A stretch of 37,779 nucleotides of DNA from Hyphomicrobiales bacterium (GTDB lineage Bacteria > Pseudomonadota > Alphaproteobacteria > Rhizobiales > Aestuariivirgaceae). Both the position numbers and the translations under genes were made by a program. This document shows positions 1-37,779 of this stretch, one piece after another. Numbering within the stretch: the first letter of the stretch is position 1; each line of letters starts with the position of its first letter. Below the pieces are notes generated by a model. That model was given only the letters and a program-made list of their open reading frames with translations. It had not been told where the DNA came from and made no database searches. The stretch spans positions 1-37,779 of the forward strand of contig JANYHB010000065.1 in NCBI GenBank assembly GCA_025359265.1, given 5' to 3'.

Positions 1-180
1 GCCAGGCATTTGCCTGAAGCCGCGCGCAAATTGAATTTGCCCGATCAAAAAGCCGCCATGGATTTTGCCGAAAGTCGGCCATTGGTGGTTGGCGCTGTAG
101 GGCTTGGTCTGGGCCTGGTAGTGGGCGCCTTGCTGCCCCGCATGACCCATTCTACCGCTGCCCCTAAAAAGCGCCGATAG
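1..180 (+). CDS. C-terminal end of a small membrane protein, possibly DUF3618-type (partial)
   Basis: The window opens inside a reading frame that stays open for 59 codons and stops with TAG at 178-180. Its only strong feature is one glycine-rich membrane segment (LVVGAVGLGLGLVVGALLP, about residues 30-48 of the fragment), preceded by DFAESRP and followed by a short basic tail ending KKRR. A segment of the form 'ENPLxxGAxGLAxGAxxGAxLP' near the C-terminus is typical of DUF3618 and DUF883-like inner-membrane proteins, which are often stress-linked in alphaproteobacteria. That assignment is inference from a short tail. A strong terminator follows directly, so this is the last gene of its transcript. 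Confidence 0.5.
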   Translation, partial: ARHLPEAARKLNLPDQKAAMDFAESRPLVVGAVGLGLGLVVGALLPRMTHSTAAPKKRR

Positions 181-193
181 TTGCAAGGCACAC

Positions 194-230
194 AAAGCCG
201 CCATGCCCAGCTGAAGGCGTGGCGGCTTTT
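194..230 (+). terminator. Rho-independent terminator after the partial membrane protein gene
   Basis: A 14-bp stem (AAAGCCGCCATGCC at 194-207 with GGCGTGGCGGCTTT at 216-229, one G-T pair) encloses an 8-base loop and ends in a short T-run. It lies between the convergent partial gene and the AI-2E transporter gene. The A-rich left arm also lets it work for the minus-strand gene. Confidence 0.85.
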
Positions 231-262
231 ATTTATGATTTGGCACGTGGGTGCCAGGGCCT

Positions 263-1405
263 TCAGACTGTCGAGACTTCAGAAGCGCCATTCGGCTCCT
301 TCTCCACCTCGCGTGCTGCGATGAACTCACCTAACCCCGAGAGTTGCTCAAAACTATCGCAAAACACTTTGAGGCACAGCAGAAGTGGGATGGCCATGGC
401 CGCTCCTGCAATGCCCCACAACCAGGTGAAAAATGCCAACGAAAGCAAAATTGCCACCGCGTTCATCTGCAGACTTCTTCCCAGCACTTGTGGCCGGATA
501 ATCTCTGAATCTGAAAGTGACAAGATAATATAGGTGAGTGGAACCATGAACGCGTAGCCCACTTCGTCGAATGTGACAATTGCCATGAAGGCCGACAAGG
601 CAACACCAGAAACCGCACCGACATAAGGAAAGAAGTTGAATGTAAATGCTAAAAAACCCCACAGCAATGGCATCGGCATGCCAAAGAAATAATAGCTCAC
701 CGCTATCAAAATTCCGAATACCGCGTTAATCGCGGTGATGGTCAGCACATAGCCCGACACAGCCTTTTCTATATCATAGGCAATACGCAGGGCGCGTTTG
801 CGGGACGTGAGATTGGGCAATATCCGCACCAATTTCTCATAAAATAAAGTGCCAGACGCCATTACAAAGACCGCAATCACCAGCGTGGCTGCCATGGTGA
901 TGAGAATCTGCAACGGATAGCCCGTGAGCAGGCCGAACATGGCCGGCAGCGCCGATGTTTGAATCACCACTTCCTGCGCAGATTTTCCGCTTGTTGGCTC
1001 AGCGGCCGAAGCCAATTTTTTGGAAAGATCGCTGATGGTTTCGATGGGCGCACGCAGGCCGCTGAACTTTTCCGAGAAAACCCGCGACAGTTGCGGCACC
1101 TGCTCAGACCAAGAAGCGAGTGGCGCGGCCAACAAGTAAGTAATCGTTAAAGTTCCCAACACGATGAGTGCAACAAAAACAATGGCTGTAACCCCGGCGG
1201 GAAGCCCGTGCCGATCAAGATAACGAATGGCCGGACGCAGCGTTAAAGCAATGAACAGCGCCAAAACCACCGGTAATAGAAAATCCCGTGCAAAATACAT
1301 GGCAGCAATCGTTGCAAAGAATAGCAGCCCTCGCAGGGCATTACGGATGTGCAGCTGGGTGTTATCATGCACCTCCGGCAGCTCTGGCGTCGGTGCAATT
1401 TTCAT
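263..1405 (-). CDS. AI-2E family transporter (TqsA/PerM-type membrane protein)
   Basis: This 380-aa polytopic membrane protein belongs to the AI-2E transporter superfamily (PF01594), whose members export or exchange small molecules; substrates differ between members. Hydrophobic segments occur near residues 22-60, 68-95, a central pair around 150-180, and a group between about 215 and 340, with the hydrophilic domain characteristic of the family between. I start it at the ATG at 1405 (MKIAPTPELPEV). A longer in-frame reading to 1591 is not real, because that DNA encodes the DUF3309 protein in another frame, and the two genes share an ATGA overlap at 1402-1405. The overlap implies coupled translation. 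Located just downstream of the GSR sigma factor genes; the substrate cannot be told from sequence. Confidence 0.85.
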   Translation of the reverse strand: MKIAPTPELPEVHDNTQLHIRNALRGLLFFATIAAMYFARDFLLPVVLALFIALTLRPAIRYLDRHGLPAGVTAIVFVALIVLGTLTITYLLAAPLASWSEQVPQLSRVFSEKFSGLRAPIETISDLSKKLASAAEPTSGKSAQEVVIQTSALPAMFGLLTGYPLQILITMAATLVIAVFVMASGTLFYEKLVRILPNLTSRKRALRIAYDIEKAVSGYVLTITAINAVFGILIAVSYYFFGMPMPLLWGFLAFTFNFFPYVGAVSGVALSAFMAIVTFDEVGYAFMVPLTYIILSLSDSEIIRPQVLGRSLQMNAVAILLSLAFFTWLWGIAGAAMAIPLLLCLKVFCDSFEQLSGLGEFIAAREVEKEPNGASEVSTV

Positions 1406-1557
1406 ATTCTGCCCATCAATGCCAGCACCACAATAATAAGCAAGACAAGGCCCAGGCCACCCGATGGTCCATAGCCCCAATTGGCACTGTGACCCCAATT
1501 CGGCAGGGCCCCGATGATAATGAGAATGAGAACAATAATCAGAATGGTACTGAGCAT
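1402..1557 (-). CDS. DUF3309 family small membrane protein
   Basis: A 51-aa protein. It starts with a hydrophobic run (LSTILIIVLILIIIGALP, residues 2-19), then a polar centre with PNWGHSANWGYGPSGG (about residues 19-34), then a second hydrophobic segment (LGLVLLIIVVLALMG). The GALPxWxHSxxWGYxPSGG core is the hallmark of DUF3309, a widespread alphaproteobacterial family of unknown function. The start ATG at 1557 has a GGAG ribosome site about 6 bases upstream. The stop overlaps the AI-2E transporter start (ATGA), so the two form a translationally coupled pair. Its length is normal for the family. It is easily missed because the same DNA stays open in another frame. Confidence 0.9.
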   Translation of the reverse strand: MLSTILIIVLILIIIGALPNWGHSANWGYGPSGGLGLVLLIIVVLALMGRI

Positions 1558-1679
1558 GGGAATCTCCATCATTGAGTTTTATGTGCAGCATAACTCAATG
1601 TGGTTCCGCCGAAGTTCAGTCGACTTCGAAGGTTAACTTATTGCGTGATGCCCTAGAAGCAAAACGCGGATTGATCTGA

Positions 1680-2231
1680 TTAGTTCCTGAGCGAACCGGT
1701 GAGCACAGCCTCAGTGCTTGAATCAGGCCCGAACGGTTCATCCGCACCCATTCCCAAAAGCTCTGCCAATTTGGTACGCCCGCGATTGACGCGGCTTTTG
1801 ATTGTGCCTACGGCGACTTTGCAAATCTCGGCCGCCTCTTCATAGGAGAACCCTGAGGCCCCAACAAGAATGAGCGCTTCGCGTTGATCATCTGGCAGCT
1901 TGGCGAGGGCCTTTTGAAGGTCTGCCATATGGAGGTGGCCCTCTTGTTCACCATGAACCGCCGCTTTGCTGGAATAAAAACCATCACCATCTTCAACTTC
2001 GCGCTTGCGTTTGCGCAGCTGGGTATAAAATTCATTTCGCAAAATTGTGTAAAGCCAGGCCTTCATGTTTGAACCTGGCTCAAAACTTTCGTAATGCTTC
2101 CAAGCCTTCATTAAAGTCTCTTGCACAAGGTCATCAGCCCGATCAGAGCGCGCCGTCAACGACAGGCCAAAGGCACGCAGGCTGGGAATGGCAGCAATCA
2201 CCAAATCTCGAAAAGCATTCGGGACGCTCAT
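1680..2231 (-). CDS. ecfG: EcfG-type RNA polymerase sigma factor (general stress response)
   Basis: This 183-aa ECF sigma factor is the effector of the alphaproteobacterial general stress response and should direct RNA polymerase to GGAAC-N16-CGTT promoters. Region 2 lies at about residues 10-85 (RADDLVQETLMKAWKHYESF, then KAWLYTILRNEFY). Region 4 lies at about 105-160 with LPDDQREALIL and the DNA-binding helix YEEAAEICKVAVGTIKSRVNR. It is 39 bases downstream of nepR on the same strand, the usual nepR-ecfG operon, with phyR divergent. This gene order and the region 4 sequence separate it from other ECF groups. NepR is expected to sequester it until phosphorylated PhyR takes NepR away. Confidence 0.95.
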   Translation of the reverse strand: MSVPNAFRDLVIAAIPSLRAFGLSLTARSDRADDLVQETLMKAWKHYESFEPGSNMKAWLYTILRNEFYTQLRKRKREVEDGDGFYSSKAAVHGEQEGHLHMADLQKALAKLPDDQREALILVGASGFSYEEAAEICKVAVGTIKSRVNRGRTKLAELLGMGADEPFGPDSSTEAVLTGSLRN

Positions 2232-2270
2232 GACAGAGTTATTCCTGATGCAAAAGCCATGGCTCTCAAT

Positions 2271-2477
2271 TTATTTCAGCTTTTTTGACGTTGCTTCATC
2301 AAGTTTATCGAGCAGACTCAAAAAACGATCAGGTACTGGCTGTTCTGCCACTTCGTTATAATACGTGCGAAGCCTCTGGCCGATCAGATCAGTTACTTCC
2401 GGCTTGGTGGGGCCTTTCACGGGTTTAATCTTGCTTTCGAATTGTTTTTTGTTGTGCTTTTTTTCATCTTCAACCAT
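2271..2477 (-). CDS. nepR: NepR anti-sigma factor
   Basis: A 68-aa acidic/basic helical protein. It carries the NepR core: a first helix DLIGQRLRTYYNEV, the linker EQPVPDRF and a second helix LLDKLDEA. NepR binds EcfG in unstressed cells and PhyR-P under stress (established partner-switch mechanism). I prefer the ATG at 2477, which has GGGTGG just upstream; an in-frame ATG at 2498 would add seven residues (MFGFGWT) but has a poorly placed ribosome site. An exact EcfG promoter lies 80 bases upstream, so nepR-ecfG is autoregulated. The conserved core is complete and nothing looks damaged. Confidence 0.92.
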   Translation of the reverse strand: MVEDEKKHNKKQFESKIKPVKGPTKPEVTDLIGQRLRTYYNEVAEQPVPDRFLSLLDKLDEATSKKLK

Positions 2478-2556
2478 CGTCCACCCAAACCCGAACATGC
2501 CCCAACAGCAAGTAAGCCCTTATTACAAGCATTATTCTGCAAATTCTTAAAGCAAA

Positions 2557-2581
2557 AACGTTTATATGATACAAAAGTTCC
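2557..2581 (-). promoter_or_regulatory. EcfG promoter of nepR-ecfG (exact GGAAC-N16-CGTT)
   Basis: On the minus strand GGAAC (2577-2581) is followed after exactly 16 bases by CGTT (2557-2560). This is the EcfG consensus and lies 80 bases upstream of the nepR start, giving autoregulation of the sigma factor. Confidence 0.92.
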
Positions 2582-2606
2582 ATGTTATGCAGATGGCTAA
2601 CCCTAT

Positions 2607-2631
2607 GGAACAAAATGCCCGCTGGCGCATT
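2607..2631 (+). promoter_or_regulatory. Probable EcfG promoter of phyR (GGAAC-N16-CATT)
   Basis: On the plus strand GGAAC (2607-2611) is followed after 16 bases by CATT (2628-2631), one mismatch from the CGTT element. It sits back to back with the nepR promoter, 25 bases apart, and 66 bases upstream of the phyR start, so one intergenic region would drive both arms of the switch. Confidence 0.6.
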
Positions 2632-2696
2632 GTAACTTATGGTGGGCCCATAGATTTTTAGTGGCCGTTCAAAGTATTAACGAAAATGGGGAATTC

Positions 2697-3491
2697 ATGA
2701 AGCTTGCGGCCGAGATTGCACCACACCTTCCATATTTGCGGCGTTTTTCCAGAGCTCTGACCGGGGGCCAAAGCAGCGGTGACTCTTACGTTGTCGCCCT
2801 TCTTGAGGCCCTGATTGCCGACCCTTCACAATTTGACCCGCAGCCGACTGTCCGCGTTGCGATCTATCGCAGTTTTTGTAAATTATGGCAGTCGATCGCC
2901 TTGAATTTACGTAAACCGAATGACCTTCACGCCTGGGAAGACACCGCCCAGCGCCAGTTAGCCAACATAACGCCCCGCGCCCGTGAGGCTTTTTTATTGG
3001 TGGCGGTTGAAGGCTTTAAACCCTCGGAAACGGCCATAATTTTGGGCACCTCCCTCACTGAAACCAAAATGCTGTTGGAAGAAGCCTCGCATACAATTAT
3101 TGACCAAGTGGCCACTGAAGTGATGATCATCGAAGATGAGCCGATCATTGCGATGGATCTTGAAGCCCTGTTGGAGAGCCTGGGCCATAAGGTGGTGGGT
3201 GTGGCGCGCACCGAGAAAGAAGCCATCCATTTGGCTGCCACCACAAAGCCTGGCTTGGTTCTGGCTGACATACAACTGGCCGACGGCAGCTCCGGCGTCG
3301 ACGCAGTGAGGAGCATTCTGCAAAATATATCTGTTCCGGTTATTTTTATCACGGCTTTTCCCGAGCGATTGCTGACCGGCGAAAATCCCGAGCCCACCTT
3401 TTTAATCACCAAACCTTTCCTGCCCGAAATGGTGAAAGCCGTGGTAAGCCAGGCGCTGTTCTTCAAGGGAAAAACCAGTATTGCCGCATGA
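2697..3491 (+). CDS. phyR: PhyR, anti-anti-sigma response regulator of the general stress response
   Basis: A 264-aa protein with the inverted PhyR layout. An N-terminal sigma-like (EcfG-mimic) domain (residues about 1-125, starting MKLAAEIAPHLPYLRRF) is followed by a C-terminal receiver domain (about 140-255). The receiver shows the acidic pair IIEDEP, the phospho-acceptor Asp near residue 191 in LADIQL, the FITAFP switch Thr and the conserved Lys in LITKPF. Phosphorylation is known to expose the sigma-like domain, which binds NepR and frees EcfG. The start at 2697 matches the family N-terminus and has a GGGG ribosome site; an upstream GTG at 2661 adds 12 atypical residues. It is divergent from nepR-ecfG. 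No PhyK-type histidine kinase is in the window. Confidence 0.95.
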   Translation: MKLAAEIAPHLPYLRRFSRALTGGQSSGDSYVVALLEALIADPSQFDPQPTVRVAIYRSFCKLWQSIALNLRKPNDLHAWEDTAQRQLANITPRAREAFLLVAVEGFKPSETAIILGTSLTETKMLLEEASHTIIDQVATEVMIIEDEPIIAMDLEALLESLGHKVVGVARTEKEAIHLAATTKPGLVLADIQLADGSSGVDAVRSILQNISVPVIFITAFPERLLTGENPEPTFLITKPFLPEMVKAVVSQALFFKGKTSIAA

Positions 3492-3494
3492 AAT

Positions 3495-3527
3495 GCGGGG
3501 GCGCATCAGCGCCGATCCGCTTTTTTT
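3495..3527 (+). terminator. Rho-independent terminator of phyR
   Basis: A two-part stem (GCGG 3495-3498 with CCGC 3517-3520, and GGCGC 3500-3504 with GCGCC 3509-3513, ATCA loop) is followed directly by seven T (3521-3527). The T-run touches the stop codon of the convergent ndvB gene. Confidence 0.9.
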
Positions 3528-6500
3528 CATTTTGAAGGATGTGCTGGAATAACAATCTCATGCATTGCACCGTCGTCAACCAATACAATAATATATTCGC
3601 CTGTGGAACGATCCGGTTGCAGTTGAATGTCTTTTTCGTGAGCATCTGATAACATCAATTTATAAACCGTATTGCCAAACTTTACGCTCACTTCAGCTTG
3701 TGGCCACGCGCCCGCCAGCGATGGCTTAATGCGAAGCTGATTGCCCTTACGGTTTATTCCTAACACGGCCTCGAGCCCGGCGCGGTACATCCACCCGGCT
3801 GAGCCGGTGTACCATGTCCATCCCCCGCGTCCGGTGAAGGGGGCCACGGCGTAAACGTCAGCCGCCATGACATACGGTTCAACCCGGTATTTTTGCACGT
3901 CATCTTCTCCGCGCGCATGGTTGATGGGATTGAGCATGGCAAATAACCCCGTGGCGCGATCATGCCTGCCCAACAGGGCATCAGCGAAAATAGACCAGAT
4001 CACACCGTGCGTATATTGCCCGCCATTCTCGCGGATGCCCGGAGGATAGGCTTTTATATACCCAGGGTCTGGCACAGACTTGTCAAACGGCGGTGCAAAC
4101 AGCTGTATCAGCTTCTGATCAGGATGCACCAGCTGCTGATGAAATTCTTCCATGGCTGCGACGCCACGACTTTCCTGGGCGGCACCTGAAATAACGGCCC
4201 AGGATTGGGCGATTGCATCAATGCGGCACTCGGAATTCTGCGCCGAGCCAAGCGGTGTTCCATCATCAAAATAGCCACGCCGATACCATTTTCCATCCCA
4301 ACCATTGCGCTCCATCGCTTCACGCAATTCAGTGTGATGGTGCGTCCAGGCCGCGTTTCGTGTGGTATCATTGCAATTTGCCGCATGCACGCCGAAAACC
4401 TTCAGTGTGTGCAGCAAAAACCAGCCAAGCCAAACACTTTCGCCTTTTCCGCCTTCACCCACGCGGTTCATGCCATCATTCCAATCACCCGTGCCGAAAA
4501 GCGGCAAGCCATGCTCGCCAATAGCCAAACTGCGATCAAGCGCGCGTGCGCAGTGCTCATAAAGGGTGGCCGTTTCCTCCGACAAAGTCGGCAGAAAAAA
4601 CGCGTCGTGCTGGCCAGCTTCCAAGGCCTGGCCTTCAATAAACGCCACTGTCTCGTCGAGAATGGCGCTATCGTTCGTCACCTCGATGTAGCGATTGACA
4701 CAGTAGGCCAGCCAGACTGTATCATCAGAAATATGGGTGCGCACCCCCATGCCCGTGGCCGGAAGCCACCAATGCTGGAAATCACCCTGCACAAACTGCC
4801 GCGATGCGGCGCGCAAAATATGTTCGCGCGCAATCTCCGGGCGCGTGGTGAGCAAAGCCAACGAATCCTGAAGCTGATCGCGAAAACCATAGGCGCCGCT
4901 GGCTTGGTAAAACCCTGACCTGGCCCACATGCGACAAGCCAGGGTTTGATATTGCAGCCAGCCATTCATCATCACATCAAAGGAACGATCAGGTGTTTTA
5001 ACCTGCACAGCATTAAGCGTTTGCGCCCAGTAACTTTTGATTTCTGACAGGATATCGCCGGGCTTTTTAAGCCTATACTCGGCTATAAGCGCTTGGGCTG
5101 CACCTGTTGAATATGCTGCCCCTAAAATAATCGTCACGTCGGTGGATTGTCCGATGGCAAGATTAACCACAGTTTGCATGGCGCAACATGGATCAAACCC
5201 TGCCCCAACGCGATTGGTCAATGTGCTGCCAAACGCCAGCCCACGGGGTGCGGCCAGGCTGCCATAGGTTCCGATAAGTTCACGGCGATCAGCCGTCCAG
5301 CTGGATTGTTTTCCAAGCATGTCCACAAAGGCCACCTGCTGGCCGTCTTGATTGCGCCACGGATTGCGCGCCAACATGGCACCGGTTGGTTCATCGATTG
5401 AAGTGATCACAAAAGGGGCCGAAGCGGAGCGCGAACGCCCCAAAACCCAATCCGCATAAAATGTAACAGCAAGATTTCGCGCCGTGGTGCCGGTATTTTT
5501 TATGCGCAGATGCGCGACTTTTACAGAATCGGCCAAGGGAACGATTTGCAGAAGCTCCATCTCCAAATCATGCACGCCGCGCTGATATCTAGTGTAGCCA
5601 AAGCCATGCCGCGCCATATGCGATCCCTGCTGCGATTGCACAGGTGCCAATGTGGGTGACATCAGCACGCCACTTTTTAAATCTTGCACGTAAAAAACTT
5701 CGGCTGGCACATTGCTGACGGGATCATTGCTCCAAGACGTAATTTGGTTTTCTCGCGCATTTCCAAACCAGGTGTAACCGCAACCTTCAGCACTCGCATG
5801 AAAGCCAAACTGGGCATTTGCGATCACGTTGATCCACGGGGCAGGGGTGGGCTTTTTGGCATCCAGGATAGTGACATATTCTCGCCCATCTGCTGCAAAG
5901 CCGCCGTATCCATTGAAAAATTCCAAATCCTTCACGGCAAGCGGCTTAACCTTGGAAACTGGTTCAACGATCTGGCTGTCGACATCAGTCACACCGTCAT
6001 CGCGCAATCGCAACATTTGCTTGGCCAGACTGCCGCGGCGGGCATGCAGAACAACGCGCGCAGCACCACCCACCACCCGAAGCGTTTCTGCGGCGGTGAG
6101 ATCTGATCGCAGTAAAAAAATCTGGTTGTTTGCACGCAGCGAGTCAAACTTGCGAACCAGACCGTCGATGGCCGTTTGCAGATCTTGAACATATGAAGAC
6201 ATGCGGTCATTGAGGATAACCAGATCAGCAACCAGGCCCTTGGCCTTCCAGTATTCAAGGGCCTTCAAAAGTTGTTGCACGATTTCGATATCTTCCACAT
6301 CATCGATCCGCAGCAGCACAAGGGGGCGATCACCTGAAATGCTTTGTGGCCACAAGGCAGATTGCGGGCCCAAGTCCTGCATGATGGTTTTGGTGGGTGC
6401 CCGCAGCGCCGGATTGGCATAAATAATGTGGCTTGCCAGGCTCTGATAGAGATTGGCTTCATCACTGCTGATGTTCAGGTGGCGCAGTTGAATTTGCGCC

Positions 6501-9500
6501 TGCGTCCAGGCAAGCATTGTTGCGCGGCTGTAGGCCGTGGGTTGCCGGTGACGATCAACCAGCTCAAGCACGGCCTCACGCGAGTCAGCCACCACCGTCC
6601 ACAGTGTGAAGCTCACCTTGCGGCCGGCGGCAATTCTCACTTTCTGGCGTAATGCAAATATGGCATCGAGCACCGTTCCAACCGCACCGGAAAGCGCTGC
6701 ATCTGAGGCCAATGCGGCCGGTTTGCGCACCACATTTCCGCGGCCAATGAAGGCCCGGCGATCCGTTTCAAATTCCAAATCGCCGCTGGTGCCGCCTTCA
6801 ATCAGCAGGAATTGCGCCACCCATATCGCCGGCTCGCTGTCTGAACGCCGACGCCGCGTGGCCATCAGAGCACCATGTTCCGCCACAAATTCCGTTTCAA
6901 TGAACATTTTCGAAAATGCCGGATGGGCTTCATCGGCAGCACGCGGGGCCAGCACAAGCTCCGCATAGCTGGTAAACTGGATTTCCCGCATAAAACGCCC
7001 GCGATTGGTGATGACGATGCGCTTGGCCTCGGCATTGGCTTCAGGAGACACCACGCATTCCATGGATGATGAAAAACCCGCATCGGTGCGGTTGAATTCG
7101 GCTTTTTCTTCAGAAAATATCACTGAATAAGTCTCGGATTTTTCCATTGTGGGCGCCAGCCCGGCTGACCACGTCTTCCCCGCGCGCTTGTCGCGCAAGT
7201 AGATGAAGGAGCCCCATTCGTTGAGAACCCCATCTTCGCGCCAGCGCGTAATGGCATTGCCATTCCACATGCTATATCCCCCGCCAGCCGCCGTCAGCAT
7301 CACATGATATTGCCCGTTGGACAGCAAATGTGTGGGCGGCGAACCTGGCGCTGGGTCGGTAAAAACGCGGGGGCTGGGCTTGGCTGAATCGCGCGTGGGG
7401 GTGGCACCCACCAAGCCTTCGTCGTGGGCGTGGCTGATCGGCACATCGCGGGGCGCGCGTTCCTGCAACAATAATTCTGTGGCCCGCACCATGGGCTCCG
7501 TGTGGAAACGATCGCGCATTTCACCGTCATTCACGGCATTAAGCAGCGCCACAATCGTCATGCCTTGGTGATGCGCGAAATAAGCTTGCACCACCGCCAT
7601 GGTTTGGCCTTGCGGCAGCCGCGACGGCGTGAAATCAATGGCTTCATAAAATCCATAAATGCCGCGCGCACCGCCTCGTGTCAGACGTTGGTAATTTTTT
7701 GCCGCGGCAGAAGGCAGCACCATGGCAGCCAAACCAGTGGCATAGGGCGCAATCACCAGATTATCGGTGAGGCCGCGTTTCAACCCCAATCCCGGTACGC
7801 CAAAATTTGAGTATTGGTAGGAAAATTCAATGTCGCGCGCATTATACGCCGATTCAGAAATGCCCCAGGGAACACTGTGGGCTGTTGCATAGGAAATCTG
7901 GCGATCAACAATCAGTTGTGCGGTTTGCTCCAAAAGGCCGCCGCTGGGTGTGCGCATCACAAGTGATGGCATGAGATATTCAAACATCGATCCGGACCAG
8001 GATAACAAGGCCGCACCGCCTTTCACGGCCGTAACGGTGCGCCCCAGCCTAAACCAGTGGCGCGTGCGCAAATCACCTTTGGCAATGGCGAAATAGCTCG
8101 CCAGCCGGGCTTCAGAGGCCAGCATGTCGTAACAGCTTTCATCCCGGGCTGTTTCCAATACGCGGTATCCAATGGCCAACAACTGGCGCTTGGGGTCCAG
8201 AAGAAAATCAAACTCCATCGCCATGGCCAGGGCACGCGATTCTTTCTGCAAACTCTCCAGACGCTTTTTCAAAGCAGTATTGGCCAAAGACGCATCGCGG
8301 AAATGGCTTTCAATTGTCTGACGCACCATGTTGGCCCAATGCACAACCTCAGCAGATTGCGGCGTGTTGATCCTCTCGGCCAAATCCACGGCGGCAGCAA
8401 CGATGTTGCTCGCTTGCAGGGCAAAGGATACAAGTCTCATCGAAATCATTTCCGGCGCATCGGCAGCGCCCTTCAGGGTAACGCGAAATGCGGCAATCTG
8501 CTGTTCCAATCTCTTGCGCACCGGTCTCAGCATGCGTCGATCGTTGGGTATTTCCAGCAATGTTTCCATCAGCAAATCAAGCGCATCCGCGATGCCGAGA
8601 AGTGAAATTCTCGGATCAGCTGGTTGCACGATCCAGTGGGCGCAGTAATTCGATAAAGTGATCAAATGCCCGGCAAGATTGCCGCTATCAACAGATGAAA
8701 CATATTTCGGCTCAAGCGTGCGAAGATCAGTCGTATCGTACCAATTATAAAGGTGGCCCTGATATTTTTCCAAACGCAGCAAGGTGGCCAGTGTTGCTTC
8801 AATGCGCGAGACAGCATCGCCCAACCCGATCCAGCCAAATTGGTGCGCACTGACAACCGACAGCAAATAGAGCCCGATATTCGTGGGCGATGTGCGGTGC
8901 GCAATAATGGGTTTGGGTGTTTCCTGAAAATTATCGGGCGGTAACATGTTTTCCTGCGCCGTAACAAAGGTTTCAAAAAAGCGCCAGGTGCGCCGCGCGA
9001 TCAAACGCAGGCTTTTAAGATCTTCCGGCGTTGATTTCAGCGCCGTTTCCACCATCTCAATCTTGCTCATCCAATAAGCTGCGGCGGGGGCCAGAAACCA
9101 GGCCAGCGCAAAGGGTGACACCGCGATCCAAATGGCATCGCTGCGATAGCCGACCAGTGTGACGGCCAAGAGGCCCCCAATAAGGCTGGAAGCCATCAAT
9201 CGATAGCTGCCAAGCAGACCAGTGCTCTTATTCGAAGCACTCTGCGCTGCCGTTGTCCATTCCAGAAGATGTCTGCCACTGATCGTGAGGCGGTAAAGGG
9301 TGCGAATAATTGCATCTGTCATCAACCCTGCCTGGTGCGCCAGAAACAGAAAAGTGCAGAGTGTAATGGTTGCCGATTGTAAAAAATCGTCGATCGTCGA
9401 TTTTAACCGGCTGCTCAGTGTAATCAACTTCTTGCGAGGTATCGCATTTGAGATCGCGGGCAAGAGGGAAGGCATTAATTGCAAAACCACAATCAATACC

Positions 9501-11950
9501 GTCCAGATGGCGGCATCACGCGCATTCAGGAACAGCCAACCAACAAAAAGACCCAGAAGCGTTGCGCCAGGACTGAGTGATCGCCGAAGATTGTCAATCA
9601 TCTTCCACATGCCCAATGCCGGGACGGTGACACCTCTGCGCCCCAACATCCACGGCAAAAGCTGCCAATCGCCGCGCGTCCAACGGTGCTGACGCGCTGC
9701 CGCTACATCATATCGCTCAGGAAATTCTTCAACCACTTCAACATCTGTGACCAGGGCCGCGCGCGCAAATACACCTTCAAAAAGATCATGGCTGAGCAAA
9801 CTGTTTTCTGGAATTTTGTTGGCCAACGCGGCTTCAAAAGCATCAACGTCGTAAATACCCTTGCCGGCAAAGGAACCCTCTCCAAAGAGATCCTGGTAGA
9901 CGTCTGATACAGCAAAGACGTAAGGATCCATGCCTCTTGTTGTCGAATAAATGCGCTGGAAAGCGGAACCGTAATGCCCAACGGGCAACGACGGCGTAAC
10001 CCGTGGCTGCATGATGGAGTATCCGGATGTGACCCGGTTCTGCGCCTGGTCAAATTTCGGCCTGTTCAGAGGATGCGCCATTTTTCCGATCAGGCGCCGT
10101 GCCGCGTCGCGGGGCAGCTTGGTATCGGCATCAAGGGTGATGACGTAGCGGATGGTTTCGGGAAGCGCCGCCGATACCGTGGTAATACTGCTATCGGTTG
10201 CGCCGCGCAGCAAGCGGTTCAGCTCCTGCAATTTTCCGCGTTTTCGTTCCCAGCCCATCCAACGATTCTCTTTGGGGTTCCATTTTCGGCTGCGGTGCAG
10301 AAGAAAGAATCGGTTCGTGCCATGACGGGTGTTGAGTGCAGCAATGCCATCGAGCGCAGCACTCAGAAGTTCGGCATCATTGGGCTTGGATTCGGCCACA
10401 AAATCTGCCCAGTCGGTCAGCAGAGCAAAATATATCTCGCCTTCTGAATTCGAGAGAAAGTGCACTTCCAGCCGTTCCAATAACTCTTCAATTTCATCAT
10501 GAGACGTCAACAACGATGGAATAACCACAAGTGAGCGAAGCTCAGCCGTAACGCCGTCTCGCAAAGCCAAGCCTGGGATTACATCGGCGTTCATCAATCT
10601 GGTCACCGCAAAATTGATAATGGCTTGCCCAAATTCAAAAGCCGGCCATGACAAGAACAACACCAGCAAAATTGAAATGGGCCAAGGCATGCCAGTCAAA
10701 GCCAGAATAAACCCGATGCACAGCGTGACGATTGCAATAAACGAAATACTGCCGAGATAGCCAACAAGACCAAGGCGCTTGGCGAATAATCTTATTCGTG
10801 GCATTAGATTGTTTTTGAAATTGATGGATTTTTCAAATTCGATGCGCCCGGGCCCCAACAAATAGTAGCCAGGATCCGTCTCATGCTGTGCAACCAGCTG
10901 CTGCGCCAAAGACAATTCGTCAACCTTGCTGCCGCGGGCCAACTCCTCCAATGATTTGCGGTAGAGTGTCCGGCTGGAGAAATCCATGGCGCCATAGGTT
11001 GCATTGGTGCGCAGCTGCTTTTCCACCAAGCTCACGCTGTCAAACCAGGATTCCCAATTGACATCGGAAATAAGCCGCATGCTGGTAACGATGTTGCGCA
11101 TCGTAACATTTGCGGCGCTCTGCCGGTGATGCTCTTCGCCAACCGCACCTTCCAATGCTTGGTCGGTCAGGCCCAGCTTGCCCTTCAACCAAGACTTCGC
11201 CTCAACCGATAGTTCGGGCTGGTCGCGAAGCCGTTGAATGAATTGGACAGCAAAACTTTCGCTCACTTGCGGTTCACCAAACCGTTTTAGAAGTACTGAA
11301 AATGTTGTCTGCGGTTCTTTCACATTCAGCAAGGCATCGGCAAATTCATCGGCCTTTTCGCGGTGCATGCGTGAGTTTACGATCCGCTGCGATATGCGTC
11401 TGAGATTTTCAATCAGGATCAACCGTAGACTGATGGCAACAGCCCAGAGCTCTCCAATCGTGAGCGGTTGAATGTTTTGATATTCATTCACAAAGTCTTG
11501 CAGGGTTGCGGGGTCAAACTGGCTATCATTATGGGCAACGTAAGCCCAAACCAAACCGAAAATGCGCGGGTGGCCGGCCAGCGGGCCGTCGGCCAACTTC
11601 GGCAACTGCCGATAGAATTCTGCTGGAAGATCGGCCCTTGTCTGGCGGATTTGTTCTTCGATCAAGCTATAATTATCGATCAGCCATTCGCCTGCCGGGG
11701 TTACAATTTTGCCCTGTGCAGCTGCCGTGCAGCCATCGCGATAGGCGTGCAGAAGCGCGTCTGCATTTTCATCGAGGCGATAAATGATGGAAACCACGCG
11801 TTGGGGAGCCGTGGCAAGTTTTTGACTTTCAGCCAAGCTGCGGGCATGTTGGCGAAAGCGATCAAGGCCAAAAATTTCTGAGCTGATTAACTCCGACTGA
11901 TCGAACGCGGAATTTTTATACCACGTCGAACGGTCGAACATTTTGGTCAT
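3527..11950 (-). CDS. ndvB: Cyclic beta-1,2-glucan synthase (NdvB/ChvB type)
   Basis: A 2807-aa inner-membrane enzyme, close to the roughly 2830 residues usual for NdvB/ChvB. It makes periplasmic cyclic beta-1,2-glucans from UDP-glucose, used in osmoadaptation, motility and host interaction. A cytoplasmic N-terminal part is followed by a membrane block (about residues 395-445). The GT84 glucosyltransferase domain has the Asp motif DADTK near 608 and QHRW near 753. Further membrane segments lie about 785-830 and 920-960. A glucoamylase-like region follows from about 1000. The C-terminal GH94 phosphorylase-like half has the catalytic Asp motif GDWNDGMN near 2487 and is thought to control ring size. 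The frame is intact throughout. An exact EcfG promoter lies 40 bases upstream of the start at 11950, suggesting stress control. No ndvA exporter gene is in the window. Confidence 0.95.
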   Translation of the reverse strand: MTKMFDRSTWYKNSAFDQSELISSEIFGLDRFRQHARSLAESQKLATAPQRVVSIIYRLDENADALLHAYRDGCTAAAQGKIVTPAGEWLIDNYSLIEEQIRQTRADLPAEFYRQLPKLADGPLAGHPRIFGLVWAYVAHNDSQFDPATLQDFVNEYQNIQPLTIGELWAVAISLRLILIENLRRISQRIVNSRMHREKADEFADALLNVKEPQTTFSVLLKRFGEPQVSESFAVQFIQRLRDQPELSVEAKSWLKGKLGLTDQALEGAVGEEHHRQSAANVTMRNIVTSMRLISDVNWESWFDSVSLVEKQLRTNATYGAMDFSSRTLYRKSLEELARGSKVDELSLAQQLVAQHETDPGYYLLGPGRIEFEKSINFKNNLMPRIRLFAKRLGLVGYLGSISFIAIVTLCIGFILALTGMPWPISILLVLFLSWPAFEFGQAIINFAVTRLMNADVIPGLALRDGVTAELRSLVVIPSLLTSHDEIEELLERLEVHFLSNSEGEIYFALLTDWADFVAESKPNDAELLSAALDGIAALNTRHGTNRFFLLHRSRKWNPKENRWMGWERKRGKLQELNRLLRGATDSSITTVSAALPETIRYVITLDADTKLPRDAARRLIGKMAHPLNRPKFDQAQNRVTSGYSIMQPRVTPSLPVGHYGSAFQRIYSTTRGMDPYVFAVSDVYQDLFGEGSFAGKGIYDVDAFEAALANKIPENSLLSHDLFEGVFARAALVTDVEVVEEFPERYDVAAARQHRWTRGDWQLLPWMLGRRGVTVPALGMWKMIDNLRRSLSPGATLLGLFVGWLFLNARDAAIWTVLIVVLQLMPSLLPAISNAIPRKKLITLSSRLKSTIDDFLQSATITLCTFLFLAHQAGLMTDAIIRTLYRLTISGRHLLEWTTAAQSASNKSTGLLGSYRLMASSLIGGLLAVTLVGYRSDAIWIAVSPFALAWFLAPAAAYWMSKIEMVETALKSTPEDLKSLRLIARRTWRFFETFVTAQENMLPPDNFQETPKPIIAHRTSPTNIGLYLLSVVSAHQFGWIGLGDAVSRIEATLATLLRLEKYQGHLYNWYDTTDLRTLEPKYVSSVDSGNLAGHLITLSNYCAHWIVQPADPRISLLGIADALDLLMETLLEIPNDRRMLRPVRKRLEQQIAAFRVTLKGAADAPEMISMRLVSFALQASNIVAAAVDLAERINTPQSAEVVHWANMVRQTIESHFRDASLANTALKKRLESLQKESRALAMAMEFDFLLDPKRQLLAIGYRVLETARDESCYDMLASEARLASYFAIAKGDLRTRHWFRLGRTVTAVKGGAALLSWSGSMFEYLMPSLVMRTPSGGLLEQTAQLIVDRQISYATAHSVPWGISESAYNARDIEFSYQYSNFGVPGLGLKRGLTDNLVIAPYATGLAAMVLPSAAAKNYQRLTRGGARGIYGFYEAIDFTPSRLPQGQTMAVVQAYFAHHQGMTIVALLNAVNDGEMRDRFHTEPMVRATELLLQERAPRDVPISHAHDEGLVGATPTRDSAKPSPRVFTDPAPGSPPTHLLSNGQYHVMLTAAGGGYSMWNGNAITRWREDGVLNEWGSFIYLRDKRAGKTWSAGLAPTMEKSETYSVIFSEEKAEFNRTDAGFSSSMECVVSPEANAEAKRIVITNRGRFMREIQFTSYAELVLAPRAADEAHPAFSKMFIETEFVAEHGALMATRRRRSDSEPAIWVAQFLLIEGGTSGDLEFETDRRAFIGRGNVVRKPAALASDAALSGAVGTVLDAIFALRQKVRIAAGRKVSFTLWTVVADSREAVLELVDRHRQPTAYSRATMLAWTQAQIQLRHLNISSDEANLYQSLASHIIYANPALRAPTKTIMQDLGPQSALWPQSISGDRPLVLLRIDDVEDIEIVQQLLKALEYWKAKGLVADLVILNDRMSSYVQDLQTAIDGLVRKFDSLRANNQIFLLRSDLTAAETLRVVGGAARVVLHARRGSLAKQMLRLRDDGVTDVDSQIVEPVSKVKPLAVKDLEFFNGYGGFAADGREYVTILDAKKPTPAPWINVIANAQFGFHASAEGCGYTWFGNARENQITSWSNDPVSNVPAEVFYVQDLKSGVLMSPTLAPVQSQQGSHMARHGFGYTRYQRGVHDLEMELLQIVPLADSVKVAHLRIKNTGTTARNLAVTFYADWVLGRSRSASAPFVITSIDEPTGAMLARNPWRNQDGQQVAFVDMLGKQSSWTADRRELIGTYGSLAAPRGLAFGSTLTNRVGAGFDPCCAMQTVVNLAIGQSTDVTIILGAAYSTGAAQALIAEYRLKKPGDILSEIKSYWAQTLNAVQVKTPDRSFDVMMNGWLQYQTLACRMWARSGFYQASGAYGFRDQLQDSLALLTTRPEIAREHILRAASRQFVQGDFQHWWLPATGMGVRTHISDDTVWLAYCVNRYIEVTNDSAILDETVAFIEGQALEAGQHDAFFLPTLSEETATLYEHCARALDRSLAIGEHGLPLFGTGDWNDGMNRVGEGGKGESVWLGWFLLHTLKVFGVHAANCNDTTRNAAWTHHHTELREAMERNGWDGKWYRRGYFDDGTPLGSAQNSECRIDAIAQSWAVISGAAQESRGVAAMEEFHQQLVHPDQKLIQLFAPPFDKSVPDPGYIKAYPPGIRENGGQYTHGVIWSIFADALLGRHDRATGLFAMLNPINHARGEDDVQKYRVEPYVMAADVYAVAPFTGRGGWTWYTGSAGWMYRAGLEAVLGINRKGNQLRIKPSLAGAWPQAEVSVKFGNTVYKLMLSDAHEKDIQLQPDRSTGEYIIVLVDDGAMHEIVIPAHPSK

Positions 11951-11989
11951 AGTGAATCATTCCCCGCTTTTGCAAAAGCCTCAAGGCAT

Positions 11990-12014
11990 AACGTGTGAGG
12001 GGCCAATTGGTTCC
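11990..12014 (-). promoter_or_regulatory. EcfG promoter of ndvB (exact GGAAC-N16-CGTT)
   Basis: On the minus strand GGAAC (12010-12014), 16 bases, then CGTT (11990-11993), 40 bases upstream of the ndvB ATG. This places periplasmic glucan synthesis under the general stress sigma factor. Confidence 0.88.
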
Positions 12015-12070
12015 GCCCGCGGCATGCGCCAACGCCTGTTTCGCGCGGTGCCGAAGCTGCGGAAATTAAT

Positions 12071-12427
12071 TCAATCCAGGAGGGCTTTCACCGCTTCCAT
12101 CGAATAGGGCTTCGATAACAGTGGCAAGGTGCTGAGCGCGGCAGGCAGTTCAGCGCGATCGACAGTTGTTGATGTAAGAATGACCGCAGTACCTTGCGAT
12201 TTCAACCGCAGTGCCAACTCTTCCACCTGTTCTTGCTCTAGTCCACAGTCAATAAAGGCGAGATCATACTGTTCGGCTGCAAGCATGGCATCAGCCGCAT
12301 TCTGATCTTTGGCGTGGTCACAACTTGCAAAGCCCAGGGCTCGCAAGGTTTCTGCCAGATCAAGCCCTATCAAAATGTTGTTTTCCACAATAAGGCAGTT
12401 TCGGTGTTTATCAGCCATGTGTGGCAC
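12071..12427 (-). CDS. Single-domain response regulator (receiver only)
   Basis: A 118-aa protein made of a receiver domain only. It shows an acidic patch (IVENN, with only one acidic residue where two are usual), the probable phospho-acceptor Asp in FIDCG (about residue 60), the switch Thr in ILTST and the conserved Lys in LLSKPY. There is no output domain, so it should act by protein contact or as a phosphate sink. The start is either GTG at 12427 (GGAAA upstream) or ATG at 12418. It lies between ndvB and a divergent Crp/Fnr gene. Stand-alone receivers such as SdrG-type proteins feed into the GSR in other alphaproteobacteria; that role here is inference. I found no EcfG box in front of it. 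Confidence 0.8.
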   Translation of the reverse strand: MPHMADKHRNCLIVENNILIGLDLAETLRALGFASCDHAKDQNAADAMLAAEQYDLAFIDCGLEQEQVEELALRLKSQGTAVILTSTTVDRAELPAALSTLPLLSKPYSMEAVKALLD

Positions 12428-12693
12428 TGCCCTTTCCAGCCACAGATGGGATGTGGAGAATTACCAACGATCCCATGCGGCACACTTAATTGTTGTTTTG
12501 AAATGATATATCGATTATTTCCGGTTGTGACTTGCTCAAGCTCACAACACCTGCGAATTTTCTCAAATCATAAAAAATCGCGTTTTGCCGATCTTTCATG
12601 AAATGGTGACGTTGTATAACCAGCACAATCCACTATCGTCTGTACACTAGTGAACACACGGGTTAAGAATTTTTGCTTAAGGGTTGAGAGAAA

Positions 12694-13437
12694 ATGCAGC
12701 GCACCAAAAACAATCTGCTCAATCACCTGCAAGAGAAAGACTTTGCACTTCTGGCGCCCTATTTAAAGCCATTTAACGCGCTCACAAACCACATTTTATA
12801 TAACCCCGGTCAGTCCGTCAGCACCGTTTACTTTCCCTGTGGTGCCACTTTGGCATCATTTGTTATTTCAACAGAAGACGGCGGCGCGGTGGAAACTGTG
12901 ATGGTGGGCCGCGAAGGTGCCGTGGGTGGCATTGTCAGCCAAGGGAAATTGCCCGCCTATTCCAGAATTATGGTACAATCGGGTGGTGAATTTTTGACAT
13001 TGCCCGTCACCCTTGTCGATGATCTCAAATTAAAATCCCGCACATTTGATAATTTGTTTGCGCGCTATGCTGACTGTGTGATGGCGCAAATTTTTCAATC
13101 AACGGCGTGCAACGCAGCGCACACCATTGAACAGCGCACGGCGAAATGGATTATTGCAACCATTGAACGGACCGGTGAAAATAAAGTGCCTCTCACCCAA
13201 GATCGGATGGCCGCAATGCTGGGCGTGGGTCGCAGTTATATAAGCCGCGTTATTGGGCGCCTAAAGCAAGATGGAATTTTGACCATTCACCGCGGCTATC
13301 TGGTGATCGAACGCCGAGAGAGACTGGAACAAAAGTCCTGCAACTGCAATGAGGCCGTCAAAGCGCATTTCCATGACGTTTTGCGCGGCGTGTATCCTGA
13401 AGAAAACGGTGGCAGTTCAAATAACGCAGCACCGTAA
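12694..13437 (+). CDS. Crp/Fnr family transcriptional regulator
   Basis: A 247-aa regulator. An N-terminal cyclic-nucleotide-binding-like beta-barrel (about residues 15-130, with YNPGQSVSTVYFPCGA) is joined by a dimerisation helix to a Crp-type winged helix-turn-helix (about 165-210, TQDRMAAMLGVGRSYISRVI). No N-terminal cysteine cluster typical of FNR oxygen sensors is visible; two cysteines (CNCN) lie near the C-terminus, outside the ligand domain. The effector cannot be named. Start ATG at 12694 has GAGAG upstream. The gene is divergent from the receiver gene; the 266-bp region between them has no recognisable Crp palindrome or EcfG box. Similar Crp-like genes are common beside alphaproteobacterial stress loci. 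Confidence 0.87.
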   Translation: MQRTKNNLLNHLQEKDFALLAPYLKPFNALTNHILYNPGQSVSTVYFPCGATLASFVISTEDGGAVETVMVGREGAVGGIVSQGKLPAYSRIMVQSGGEFLTLPVTLVDDLKLKSRTFDNLFARYADCVMAQIFQSTACNAAHTIEQRTAKWIIATIERTGENKVPLTQDRMAAMLGVGRSYISRVIGRLKQDGILTIHRGYLVIERRERLEQKSCNCNEAVKAHFHDVLRGVYPEENGGSSNNAAP

Positions 13438-13494
13438 AAAATATCAATCGTCAACGCGAACCATCTCAAGCGTGGCAACGCGGCAAACTGCATC

Positions 13495-13529
13495 GATTCA
13501 GGAGACCAAGCCTCTTGATCTCCTGAATC
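13495..13529. terminator. Hairpin between convergent crp-like and PRC-barrel genes
   Basis: A perfect 11-bp inverted repeat (GATTCAGGAGA at 13495-13505, TCTCCTGAATC at 13519-13529) with a 13-base loop. It lies between two converging genes but has no T-run on either side, so a terminator role is likely from position rather than proven by form. Confidence 0.55.
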
Positions 13530-13553
13530 TTGTAGAGGGGGAGTTATGCGGGC

Positions 13554-14174
13554 TCATTCCATATAAGTACGACCCTTTGGATCATAAGTGGGAGCGGCCT
13601 TGAGCTGGTCTTTGCTGGCATCGACCACAAGCTTGAACCCACTGCCATCTTTGGCAATCTCGATGGAATTCAGCATCACGGCAACGTCTTTCGTGCCCAT
13701 GCCAAGAAAGCCACCAACGCCCAAAACCACGGCCTGAACACCCGTTTCAGACAAAATCAAATCATCAACCTTGCCAACCTTTTCATTGGAACGGCTATAA
13801 ACCGTCTTGCCGATAAAATCATTGGCGCTGATAATCTTGGCTCCGGTCATTTTATCCGCAGAAACAATGATGTCGGTTTTTGCCTGCGTGGTTGATCCGG
13901 TGGTTTTGGCGTCAGTTGCCGAGTTTGCATCCGGCACTGCGGCAACACCAGTCGCGGGCTTTGCCGCATCGGTTGCAGCCTTAGTAGCATCGGTTGCATC
14001 TGCGGCTGCCATTTTCTTGCCATCCGGGCACTTCTTCATATCCACGGTTTGGGTGCCGTCGGCATTTTTAATGATGCAAAGCGGATCCACCCCATCCATC
14101 GCCTGCGCGAACGCTGCGGACGAGAAAGCTAATGGCGCCAAAAGTGAAGCAGCTAAAAGTGATTTTTTGAACAT
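13554..14174 (-). CDS. Exported PRC-barrel domain protein
   Basis: A 206-aa exported protein. The start at 14174 is fixed by an AGGAGA ribosome site and by a clean signal peptide (MFKKSLLAASLLAPLAFSS, cleavage after AFA near residue 24). Next comes a short segment with DPLCIIKNADGTQTVDMKKC, then an Ala/Thr/Asp-rich linker (about residues 50-100) of repeated ATDA-like units, then a PRC-barrel domain (about 108-195, NDFIGKTVYSRSNEKVGKVDDLIL). PRC-barrels are protein or RNA interaction modules; exported versions are frequent stress-induced proteins in Rhizobiales. Two candidate EcfG promoters lie upstream. The exact role is unknown. Confidence 0.85.
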   Translation of the reverse strand: MFKKSLLAASLLAPLAFSSAAFAQAMDGVDPLCIIKNADGTQTVDMKKCPDGKKMAAADATDATKAATDAAKPATGVAAVPDANSATDAKTTGSTTQAKTDIIVSADKMTGAKIISANDFIGKTVYSRSNEKVGKVDDLILSETGVQAVVLGVGGFLGMGTKDVAVMLNSIEIAKDGSGFKLVVDASKDQLKAAPTYDPKGRTYME

Positions 14175-14219
14175 GTTACGTCTCCTGATTTTCTGTGACA
14201 TCATGGTCACTGCTGCTTC

Positions 14220-14244
14220 AACTTTCACCAGAGCGTATGGTTCC
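14220..14244 (-). promoter_or_regulatory. Possible proximal EcfG promoter of the PRC-barrel gene (GGAAC-N16-AGTT)
   Basis: Minus-strand GGAAC (14240-14244), 16 bases, then AGTT (14220-14223), one mismatch from CGTT. It lies 46 bases upstream of the PRC-barrel start. Confidence 0.45.
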
Positions 14245-14301
14245 GCCGAAAGAAAGCCTTCGCGTTATTCACCCAGCAAAAATCAAAGAATAAACGGCAA
14301 C

Positions 14302-14320
14302 GGCTGTTTATGACACAGCC
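14302..14320 (-). other. Hairpin at the 5' end of the distal PRC-barrel transcript
   Basis: GGCTGT (14302-14307) pairs perfectly with ACAGCC (14315-14320) around a 7-base loop. It sits directly after the exact EcfG promoter and downstream of the ligase gene. It could be a leader structure or a weak terminator of the ligase operon; the T-content after it is low. Confidence 0.45.
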
Positions 14321-14332
14321 ACAAAATCAATA

Positions 14333-14357
14333 AACGCATCACGGGAGTTGTGGTTCC
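14333..14357 (-). promoter_or_regulatory. EcfG promoter, distal, of the PRC-barrel gene (exact GGAAC-N16-CGTT)
   Basis: Minus-strand GGAAC (14353-14357), 16 bases, then CGTT (14333-14336). The next gene downstream is the PRC-barrel gene, which would have a leader of about 150 bases. No other reading frame with a ribosome site is seen between. Confidence 0.8.
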
Positions 14358-14403
14358 AATTTTGAGATTCTGATTCTGATATCGGCAGAACTCGGCCTGC
14401 TTC

Positions 14404-15999
14404 CTATATTTCCGCAGCATTGCGCGGACGTGAAGCCAACGCCAGCAGGCCCTGAACCGTATCAGCTTCTGCCGCTGGCTTATCCCACCGCACACGCGAA
14501 ATGCGCGGAAAACGCATGGCGACACCAGATTTGTGCCGGTTGGAGAGTTGAATTCCATCAAAGGCAACTTCGAAAACCAGTTTCGCTTCCAACTGTCGCA
14601 CTGGCCCGAATTTATGGGTTGTGTGATTGCGAACAAAATGGTCAAGTTTTTTCAACTCATCATCGGTAAATCCGGAATACGCTTTGCCAACCGGCACAAG
14701 CTGCCGTGGTGATGATGACTCGTCCCAAGCCGCGAATGTATAATCCGAATAAAATGAAGAGCGCTTGCCAGAGCCGCGTTGGGCGTAAATCAACACGCAA
14801 TCGGCCGTCAATGGCTGGCGCTTCCATTTCCACCATAGGCCTCTCGGTCGGCCTGAAACATAAAGGCTATCGAGCCGTTTCAACATCAAACCTTCAATGC
14901 CTTCTTCGCGTGTTGATGACCAAATCTCGGTCAATTTATCACGCTCCGTCACGTTGATGATTTCCGAAAGATCCATGCGTACCGGCCGCGTTTGGTCAAA
15001 CCAGCCTTGCAATCGCGCTCGACGCTCACGCAAGGGCAAACCGCGCAAGTCTTCGCCATCAATCCACAGCGCGTCATAGAGGCGGATAAAGGCCGGATAT
15101 TCGTCGAGAGATTTTTTTGAAACAGTCTTGCGGTTGAGGCGTTGCTGCAGATGCTGAAATGGAGCAACGGCTCCATTGTGGCCCACCAAGAGTTCGCCAT
15201 CAAGGGTGGCATTGAATTTTTCATTCTGAAAATCCGGGAAACTTGCAGAAATATCATCACCGCTGCGTGAAAACAATTTGGTGCCAGCGGTGCTGCTGGT
15301 GATCTGCACTCTGATGCCATCCCATTTCCATTCCACTTGAAACGCGGCTGGTTGCAGCGTGGCCAAATCCTTGTCTTCGAGCGCGTGCGCCAGCATAACC
15401 GGCCGAAATATCACCGCATCTCCAACATCAGGCAGCGCCGCACGATTTTCCAGCCACGCAAAAAGGTCGGCATAGGGCGGCACCAAGCCGTGCCAGATTT
15501 GCTCAATCTGCCCCACGTCCTTGTTGAACGCCTGGGCCAATGCCAGTTTTGCAAGGCGCGCTGAAACGCCAGCACGCATGGCCCCGGTTAACAGCTTAAG
15601 CAGCGCCCAACGCCCGTTGACATCCAGATTATTGAGCCAAAGCTCCACCAAGCCTCTAATCTCTTGGCGCGGGTGGTGCTGAATCTTCGCAATCACTTCG
15701 GAAAGGCGCGGCGCTTCTGCAACCCCATGATCCGGCCAAATCAACGACAGTGTTTCAGCAGAATCGCCCACATAATCCCTGCTCAACCGATACAGCGGCT
15801 CGCTAATATGAACTTGCGATAGATCAAGGAGAAGCTTGCGGCTCTGCAATCCCAGATTCAGTTCTTCATTGAGTGCGGCCAATGCATAACCCCTGTCAGG
15901 GTCTGGGGTGGTGATGAAATAGGCAGCCAATAAAGCCAGCTTGGAGTTTCGGCCCGGAGCATAGCTCAGGCGGTCCAGCAAGGTGGAAAAAACCTTCAC
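14404..15999 (-). CDS. ATP-dependent DNA ligase (ligase-associated repair operon)
   Basis: A 531-aa ATP-dependent DNA ligase. An N-terminal DNA-binding domain (about residues 1-190) is followed by the nucleotidyltransferase domain with the adenylation motif EWKWDGIRVQI (Lys near 225), motif III FNATLDGELL, motif IV EGIEGLMLKRLDS, motif V LWWKWKR, then an OB-fold domain (about 410-525). It belongs to the 'cisplatin damage response' ligases found with a dedicated exonuclease. Its ATG overlaps the stop of the upstream exonuclease gene by four bases (15996-15999), so translation is coupled. The length is normal. It is not LigD: there are no polymerase or phosphoesterase domains. Confidence 0.93.
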   Translation of the reverse strand: MKVFSTLLDRLSYAPGRNSKLALLAAYFITTPDPDRGYALAALNEELNLGLQSRKLLLDLSQVHISEPLYRLSRDYVGDSAETLSLIWPDHGVAEAPRLSEVIAKIQHHPRQEIRGLVELWLNNLDVNGRWALLKLLTGAMRAGVSARLAKLALAQAFNKDVGQIEQIWHGLVPPYADLFAWLENRAALPDVGDAVIFRPVMLAHALEDKDLATLQPAAFQVEWKWDGIRVQITSSTAGTKLFSRSGDDISASFPDFQNEKFNATLDGELLVGHNGAVAPFQHLQQRLNRKTVSKKSLDEYPAFIRLYDALWIDGEDLRGLPLRERRARLQGWFDQTRPVRMDLSEIINVTERDKLTEIWSSTREEGIEGLMLKRLDSLYVSGRPRGLWWKWKRQPLTADCVLIYAQRGSGKRSSFYSDYTFAAWDESSSPRQLVPVGKAYSGFTDDELKKLDHFVRNHTTHKFGPVRQLEAKLVFEVAFDGIQLSNRHKSGVAMRFPRISRVRWDKPAAEADTVQGLLALASRPRNAAEI

Positions 16000-17009
16000 T
16001 CCCCCTCCTCTTCAAAACCCACCAGCGCCAAAGCCCGGGCTTTTAACCCAAGCTCTTCACATTTTAGCAGCAGTGCATCTTCACGGCCGTGGGTGATCCA
16101 AATCTCGCCAGCACCCACTTCCTTGATTGTTTGGACAAGTTCTGGCCAGTCTGCATGATCAGAGATGATCAGCGGCAATTCAACGCCACGTTGACGCGCG
16201 CGCGCCCTGATGCGCATCCATCCCGACGCAAAGCCTATAAGCGGATCTGCGAAGCGCCTGCTCCACCGATCTCCAAGGCTTGCGGGCGGGCACAACACAA
16301 TCTGCCCCGGCAATTTATCAGTGGCCTCGCTCACCAGCTTCAGAGTGCCAAGTTTAAATCCGCGGCTTTCATAAAAGTCACACATTGACTTCATCGCACC
16401 ATGCAACCAGATGGGAGCTGTATATCCCGCTTGGCGCAGCAACGTGATAAGCCGTTGGCACTTGCCCAATCCGTAAACCCCAATTTGATGGGTGCGGTGG
16501 CTGAACAGTTCTAGGGAATGTAACAGCTTGTTGATCTCATGGGCATCCGTTTCATGACGGAAAACCGGCAGGGCAAAAGTTGCTTCGGTAACAAACAGAT
16601 CGCACGCGACCACTTCAAAAGGCGCACAGGTTGGATCGGCACGGCGCTTATAGTCGCCAGAAACCACAGCGGTTTTGCCAGCGTGGCGCATCACCACTTG
16701 CGCTGACCCAAGAATATGGCCAGCGGGCACGAGAGTGATTGAAACCTCGCCCATTTGCAGGGTTTCGCCATAAGCCAAAGCCTGTTGAACCTTGCCCGCC
16801 GCGGCACCCAAGCGGAGATTCATGATGGCAATGGTTTCCGGAGTCCCCAGAACACTTTCATGGCCTGCGTGGGCGTGATCAGAGTGGCCATGCGTTATCA
16901 CCGCCCGCGCCACCGGCCCATGAGGATCAATATGAAAATTTCCTGGAACGCAAAATAGCCCGTGCTCATCGGGCCGCAGCCAAGATTCAAAATGCTCCGT
17001 GTTAGCCAA
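15996..17009 (-). CDS. Ligase-associated DNA exonuclease (metallo-beta-lactamase fold)
   Basis: A 337-aa protein of the metallo-beta-lactamase/beta-CASP type linked to the DNA ligase downstream. The metal-binding motif HGHSDH occupies residues 40-45, with further ligands in the segments AGHILGSAQV and VVSGDYK and in ISDHADW. The pair is thought to process and seal damaged or crosslinked DNA ends. The start is a TTG at 17009 giving MANTEHFESW, which matches the family N-terminus; the ribosome site is weak, so output may be low. A near-consensus EcfG box lies about 80 bases upstream. The helicase and phosphoesterase that often accompany this pair are not in the window. Confidence 0.9.
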   Translation of the reverse strand: MANTEHFESWLRPDEHGLFCVPGNFHIDPHGPVARAVITHGHSDHAHAGHESVLGTPETIAIMNLRLGAAAGKVQQALAYGETLQMGEVSITLVPAGHILGSAQVVMRHAGKTAVVSGDYKRRADPTCAPFEVVACDLFVTEATFALPVFRHETDAHEINKLLHSLELFSHRTHQIGVYGLGKCQRLITLLRQAGYTAPIWLHGAMKSMCDFYESRGFKLGTLKLVSEATDKLPGQIVLCPPASLGDRWSRRFADPLIGFASGWMRIRARARQRGVELPLIISDHADWPELVQTIKEVGAGEIWITHGREDALLLKCEELGLKARALALVGFEEEGE

Positions 17010-17091
17010 AGTTTTTTGTCACCCTATTGCCACCTCATTAAGGCACAAAGCTTTTTACAGCTCACCTGTGCGCGATGACCTGCTGCAACTA

Positions 17092-17116
17092 AACTCAACG
17101 TGGCTGAATCCGTTCC
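17092..17116 (-). promoter_or_regulatory. Possible EcfG promoter of the exonuclease-ligase operon (GGAAC-N16-AGTT)
   Basis: Minus-strand GGAAC (17112-17116), 16 bases, then AGTT (17092-17095), one mismatch from CGTT, 83 bases upstream of the exonuclease start. It is back to back with the exact promoter of the PPOX gene. Confidence 0.45.
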
Positions 17117-17146
17117 TTGTTTTCATCGCGCTGTCCAGCAAAGCCC

Positions 17147-17171
17147 GGAACCAAAATACTATCCACTCGTT
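17147..17171 (+). promoter_or_regulatory. EcfG promoter of the PPOX-type stress protein (exact GGAAC-N16-CGTT)
   Basis: GGAAC (17147-17151), 16 bases, then CGTT (17168-17171), 59 bases upstream of the ATG at 17230. Confidence 0.9.
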
Positions 17172-17229
17172 TATGATTATAGCTTGTGGCGCGTGCCGCC
17201 GAAGTGAAAAATAAACCCTGGAGCAAAAA

Positions 17230-17721
17230 ATGGATAGCAAATCGAACACCGCTGCCGATGCCGATAAAGTTTGGCAAATGATGAAAGACATTGGCATTTG
17301 CATGTTGATCACCAGCCAATCACAACATGTTCGGGCGCGACCCATGTCGACAATTGTGCGTAAAGAAAGCAACGATGTCGTGATGCTGACCGAGAAATCC
17401 AGTGGCAAAGAGCGCGAAGTGGAGCAGAATTCAAATGTCGTGCTCAATTTCAGCAATGGTTCAAACGAATTCGTTTCATTGCACGGCAAAGCCCGGCGCG
17501 ACGATAGCCGCGCACTGATCCGGCATTTGTGGAACCCCGGGGCCCAAGCGTTTTGGCCAAAAGGCCCGGATGACCCCAATGTTGAGGCATTGATTGTGCA
17601 ACCCGTTAACGCCGAATTCTGGGCGGGCCATTCCGGCCTTCTGAATTCAGTAAAAATGGCTTTTGCGATCGCCACGGGACAAACTCCTGATTTGGGTGAA
17701 AACAAGAAGATTGCCCTCTGA
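17230..17721 (+). CDS. PPOX-type general stress protein (FMN-binding split barrel, GsP26-like)
   Basis: A 163-aa protein of the pyridoxamine 5'-phosphate oxidase-like split-barrel family, in the group called 'general stress protein 26'. The barrel runs about residues 10-150, with the flavin-site region RARPMSTIV, the strand VVMLTEKSSGKEREV and the helix VNAEFWAG. Members bind FMN or F420-like flavins; no reaction is established for this group. ATG at 17230 follows GGAGC. An exact EcfG promoter in front supports a stress role. It is monocistronic, with no co-directional gene within 1.1 kb downstream. Confidence 0.9.
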   Translation: MDSKSNTAADADKVWQMMKDIGICMLITSQSQHVRARPMSTIVRKESNDVVMLTEKSSGKEREVEQNSNVVLNFSNGSNEFVSLHGKARRDDSRALIRHLWNPGAQAFWPKGPDDPNVEALIVQPVNAEFWAGHSGLLNSVKMAFAIATGQTPDLGENKKIAL

Positions 17722-18072
17722 GTCACACTCTTGAATTTACCTTCAAGAAAAATGCGCCAGCAGTAAAAGTGTATCGGCTTGCGCTTGGCCCCAATCAAAT
17801 CTGCAGTGTTTCGATTGCGAAATCAGGGCTTTGCGCAAAAACGTGTTGATCACAGCGGCTAAAATTCAGAACTAAATAAAAAAGAGCGGCTTTCGCAAGC
17901 CGCCCAAGTCTACGGGGGTGGAATATATCTCAACGCCAACGCGTGAGATGAGAATGATCAACAGCTTCGTTGAAGCCCGTTGGCTTACGTGTTGAATGAC
18001 AGAGACTTTATCAGCCTCATTTGAGAACGTTGCCGAATTGCGCTGCATGACCGCGCGACATCGTCAACGGTT
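17722..18072. other. 350-bp region without a convincing gene
   Basis: It holds the 3' end of the PPOX transcript, a clear minus-strand terminator (17878-17903), and about 170 bases between that and the 26-aa gene. That stretch contains a hairpin readable on both strands (CAAC/GTTG with GCTTC/GAAGC, about 17960-17985). Only reading frames under 15 codons without ribosome sites are present. It is most simply the 3' untranslated region of the 26-aa gene. Confidence 0.6.
17878..17903 (-). terminator. Rho-independent terminator for the minus-strand transcript of the 26-aa gene
   Basis: On the minus strand GCGGCTT (17897-17903) pairs perfectly with AAGCCGC (17886-17892) around a GCGA tetraloop and is followed by TCTTTTTT. 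It lies 170 bases downstream of the 26-aa gene. Confidence 0.88.
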
Positions 18073-18153
18073 TCAATGATGCATGAATAGAGCGAGCAGG
18101 ATAATCACAGGAATTGGTACGCCCAATAACCACAACAGAATGCCACGACCCAC
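18073..18153 (-). CDS. 26-aa single-pass membrane microprotein
   Basis: A 26-residue protein starting with GTG at 18153, directly preceded by a strong GAGGAGG ribosome site. It begins MGRGILLWLLGVPIP, continues as one hydrophobic helix and ends in FMHH. I recall near-identical short proteins (MxRGxLLWLLGVPxPxIxLL) in many proteobacterial genomes, usually unannotated and of unknown function. An exact EcfG promoter lies about 90 bases upstream and a strong terminator downstream, so it is an independent stress-induced transcript. It is too short for routine gene callers. A membrane-anchored regulator of a larger complex would be a reasonable guess but is not shown. Confidence 0.85.
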   Translation of the reverse strand: MGRGILLWLLGVPIPVIILLALFMHH

Positions 18154-18241
18154 CGGAACCTCCTCGTTTAATGAAATCGGCATTCCCCAATTGAGCCAAC
18201 CAACAGTGCCACAATTTTGACGCACGATTTAATGGAAGCCA

Positions 18242-18266
18242 AACGCTGATCTCGGCTTAGGGTTCC
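18242..18266 (-). promoter_or_regulatory. EcfG promoter of the 26-aa protein (exact GGAAC-N16-CGTT)
   Basis: Minus-strand GGAAC (18262-18266), 16 bases, then CGTT (18242-18245). The only gene with a ribosome site downstream on this strand is the 26-aa protein. Confidence 0.88.
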
Positions 18267-18290
18267 ATAGTTAAAAAAGATTTTTATGGT

Positions 18291-18319
18291 TGTGGAGGAA
18301 GTCTTACGCTTCCCCCACA
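18291..18319 (-). terminator. Probable terminator of the 58-aa gene
   Basis: An 11-bp stem with one mismatch (18291-18301 with 18309-18319, 7-base loop) lies 16 bases past the 58-aa stop codon. A T-rich run (ATCTTTTTT) follows about 10 bases later rather than directly. Confidence 0.6.
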
Positions 18320-18334
18320 CAGAGTCAGCCAATG

Positions 18335-18511
18335 CTATGAGTCGCGGCGCTGGTCACCAGACTTGGAATCGGAAGATTTTGAAGTGTGCGTTCCACTCTG
18401 GGCACCGGTGCCACCTTTTGCGCCGGTGCCGCCCTTGCCAGACGATGTTTTGTCATCTTTGCCGTTTTCAGAAGTGGATGACTTATGGTTGTTTTGATTG
18501 CTATTGGTCAT
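18335..18511 (-). CDS. 58-aa low-complexity hydrophilic protein
   Basis: A 58-residue protein rich in Ser, Gly, Lys, Asn and Asp with no hydrophobic core. It begins MTNSNQNNHKSSTSENGKDD. A short internal repeat follows (KGGTGAKGGTGAQSGT, about residues 26-41), and it ends in DQRRDS. Composition suggests an intrinsically disordered protein, as seen among stress-induced protectants; I do not recognise a family. ATG at 18511 has a GAGAGG ribosome site about 8 bases upstream. A terminator-like hairpin follows. It is divergent from the DUF892 gene. The plus-strand frame through the same DNA is Cys/Arg-rich and looks non-coding. Confidence 0.72.
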   Translation of the reverse strand: MTNSNQNNHKSSTSENGKDDKTSSGKGGTGAKGGTGAQSGTHTSKSSDSKSGDQRRDS

Positions 18512-18570
18512 TTGAAATACCTCTCATGGGTTGGGTCATGCTCAGCCACAATTGGCCGACGCTACCATTT

Positions 18571-18595
18571 AATTTCAAAGCCAAAAAAAGGTTCC
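18571..18595 (-). promoter_or_regulatory. Weak EcfG-like box upstream of the 58-aa gene
   Basis: Minus-strand GGAAC (18591-18595), 16 bases, then AATT (18571-18574), two mismatches from CGTT. The spacing and location fit but the -10 is poor. Confidence 0.25.
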
Positions 18596-18725
18596 GGCTG
18601 CAGCGATTTGTAATGATTTCGCGCTGCGATTTGCAATTTCCACAGTTACGATTTCGGTGCCTGGCGGGGCGAATACGCGCTCTTGTAAGAGAGGCGCAAA
18701 TTTTTTCTGCGCGATAATTGTCTGC

Positions 18726-18750
18726 GGAACCTTTCCAAGTTCCACCCGTT
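18726..18750 (+). promoter_or_regulatory. EcfG promoter of the DUF892 gene (exact GGAAC-N16-CGTT)
   Basis: GGAAC (18726-18730), 16 bases, then CGTT (18747-18750), 83 bases upstream of the ATG at 18833. Confidence 0.9.
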
Positions 18751-18832
18751 GCTAGTGCGTCAGATTGGAAAATCTGGCCACTCTGAACCGTATTCATTCA
18801 AATCAGCAACTCAATCACGTGAGGACCATAAC

Positions 18833-19414
18833 ATGCGCGACCAAGCCAACCCATCCGCAGCCACAAAATCGGCTCGCAAATCCACCACCAACGATAAGAA
18901 TTTAGATGACCTTTTTGAACATGCATTGAAAGATATTTTCTATGCTGAAAAAAAGATCCTCAAGGCTTTGCCTAAAATGATCAAGGCCGCTCAAGACCCA
19001 GATTTGCAAGAGGGTTTGGAGAGCCATCGCATGGAAACTGAAGGCCATGTTTCAAAGCTCGAAGAAATTTTTGCACTGCTGGGCAAACCTCCGAAGGCCG
19101 TGAAATGCGAAGCCATTGAAGGCATCTTGAGTGAGTCCGAAGAGGTGTTGCAGGAATTTGGAAAGTCCAAGGCCTGTGACGCCGCAATCATATTTTCGGG
19201 CCAAGCCGTGGAACATTATGAAATCACGCGCTACGGCAGCATGCATGCCTGGGCAATCAGCTTGGGCATGGACGAAGCGGCAGACCTGCTGGAAAGCATT
19301 CTGAACGAAGAAAAAGCGGCGGATGAGAAGCTCTCTGAACTGGCTGAGAGCCGCATCAATTTCGCGGCCGAAGAAGAAGATGAGGCGGCCGGCGACGTTG
19401 AGGAAGCGGCCTGA
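18833..19414 (+). CDS. DUF892 ferritin-like protein (YciE/YciF family)
   Basis: A 193-aa protein. After a Lys/Ser/Thr-rich N-terminal tail (residues 1-25) comes a four-helix ferritin-like domain (about 28-170). Metal-ligand candidates include E and H in DIFYAEKKIL, ESHRMETEGHVSKLEEIF, AVEHYEITRYGSM and ILNEEKAADEKL. The last 20 residues are very acidic (EEEDEAAGDVEEAA). DUF892 proteins are stress-induced in many bacteria; iron binding is shown for some relatives but the role is open. The start at 18833 follows a GAGGACC ribosome site. An exact EcfG promoter lies upstream and a perfect palindromic terminator downstream, giving a single-gene stress transcript. Confidence 0.92.
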   Translation: MRDQANPSAATKSARKSTTNDKNLDDLFEHALKDIFYAEKKILKALPKMIKAAQDPDLQEGLESHRMETEGHVSKLEEIFALLGKPPKAVKCEAIEGILSESEEVLQEFGKSKACDAAIIFSGQAVEHYEITRYGSMHAWAISLGMDEAADLLESILNEEKAADEKLSELAESRINFAAEEEDEAAGDVEEAA

Positions 19415-19441
19415 TAATTTCAGATTGTTTGAAAGAGTGGC

Positions 19442-19474
19442 AAAAAGGAACTTGAAATTTCAAGTTCCTTTTTT
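19442..19474. terminator. Terminator of the DUF892 gene (perfect 32-bp palindrome)
   Basis: The 32 bases 19442-19473 form a perfect palindrome with 16-base arms; the right arm ends in a six-base T-run. The A-run on the left would make it work on the minus strand as well. Confidence 0.92.
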
Positions 19475-19650
19475 GTTGCAGACATCATGCGAAGCAGCGC
19501 CACTCACGCTTTCGTTGCGAACCTTGCGAATTTTTGACGTCAACTGTTGTCACCATCCGGTGTCTTGGTTTTGCAATGGTTCTGTCGCGTGTTCTTCAAT
19601 GAGCGGCCCTAGCCTCACGTCCAAAATGCTCACCCGCGGGGACTTTCAAC

Positions 19651-19923
19651 ATGTTAACCAATGGCGTTTTTGGAACCGGTATCTCAGCGCATAAGCGCGC
19701 CACTGACCTTTCGGATTTTGCCGATGAGTTGGATATTTTCGGCCTGGTTCCCACCCAGCAGGCCACTGGCATTGCGGCCGCATATGAGCGGCAGCGCGAA
19801 TGGCTGTCGCGTGCTGGCGAGATCGCGCAGGGGCACGCACTGACTTTGTGCGTTGAAACACTATTCGCCGACAATGGCCAAAAGCAAACGGCATCACCCA
19901 GGCGCTTGACCGCTGAGCTTTGA
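19651..19923 (+). CDS. Unrecognised 90-aa protein
   Basis: An open frame of 90 codons with ATG at 19651 and a GGGGAC ribosome site 8 bases upstream. The sequence is partly helical: ATGIAAAYERQREWLSRAGE (about residues 38-57) could form an amphipathic helix, loosely like phasin-type proteins. I cannot assign a family. It ends 13 bases before the PhnC fragment, on the same strand, and everything downstream is decayed, so it may be a remnant too. No EcfG box precedes it. Confidence 0.4.
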   Translation: MLTNGVFGTGISAHKRATDLSDFADELDIFGLVPTQQATGIAAAYERQREWLSRAGEIAQGHALTLCVETLFADNGQKQTASPRRLTAEL

Positions 19924-19936
19924 AACGGGATAGGCC

Positions 19937-20056
19937 ATGCTCAAAATCCAAAACCTCGGCAAGAGTTTCAATGGCAAGGCGGCGCTTTCTGATGTCACCT
20001 TGGACATTGCGAAAGGGGCCTTCATTGGCGTGATCGGCAGATCGGGTGCAGGCAAG
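19937..20056 (+). pseudogene. phnC: PhnC fragment: first 40 codons of a phosphonate ABC transporter ATPase
   Basis: The first 40 codons match the start of PhnC-type ATPases: MLKIQNLGKSFNGKAALSDV, then the Walker A motif GVIGRSGAGK. The similarity stops exactly after the Walker A lysine. The frame runs on to 20266 only by reading antisense through the DUF1045 remnant. A complete PhnC is about 250-290 residues with signature and Walker B motifs, all absent here. It therefore cannot bind and hydrolyse ATP. A junction lies at about 20057, eight bases from the stop codon of the DUF1045 remnant. Confidence 0.8.
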
Positions 20057-20064
20057 CATTTCAT

Positions 20065-20567
20065 TCATGCGAAAGCCGCCCCGATTGAAGTGTCAACGGA
20101 AAACTGTTCAAGAATTTGGAACTGGCCACCCGGGTCTGACTCGATAAAAAGGGTGAAATTACGCAAAGTGAAGGGCTTGCCATGGATGGCTGCAAAATGG
20201 CTTTCGGCCAGTTTTCTGGCGGCCAGCAAGTCTTGGGTGTTAAGCCTTGCACTCAAGGCTATATGAAAACAAAATTCCTCAAAAACATATGGATACCCCA
20301 GTCAGCAAAATACTGGCTCTGCCGTGGCGTAAGGCCGGTTGCCAGGCGGCGCGCGACTTCCTCAGCGTCCGGTGCCGCACGCAAATGGTCAAAGCTGCGC
20401 ACGCATTTGGCGGCCAAGGCATCAACCTCCACGCAAGGCCGCTCTGGCACCAACACGAGAAAGCCATCAATTTCACTCGCGATCAAACGTTCTATGGTGG
20501 GCGGCATAAGCAGGGTCGCCAAAGCGCGCGCCTCTTGCTTGACATGATGCTCAGTTTTTCCGGCCCT
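20065..20567 (-). pseudogene. DUF1045 phosphonate-metabolism protein, truncated and frameshifted
   Basis: Two minus-strand frames together give the C-terminal two-thirds of a DUF1045 protein (PF06299), a family tied to C-P lyase clusters. The upstream part (20267-20567) has IDGFLVLVPERP, the segment VDALAAKCVRSFDHLRA and LTPRQSQYFADWG. The downstream part (20065-20256) has SARLNTQDLLAARKLAESHF and ends normally. The frames join if one base is restored near 20265, where TTC-CAT-ATA-GCC-TTG would encode the FHIAL expected at this place. The N-terminal third is missing; homology stops at about 20567, where the PhnJ fragment begins on the other strand. Confidence 0.85.
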
Positions 20568-20801
20568 ACAACTGAAAAAACTGAAGCTGCCACCATTCAA
20601 ACCCGGCATCGGGTACCGAAAATTGCCATGCGAGAGGGCCAGATTTTGGTGCTGCAAGTGCCCATTCCTGAGCCACTGAGATTTTTAGAACCGCGCGAAA
20701 CCGAAACGCGAAAACTGCATGCGTTGGAAGAATATGGCATCATGCATGTGAAGCTTTATGAAGACATAGCCAAATTCGGCCAAATCGCCACATCTTATGC
20801 C
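20568..20801 (+). pseudogene. phnJ: PhnJ fragment: internal piece of the C-P lyase
   Basis: About 78 codons on the plus strand match the middle of PhnJ, the radical SAM C-P lyase of phosphonate breakdown. They run from TTEKTE through ATIQTRHRVPKIAMREGQIL and VPIPEPLRFLEPRETETR to LHALEEYGIMHVKLYEDI and AKFGQIATSYA. The corresponding E. coli stretch is nearly the same (for example VPIPEPLRFIEPRETETR). The N-terminus and the C-terminal half with the catalytic cysteines are missing. The frame is open on both sides only because it reads antisense through the neighbouring remnants. Confidence 0.85.
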
Positions 20802-20802
20802 C

Positions 20803-21254
20803 CCCACAATGGCATAAGGTGCCACATCTTTGGTCACCACGGCTTGCGCGGCAACAATCGCACCATGGCCAATCTTCACACCCTTCATCACCAGGGCGCC
20901 ATGGCCAATCCACGTGTCGTGGCCCAAAATCACCGGTCTGGAACGCCGCCACGCAAATAGCGCTGCGTCATCTTCCTCATCCGCCCAATAATACGGCGAA
21001 CGATACATGAAATGGTGCAATGAGGCGCGTTCGAGCGGATGTTCTGATGGGTTAAGCCGCGTGAAGGCTGCAATGTTGGCAAACTTGCCGATCTTCGAAT
21101 AGGCAATATCGGCGAAGCGATCTGTGTAGCTGTAATCGCCGAAATGCGATTCAAGAACCCGAGTGCCTTCGCCAATTTCGACGAAATTTCCAAAGGTGGA
21201 ATCTCTTGCAATCGAATGCGGGTGAAAATAGGGATCAGATCCAAGTTTTGGCAT
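20803..21254 (-). pseudogene. Hexapeptide acetyltransferase of phosphonate clusters, C-terminally truncated
   Basis: From ATG 21254 (MPKLGSDPYFHPHS) about 150 codons match the left-handed beta-helix transferase family found in phn operons. Hexapeptide turns are visible in DSTFGNFVEIGEGTRV, ILGHDTWIGHGALVMKGVKI and GHGAIVAAQAVVTKDVAPYA. Homology ends at IVGG (about 20803). The frame then runs to 20685 antisense through the PhnJ fragment, replacing the normal C-terminal helix. The trimer core may still fold, but the truncation and setting argue for a pseudogene. A tandem 16-bp duplication covers its start. Confidence 0.8.
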
Positions 21255-21273
21255 GAGCAAGTTTCGGCATGAG
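21242..21273. repeat. Tandem 16-bp duplication
   Basis: CAAGTTTTGGCATGAG (21242-21257) is followed directly by CAAGTTTCGGCATGAG (21258-21273), one mismatch. It duplicates the start-codon region of the acetyltransferase remnant, so two candidate ATG codons result. Confidence 0.85.
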
Positions 21274-21367
21274 AATGTGCAGCTTCCAAAGAAATTACCA
21301 ATTTTGTTTTCACAGATCACGTTGCCAGTTGTGTGACGGCCAGGGCAGCAGCGCGGGTCTTTGGGGC

Positions 21368-21498
21368 AGGAATTTCTGATGGTGTTGCAGAATGCCGGAT
21401 TTCAGTGCCTTTGCCGGGCAAGAATTGCGCGTTATTGCGATGTGATCATTAAGCGCTGGCAGGATTCTATTACACGAGACAGGAGTTGCGAATCTTGA
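21368..21498 (+). pseudogene. Probable C-terminal remnant of a DNA methyltransferase
   Basis: A plus-strand frame of about 43 codons ends with TGA at 21496-21498 and contains GFQCLCRARIARYCDVIIKR followed by WQD. The pattern 'R.C...E....YCDVI..RWQ..TG' is typical of the last 40 residues of phage-like site-specific DNA methyltransferases. No start or catalytic motif is present. It ends exactly where the sugar-binding-protein fragment begins on the other strand. The identification rests on one motif. Confidence 0.45.
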
Positions 21499-21762
21499 GA
21501 GTACATCCGGCTTTTTTGCAATGATCGCGTTCAGCACAGGCATTTGCAGCGTAACATTCCAATCCGTGGCACCTTGATAAATGAGCTCGGCACCAAATTC
21601 CTTTGCTGCTGCTTCGGCTCCTTTGTGCATCGTAATATAGAAGGCGTCAGTGGTCAGCCCCGGAATGAGAGCAATCTTAAAGGGCTCCTTCGCAAAGGCC
21701 ATGGATGGAATTGTCATCGCAGCGGCGCTGGCGATCGCTAATAAAAGTAACAGCTGCTTCAT
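21499..21762 (-). pseudogene. Sugar ABC transporter substrate-binding protein, N-terminal fragment
   Basis: The first 88 codons encode a signal peptide (MKQLLLLLAIASAAAMTIPS, cleavage near AFA) and the start of a periplasmic-binding fold of the ribose-binding type (Peripla_BP_4): FKIALIPGLTTDAFYITMHK and LNAIIAKKPDVL. Homology ends at 21499. The frame continues to 21310 with unrelated residues, antisense to the methyltransferase remnant. The intact family has about 310-340 residues. ATG at 21762 has a strong GGGAGG site. A GntR-type operator lies upstream. Confidence 0.82.
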
Positions 21763-21844
21763 CACGTACCTCCCAGTACTTTGTTGCTGGCATCGGAAAC
21801 TTTATTTGATCCGTGCCAATGACTTTGATTGACCGGTTTGCGAA

Positions 21845-21856
21845 TCCGGTATACCA
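21845..21856. promoter_or_regulatory. GntR/FCD operator, copy 1
   Basis: TCCGGTATACCA, centred on the palindrome GGTATACC (21848-21855), lies between gntR and the divergent sugar-binding-protein remnant. The same 12 bases occur in reverse orientation at 22830-22841. TGGTATACCA-like palindromes are typical targets of FCD-type GntR regulators. Confidence 0.75.
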
Positions 21857-21936
21857 GCAGATGAGTTAAAGGAATGGAGCAAGCCTGACGAAGTGAAATT
21901 TTTCGTGTACAGATTGAAAAAAGGAAAGCTTCGGTT

Positions 21937-22605
21937 TTGAAGAAAGCTCGACTAGACCGCCAAGAAAATGTGCCGCGCCAGATCTACGAGATCCTCCGAG
22001 CTCGAATCTTGTCAACCGAATTGCCCCCTGGGTCTTCGATCAATGAACGCTATCTGGCCGAGGTATTGGGCGTTAGCCGCACGCCAATTCGAGAAGCAAT
22101 TCGCCGCTTGTCAAATGATGGATTGATTTCAATAGTTCCCAACGTCGGCACTTCTGTGGCGGCTTTCGATCCCTTGCGCGTGCGGGAATTTTGTCAGATT
22201 CGAACAGGCGTTGAATGTATTGCAATCGAGGCGGCGGTTAAGAATTTCGGCCTGGCCGAGGAAAAGAAACTGGTTCAACTGATTGCCGAACAAGACAAAA
22301 CTGTTGATCGCGGTGATATGATCGCAAATATCGCGATTGATACTGAATTCCACGATGTCATTATGGAATTGAGTGGCTACAAAGTTATACCCGATTTTCT
22401 GCACCGGGCGATGGGGGAGATTCTCCGTGCCCGCCACTTGTCGATCCAACTGCCAGGTCGTTTGAGAGAACCCATAATCGAGCACCAGGTAATTCTTGAG
22501 GCCCTTCGTTCTGGCAACCCCAAAACCTGTGTTACGGCAATGAAGGACCATCTCGATAAAAGTTTCGCTTCAATCATGAAAGTGCTGGAGTCGGTGAACA
22601 CTTAG
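21937..22605 (+). CDS. GntR family transcriptional regulator, FCD subfamily
   Basis: A 222-aa regulator. The winged helix-turn-helix lies at about residues 10-75 (QIYEILRARILSTELPPGSS, then LAEVLGVSRTPIREAIRRL). The FCD ligand domain covers about 80-215, with metal-site candidates D in IDTEFHDVI, H in FHDV and H residues in IIEHQVILEAL and MKDHLDKSF. FCD regulators typically sense sugar acids or other carboxylates through a bound metal. The start is a TTG at 21937 with AAGGA about 10 bases upstream. A GGTATACC operator lies 81 bases upstream and a second copy over the transporter promoter, so it most likely represses itself and the downstream operon until a sugar acid binds. Confidence 0.9.
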   Translation: MKKARLDRQENVPRQIYEILRARILSTELPPGSSINERYLAEVLGVSRTPIREAIRRLSNDGLISIVPNVGTSVAAFDPLRVREFCQIRTGVECIAIEAAVKNFGLAEEKKLVQLIAEQDKTVDRGDMIANIAIDTEFHDVIMELSGYKVIPDFLHRAMGEILRARHLSIQLPGRLREPIIEHQVILEALRSGNPKTCVTAMKDHLDKSFASIMKVLESVNT

Positions 22606-22810
22606 TCGCCTAGACTTTTTTGCCCGCGGGCGGGCCAACGCCAATTTCGGAAAATTGTTTTCAATGGCTGTCATAAACTCGAAACAGCACAACCGATGTT
22701 GACAAAATTATCCAGAAGTTGCTTGATACCCAAGTCACTTGCGTGAGCATGAATGCCTTTGATCAGTTTAAATCCCAAGATAACACCACGGCGCAGTGAC
22801 CGTCGCGCTC

Positions 22811-22841
22811 TTGACACAAATTGAGGTGGTGGTATACCGGA
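22811..22841 (+). promoter_or_regulatory. Sigma-70-type promoter with overlapping GntR operator, copy 2
   Basis: TTGACA (22811-22816) is followed after 16 bases by TATACC (22833-22838). The -10 lies inside TGGTATACCGGA (22830-22841), the exact reverse complement of operator copy 1. Binding of the regulator here would block RNA polymerase. The start codon of the ABC operon is 56 bases downstream. Confidence 0.72.
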
Positions 22842-22896
22842 TAAAACGATTTCCTAAGTCAACACAACAACAAAAAACGTCTGGGAGGACGATCAA

Positions 22897-24717
22897 ATGT
22901 CAGAAAAGCTGAACATACCGCCTGCTGTATTTATGATGCATCGGAGGCAATTCATGCTGGCTGCGGCCGGCGCAGTTTCCAGTTTGGCCGCGCCGTTGGC
23001 AGCCTTTGCCGATACGCCAGCAGCAGCAACGGCGATTACGCCTGCCACACCCCTCGCTGAACTTCCGCGCACATCGCAACTGGTGCTTGGCTGGTCAATC
23101 ACGTCGCCCATTGGCGTTACCAACCCATGGGCTGTTCCTGGCTATACCCACCAAGAGGGCAACGCCCTGATGTGGGAGCCGCTGATGTATTTCGGCATCT
23201 TCAAAGATGACTATATTCCATGGCTGGCCTCCAGCATGGAGTATACTGCGAAGGACTTTACCGCACTCCAAATTAAATTGAATCCCAAGGCCAAGTGGAG
23301 TGATGGAAAAGCTGTCACTTCAAAAGATGTGGTTTTCACCTTCGAAGGCCAGTTGAAAAACGACAAGCTTCCCTACCATGCAGCCTTTGCCCAATTTGTA
23401 GACAGCGTCACTGCTGCAGATGATCTCACCGTAAATGTCAAGTTCAAGATTCCGGCCCCACGCTTCAAGTTTGAAGTGTTGTGTGAAAAATTCGATACCG
23501 GCATTCCCATCGTTCCAGCCCATGCCTTTGATGGTCAGGCAGATGTGAATGCCTATGCCGGTGGCGTGGCAATGCCGCATTCAGGGCCTTATGATTTGGT
23601 GGCCTGGGACGCGAACCAAAAGATCTTCAATCTGCGCGAAGATTGGTGGGCAGTTGGTGCCGGATTGATTCCATTACCTGAAGTAAAGCGGGTTATCATC
23701 TCAAACCTGGGTGGCCAGATTGGCCAGAACATGGACACGATTGCCCAACGCCTCGTGAACAGCGAGATGGACTCAGCGCTTGATATGCGCAGTTCCGTGA
23801 TCGGCAACATCTTGGCGAAGAATCCCAAGATCACCACCCACACTGGAAATAAATCGCCATACGGCTATTTGGATTGGTGGCCAAACTCTCTGTGGATGAA
23901 CACCCAGATTGCACCCTTCAATGACGCCAAAGTGCGGCGTGCAATCAGCCTCGCAATCAACCGCGATGTGATTAACGACACGCTGTATGAAGGTGCCAAG
24001 ATTGCCACGATCTATCCGTTTCCGCTTTATCCTGGCCTGCAAAAATTCGTTGATAGCCCAGAGATGAAAGCGTTGGAGGCAAAGCTTAAACCTGGCCTGT
24101 TTGATCCAGATGCCAGCGCCAAGCTGATGACCGAGGCGGGTTTCGCCAAGAATGGCAAGGGCCTGTGGGAGAAAGGTGGCCAGACCGTAAATTGCACGAT
24201 CAATGGCTTTGAAGGCATTCACAGCGACATCGTGCCGGTTTTGGTGGAGTTCTTGGTGGCGGCAGGATTTGACGGTGCGGTGAACTTCGGCACCAACGCT
24301 TACCAGAACATGGCAGATGGCGCGCCGGGCCTTTACATGTTCGGTCATGGTGCCAGCTTGAAAGACCCCTATGCCGCCCTGGAACTGTATCATGGTCGTT
24401 TCAGCAACTCGATCGGCACTCCCGCAGGGAACAACCGCTTCTCGCGTTACAAGAACCCCGCCTACGATGCCGTGGTTGACGCCATGGCACCATTGTCATC
24501 GGATGATCCGAAGTTCCATGAAAACGCCGTGAAGGCAATGGAGATCTACTGGACGGAACAGTTAGACGTTCCGATCATCCAGTGGCTGCACCGCATTGCC
24601 TATAATCAAACCCATTGGACGAATTGGCCCACTGCGACCAACAAGGCCATGGGCACGAATGGCGCATTTTGGGCGGAAACGGGCCTTCTCGTTGTCAGTG
24701 CGCTGAAGAAGGCCTAG
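22897..24717 (+). CDS. Dipeptide/oligosaccharide-type ABC transporter substrate-binding protein (SBP family 5)
   Basis: A 606-aa periplasmic binding protein of SBP_bac_5. A twin-arginine-like export signal is visible (HRRQFMLAAAGAVSS, about residues 16-30, cleavage near AFA about residue 38), preceded by an unusually long n-region; ATG at 22936 or 22939 would shorten it. The family core follows with PWAVPGYTHQEGNALMWEPL, SDGKAVTSKDVVFTFE and the hinge segments VRRAISLAINRD and LEAKLKPG. Family 5 proteins bind peptides, but many alphaproteobacterial members bind oligosaccharides or sugar acids. The gene leads an operon of sugar-acid enzymes, so the ligand is probably a saccharide. A GGGAGG site precedes the start. 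Confidence 0.92.
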   Translation: MSEKLNIPPAVFMMHRRQFMLAAAGAVSSLAAPLAAFADTPAAATAITPATPLAELPRTSQLVLGWSITSPIGVTNPWAVPGYTHQEGNALMWEPLMYFGIFKDDYIPWLASSMEYTAKDFTALQIKLNPKAKWSDGKAVTSKDVVFTFEGQLKNDKLPYHAAFAQFVDSVTAADDLTVNVKFKIPAPRFKFEVLCEKFDTGIPIVPAHAFDGQADVNAYAGGVAMPHSGPYDLVAWDANQKIFNLREDWWAVGAGLIPLPEVKRVIISNLGGQIGQNMDTIAQRLVNSEMDSALDMRSSVIGNILAKNPKITTHTGNKSPYGYLDWWPNSLWMNTQIAPFNDAKVRRAISLAINRDVINDTLYEGAKIATIYPFPLYPGLQKFVDSPEMKALEAKLKPGLFDPDASAKLMTEAGFAKNGKGLWEKGGQTVNCTINGFEGIHSDIVPVLVEFLVAAGFDGAVNFGTNAYQNMADGAPGLYMFGHGASLKDPYAALELYHGRFSNSIGTPAGNNRFSRYKNPAYDAVVDAMAPLSSDDPKFHENAVKAMEIYWTEQLDVPIIQWLHRIAYNQTHWTNWPTATNKAMGTNGAFWAETGLLVVSALKKA

Positions 24718-24735
24718 CATCGGACTTAATCAATG

Positions 24736-24766
24736 CAAGGTGCGTGTCCATCTGGCGCGCACCTTG
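24736..24766 (+). other. Intercistronic hairpin between SBP and permease genes
   Basis: CAAGGTGCG (24736-24744) pairs perfectly with CGCACCTTG (24758-24766). It lies 19 bases past the SBP stop and is not followed by a T-run. Such hairpins commonly stabilise the SBP part of the mRNA and lower permease expression. Confidence 0.65.
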
Positions 24767-24809
24767 TTATTGAAAATTCGCACCTGGCGCTGTCCTGATA
24801 GGAACCCCT

Positions 24810-25808
24810 ATGATATTGCGTTTAATTTTCCGGCGGGTGTTGTTTCTCTTCGTTGTTATCTGGTGTGCATCGTCTATCGTATTTATTATTCCGCGCCTGT
24901 CCAAGACCAACGCCATCAGAGAACGCTTCGCCGAATTGTCACGCACCGGCGGATTTTCTCCGGATGATTTGGAAAAGATCATTGCGAGCTACAGCAAGCA
25001 ATTCGGACTTGATGCGCCCCTGTGGCAGCAATATCAGGATTATCTCGGAAACATCCTGCATATGGATTTTGGCTATTCGCTGAACCGCTATCCCATGACT
25101 GTGACGCAAGTGATCGTCACCGCCATCCCTTCAACACTGGGTTTGCTGCTGGTCACCACGGTGCTCAGCTTTCTCATCGGCAATTTTCTGGGCGCATTGT
25201 CCGCTTGGCCAAAAGCGCCAAACTGGGTGCGCGCCATGGCAACACCTTTTGTGCTTCTCACAGGCGTGCCGCCCATCATCATGGGCGTGCTTTTGCTGTT
25301 CTTCATTGGCTTCCGGCTGCAACTGCTTCCCTTGGGCGGCGCCCACACAATCGGGATCGTGCCTGACGGCTCATTATCGTCTTATCTTGATTTGTTGTTG
25401 CATCTTATTCTGCCTTCGCTCGCCTTGATTCTGGGCTCGGTGGGGGGCTGGGTTCTATCCATGCGCGGCATGGGCATCACCATTCAAGGCGAAGACTATG
25501 TGAACTTTGCCGAACACAAGGGCCTGACTGGCAAGGTGATATTCAGGGATTATTACCTCCGCAACACACTTCTGCCGCAAGCCACGGCCCTGGCTTTGGC
25601 CTTGGGCACCGTCGTCACCTCGGCGATTGTGATTGAGGGTTTATTCGGCCTGCCTGGCATCGGGCAAGCCCTGAACAGCGCAATCCGGTCAAATGATTTT
25701 CCGGTGATCTATGGCATCGTGCTGTTTATCACCGCGGCCGTTGCAACACTGATGGTGGCGATGGAGTTTGTCTATCCCCTCCTCGACCCGCGCATTCGAA
25801 ATCAATAG
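24810..25808 (+). CDS. ABC transporter permease (DppB/OppB type)
   Basis: A 332-aa inner-membrane permease with an N-terminal membrane segment (residues about 8-29), a periplasmic loop and five further segments between about 100 and 325. The cytoplasmic coupling loop (EAA motif) is in NFAEHKGLTGKVIFRDYYLR, about residues 230-250, and contacts the ATPases. Typical DppB features include IEGLFGLPGIGQALNSAI. An AGGAA site lies five bases before ATG 24810. It should pair with the DppC-type permease that follows at 25819. Confidence 0.92.
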   Translation: MILRLIFRRVLFLFVVIWCASSIVFIIPRLSKTNAIRERFAELSRTGGFSPDDLEKIIASYSKQFGLDAPLWQQYQDYLGNILHMDFGYSLNRYPMTVTQVIVTAIPSTLGLLLVTTVLSFLIGNFLGALSAWPKAPNWVRAMATPFVLLTGVPPIIMGVLLLFFIGFRLQLLPLGGAHTIGIVPDGSLSSYLDLLLHLILPSLALILGSVGGWVLSMRGMGITIQGEDYVNFAEHKGLTGKVIFRDYYLRNTLLPQATALALALGTVVTSAIVIEGLFGLPGIGQALNSAIRSNDFPVIYGIVLFITAAVATLMVAMEFVYPLLDPRIRNQ

Positions 25809-25818
25809 GAGTGGCACC

Positions 25819-26712
25819 GTGACAGATGCAACACTCGTGATGTCTCTGCGGCCCAGCCGGTTCTGGTTGGCCATGCGCTATATCAGGCGCAACAAAAGCC
25901 TGGCCATTGGTTTGGCGGTGATGTTGTTTCTGATTGCATTTACGGTGATCGGGTTTCTGACCATCAACCCCAGACACGCCTATCCGCTATCAGCCGCGAC
26001 AAGGCAGGCGCCCAGTTGGAAATACCCCCTGGGCACCGATTTTTTTGGCCGCGATCTTTTGGCTGCCATGGTCGTTGGCATGTGGCAAACGGCGGCAATC
26101 GGACTTATCGCGGGCGGCATCGGCACCATGATCGGGGTATTTCTGGGGTTTGTATCAGCCTATTTTGGCGGGCTGATCGACGCGATCATCAAAACAATTT
26201 GCCAGATCCTGACGCCTATCCCCGTGCTGCTGATTCAAGTCGTCGTGGCAGGAAGTCTCGACAAACGTGACGTTACGATCATGGTCATGGCCCTTATCAT
26301 CGTCATGCTCGGCTGGATGGGAACCACGCTGGTGGTGCGAAGCCAGGTTCTAACCATGAAAGAGCGGCAATTTGTGGCTGTGGCCAAACTGTCTGGTGTT
26401 GGGTCAATGGGCATTATCTTCAAGGAGATCATGCCGAACTTGTTGCCCTTCATTGCCGCAGCCTTTGTGGTTCAGGTTTTCCAGGCGGTGTTCGCTTCAT
26501 TTTATCTCGCCGTTCTGGGTTTGGGGCCATTGCGCGAACCGCTTTTGGGCAACATCATCTGGTCGGCGCAGGGCCAAGGCGCCTTCTTCAATGGATGGTG
26601 GTGGTGGCCGATAGAACCGGCGATTGCCATGGTGCTGATCTTGGGATCGTTGGCCCTCATCAACATGGGTCTTGATGAGTTAGCCAATCCCCGTGTGCGT
26701 AAATCGGAATAG
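25819..26712 (+). CDS. ABC transporter permease (DppC/OppC type)
   Basis: A 297-aa permease. I choose the GTG at 25819 (AGGAG seven to eight bases upstream). A longer in-frame start at 25768 lies inside the preceding permease gene. The N-terminal cytoplasmic stretch RFWLAMRYIRRNKSLAIG leads into the first membrane segment, then YPLGTDFFGRDLLAAMVVGM, the DppC signature, and an EAA loop (VAVAKLSGVGSMGIIFKEIM) near residues 195-215. About six membrane segments are seen in total. It forms the second half of the transport channel. Confidence 0.91.
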   Translation: MTDATLVMSLRPSRFWLAMRYIRRNKSLAIGLAVMLFLIAFTVIGFLTINPRHAYPLSAATRQAPSWKYPLGTDFFGRDLLAAMVVGMWQTAAIGLIAGGIGTMIGVFLGFVSAYFGGLIDAIIKTICQILTPIPVLLIQVVVAGSLDKRDVTIMVMALIIVMLGWMGTTLVVRSQVLTMKERQFVAVAKLSGVGSMGIIFKEIMPNLLPFIAAAFVVQVFQAVFASFYLAVLGLGPLREPLLGNIIWSAQGQGAFFNGWWWWPIEPAIAMVLILGSLALINMGLDELANPRVRKSE

Positions 26713-26716
26713 CGGC

Positions 26717-27700
26717 ATGGCAGATGCACTTCACAAAAGCCCGATCCTCACGGTGAGCAATCTCGAAGTGACATACTACACTGATGCCGGTCGCGCCAAA
26801 GCACTGGATGACGTTTCTTTCACTTTGAATGCGGGTGAAAAGCTGGGCATGGTGGGCGAAAGCGGCTCAGGCAAAAGCACATTAGCACTGGCCATGATGC
26901 GGATGATCAAGCCACCGGGCCGCATTGAGGCCGGTCACGTCTTTGTTGGCGGCACGGATCTGATGGCGTTGAGCGATGAAGATATGCGCCAGGCGAGGCT
27001 GAGTAAAATTGCCTATATTCCACAAGGGGCGATGAATTCGCTGAACCCTGTCATCCGCATTGGCGCACAGCTGGTTGATGCGCTTCGCAGCCACGGCATA
27101 CGTGACAGTCGCGCGCAAATTGAAGAACGCTGCATCAATGCACTGAAATCGGTGGATCTTGATCCAGCAGTATTCCGCATGTATCCGCATGAGCTCAGTG
27201 GCGGCATGAAGCAGCGCGTTTGCATTGCCATCGGGATTTTGTTGCAGCCGCAAGTGATTATTGCCGATGAACCAACGTCGGCGCTGGATGTTGTGACCCA
27301 GCGCCAGGTGATGGAAACCATTGACCGGGTGAAAAACCAGATCAACGCCGCTGTTATTTTGATTGGCCATGACATGGGTTTGATGGCGCAATTCGTAGAC
27401 CGTGTGGCCGTGATGTATTCCGGGCGTTTGGTTGAGGTCTCAACGGTGCGCGAAATGTTCACCAACCCCTTGCACCCTTACACTGCAGCATTGATTTCCA
27501 GCTTGCCCAACCTGCAAAACAAGGGGGTGTTTCAGGGCATACCGGGTCTGGCACCTTCGCTGTTGCGACTGCCATCGGGCTGCGCCTTCCATCCACGATG
27601 CACCAAGATGATGGAAGTTTGCCAATCCACGCGTCCGCTCACTCGCACGTTAGAGAGCAACCGTCTCGTCACCTGCCACCTCTATGACGCGGTGGTCTAA
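26717..27700 (+). CDS. ABC transporter ATP-binding protein (DppD/OppD type)
   Basis: A 327-aa ATPase. Walker A is GESGSGKST (about residues 43-51), the Q-loop is IPQGAMNSLNP, the signature is LSGGMKQRV (about 160), Walker B is VIIADEPTSALD and the switch His is in LIGHDMG. The C-terminal oligopeptide-transporter extension has PLHPYTAALISSLP and four cysteines (CAFHPRCTKMMEVC and VTCH), the set that binds an iron-sulfur cluster in some Dpp/Opp ATPases. Start ATG 26717 lies four bases after the permease stop. Confidence 0.93.
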   Translation: MADALHKSPILTVSNLEVTYYTDAGRAKALDDVSFTLNAGEKLGMVGESGSGKSTLALAMMRMIKPPGRIEAGHVFVGGTDLMALSDEDMRQARLSKIAYIPQGAMNSLNPVIRIGAQLVDALRSHGIRDSRAQIEERCINALKSVDLDPAVFRMYPHELSGGMKQRVCIAIGILLQPQVIIADEPTSALDVVTQRQVMETIDRVKNQINAAVILIGHDMGLMAQFVDRVAVMYSGRLVEVSTVREMFTNPLHPYTAALISSLPNLQNKGVFQGIPGLAPSLLRLPSGCAFHPRCTKMMEVCQSTRPLTRTLESNRLVTCHLYDAVV

Positions 27701-27703
27701 CAC

Positions 27704-28726
27704 ATGACCAACCTTCTGGACCTGCATCACGTCTCTAAAACCTATACGCGAGGGTTGATCAACGCCAAAGCCACAGTGGCCTTGCAAGAGATATCTTTGA
27801 CGTTAAAGCAGGAAGATCCCACAATCCTGACCGTTGCCGGCGAAAGCGGGTCAGGCAAGACCACTTTGGCCATGCTGCTGCTGGGATTCATCACGCCCAC
27901 AACCGGGCAGATTATTTACCGCGGAAAAGATATCACCGCTTTGCAGGGCGAAGAGCGCATGGCGTTTCGCCGCGAAGTGCAAGCGGTTTTTCAAGACCCG
28001 TTTGCCGTTTTCAATCCGTTCTACACCGTTGATCACTTGCTGAGTGTGCCCATCAAGCGCTTCAAGCTTGCCACAAATGCCAAAGCGGCCCGCGCCAAGA
28101 TGGATGAGGCGCTGACGGCGGTGGGCCTGCGCCCTGAAGATGTGCTCGGCCGCTATCCTCACCAGCTTTCAGGTGGACAGCGCCAGCGTATCAATGTGGC
28201 GCGGGCGCTGTTGCTGAAGCCGCGCCTGCTTATTGCTGATGAACCTGTATCGATGGTTGACGCCAGCTTGCGCGCCAGCATTCTTGAAACGTTGCGCAAT
28301 TTGCAGCGTGACCATGGTGTGTCGATCATCTACATCACGCATGATCTGACCACCGCCTATCACATCGCCAATGCCATCATTGTTTTGTATCGCGGCGGAG
28401 TGATGGAAGCTGGCGACGTTGATCAGGTGATCAAGTCACCACAGCATCCTTATACGCGGCTTCTGGTCGATTCCATTCCATGGCCCGCACTCGATCGGCG
28501 GTGGGGCACCGACATGATCAAGGCACGCGAGGCTGGCAGCAGCTCTGTGGGCTGTCCATTCCGCAGCCGCTGCCCGATGGCGATGGAGCAGTGCAAAACC
28601 CAGCCGCCGCTTTATAAAATCAACAAAACCCAGGCCGCCGCCTGCTATTTGCATGCGGGCCATCCTGAAATCGCGGCCGAACGTTTGACCGAACTCTTGC
28701 CGGTGCGAACTCAAATCGAAGCCTGA
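27704..28726 (+). CDS. ABC transporter ATP-binding protein (DppF/OppF type)
   Basis: A 340-aa ATPase, partner of the preceding one; it starts three bases after its stop. Walker A is GESGSGKTT (about residues 46-54), the Q-loop is VFQDPFAVFNPF, the signature is LSGGQRQRI, Walker B is LLIADEPVSMVDA and the switch His is in YITHDLTTAY. The C-terminal extension has HPYTRLLVDSIP and the cysteine set CPFRSRCPMAMEQC. The PVSMVDASLR variant of the D-loop is usual for saccharide-associated DppF proteins. Confidence 0.93.
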   Translation: MTNLLDLHHVSKTYTRGLINAKATVALQEISLTLKQEDPTILTVAGESGSGKTTLAMLLLGFITPTTGQIIYRGKDITALQGEERMAFRREVQAVFQDPFAVFNPFYTVDHLLSVPIKRFKLATNAKAARAKMDEALTAVGLRPEDVLGRYPHQLSGGQRQRINVARALLLKPRLLIADEPVSMVDASLRASILETLRNLQRDHGVSIIYITHDLTTAYHIANAIIVLYRGGVMEAGDVDQVIKSPQHPYTRLLVDSIPWPALDRRWGTDMIKAREAGSSSVGCPFRSRCPMAMEQCKTQPPLYKINKTQAAACYLHAGHPEIAAERLTELLPVRTQIEA

Positions 28727-28736
28727 AAGTGCTGCC

Positions 28737-29696
28737 ATGCTGGATATAGCCGAATACATCATGCCAACCCCTTCCCCGCTTTGGAAGCTGGCCAAACAGG
28801 CCGGGGTGGACTTTGCGGTTGGTGGTCTGCCCGCCGACGTGAAGCCAGACGAAAAGGTGTGTGACCTCGCTCCGTTGACGCGCATGCAGGCGGCCTATCA
28901 GGAGGGGGGCTTCAAGCTGGCGGTGATTGAAGCGCGGCCTCCCCTTAACAAAACCAAGCGCGGGCTGCCGGGGCGCGATGAAGAAATCGCCATGGTCTGC
29001 ACCCTTCTCGAAAATATGGGGAAACTTGGCATACCCGTTTGGTGCTATGAGTGGATGACTGACTTCAACTGGTTGCGCACGAACATGTCAACGCCTTCGC
29101 GTGGCGGTTCGGTGGTGACGAGTTTCAATCTTGCCGATGTCCCCGAAGACCTGACGAGCAATCCTCCCATTGCTGAAGAAGCCCTGTGGCTCAATCTGGA
29201 TTATTTCCTGAAAAAAGTTTTGCCTGTCGCCGAAAAGGCCGGCGTGAAACTTTCGATGCACCCGGATGATCCGCCGCTTTCACCCATCCGCGGTGTTGGG
29301 CGCATCATGCGTTCCGTTTCCAATTATCAGCGCTTGATGGAACTGGCGAACAGCCCAATGAACACAATTACGCTGTGCCAGGGCAATTTTACGCTGATGA
29401 CTGATGATCTTCCATCGGTCATCCGTAAATTTGGCAAGAAGATCAGCTTCGTGCATTTTCGCGATGTACGCGGTGTGCCGTCGCAATTCCATGAAACCTG
29501 GCATGATGCCGGACAGACCGACATGCTGGCCTGCATGAAAGCCTACCGCGACATTGGTTTTGATGGCGTTCTGCGCCCCGATCATGTGCCCACTGTTGAG
29601 GGTGACAGCAATGCCCATGCCGGATATTCGTCCTTCGGCAGGCTTTATGCCATCGGCTATATCCGTGGGCTTCGGCAGGCTGTTTATGCGAGCTGA
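28737..29696 (+). CDS. Mannonate dehydratase-like protein (UxuA family, TIM barrel)
   Basis: A 319-aa protein related to UxuA (D-mannonate dehydratase, which forms 2-keto-3-deoxygluconate). It has the family's metal-site segments: KLSMHPDDPP with GVGRIMRSV, NTITLCQGNF, FVHFRDVRGVPSQFHETWHD and GFDGVLRPDHVPTVEG. It is shorter than E. coli UxuA (394 aa); the missing length is in inserted loops, as in other short UxuA proteins, so it need not be broken. ATG 28737 lies 10 bases after the ATPase gene. Its substrate may be mannonate or a related aldonate. Confidence 0.87.
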   Translation: MLDIAEYIMPTPSPLWKLAKQAGVDFAVGGLPADVKPDEKVCDLAPLTRMQAAYQEGGFKLAVIEARPPLNKTKRGLPGRDEEIAMVCTLLENMGKLGIPVWCYEWMTDFNWLRTNMSTPSRGGSVVTSFNLADVPEDLTSNPPIAEEALWLNLDYFLKKVLPVAEKAGVKLSMHPDDPPLSPIRGVGRIMRSVSNYQRLMELANSPMNTITLCQGNFTLMTDDLPSVIRKFGKKISFVHFRDVRGVPSQFHETWHDAGQTDMLACMKAYRDIGFDGVLRPDHVPTVEGDSNAHAGYSSFGRLYAIGYIRGLRQAVYAS

Positions 29697-29699
29697 GCA

Positions 29700-30545
29700 A
29701 TGAAGATCGCGGTCACTGGTGGCAACGGAGGTTTTGGTCGCATCGTCATACCAGGCGTTCTGGCTGCGGGCCACACTGTGGTTTGCATCGACCGAGAGCC
29801 ATTGCACCTGGATGCAAACGAAGCCACACGCTATGTTCAAACAGATTTAGCCGACTATGACGCAGTGGTCAGGGCCTTGGCAGGATGTGAAACGCTGATC
29901 CATCTGGCGGCCATTCCCAGCCCGCGAGGCCATCTTGATCATATTGTTCACAACAACAATGTTGTGGCCAGCTACAATGCGCTGCGGGGTGCCGCAGAAG
30001 TTGGAATCCGGCGCATCGTGCAAGCTTCCAGCGTCAATGCCGTGGGTCAGGCATTCAGCAGCAAGCCCCGTTATGACTTCTTCCCGATTGATGAACGACA
30101 CGCCAACTATGCCGAAGACGCCTATGCCTTGTCCAAATGGATTTGCGAACAACAGGCAGACGCGCTTGTGCGTGGCTTTGAAGGCATGAGCATCGCCAGC
30201 TTGCGTTTTCACTGGATCAAGCCGCGTGCTGATGTGATCAAAGCCTATGGCAACAGTGACGAAAATTTCTGGCGCTATCTCGCCGCTTATACTGACCCGC
30301 AGGCCGCCGTGCGCTCTTGTGTGCAGGCCATCTCCGCACCGTTTCAAGGACACGAGGTGTTTTACATTGTGGCCCCCGAAACCATCGTTGAAACTCCAAC
30401 GCTTGCGCTTGCCGCACACCACTTTCCCAACGTTCCGATCACGGGTGACCTGAGCGGCAACCGTGCCTTCATGACCAGTGCCAAGGCGGAGCGCATGCTG
30501 GGTTGGAAACACCACCTTTCCACCACACAAGGGCAGACATCATGA
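29700..30545 (+). CDS. NAD-dependent epimerase/dehydrogenase (extended SDR)
   Basis: A 281-aa extended short-chain dehydrogenase. The nucleotide motif TGGNGGFGR is at residues 6-14 and the NAD-selective acidic end of strand 2 is in VCIDRE. LIHLAAIP follows, the catalytic Ser is in QASSVNAVG and the Tyr/Lys pair is YALSK (about 143-147). The short length and SSVNAVG resemble uronate dehydrogenases and sugar-nucleotide epimerases. In this cluster, oxidation of a uronate or aldose to its lactone is the most useful reaction, but that is inference. It starts three bases after the UxuA-like gene and overlaps the next start by ATGA. Confidence 0.85.
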   Translation: MKIAVTGGNGGFGRIVIPGVLAAGHTVVCIDREPLHLDANEATRYVQTDLADYDAVVRALAGCETLIHLAAIPSPRGHLDHIVHNNNVVASYNALRGAAEVGIRRIVQASSVNAVGQAFSSKPRYDFFPIDERHANYAEDAYALSKWICEQQADALVRGFEGMSIASLRFHWIKPRADVIKAYGNSDENFWRYLAAYTDPQAAVRSCVQAISAPFQGHEVFYIVAPETIVETPTLALAAHHFPNVPITGDLSGNRAFMTSAKAERMLGWKHHLSTTQGQTS

Positions 30546-31714
30546 AAATCACCAAGGTATCGACTGCTGTCATCGCCGGCAACTTTCCCTGGGTGCTGGT
30601 GCGCATTGAAACCGACACGGGCGTCAGCGGTCTGGGCGAAGCCTATTGGGGCGCTGGCGTTGCAGAGCTTGTGCACCGCGCCAAACCACTTTTGATCGGC
30701 GAAGACCCGACTAATATCGCCAGGTTGATGTTCGTTATGGAACGCTCGCTCTCGGGCGAAGGTTCGCAGGCTGGCGTTACCGTCACCGCCATGTCTGGCA
30801 TTGAGATTGCGTTATGGGATTTGATGGGCCGCGCCCACGGCCTGCCGATTTCAACTTTCTTTGGCGGACGTTTTCGTGAAAAAATCCGCATCTATGCGGA
30901 TTGTCACGAAGGCGACACGCCTGACCCAGCCGAATATGCCAGGCGCGCCAAGGAAGTTGTTGCCGCAGGTTTTACCGCGATCAAGTTTGATCTCGACAAT
31001 GCCAATCCCTACACGCTGGATTTGACCGATGGTGACCATTCCCGCCGCCAGTGGGTTGAACCTTTCAACCGCCTGATCGGATCGCAGGAGATGGCGTGGA
31101 TGGTGTCGGTGGCGAGTGCCGTTCGCAACGCTGTTGGGCCCGAAATCATGGTGGCGATGGATGCCCACTGGAAATTCGGAGTGAACGATGCGATAAAATT
31201 GGCGCAGGCGCTTGAGCCTCTTGACCTTCTATGGCTGGAAGACCCGGTTCCCCCGCATAACATTGAGGCGCAGCGTTTGGTTACGCATTCAACCCGCACG
31301 CCCACGAGCACTGGCGAAAACCTTTACTTACACCAAGGCTACCGTGAATTGATTGAAAAGCAGGCAGTGCGCATCATCACGCCAGATATTCCGAAAATGG
31401 GCGGACTGTTGGAGTTCAAAAAGGTTGCTGACCATGCAAACCTTTATTACATCCCCATGGCACCCCATAACGTGGCCAGCCCCATTGGCACCGTGGCTTG
31501 CGGGCATGTGTGTGCAGCGATCAGCAATTATCTGGTGATGGAATATCACGCGCATGACGTGGCCTGGTGGGGTGATCTGGTTGAAGGTGGCTCCCCCCTT
31601 CAAAACGGTTTCATCACGCTTAACAACAAACCCGGCCACGGGTTGACCCTGAACGAAGATGTGGCCAAGGCGCATCTGAAAAAGGGCTCAAGCTTTTTTG
31701 GCGAAAATCCATAG
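30542..31714 (+). CDS. Enolase-superfamily sugar-acid dehydratase 1 (mandelate racemase type)
   Basis: A 390-aa member of the mandelate racemase/muconate lactonizing subgroup. The N-terminal capping domain (residues 1-125, [11 protein letters not shown]) is followed by a TIM barrel with metal ligands in VAMDAHW, WLEDPVP and STGENL, and the catalytic His in MAPHNVASP. The KFD segment (AIKFDLD) sits where the superfamily's catalytic Lys is expected. Most relatives dehydrate aldonates or aldarates. Start ATG 30542 overlaps the epimerase stop. It differs clearly from the two enolase-type neighbours, so it is not a recent duplicate. Confidence 0.87.
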
Positions 31715-31727
31715 GACTGAGGACGAC

Positions 31728-32939
31728 ATGAAAATCACGGCCATCAAAGTTATCGTTGCCTCGCCCGGGCGCAACTTCGTCACCGTCAAGATCATGACCG
31801 ACCAAGGGCTGTATGGTATCGGCGATGCCACGGTGAATGGCCGCGAAATGGCGGTGGTTGCCTATCTCCAGGAACACGTGATCCCCATCCTGATTGGCAA
31901 AGACGCCGCGCGCATCGAAGACATCTGGCAATATCTTTACAAGGGTGCCTATTGGCGGCGCGGGCCCATCACCATGGCCGCCATTTCCGGGGTCGACATC
32001 GCGCTGTGGGACATCAAGGCCAAGGCCGCGAATATGCCGCTCTATCAAATATTGGGGGGTGCCTCGCGTGACAAGGTGATGATCTACCAGCATGTTGGCG
32101 GATTGACCATTGAGCAAACCGTCGAAGGTGTAATTGCCAAGCGCGAGGCGGGCCACGTTGCCATCCGCGCCCAGGTTTCCATCCCGGGCTTGCCGCCGAT
32201 TTATGGCACCGGCCCATCAACCGATCAGGCAGCCGGTGGAATGGTACAGGCCCTTCCCGTGGAGGAAGTCTGGTCCACACATAAATACCTGCCCCTGGTG
32301 CCGAAGCTTTTTCAAAAATTGCGCGATGCTGTGGGCTGGGACGTGCATCTTCTGCACGACACGCACCACCGCTTAACCCCGATTGAGACGGCCCGACTGG
32401 GCAAGGACCTTGAACCTTACCGGTTGTTCTGGCTGGAAGACCCGGTGCCCGCCGAATTGCAGGAAAGCTTTCGTCTCATCCGCCAGCACACCACAACGCC
32501 CATTGCAGTGGGCGAAGTGTTCAACACCATATGGGATTGCCAACAGCTGATCAGCGAACAGTTGATTGACTATATCCGCGTCACATCTGTTCATGCCGGT
32601 GGCGTTACCGGCCTGCGCCGGATTTTCGACTTTGCCGCCATTTATCATGTTCGCTCTGCCTGCCATGGCCCGATGGATGTGTCGCCCGTTGCCATGGGTG
32701 CCAATGTTCACGTCGATCGGTGGCTGCCCAACTTCGGCATCCAGGAATACTCAGGCTATACGGAAGCAACCCACGAGATGTTCCCGCATTCATGGCAGCA
32801 GGAAGGCGGCTTTTTGGTCACCGGCGAAGCCATCGGTCATGGTGTGGATATTGACGAGAAAGTGGCCGCCCGCCACCCTTACAAGGCGGCTTATCTGCCC
32901 GTTGCGCGCGCCGAAGACGGCACCATGTGGAGTTGGTAG
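31728..32939 (+). CDS. D-mannonate dehydratase (ManD/RspA type, enolase superfamily)
   Basis: A 403-aa protein very close to ManD. Evidence: the N-terminus [35 protein letters not shown], the segment [29 protein letters not shown] (metal Asp and catalytic His), [20 protein letters not shown] and [15 protein letters not shown]. Confirmed ManD enzymes convert D-mannonate, and some also D-gluconate, to 2-keto-3-deoxy-D-gluconate; others of this subgroup are almost inactive. Start ATG 31728 follows GAGGAC, 13 bases after the previous stop. It may share its substrate with the UxuA-like protein in the same operon. Confidence 0.92.
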
Positions 32940-32940
32940 A

Positions 32941-34095
32941 ATGAAGATCAGTGCCGTCAAGCCGTTTCCCGTCTGGATTGGCCACCGCAACCAGTTGGTG
33001 GTCAAGGTTGAAACCGATGAGGGAATTTTCGGCTGGGGCGAAAGCGGTTTATCGGGCCGCGAATTGGCTGTGGCCGGTGCAATCCAGCACTTTGCTGAAT
33101 TTCTGAAGGGCCGCGATCCCATGGCCATCGGTGCCCTGTGGCAGGAAGTTTACCGCAGCCAATACTTTGAAGGTGGGCGCGTTTTGCAAGCCGCCCTTTC
33201 CGCCATCGACATTGCGCTCTATGATATCAAGGGCAAGGCGTTGGGCGTGCCGGTTTATGATCTGCTGGGCGGCAAACAGCGCGAGCATGTTCCAACCTTC
33301 GCCTCTACGACAGCCCACGAAACCGCAGCCATCCTCGCCCAGGCCCAAACATTGAAATCCGCCGGTTGGACAGCTATCCGCCTATTTCCGAATTTTAGCG
33401 ATCAAGGCAAAATTTTTGAACCGCGTGAACATTTAGCGGCAACCGCCCGCACCTGCATTGCCGCGCGCGAAGCATTGGGCGGCGAAACCGTTCTGGGCAT
33501 TGATTGGCACCACCGCCTCTCCGTGGCCGAGGCCGCAAGCTTCTGCCAGAAAATGCCCTCCGCCACGCTTGATTTTCTGGAAGAACCCATCCGCGACGAA
33601 ACCCCTGAAGCCTACGAGTCTTTGCGCAAGTTGACCGATGTTCCCTTTGCGATTGGCGAAGAATTTTCCTCGAAGTGGCAATTCTTGCCTTACATTGAAC
33701 GCGGCATCCACCAATACAATCGCCTCGACCTGTGCAATGTGGGTGGCTTCACTGAAGCCATGAAAGTGGCCGGATGGAGCGAGGCGCATTATGTTGATAT
33801 GATGCCCCACAACCCGCTTGGCCCAATTTGTACCGCGGCCACCATCCACTTTTCTGCCGCGGTGGCCAACTTTTCCTGGCTTGAAACGCGGGTGAACCCC
33901 GGTGATCTTTATGGCGGTGGCCAGAGTGATGACGTGTTCACCCGCCAGCCTCGCCTGCACGGTGCCGTCTACCCAGTCGATAGCGCCCCAGGGCTTGGCA
34001 TTGAAATCGACGAAAAGGCATTAACACGCGAAGCCTTCAAATTCTGGGAAGCCCCGCATCTCAAGCGCCGCGACGGCTCGGTGACGAATTGGTAG
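32941..34095 (+). CDS. Enolase-superfamily sugar-acid dehydratase 3 (galactonate dehydratase-like)
   Basis: A 384-aa protein of the mandelate racemase subgroup. The capping domain has GIFGWGESGLSGRELAV, and the barrel has metal ligands in LGIDWHHRLS, FLEEPIRDE and FAIGEEF, with the catalytic His in MMPHNPLGPI, the same layout as DgoD-type dehydratases. The MPHNPLGP motif is shared with galactonate and related aldonate dehydratases. ATG 32941 is one base after the ManD stop; a longer open frame from 32566 lies inside ManD and is not used. The exact substrate is not readable from sequence. Confidence 0.88.
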   Translation: MKISAVKPFPVWIGHRNQLVVKVETDEGIFGWGESGLSGRELAVAGAIQHFAEFLKGRDPMAIGALWQEVYRSQYFEGGRVLQAALSAIDIALYDIKGKALGVPVYDLLGGKQREHVPTFASTTAHETAAILAQAQTLKSAGWTAIRLFPNFSDQGKIFEPREHLAATARTCIAAREALGGETVLGIDWHHRLSVAEAASFCQKMPSATLDFLEEPIRDETPEAYESLRKLTDVPFAIGEEFSSKWQFLPYIERGIHQYNRLDLCNVGGFTEAMKVAGWSEAHYVDMMPHNPLGPICTAATIHFSAAVANFSWLETRVNPGDLYGGGQSDDVFTRQPRLHGAVYPVDSAPGLGIEIDEKALTREAFKFWEAPHLKRRDGSVTNW

Positions 34096-34105
34096 GTAAA
34101 GCGAA

Positions 34106-34855
34106 ATGACAACAAAAAACATTACGCGCCCGCCAAAACATCAAATCGCGGCGCTGAAGCTGATTGGCGCTGCCACCGTGGCAGGCACACTCACCCACCT
34201 TGGAATTCGCAACACACATATTGCGGGGCCGATCAGTTGGCATAAGGGCAAGGTTATGGTGGGCCCCGCGTTGACACTTTTGATGATGCCCAAGCGTGAA
34301 GACCTTTACGGTGACGGCGAATACAATGATCCTGAAAAACAGCTGCACCGCCATGTGCTTTATCAGGTGCAAGAAGGTGACGTGGTTGTGGTTGATGCGC
34401 GCGGCGACATGACCGCTGGAATTTTCGGCGAAATGATGATGACCTATTTCAAGGGCCGTGGCGGTGCAGGCCTGGTGATTGATGGCTGCATCCGGGACTA
34501 TCCCGGCCAGATTGAACTTGATATGCCGCTGTGGATCCGTGGCCTGACGCCCAATTTCCACACCCAAACTGGCCTCATGCCCTTTGATTTCAATTGTCCC
34601 ATCGCCTGCGGTGGCGTCACCGTCATCCCGGGCGATATCATTGTGGCAGACGATGACGGTGCCGTCTGCCTGCCCGCCGCACTTGCCGACAAGGTTATCG
34701 AACTGGCATCGCAGCACCATGAATGGGAGGAGTTTTCGAAGATCATGCTTTCCAAGGGCGGTTCGTTGCAGCGCTATTACCCGTTGCATGATGATGCGCG
34801 GCACGAATATGACGCCTGGCGCAAACTTAACCCCTTGCCAAAAAAAGCTTTATGA
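34106..34855 (+). CDS. RraA-like protein, probable class II keto-acid aldolase
   Basis: A 249-aa RraA/HMG-aldolase-like protein. Active-site residues of the aldolase members are visible: the glycine segment IFGEMMMTYFKGRGGAG followed by VIDGCIRD (Arg about 130, Asp about 131). Despite the name, most family members outside enterobacteria are metal-dependent aldolases or decarboxylases of keto acids, such as 4-hydroxy-4-methyl-2-oxoglutarate aldolase, that release pyruvate. Next to four dehydratases that make 2-keto-3-deoxy acids, with no KDG kinase present, it is the best candidate for the final cleavage. It ends in an ATGA overlap with the next gene. Confidence 0.85.
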   Translation: MTTKNITRPPKHQIAALKLIGAATVAGTLTHLGIRNTHIAGPISWHKGKVMVGPALTLLMMPKREDLYGDGEYNDPEKQLHRHVLYQVQEGDVVVVDARGDMTAGIFGEMMMTYFKGRGGAGLVIDGCIRDYPGQIELDMPLWIRGLTPNFHTQTGLMPFDFNCPIACGGVTVIPGDIIVADDDGAVCLPAALADKVIELASQHHEWEEFSKIMLSKGGSLQRYYPLHDDARHEYDAWRKLNPLPKKAL

Positions 34856-35772
34856 TGTCCGCAGCACCCCTTGGCCCCTTGGATGCCGCCGCCTATGAGG
34901 TGCTAGACCCGCGCTTTGCGCCATGCACCGTCACCGACGGGCGCGCCGAAAGACTTTGGAGTGGTGGCAAATGGACCGAAGGGCCTGCATGGTTCGATGC
35001 CGGGTTTCTCGTCTGGTCTGACATTCCCAACGACAGGATGCTGCGGTGGGATGAGGCAACCAATGCAACTTCCCTTTTCCGCCATCCCAGCCATGGCGCC
35101 AATGGCAACACCATTGATCGCGTCGGCCGCCTGATCACATGCGAAGGCCTGACGCGGCAGGTCACCAGAACAGAATTGTCGGGTGAGATCATTACACTGG
35201 CTTCGCACTATAAGGCGCAACGCCTGCGGGCCCCCAACGATATAGTCGAAAAATCCGATGGGACCATTTGGTTAACTGATCCCAGTTATGGAAGCGGCCC
35301 GCTCGGCGAAAGTGAAACTGAAGTGGCAGGCTGCAATGTTTACCGGCTTGACCCCGTGAGCCGTGAAGTGCGGCAGATGACGCAAGACATGGTCATGCCC
35401 AATGGCCTTGCCTTCTCTTTGGATGAAAGTCAGCTCTATATTGTCGACACGGGCAGCACCAACTTTGCAGATGGACCCAACCACATCCGCCGCTTTGGCG
35501 TATCCTCTGACCATACGTTGACTGGCGGCGAGGTATTTGCCGAAAGCGCCGCAAAACAATTCGATGGCATCCGTTTTGACAGCCAAGGCCGGCTGTGGTG
35601 TGCAGCAGAAGACGGCGCTCATTGTTACGCCAGTGATGGCACGCTGATTGGCAAAGTTAAACTGCCTGAACGTGCTGCCAATCTCTGCTTTGGCGGACGT
35701 GAGGGTAACACGCTGTTCCTGACGGCCACGACTTCACTTTACCGCGTGCCTGTCAACGCGCGGCGGCCATGA
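34852..35772 (+). CDS. Gluconolactonase-like SMP-30/LRE protein
   Basis: A 306-aa six-bladed beta-propeller of the SMP-30/gluconolactonase/LRE family. The metal and substrate residues are in WTEGPAWFDAG (Glu), RAPNDIVEKSDGTIWLTDP (Asn and Asp), MPNGLAFSLDES and FDGIRFDSQGRLWCA. The family hydrolyses sugar lactones to aldonic acids, the step after sugar oxidation. There is no signal peptide, so it acts in the cytoplasm. Either ATG 34852 (overlapping the RraA-like stop) or ATG 34855 may be used. Confidence 0.9.
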   Translation: MMSAAPLGPLDAAAYEVLDPRFAPCTVTDGRAERLWSGGKWTEGPAWFDAGFLVWSDIPNDRMLRWDEATNATSLFRHPSHGANGNTIDRVGRLITCEGLTRQVTRTELSGEIITLASHYKAQRLRAPNDIVEKSDGTIWLTDPSYGSGPLGESETEVAGCNVYRLDPVSREVRQMTQDMVMPNGLAFSLDESQLYIVDTGSTNFADGPNHIRRFGVSSDHTLTGGEVFAESAAKQFDGIRFDSQGRLWCAAEDGAHCYASDGTLIGKVKLPERAANLCFGGREGNTLFLTATTSLYRVPVNARRP

Positions 35773-35841
35773 TTTTCCCAATGGCATTGCCCTGTTGGCT
35801 TGCTTGGCACTAAGGTTGAGTTACCAGCGAAGGAGTTTTTT

Positions 35842-37284
35842 ATGATTTATCGCTTTGTGGTTTTGGCCATCGCGGCCTGCGTGTTGCCCCTGTCGGCATT
35901 CGCGCAAGATCCCTTGTCTGTCAAACCGGGTACCGTGGCATTTGAACAATCCGTTCTTGTATCAGGTCTGCCGGGCCCGTGGGAAATCACCTGGGGCCCC
36001 GATGACATGCTGTGGGTGAGTGAGCGCACGGCGGGCCGAATTGACCGGATTGACCCTCACTCCGGTTTGATCAAGACCGCTATCACCTTTACCGATCTGG
36101 CAACCAAGAGTGGCCAAGACGGTCTCCTTGGATTGGCTCTCGACCCAAGGCTTGGGAAGGGCGCCGGACACGATTTCGTCTATACGGCCTATACCCACTT
36201 TGACCCCGCGCGCCGCGCTGACCCTGCGGTAAAAGACCCCGCCAGCCCCTACCTGCATATGTACGCCAAAATAATCCGGCTCAAATATGATGCAGGATCG
36301 GGCACACTATCAGACCCTATGACATTGATTGATGGCTTGCCCGCAGGCGCCGATCATGATTCCGGACGCATGAAGATCGGCCCGGACGGCAAACTTTATT
36401 ATACAATCGGCGAGCGTGGAAATAACCAGTTGGCAAACTGGTGCATCCCCATTGAGGCACAGCGCCTGCCCACCGCCGCAGAAATGTCTGCCAAAGATTA
36501 TTTCTCGTATCAAGGCAAGTCGCTGCGCATGAACCTGGATGGTTCCATTCCCGCCGACAACCCCGTATTGAACGGCGTGCAAAGCCATATTTTTACCTAT
36601 GGGCATCGCAATATGCAGGGCATTTCCTTCGGCCCTGATGGCACGCTTTATGCCTCCGAACACGGACCCAAGTCAGACGATGAGATCAACATCCTGAAAT
36701 CCGGTGGCAACTATGGCTGGCCCCATGTCGCAGGCTTTCGAGACAACAAGGCCTATCAATATGCCCGCTGGGCAGACGCAACAACACCATGCGCCAGTTT
36801 GAAATTCAGTGACCTTGCCATCGATCCTTCTGTGCCGCGTGAAGATGAAACGTCTTGGAAAGAACCTTTCACCGAGCCCATCGCCACCCTGTTCACCGTG
36901 CCAAGTGACTGGAACTTCAGCGATCCGAAATGTGGCAATATGCAATACATCTGCTGGCCCACGGTTGCACCCTCCAGCATCGAAGCGTATCGCCCGGCAA
37001 AAGGCGGCATTCCAGGTTTTGATAACGCACTGCTGGTCACAACGCTGAAACGCGGTTCCCTCTACCGCTTGCCCCTTTCAGCCGATGGCCAGTCGGTTTC
37101 CGGCCCAATCGAGCGCTATTTCCACACCAACAACCGCTACCGCGATCTGGCCATCAGCCCGGATGGCCGCACCATTTACATTGCGACTGACCCGGGTGGC
37201 GCCCACGAAACGGTGGACGGCGGAGTGAGTGACAAAGTGGAAAATCCGGGCGCTATCCTCATCTTCAAATATAACGGCAACTAA
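35842..37284 (+). CDS. Secreted PQQ-dependent sugar dehydrogenase (soluble GDH/GSDH type)
   Basis: A 480-aa exported six-bladed propeller. The start at 35842 has an AGGAG site and gives a clean signal peptide (residues 1-21, cleavage after AFA). The family motifs include GPWEITWGPDD, GLLGLALDP, DHDSGRMKIGPDGKLYYTIG (catalytic-base His about 172), GHRNMQGISFGP and ASEHGPKSDDEINIL. The C-terminus ends ILIFKYNG. It is related to Acinetobacter soluble glucose dehydrogenase and oxidises aldoses to lactones in the periplasm with PQQ. No PQQ synthesis genes are in the window, so PQQ must come from elsewhere. It is 69 bases after the lactonase gene, with no clear promoter between. Confidence 0.9.
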   Translation: MIYRFVVLAIAACVLPLSAFAQDPLSVKPGTVAFEQSVLVSGLPGPWEITWGPDDMLWVSERTAGRIDRIDPHSGLIKTAITFTDLATKSGQDGLLGLALDPRLGKGAGHDFVYTAYTHFDPARRADPAVKDPASPYLHMYAKIIRLKYDAGSGTLSDPMTLIDGLPAGADHDSGRMKIGPDGKLYYTIGERGNNQLANWCIPIEAQRLPTAAEMSAKDYFSYQGKSLRMNLDGSIPADNPVLNGVQSHIFTYGHRNMQGISFGPDGTLYASEHGPKSDDEINILKSGGNYGWPHVAGFRDNKAYQYARWADATTPCASLKFSDLAIDPSVPREDETSWKEPFTEPIATLFTVPSDWNFSDPKCGNMQYICWPTVAPSSIEAYRPAKGGIPGFDNALLVTTLKRGSLYRLPLSADGQSVSGPIERYFHTNNRYRDLAISPDGRTIYIATDPGGAHETVDGGVSDKVENPGAILIFKYNGN

Positions 37285-37297
37285 GCAGGGCTGGGCC

Positions 37298-37654
37298 ATG
37301 GGCGCTCATCATCTGCAGTGGTCGCACGGCCATGCTACCGTTTTGACGACGGCTGCCATGTTGGCTGAATGTCAGTTCGCCCTGCCCTCTGGCAGTTTTT
37401 CTCCATTCGCCCGCGCACCCTGGATGGGCAGCGTCACTGATCCCAAAATTTCCGGACATCTACGCGAACTTGGCGGCGATTTCGCCTGCCTTCCCTTCGG
37501 CATCGGGCGCGACATCCCCCATCCAGCGGCGGATTGGAAACCATTGCTCACCGGGGCAACCGGGGGGCCCATTCACGGCCCGGCGGCCGACGAGGAGTGG
37601 GAGGTGCTGGAGGCCAACGCCAGCACCATCACACTTGGATTGAATAGCCCCTAG
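37298..37654 (+). pseudogene. Aldose 1-epimerase-like protein, C-terminally cut by an IS element
   Basis: 118 codons from ATG 37298 resemble the N-terminal part of galactose-mutarotase-fold proteins: ATVLTTAAMLAEC (first strands), GFGIGRDIPH-like CLPFGIGRDIPHPA, the HGPAADEEWEVLEA segment and a final strand STITLGLNSP. Intact family members have about 270-330 residues with a catalytic Glu near the C-terminus, absent here. The frame stops with TAG at 37652 immediately before the IS3-type left end. It lies 13 bases after the PQQ dehydrogenase, so it was the next gene of the operon, plausibly interconverting sugar anomers. Confidence 0.72.
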
Positions 37655-37779
37655 ATTTGTAGACACTTTGCCCCTTTAAAATGAGGCAAGGAGACGATCA
37701 TGGGCCAAGGTAATTTCACTGAAGACTTTAAGCTGGATGCGATTAAACAAATAACTGAACGCGGACATTCTGTTGCTGA
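37652..37779 (+). mobile_element. Left end of an IS3-type insertion sequence (partial)
   Basis: A probable terminal repeat begins near 37658 (TGTAGACACTTTGCCCC, beginning TG as IS3 ends do), 42 bases before the orfA start. The element runs off the window. The exact boundary and target duplication cannot be fixed without the right end. Confidence 0.65.
37700..37779 (+). CDS. IS3-family transposase OrfA (partial, N-terminus)
   Basis: The first 26 codons are present (GNFTEDFKLDAIKQITERGH, ending in SVA), the standard start of IS3-family OrfA helix-turn-helix proteins ('F..EFK..AV.L....G.SV'). An AAGGAG site lies about six bases upstream of ATG 37700. OrfA binds the element ends and is normally joined to OrfB by frameshifting; OrfB lies beyond the window. 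It is the same strand as the sugar-acid operon it interrupts. Confidence 0.88.
   Translation, partial: MGQGNFTEDFKLDAIKQITERGHSVA

Follow-up and report, generated by a model that had tools for sequence, protein, structure and literature searches.

For the haloarchaeal mannan user Natronoglomus mannanivorans, the published account proposes from the genome that mannose is converted to mannonate and then to 2-keto-3-deoxygluconate (KDG), and describes mannonate dehydratase genes clustered with an epimerase-type gene, as well as an RraA-family gene in one drawn cluster (PMC10963439). The operon analysed here, lying in a window of 37,779 nt (the whole stretch of DNA under study), resembles this system in these respects, whereas the archaeon also carries mannanases and a beta-mannosidase, with mannonate dehydratases encoded in the cluster of the mannanases, and is proposed to end the scheme with a kinase and KDPG aldolase (PMC10963439). 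Similarly, the report on SAR202 (Chloroflexota) proposes dehydrogenases, MR-type dehydratases and aldolases, as predicted for our operon, that would work without a kinase, but names COG1028, COG0667, COG3618, COG4948, COG1063, COG3836 and COG0329 together with many MFS transporters; in that work, forms of fucose and rhamnose, as well as ascorbate, enhanced growth in experiments that did not offer them as sole carbon source (PMC10444878). On plasmid pMaD5 of Marinovum algicola, UxuA (36%), SDR (46%) and ManD (65%) matches occur with an adjoining ABC importer and a "3-carboxymuconate cyclase" that we read as lactonase-type; unlike in our operon, the importer is CUT1-like, an aldehyde dehydrogenase and an FAH-type enzyme are present, and the cluster gave no RraA match. 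In R. leguminosarum and Rhizobium sp. WSM4643, a relative of the enolase-superfamily protein MR3 (71-72%) adjoins an RraA-like protein (68-70%) in one run, the R. leguminosarum proteins being 72% and 68% identical, respectively, whereas the importer there is CUT1-like and the stretch holds no UxuA or SDR match. As regards the substrate-binding protein (SBP), the solved structure that matches it best, 4pfu, is titled "Mannoside ABC transport system, sugar-binding protein" and presumably comes from Thermotoga; together with its kin it represents family-5 binding proteins named for mannosides, and its likeness to the SBP is distant (105 bits over ~540 residues).

Profile searches matched each of the 13 genes in 22897-37284 to its family, all on the + strand, in the order SBP, permease B, permease C, ATPase D, ATPase F, short UxuA, SDR, MR1, ManD, MR3, RraA-like, SMP-30 and GSDH (Table 1). 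The families are SBP_bac_5, BPD_transp_1 (twice), ABC_tran with oligo_HPY (twice), UxuA, NAD-epimerase-type SDR, MR_MLE (three times), RraA-like, SGL (SMP-30) and GSDH. The original prediction of a co-directional run combining a five-part Dpp-like transporter with these enzymes is thus borne out, as are its four dehydratase candidates (one short UxuA-type and three enolase-superfamily proteins) and its close gene spacing: SDR/MR1 and RraA/SMP-30 overlap by 4 nt, and the other intergenic gaps measure 1-28 nt, with the exceptions of 92 nt 3' of the SBP gene and 69 nt 5' of the GSDH gene. The set had also been called undescribed, and indeed no description of it was found in the open-licence literature searched, although comparable oxidative schemes have been published; the parts are of known kinds.

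Table 1. Features of the operon and its flanks (positions in the window).
Feature	Position	Strand	Basis
GntR/FCD-family regulator	21937..22605	+	PF07729 82.9 bits, PF00392 68.8 bits
TTGACA hexamer	22811-22816	+	read by eye
Perfect 8-nt palindrome GGTATACC	22831-22838	+	read by eye
Family-5 substrate-binding protein (SBP)	22897..24717	+	PF00496 171 bits
Opp/Dpp-type permease B	24810..25808	+	PF00528
Opp/Dpp-type permease C	25837..26712	+	PF00528; start revised by eye
ATPase D	26717..27700	+	PF00005 + PF08352; start revised by eye
ATPase F	27704..28726	+	PF00005 + PF08352
Short UxuA-type dehydratase, 319 aa	28737..29696	+	PF03786 280 bits
Extended SDR, 281 aa, candidate aldose (C1) dehydrogenase	29700..30545	+	PF01370
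MR1, enolase-superfamily dehydratase candidate	30542..31714	+	PF13378 196 bits; start revised by eye
ManD-type D-mannonate dehydratase, 403 aa	31728..32939	+	NF043051 667 bits, cut-off 550; start revised by eye
MR3, DgoD-like enolase-superfamily dehydratase candidate	32941..34095	+	NF010624 272 bits, cut-off 311; start revised by eye
RraA-like protein, class II aldolase candidate (alternatively a dehydratase/decarboxylase)	34106..34855	+	PF03737 ~121 bits, cut-off 24.5
SMP-30/gluconolactonase-type lactonase	34852..35772	+	PF08450 145 bits
Secreted GSDH, PQQ-dependent sugar dehydrogenase family	35842..37284	+	TIGR03606 589 bits, cut-off 434.55; start revised by eye
5' part of conserved gene, ~330 codons when whole	37298..37650	+	start inferred from homologues
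End of IS3-family element, running off contig	37641..37779	+	81% identity to NZ_CP050302.1 stretch

The grouping is not chance: in the sample of the best 80 related loci, counted from tblastn at set thresholds because gene-caller maps favoured antisense ORFs in GC-rich genomes, the seven core genes (SBP, permeases B and C, ATPases D and F, UxuA and SDR) stand together in 40, comprising 28 of the 39 alphaproteobacterial loci and 12 of the 41 others, mostly Chloroflexota. The SDR gene lies at most 300 nt 3' of the UxuA gene in 61 of the 78 loci with room for it, and 14 of the 80 loci have UxuA without importer or SDR at the set thresholds, several of them on short contigs. Relatives of MR1 at 60% or more were detected in only two of the 80 loci (L119 and L120). 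Nine of the 40 core loci had no MR-type match in the stretch covered, and all nine harbored GSDH. Cultured carriers of the core include Devosia soli (L051) and a Kaistia species. In addition, enzyme pairs recur on plasmid relatives beside other importers (CUT1-like by annotation); in Agrobacterium and Martelella, UxuA (48%) and RraA (58-61%) matches are found with such importers. A distant cousin of the importer in Sulfitobacter (SBP 34%) accompanies an MR protein, an SDR unmatched by that of the operon, two SMP-30 proteins and a DHDPS-type protein.

The SBP scored below the cut-off of every peptide-binder model listed (OppA, 42.9 vs 947; DppA, 27.6 vs 1005), and three of its five solved matches carry the name oligopeptide-binding protein, although we take these to be sugar binders. 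Its N-terminus contains RR, a possible Tat signal. Among the dehydratases, the short UxuA-type protein exceeded the subfamily cut-off (NF003027, 213.6 vs 191) and fell under that of the uxuA equivalog (TIGR00695, 154.9 vs 199.55). Its H175, C214, H240 and D282-H283, presumably the metal or catalytic residues of UxuA, align with identical residues in three solved chains of that family, and its HPDD and RPDH letters are likewise shared; relative to these chains, ~30-60 residues are missing between its two aligned halves, so the pocket may differ. ManD also exceeded NF011654 (671 vs cut-off 430) and has, by count, R147 and Y159, which we assume to be the ManD-typical pair. The DgoD equivalog NF010624 was missed by MR1 (213 bits) as well as by MR3, and the glucarate and talarate/galactarate dehydratase models were far under cut-off or unlisted for all three MR proteins. 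For the SDR, in which Y142 and K146 are invariant across an alignment of 46 sequences (its own included), the best PDB match was GalE (3ehe, E 3.9e-10), and uronate dehydrogenase-named chains (267-275 aa) also matched at E 7e-9 to 2e-8.

The RraA-like protein exceeded NF006093, a "hypothetical protein" model (295 vs 208), and lay under both LigK (HMG/CHA aldolase; TIGR02798, 113.9 vs 304.5) and the RNase E regulator RraA (NF006875, 47.5 vs 136). From residue 124 it reads VIDGCIRD, a D-x-x-x-R-D motif that presumably has a role in the RraA-like fold. FlDet, an RraA-like relative, is described as a dehydratase/decarboxylase and not an aldolase (PMC8563752), and an adjacent uxuA-RraA pair of Paenibacillus has been assigned to the breakdown of lignin fragments (PMC12673573). 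The SMP-30 protein has two solved matches, 3e5z and 3dr2, both named gluconolactonases, and the N-terminus of the GSDH is signal-like. The genome (rated 99.94% complete) gave no pqqC match, whereas the same search was positive for 18 out of 61 genomes from its order, so the GSDH would need PQQ from outside; the best pqqE match reached 45.7 bits against a cut-off of 381, which 0 of 14 control genomes exceeded. No kinase was found among the operon family matches, and the host genome encodes Eda and a second KDPG-type aldolase, the latter beside a kinase-like ORF that we read as a DgoK-like kinase, so that a keto-deoxy acid may pass through a kinase. Moreover, the operon had no match to the aldehyde dehydrogenase family and no glycosidase, and the genome had none to PF02836 (GH2), GH1 or GH130, for which 5, 7 and 4 of the 14 control genomes, respectively, were positive; a mannoside is therefore only weakly indicated as the substrate. 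The enzyme set is compatible with the predicted sequence from aldose through lactone and aldonate to a 2-keto-3-deoxy acid, but calling the route complete went too far, given that the pqqC and pqqE searches gave no match over cut-off and the last gene is broken, and the proposal that it runs without any kinase is unsupported in view of the host aldolases and the neighbouring kinase-like ORF.

The best explanation, to which we assign a probability of about 0.5, is an acquired operon for the oxidative catabolism of an aldose or aldonate, probably mannose or mannonate, to KDG. The substrate would be taken up by a sugar-type Opp ABC importer and oxidised at C1 to the lactone by the SDR, a step that the GSDH could perform outside the cell, given PQQ. 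The SMP-30 protein would then open the lactone, short UxuA and ManD would convert the aldonate, for which D-mannonate is the likeliest candidate, to KDG by dehydration, and MR3 and MR1 may dehydrate related aldonates. The RraA-like protein would split the product into pyruvate and an aldehyde, or, alternatively, a host kinase followed by a KDPG-type aldolase could complete the route. The mannose/mannonate reading is drawn from the UxuA family, the ManD equivalog cut-off passed and the mannoside binder as best solved match of the SBP; the recurrence of the core and of the enzyme pairs, together with the scheme proposed for N. mannanivorans, also speaks for the explanation. Pulling the other way are the mostly oligopeptide-named solved matches of the SBP, the position of short UxuA under the equivalog, GalE as the top PDB match of the SDR, the lack of glycosidase matches, the loci with UxuA but neither importer nor SDR, and the other roles given to FlDet and to the Paenibacillus pair. 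The GSDH is present in all nine core loci lacking MR matches; if it already oxidises C1 in the periplasm, the SDR may act elsewhere. A further claim, which we regard as unlikely, is that of an undescribed oxidative mannose/mannonate pathway common to Alphaproteobacteria and Chloroflexota, in which the SDR would be a mannose 1-dehydrogenase of a new family, acting with the short UxuA dehydratase, an RraA-like, kinase-sparing KDG aldolase and an Opp-type sugar importer. We know of no tested function for short UxuA proteins, the SDR family or the RraA-like subfamily; with the core kept across two phyla, all three protein groups can be tested at once, and this could show whether the RraA-like protein replaces the kinase-dependent end of sugar-acid breakdown.

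The same chemistry might instead serve gluconate, galactonate, L-sugar acids or a GSDH-made aldobionate rather than mannose. MR3 and MR1 are nearest to DgoD-type models, though under cut-off, the nine loci mentioned above link the GSDH to the core, and the shortened UxuA may have an altered pocket, all of which speak for such a substrate, but the operon combines two families, unrelated to each other, that are both known to include D-mannonate dehydratases, and we consider this alternative somewhat unlikely; for an L-glucose route, the literature search found no support. A uronate route, in which the SDR would be a uronate dehydrogenase, the SMP-30 protein would open an aldarolactone, the MR proteins would serve as aldarate dehydratases and the RraA-like protein would dehydrate and decarboxylate the 2-keto-3-deoxyaldarate to alpha-ketoglutarate semialdehyde, draws on the uronate dehydrogenase-named chains among the SDR matches. 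It appears quite unlikely, considering the low or unlisted scores of the MR proteins against the glucarate and talarate/galactarate dehydratase models, the ManD score over the mannonate cut-off, the lack of a role for UxuA in aldarate breakdown, and an operon that has no aldehyde dehydrogenase family match.

That the importer handles peptides or opines, with unrelated enzymes alongside, would accord with its Opp/Dpp-type architecture, its oligo_HPY domains and the oligopeptide names of three of the five solved SBP matches. Nevertheless, this was held very improbable, as the listed peptide-binder models all scored far under cut-off and the top hit among solved structures bears a mannoside-binding name; in addition, the importer is linked to UxuA-SDR across two phyla, and the Sulfitobacter cousin likewise occurs with MR, SDR, SMP-30 and DHDPS-type proteins. 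A hint of the substrate was also sought in glycosidases flanking the related loci, and this line was set aside. In two batches of 73 and 65 flanking ORFs from alphaproteobacterial loci (138 of 191 ORFs of 220-900 aa), the families listed (25 of 50 and 25 of 49) include regulators, additional members of the UxuA and MR groups, and importers of other kinds; the only glycosidase-like ones among them were ADP-ribosylglycohydrolase (three members) and DUF2961 (one member), the latter being, we assume, a glycoside hydrolase family. The flank of one locus (L047) also holds a single polysaccharide deacetylase.

The operon looks horizontally acquired, since none of the 36 other genomes of the genus had an SBP match at E <= 1e-60 and the nearest relative is a Rhodobacterales MAG, with nearly identical gene order. 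Contamination or a chimeric contig was considered as well and is weakened by a DNA ligase encoded in the contig's left part, which 21 of the 37 genomes compared within the genus possess, this one among them; the comparison covers that part of the contig. Upstream, the GntR/FCD gene ends 291 nt before the operon, and by its position the encoded protein is probably the operon's regulator. The stretch 22811..22838 forms a candidate promoter/operator picked out by eye; its palindrome was absent from the automated repeat search (minimum arm 7). Downstream, a 14th ORF (37229-37654), for which the Pfam search returned no match, holds the gene cut by the IS3-type element; it shares 55-61% identity with the N-terminal 118-160 residues in six homologous proteins (323-363 aa). 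Its product is possibly mutarotase-like, although a mutarotase identity was set aside, one homologue having an insignificant Aldose_epim match (E 0.2) and another none. Homologue matching stops at ~37650, where the IS3-family element begins and runs to the contig end at 37779; the matching NZ_CP050302.1 stretch is annotated as "IS3 family transposase", and 70 plasmid records match.

The operon is real, conserved and of a known general kind, and its combination of importer and enzymes is unusual, with several of its protein subfamilies having candidate functions only. Gene calls and family searches revealed 13 genes on a single strand, encoding, in order, a family-5 substrate-binding protein, two permeases, two ATPases, a short UxuA, an extended SDR, three enolase-superfamily proteins (MR1, ManD and MR3), an RraA-like protein, an SMP-30 lactonase and a secreted PQQ-dependent sugar dehydrogenase (GSDH). 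Intergenic distances were -4 to 28 nt, except for two gaps of 92 and 69 nt, and a GntR/FCD regulator gene lies 291 nt upstream. A further ORF at the operon end is the first portion of a conserved gene (~330 codons; six homologues compared), its alignment with these homologues stopping at about 37650, the start of an IS3-family end that disrupts this gene and falls together with the break of the contig. The stretch separating the operon from the housekeeping genes holds phosphonate-type genes and pieces and looks like a decaying, insertion-prone region. The window spans an entire contig (37,779 bases) of the source genome, which comprises 2.65 Mb in 73 contigs and was rated 99.94% complete.

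Features located in the window and in one related locus
Feature	Coordinates	Strand	Basis
Single ORF of 2807 codons	3527-11950	-	
Phosphonate-type genes and pieces	20247-21765		
Partial PhnJ match	20247-20960	+	family search
phn-type hexapeptide transferase	20685-21320	-	above its cut-off
Short piece of sugar-type binding protein	21310-21765	-	family search
Operon of 13 genes	from 22897		gene calls and family searches
MR1	30542-31714		
End of IS3-family element	37641-37779		
Long SDR ORF in locus L063	L063:10768-13536		

A scan of named genomes with the short UxuA found 192 loci encoding relatives, and the best 80, selected on UxuA similarity, were searched by tblastn at fixed thresholds (for example binding protein, >=55% over 80%; UxuA, 60% over 90%; SDR, 43% over 85%; importer subunits, 60% over 80%). 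The complete seven-gene core, from binding protein to SDR, was present in at least 40 of these 80 loci (28/39 alphaproteobacterial loci and 12/41 others, mostly Chloroflexota by record title), these counts being lower bounds because contig ends cut many loci. Among loci having room, the SDR gene followed UxuA within 300 nt in 61/78, and an importer ATPase gene preceded it within 300 nt in 35/75 and anywhere upstream in 55/75. Fourteen of the 80 loci, several on short contigs, had UxuA without importer or SDR at these thresholds.

The simplest chain would run from aldose through lactone and aldonate to a 2-keto-3-deoxy acid. ManD scored above the D-mannonate dehydratase equivalog cut-off and carries the Arg/Tyr pair, which we take to be a feature of its family, while the short UxuA, over the subfamily cut-off and under the strict one, retains the His, Cys, His and Asp-His letters of solved UxuA proteins. 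MR1 and MR3 resemble galactonate dehydratase, yet fall below its cut-off. An alignment of 46 sequences showed no variation in the Tyr/Lys pair of the SDR, whose solved relatives, headed by a GalE, include uronate dehydrogenases. The binding protein scored below all nine listed NCBIfam binder cut-offs. Of the five matches it had in the PDB at E <= 1e-15, the top one is named a mannoside-binding protein, one is a plain ABC binding protein and three are named oligopeptide-binding proteins, the last three presumably sugar binders as well. Because two unrelated mannonate-dehydratase families co-occur with this best match of the binding protein, D-mannose/D-mannonate is the best guess for the substrate from sequence. 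The genome had no match to PF02836 (GH2), GH1 or GH130 in searches that do match in control genomes, so an intact mannoside would require another hydrolase.

The original prediction of a complete oxidative route operating without any kinase goes further than the rest of the genome supports. No pqqC match was found in the genome, and a pqqE search, which lacked a positive control, gave nothing over the cut-off; GSDH would therefore need PQQ from outside. Two KDPG-type aldolases scored above the family cut-off, one within an ORF run that we read by eye, from sequence, as Edd, Pgl and Zwf. The other adjoins ORFs taken, likewise from sequence, to be a 2-keto-3-deoxygalactonokinase, an SDR, an MFS transporter and part of a lactonase. 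Given these two aldolases and the kinase-like neighbour, the keto-deoxy acid probably has a kinase route in the host. An RraA-like protein need not be an aldolase: PMC8563752 reports dehydratase/decarboxylase activity for FlDet.

Searches of an open-licence library of papers returned no description of the operon. For a haloarchaeon, PMC10963439 proposes conversion of mannose via mannonate to 2-keto-3-deoxygluconate, with a mannanase cluster containing mannonate dehydratase genes and an epimerase-type gene, oxidation ascribed to a side activity of glucose dehydrogenase or to another oxidoreductase, and a kinase at the end. According to PMC10444878, fucose, rhamnose and their lactones and acids enhanced the growth of a SAR202 strain, for which non-phosphorylative routes via MR-type dehydratases were proposed. 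A pair of adjacent uxuA and RraA-type genes need not mean sugar, since one in Paenibacillus is assigned to lignin-fragment breakdown in PMC12673573.

Eleven regions from the top of ranked lists were inspected as examples rather than as a survey, and several of them revealed the operon's enzyme pairs beside unrelated importers on plasmids. MR3 adjoins RraA behind a sugar-type importer in R. leguminosarum (72% and 68%) and likewise in Rhizobium sp. WSM4643 (71% and 70%), and a short UxuA (48%) and RraA (58-61%) form one run with a sugar-type importer in Agrobacterium leguminum and Martelella. Marinovum algicola combines UxuA (36%), SDR (46%) and ManD (65%) with a protein annotated as 3-carboxymuconate cyclase, which we read as lactonase-type, and in Halostagnicola the neighbours of a short UxuA (50%) are a distant SDR (29%) and an SMP-30 protein (27%). 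These examples lend support to two working pairs, SDR-lactonase-dehydratase and dehydratase-RraA. Sulfitobacter has a distant cousin of the importer (binding protein 34%) with MR, SDR and SMP-30 proteins, none of them close relatives. Of the four remaining regions, one had a TRAP transporter alongside two short UxuA and an MR1-like protein (45%), and gave no SDR or RraA match; another had UxuA without SDR or RraA; a third had SDR (47%) with UxuA (34%) and no RraA; and the last had SDR (34%) in a different setting.

The operon was probably acquired. At E <= 1e-60 its binding protein occurs in only one of 37 genomes of the genus, the source's own, and matches to the short UxuA in the genus are all partial, at 38% identity or less; a DNA ligase from the contig's left part is found in 21 of the 37. 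The nearest relative is L047, from a MAG labelled Pseudorhodobacter antarcticus, with a UxuA 87% identical, a gene order that is almost unchanged as far as the last gene, and 70-78% DNA identity across aligned pieces. It departs from the window in two points: a second MR3 occupies the place of MR1, and before GSDH the opposite strand carries a UxuA-family gene. Acquisition from a Rhodobacterales-like source would be the simplest reading of these comparisons.

Around the core, accessory genes varied among the 80 loci (MR3, 19; ManD, 17; GSDH, 12; SMP-30, 9; last gene, 6; MR1, 2); RraA passed the strict threshold in 9 and gave some match at E <= 1e-8 in 36. Among the 40 core loci, 31 had an enolase-superfamily match and 18 an RraA match of some kind. 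GSDH was present in each of the nine core loci that lack an enolase-superfamily match (L071, L072, L074, L078, L082, L085, L086, L087 and L103), suggesting that the core has two alternative complements, an enolase-superfamily protein or GSDH. Both occur together in this window and L047 and, at some similarity, in L050, L053, L054 and L076. The only relatives of MR1 at >=60% among the 80 loci lie in MAGs of Thermomicrobiaceae and Sphaerobacteraceae (L119 and L120), directly 3' of the short UxuA and with no SDR match seen, and MR1 is possibly a mosaic insertion into the operon. In L063, the SDR frame continues as one ORF of ~920 codons, followed by a GSDH match; this long frame may reflect either a fusion or an error in the sequence.
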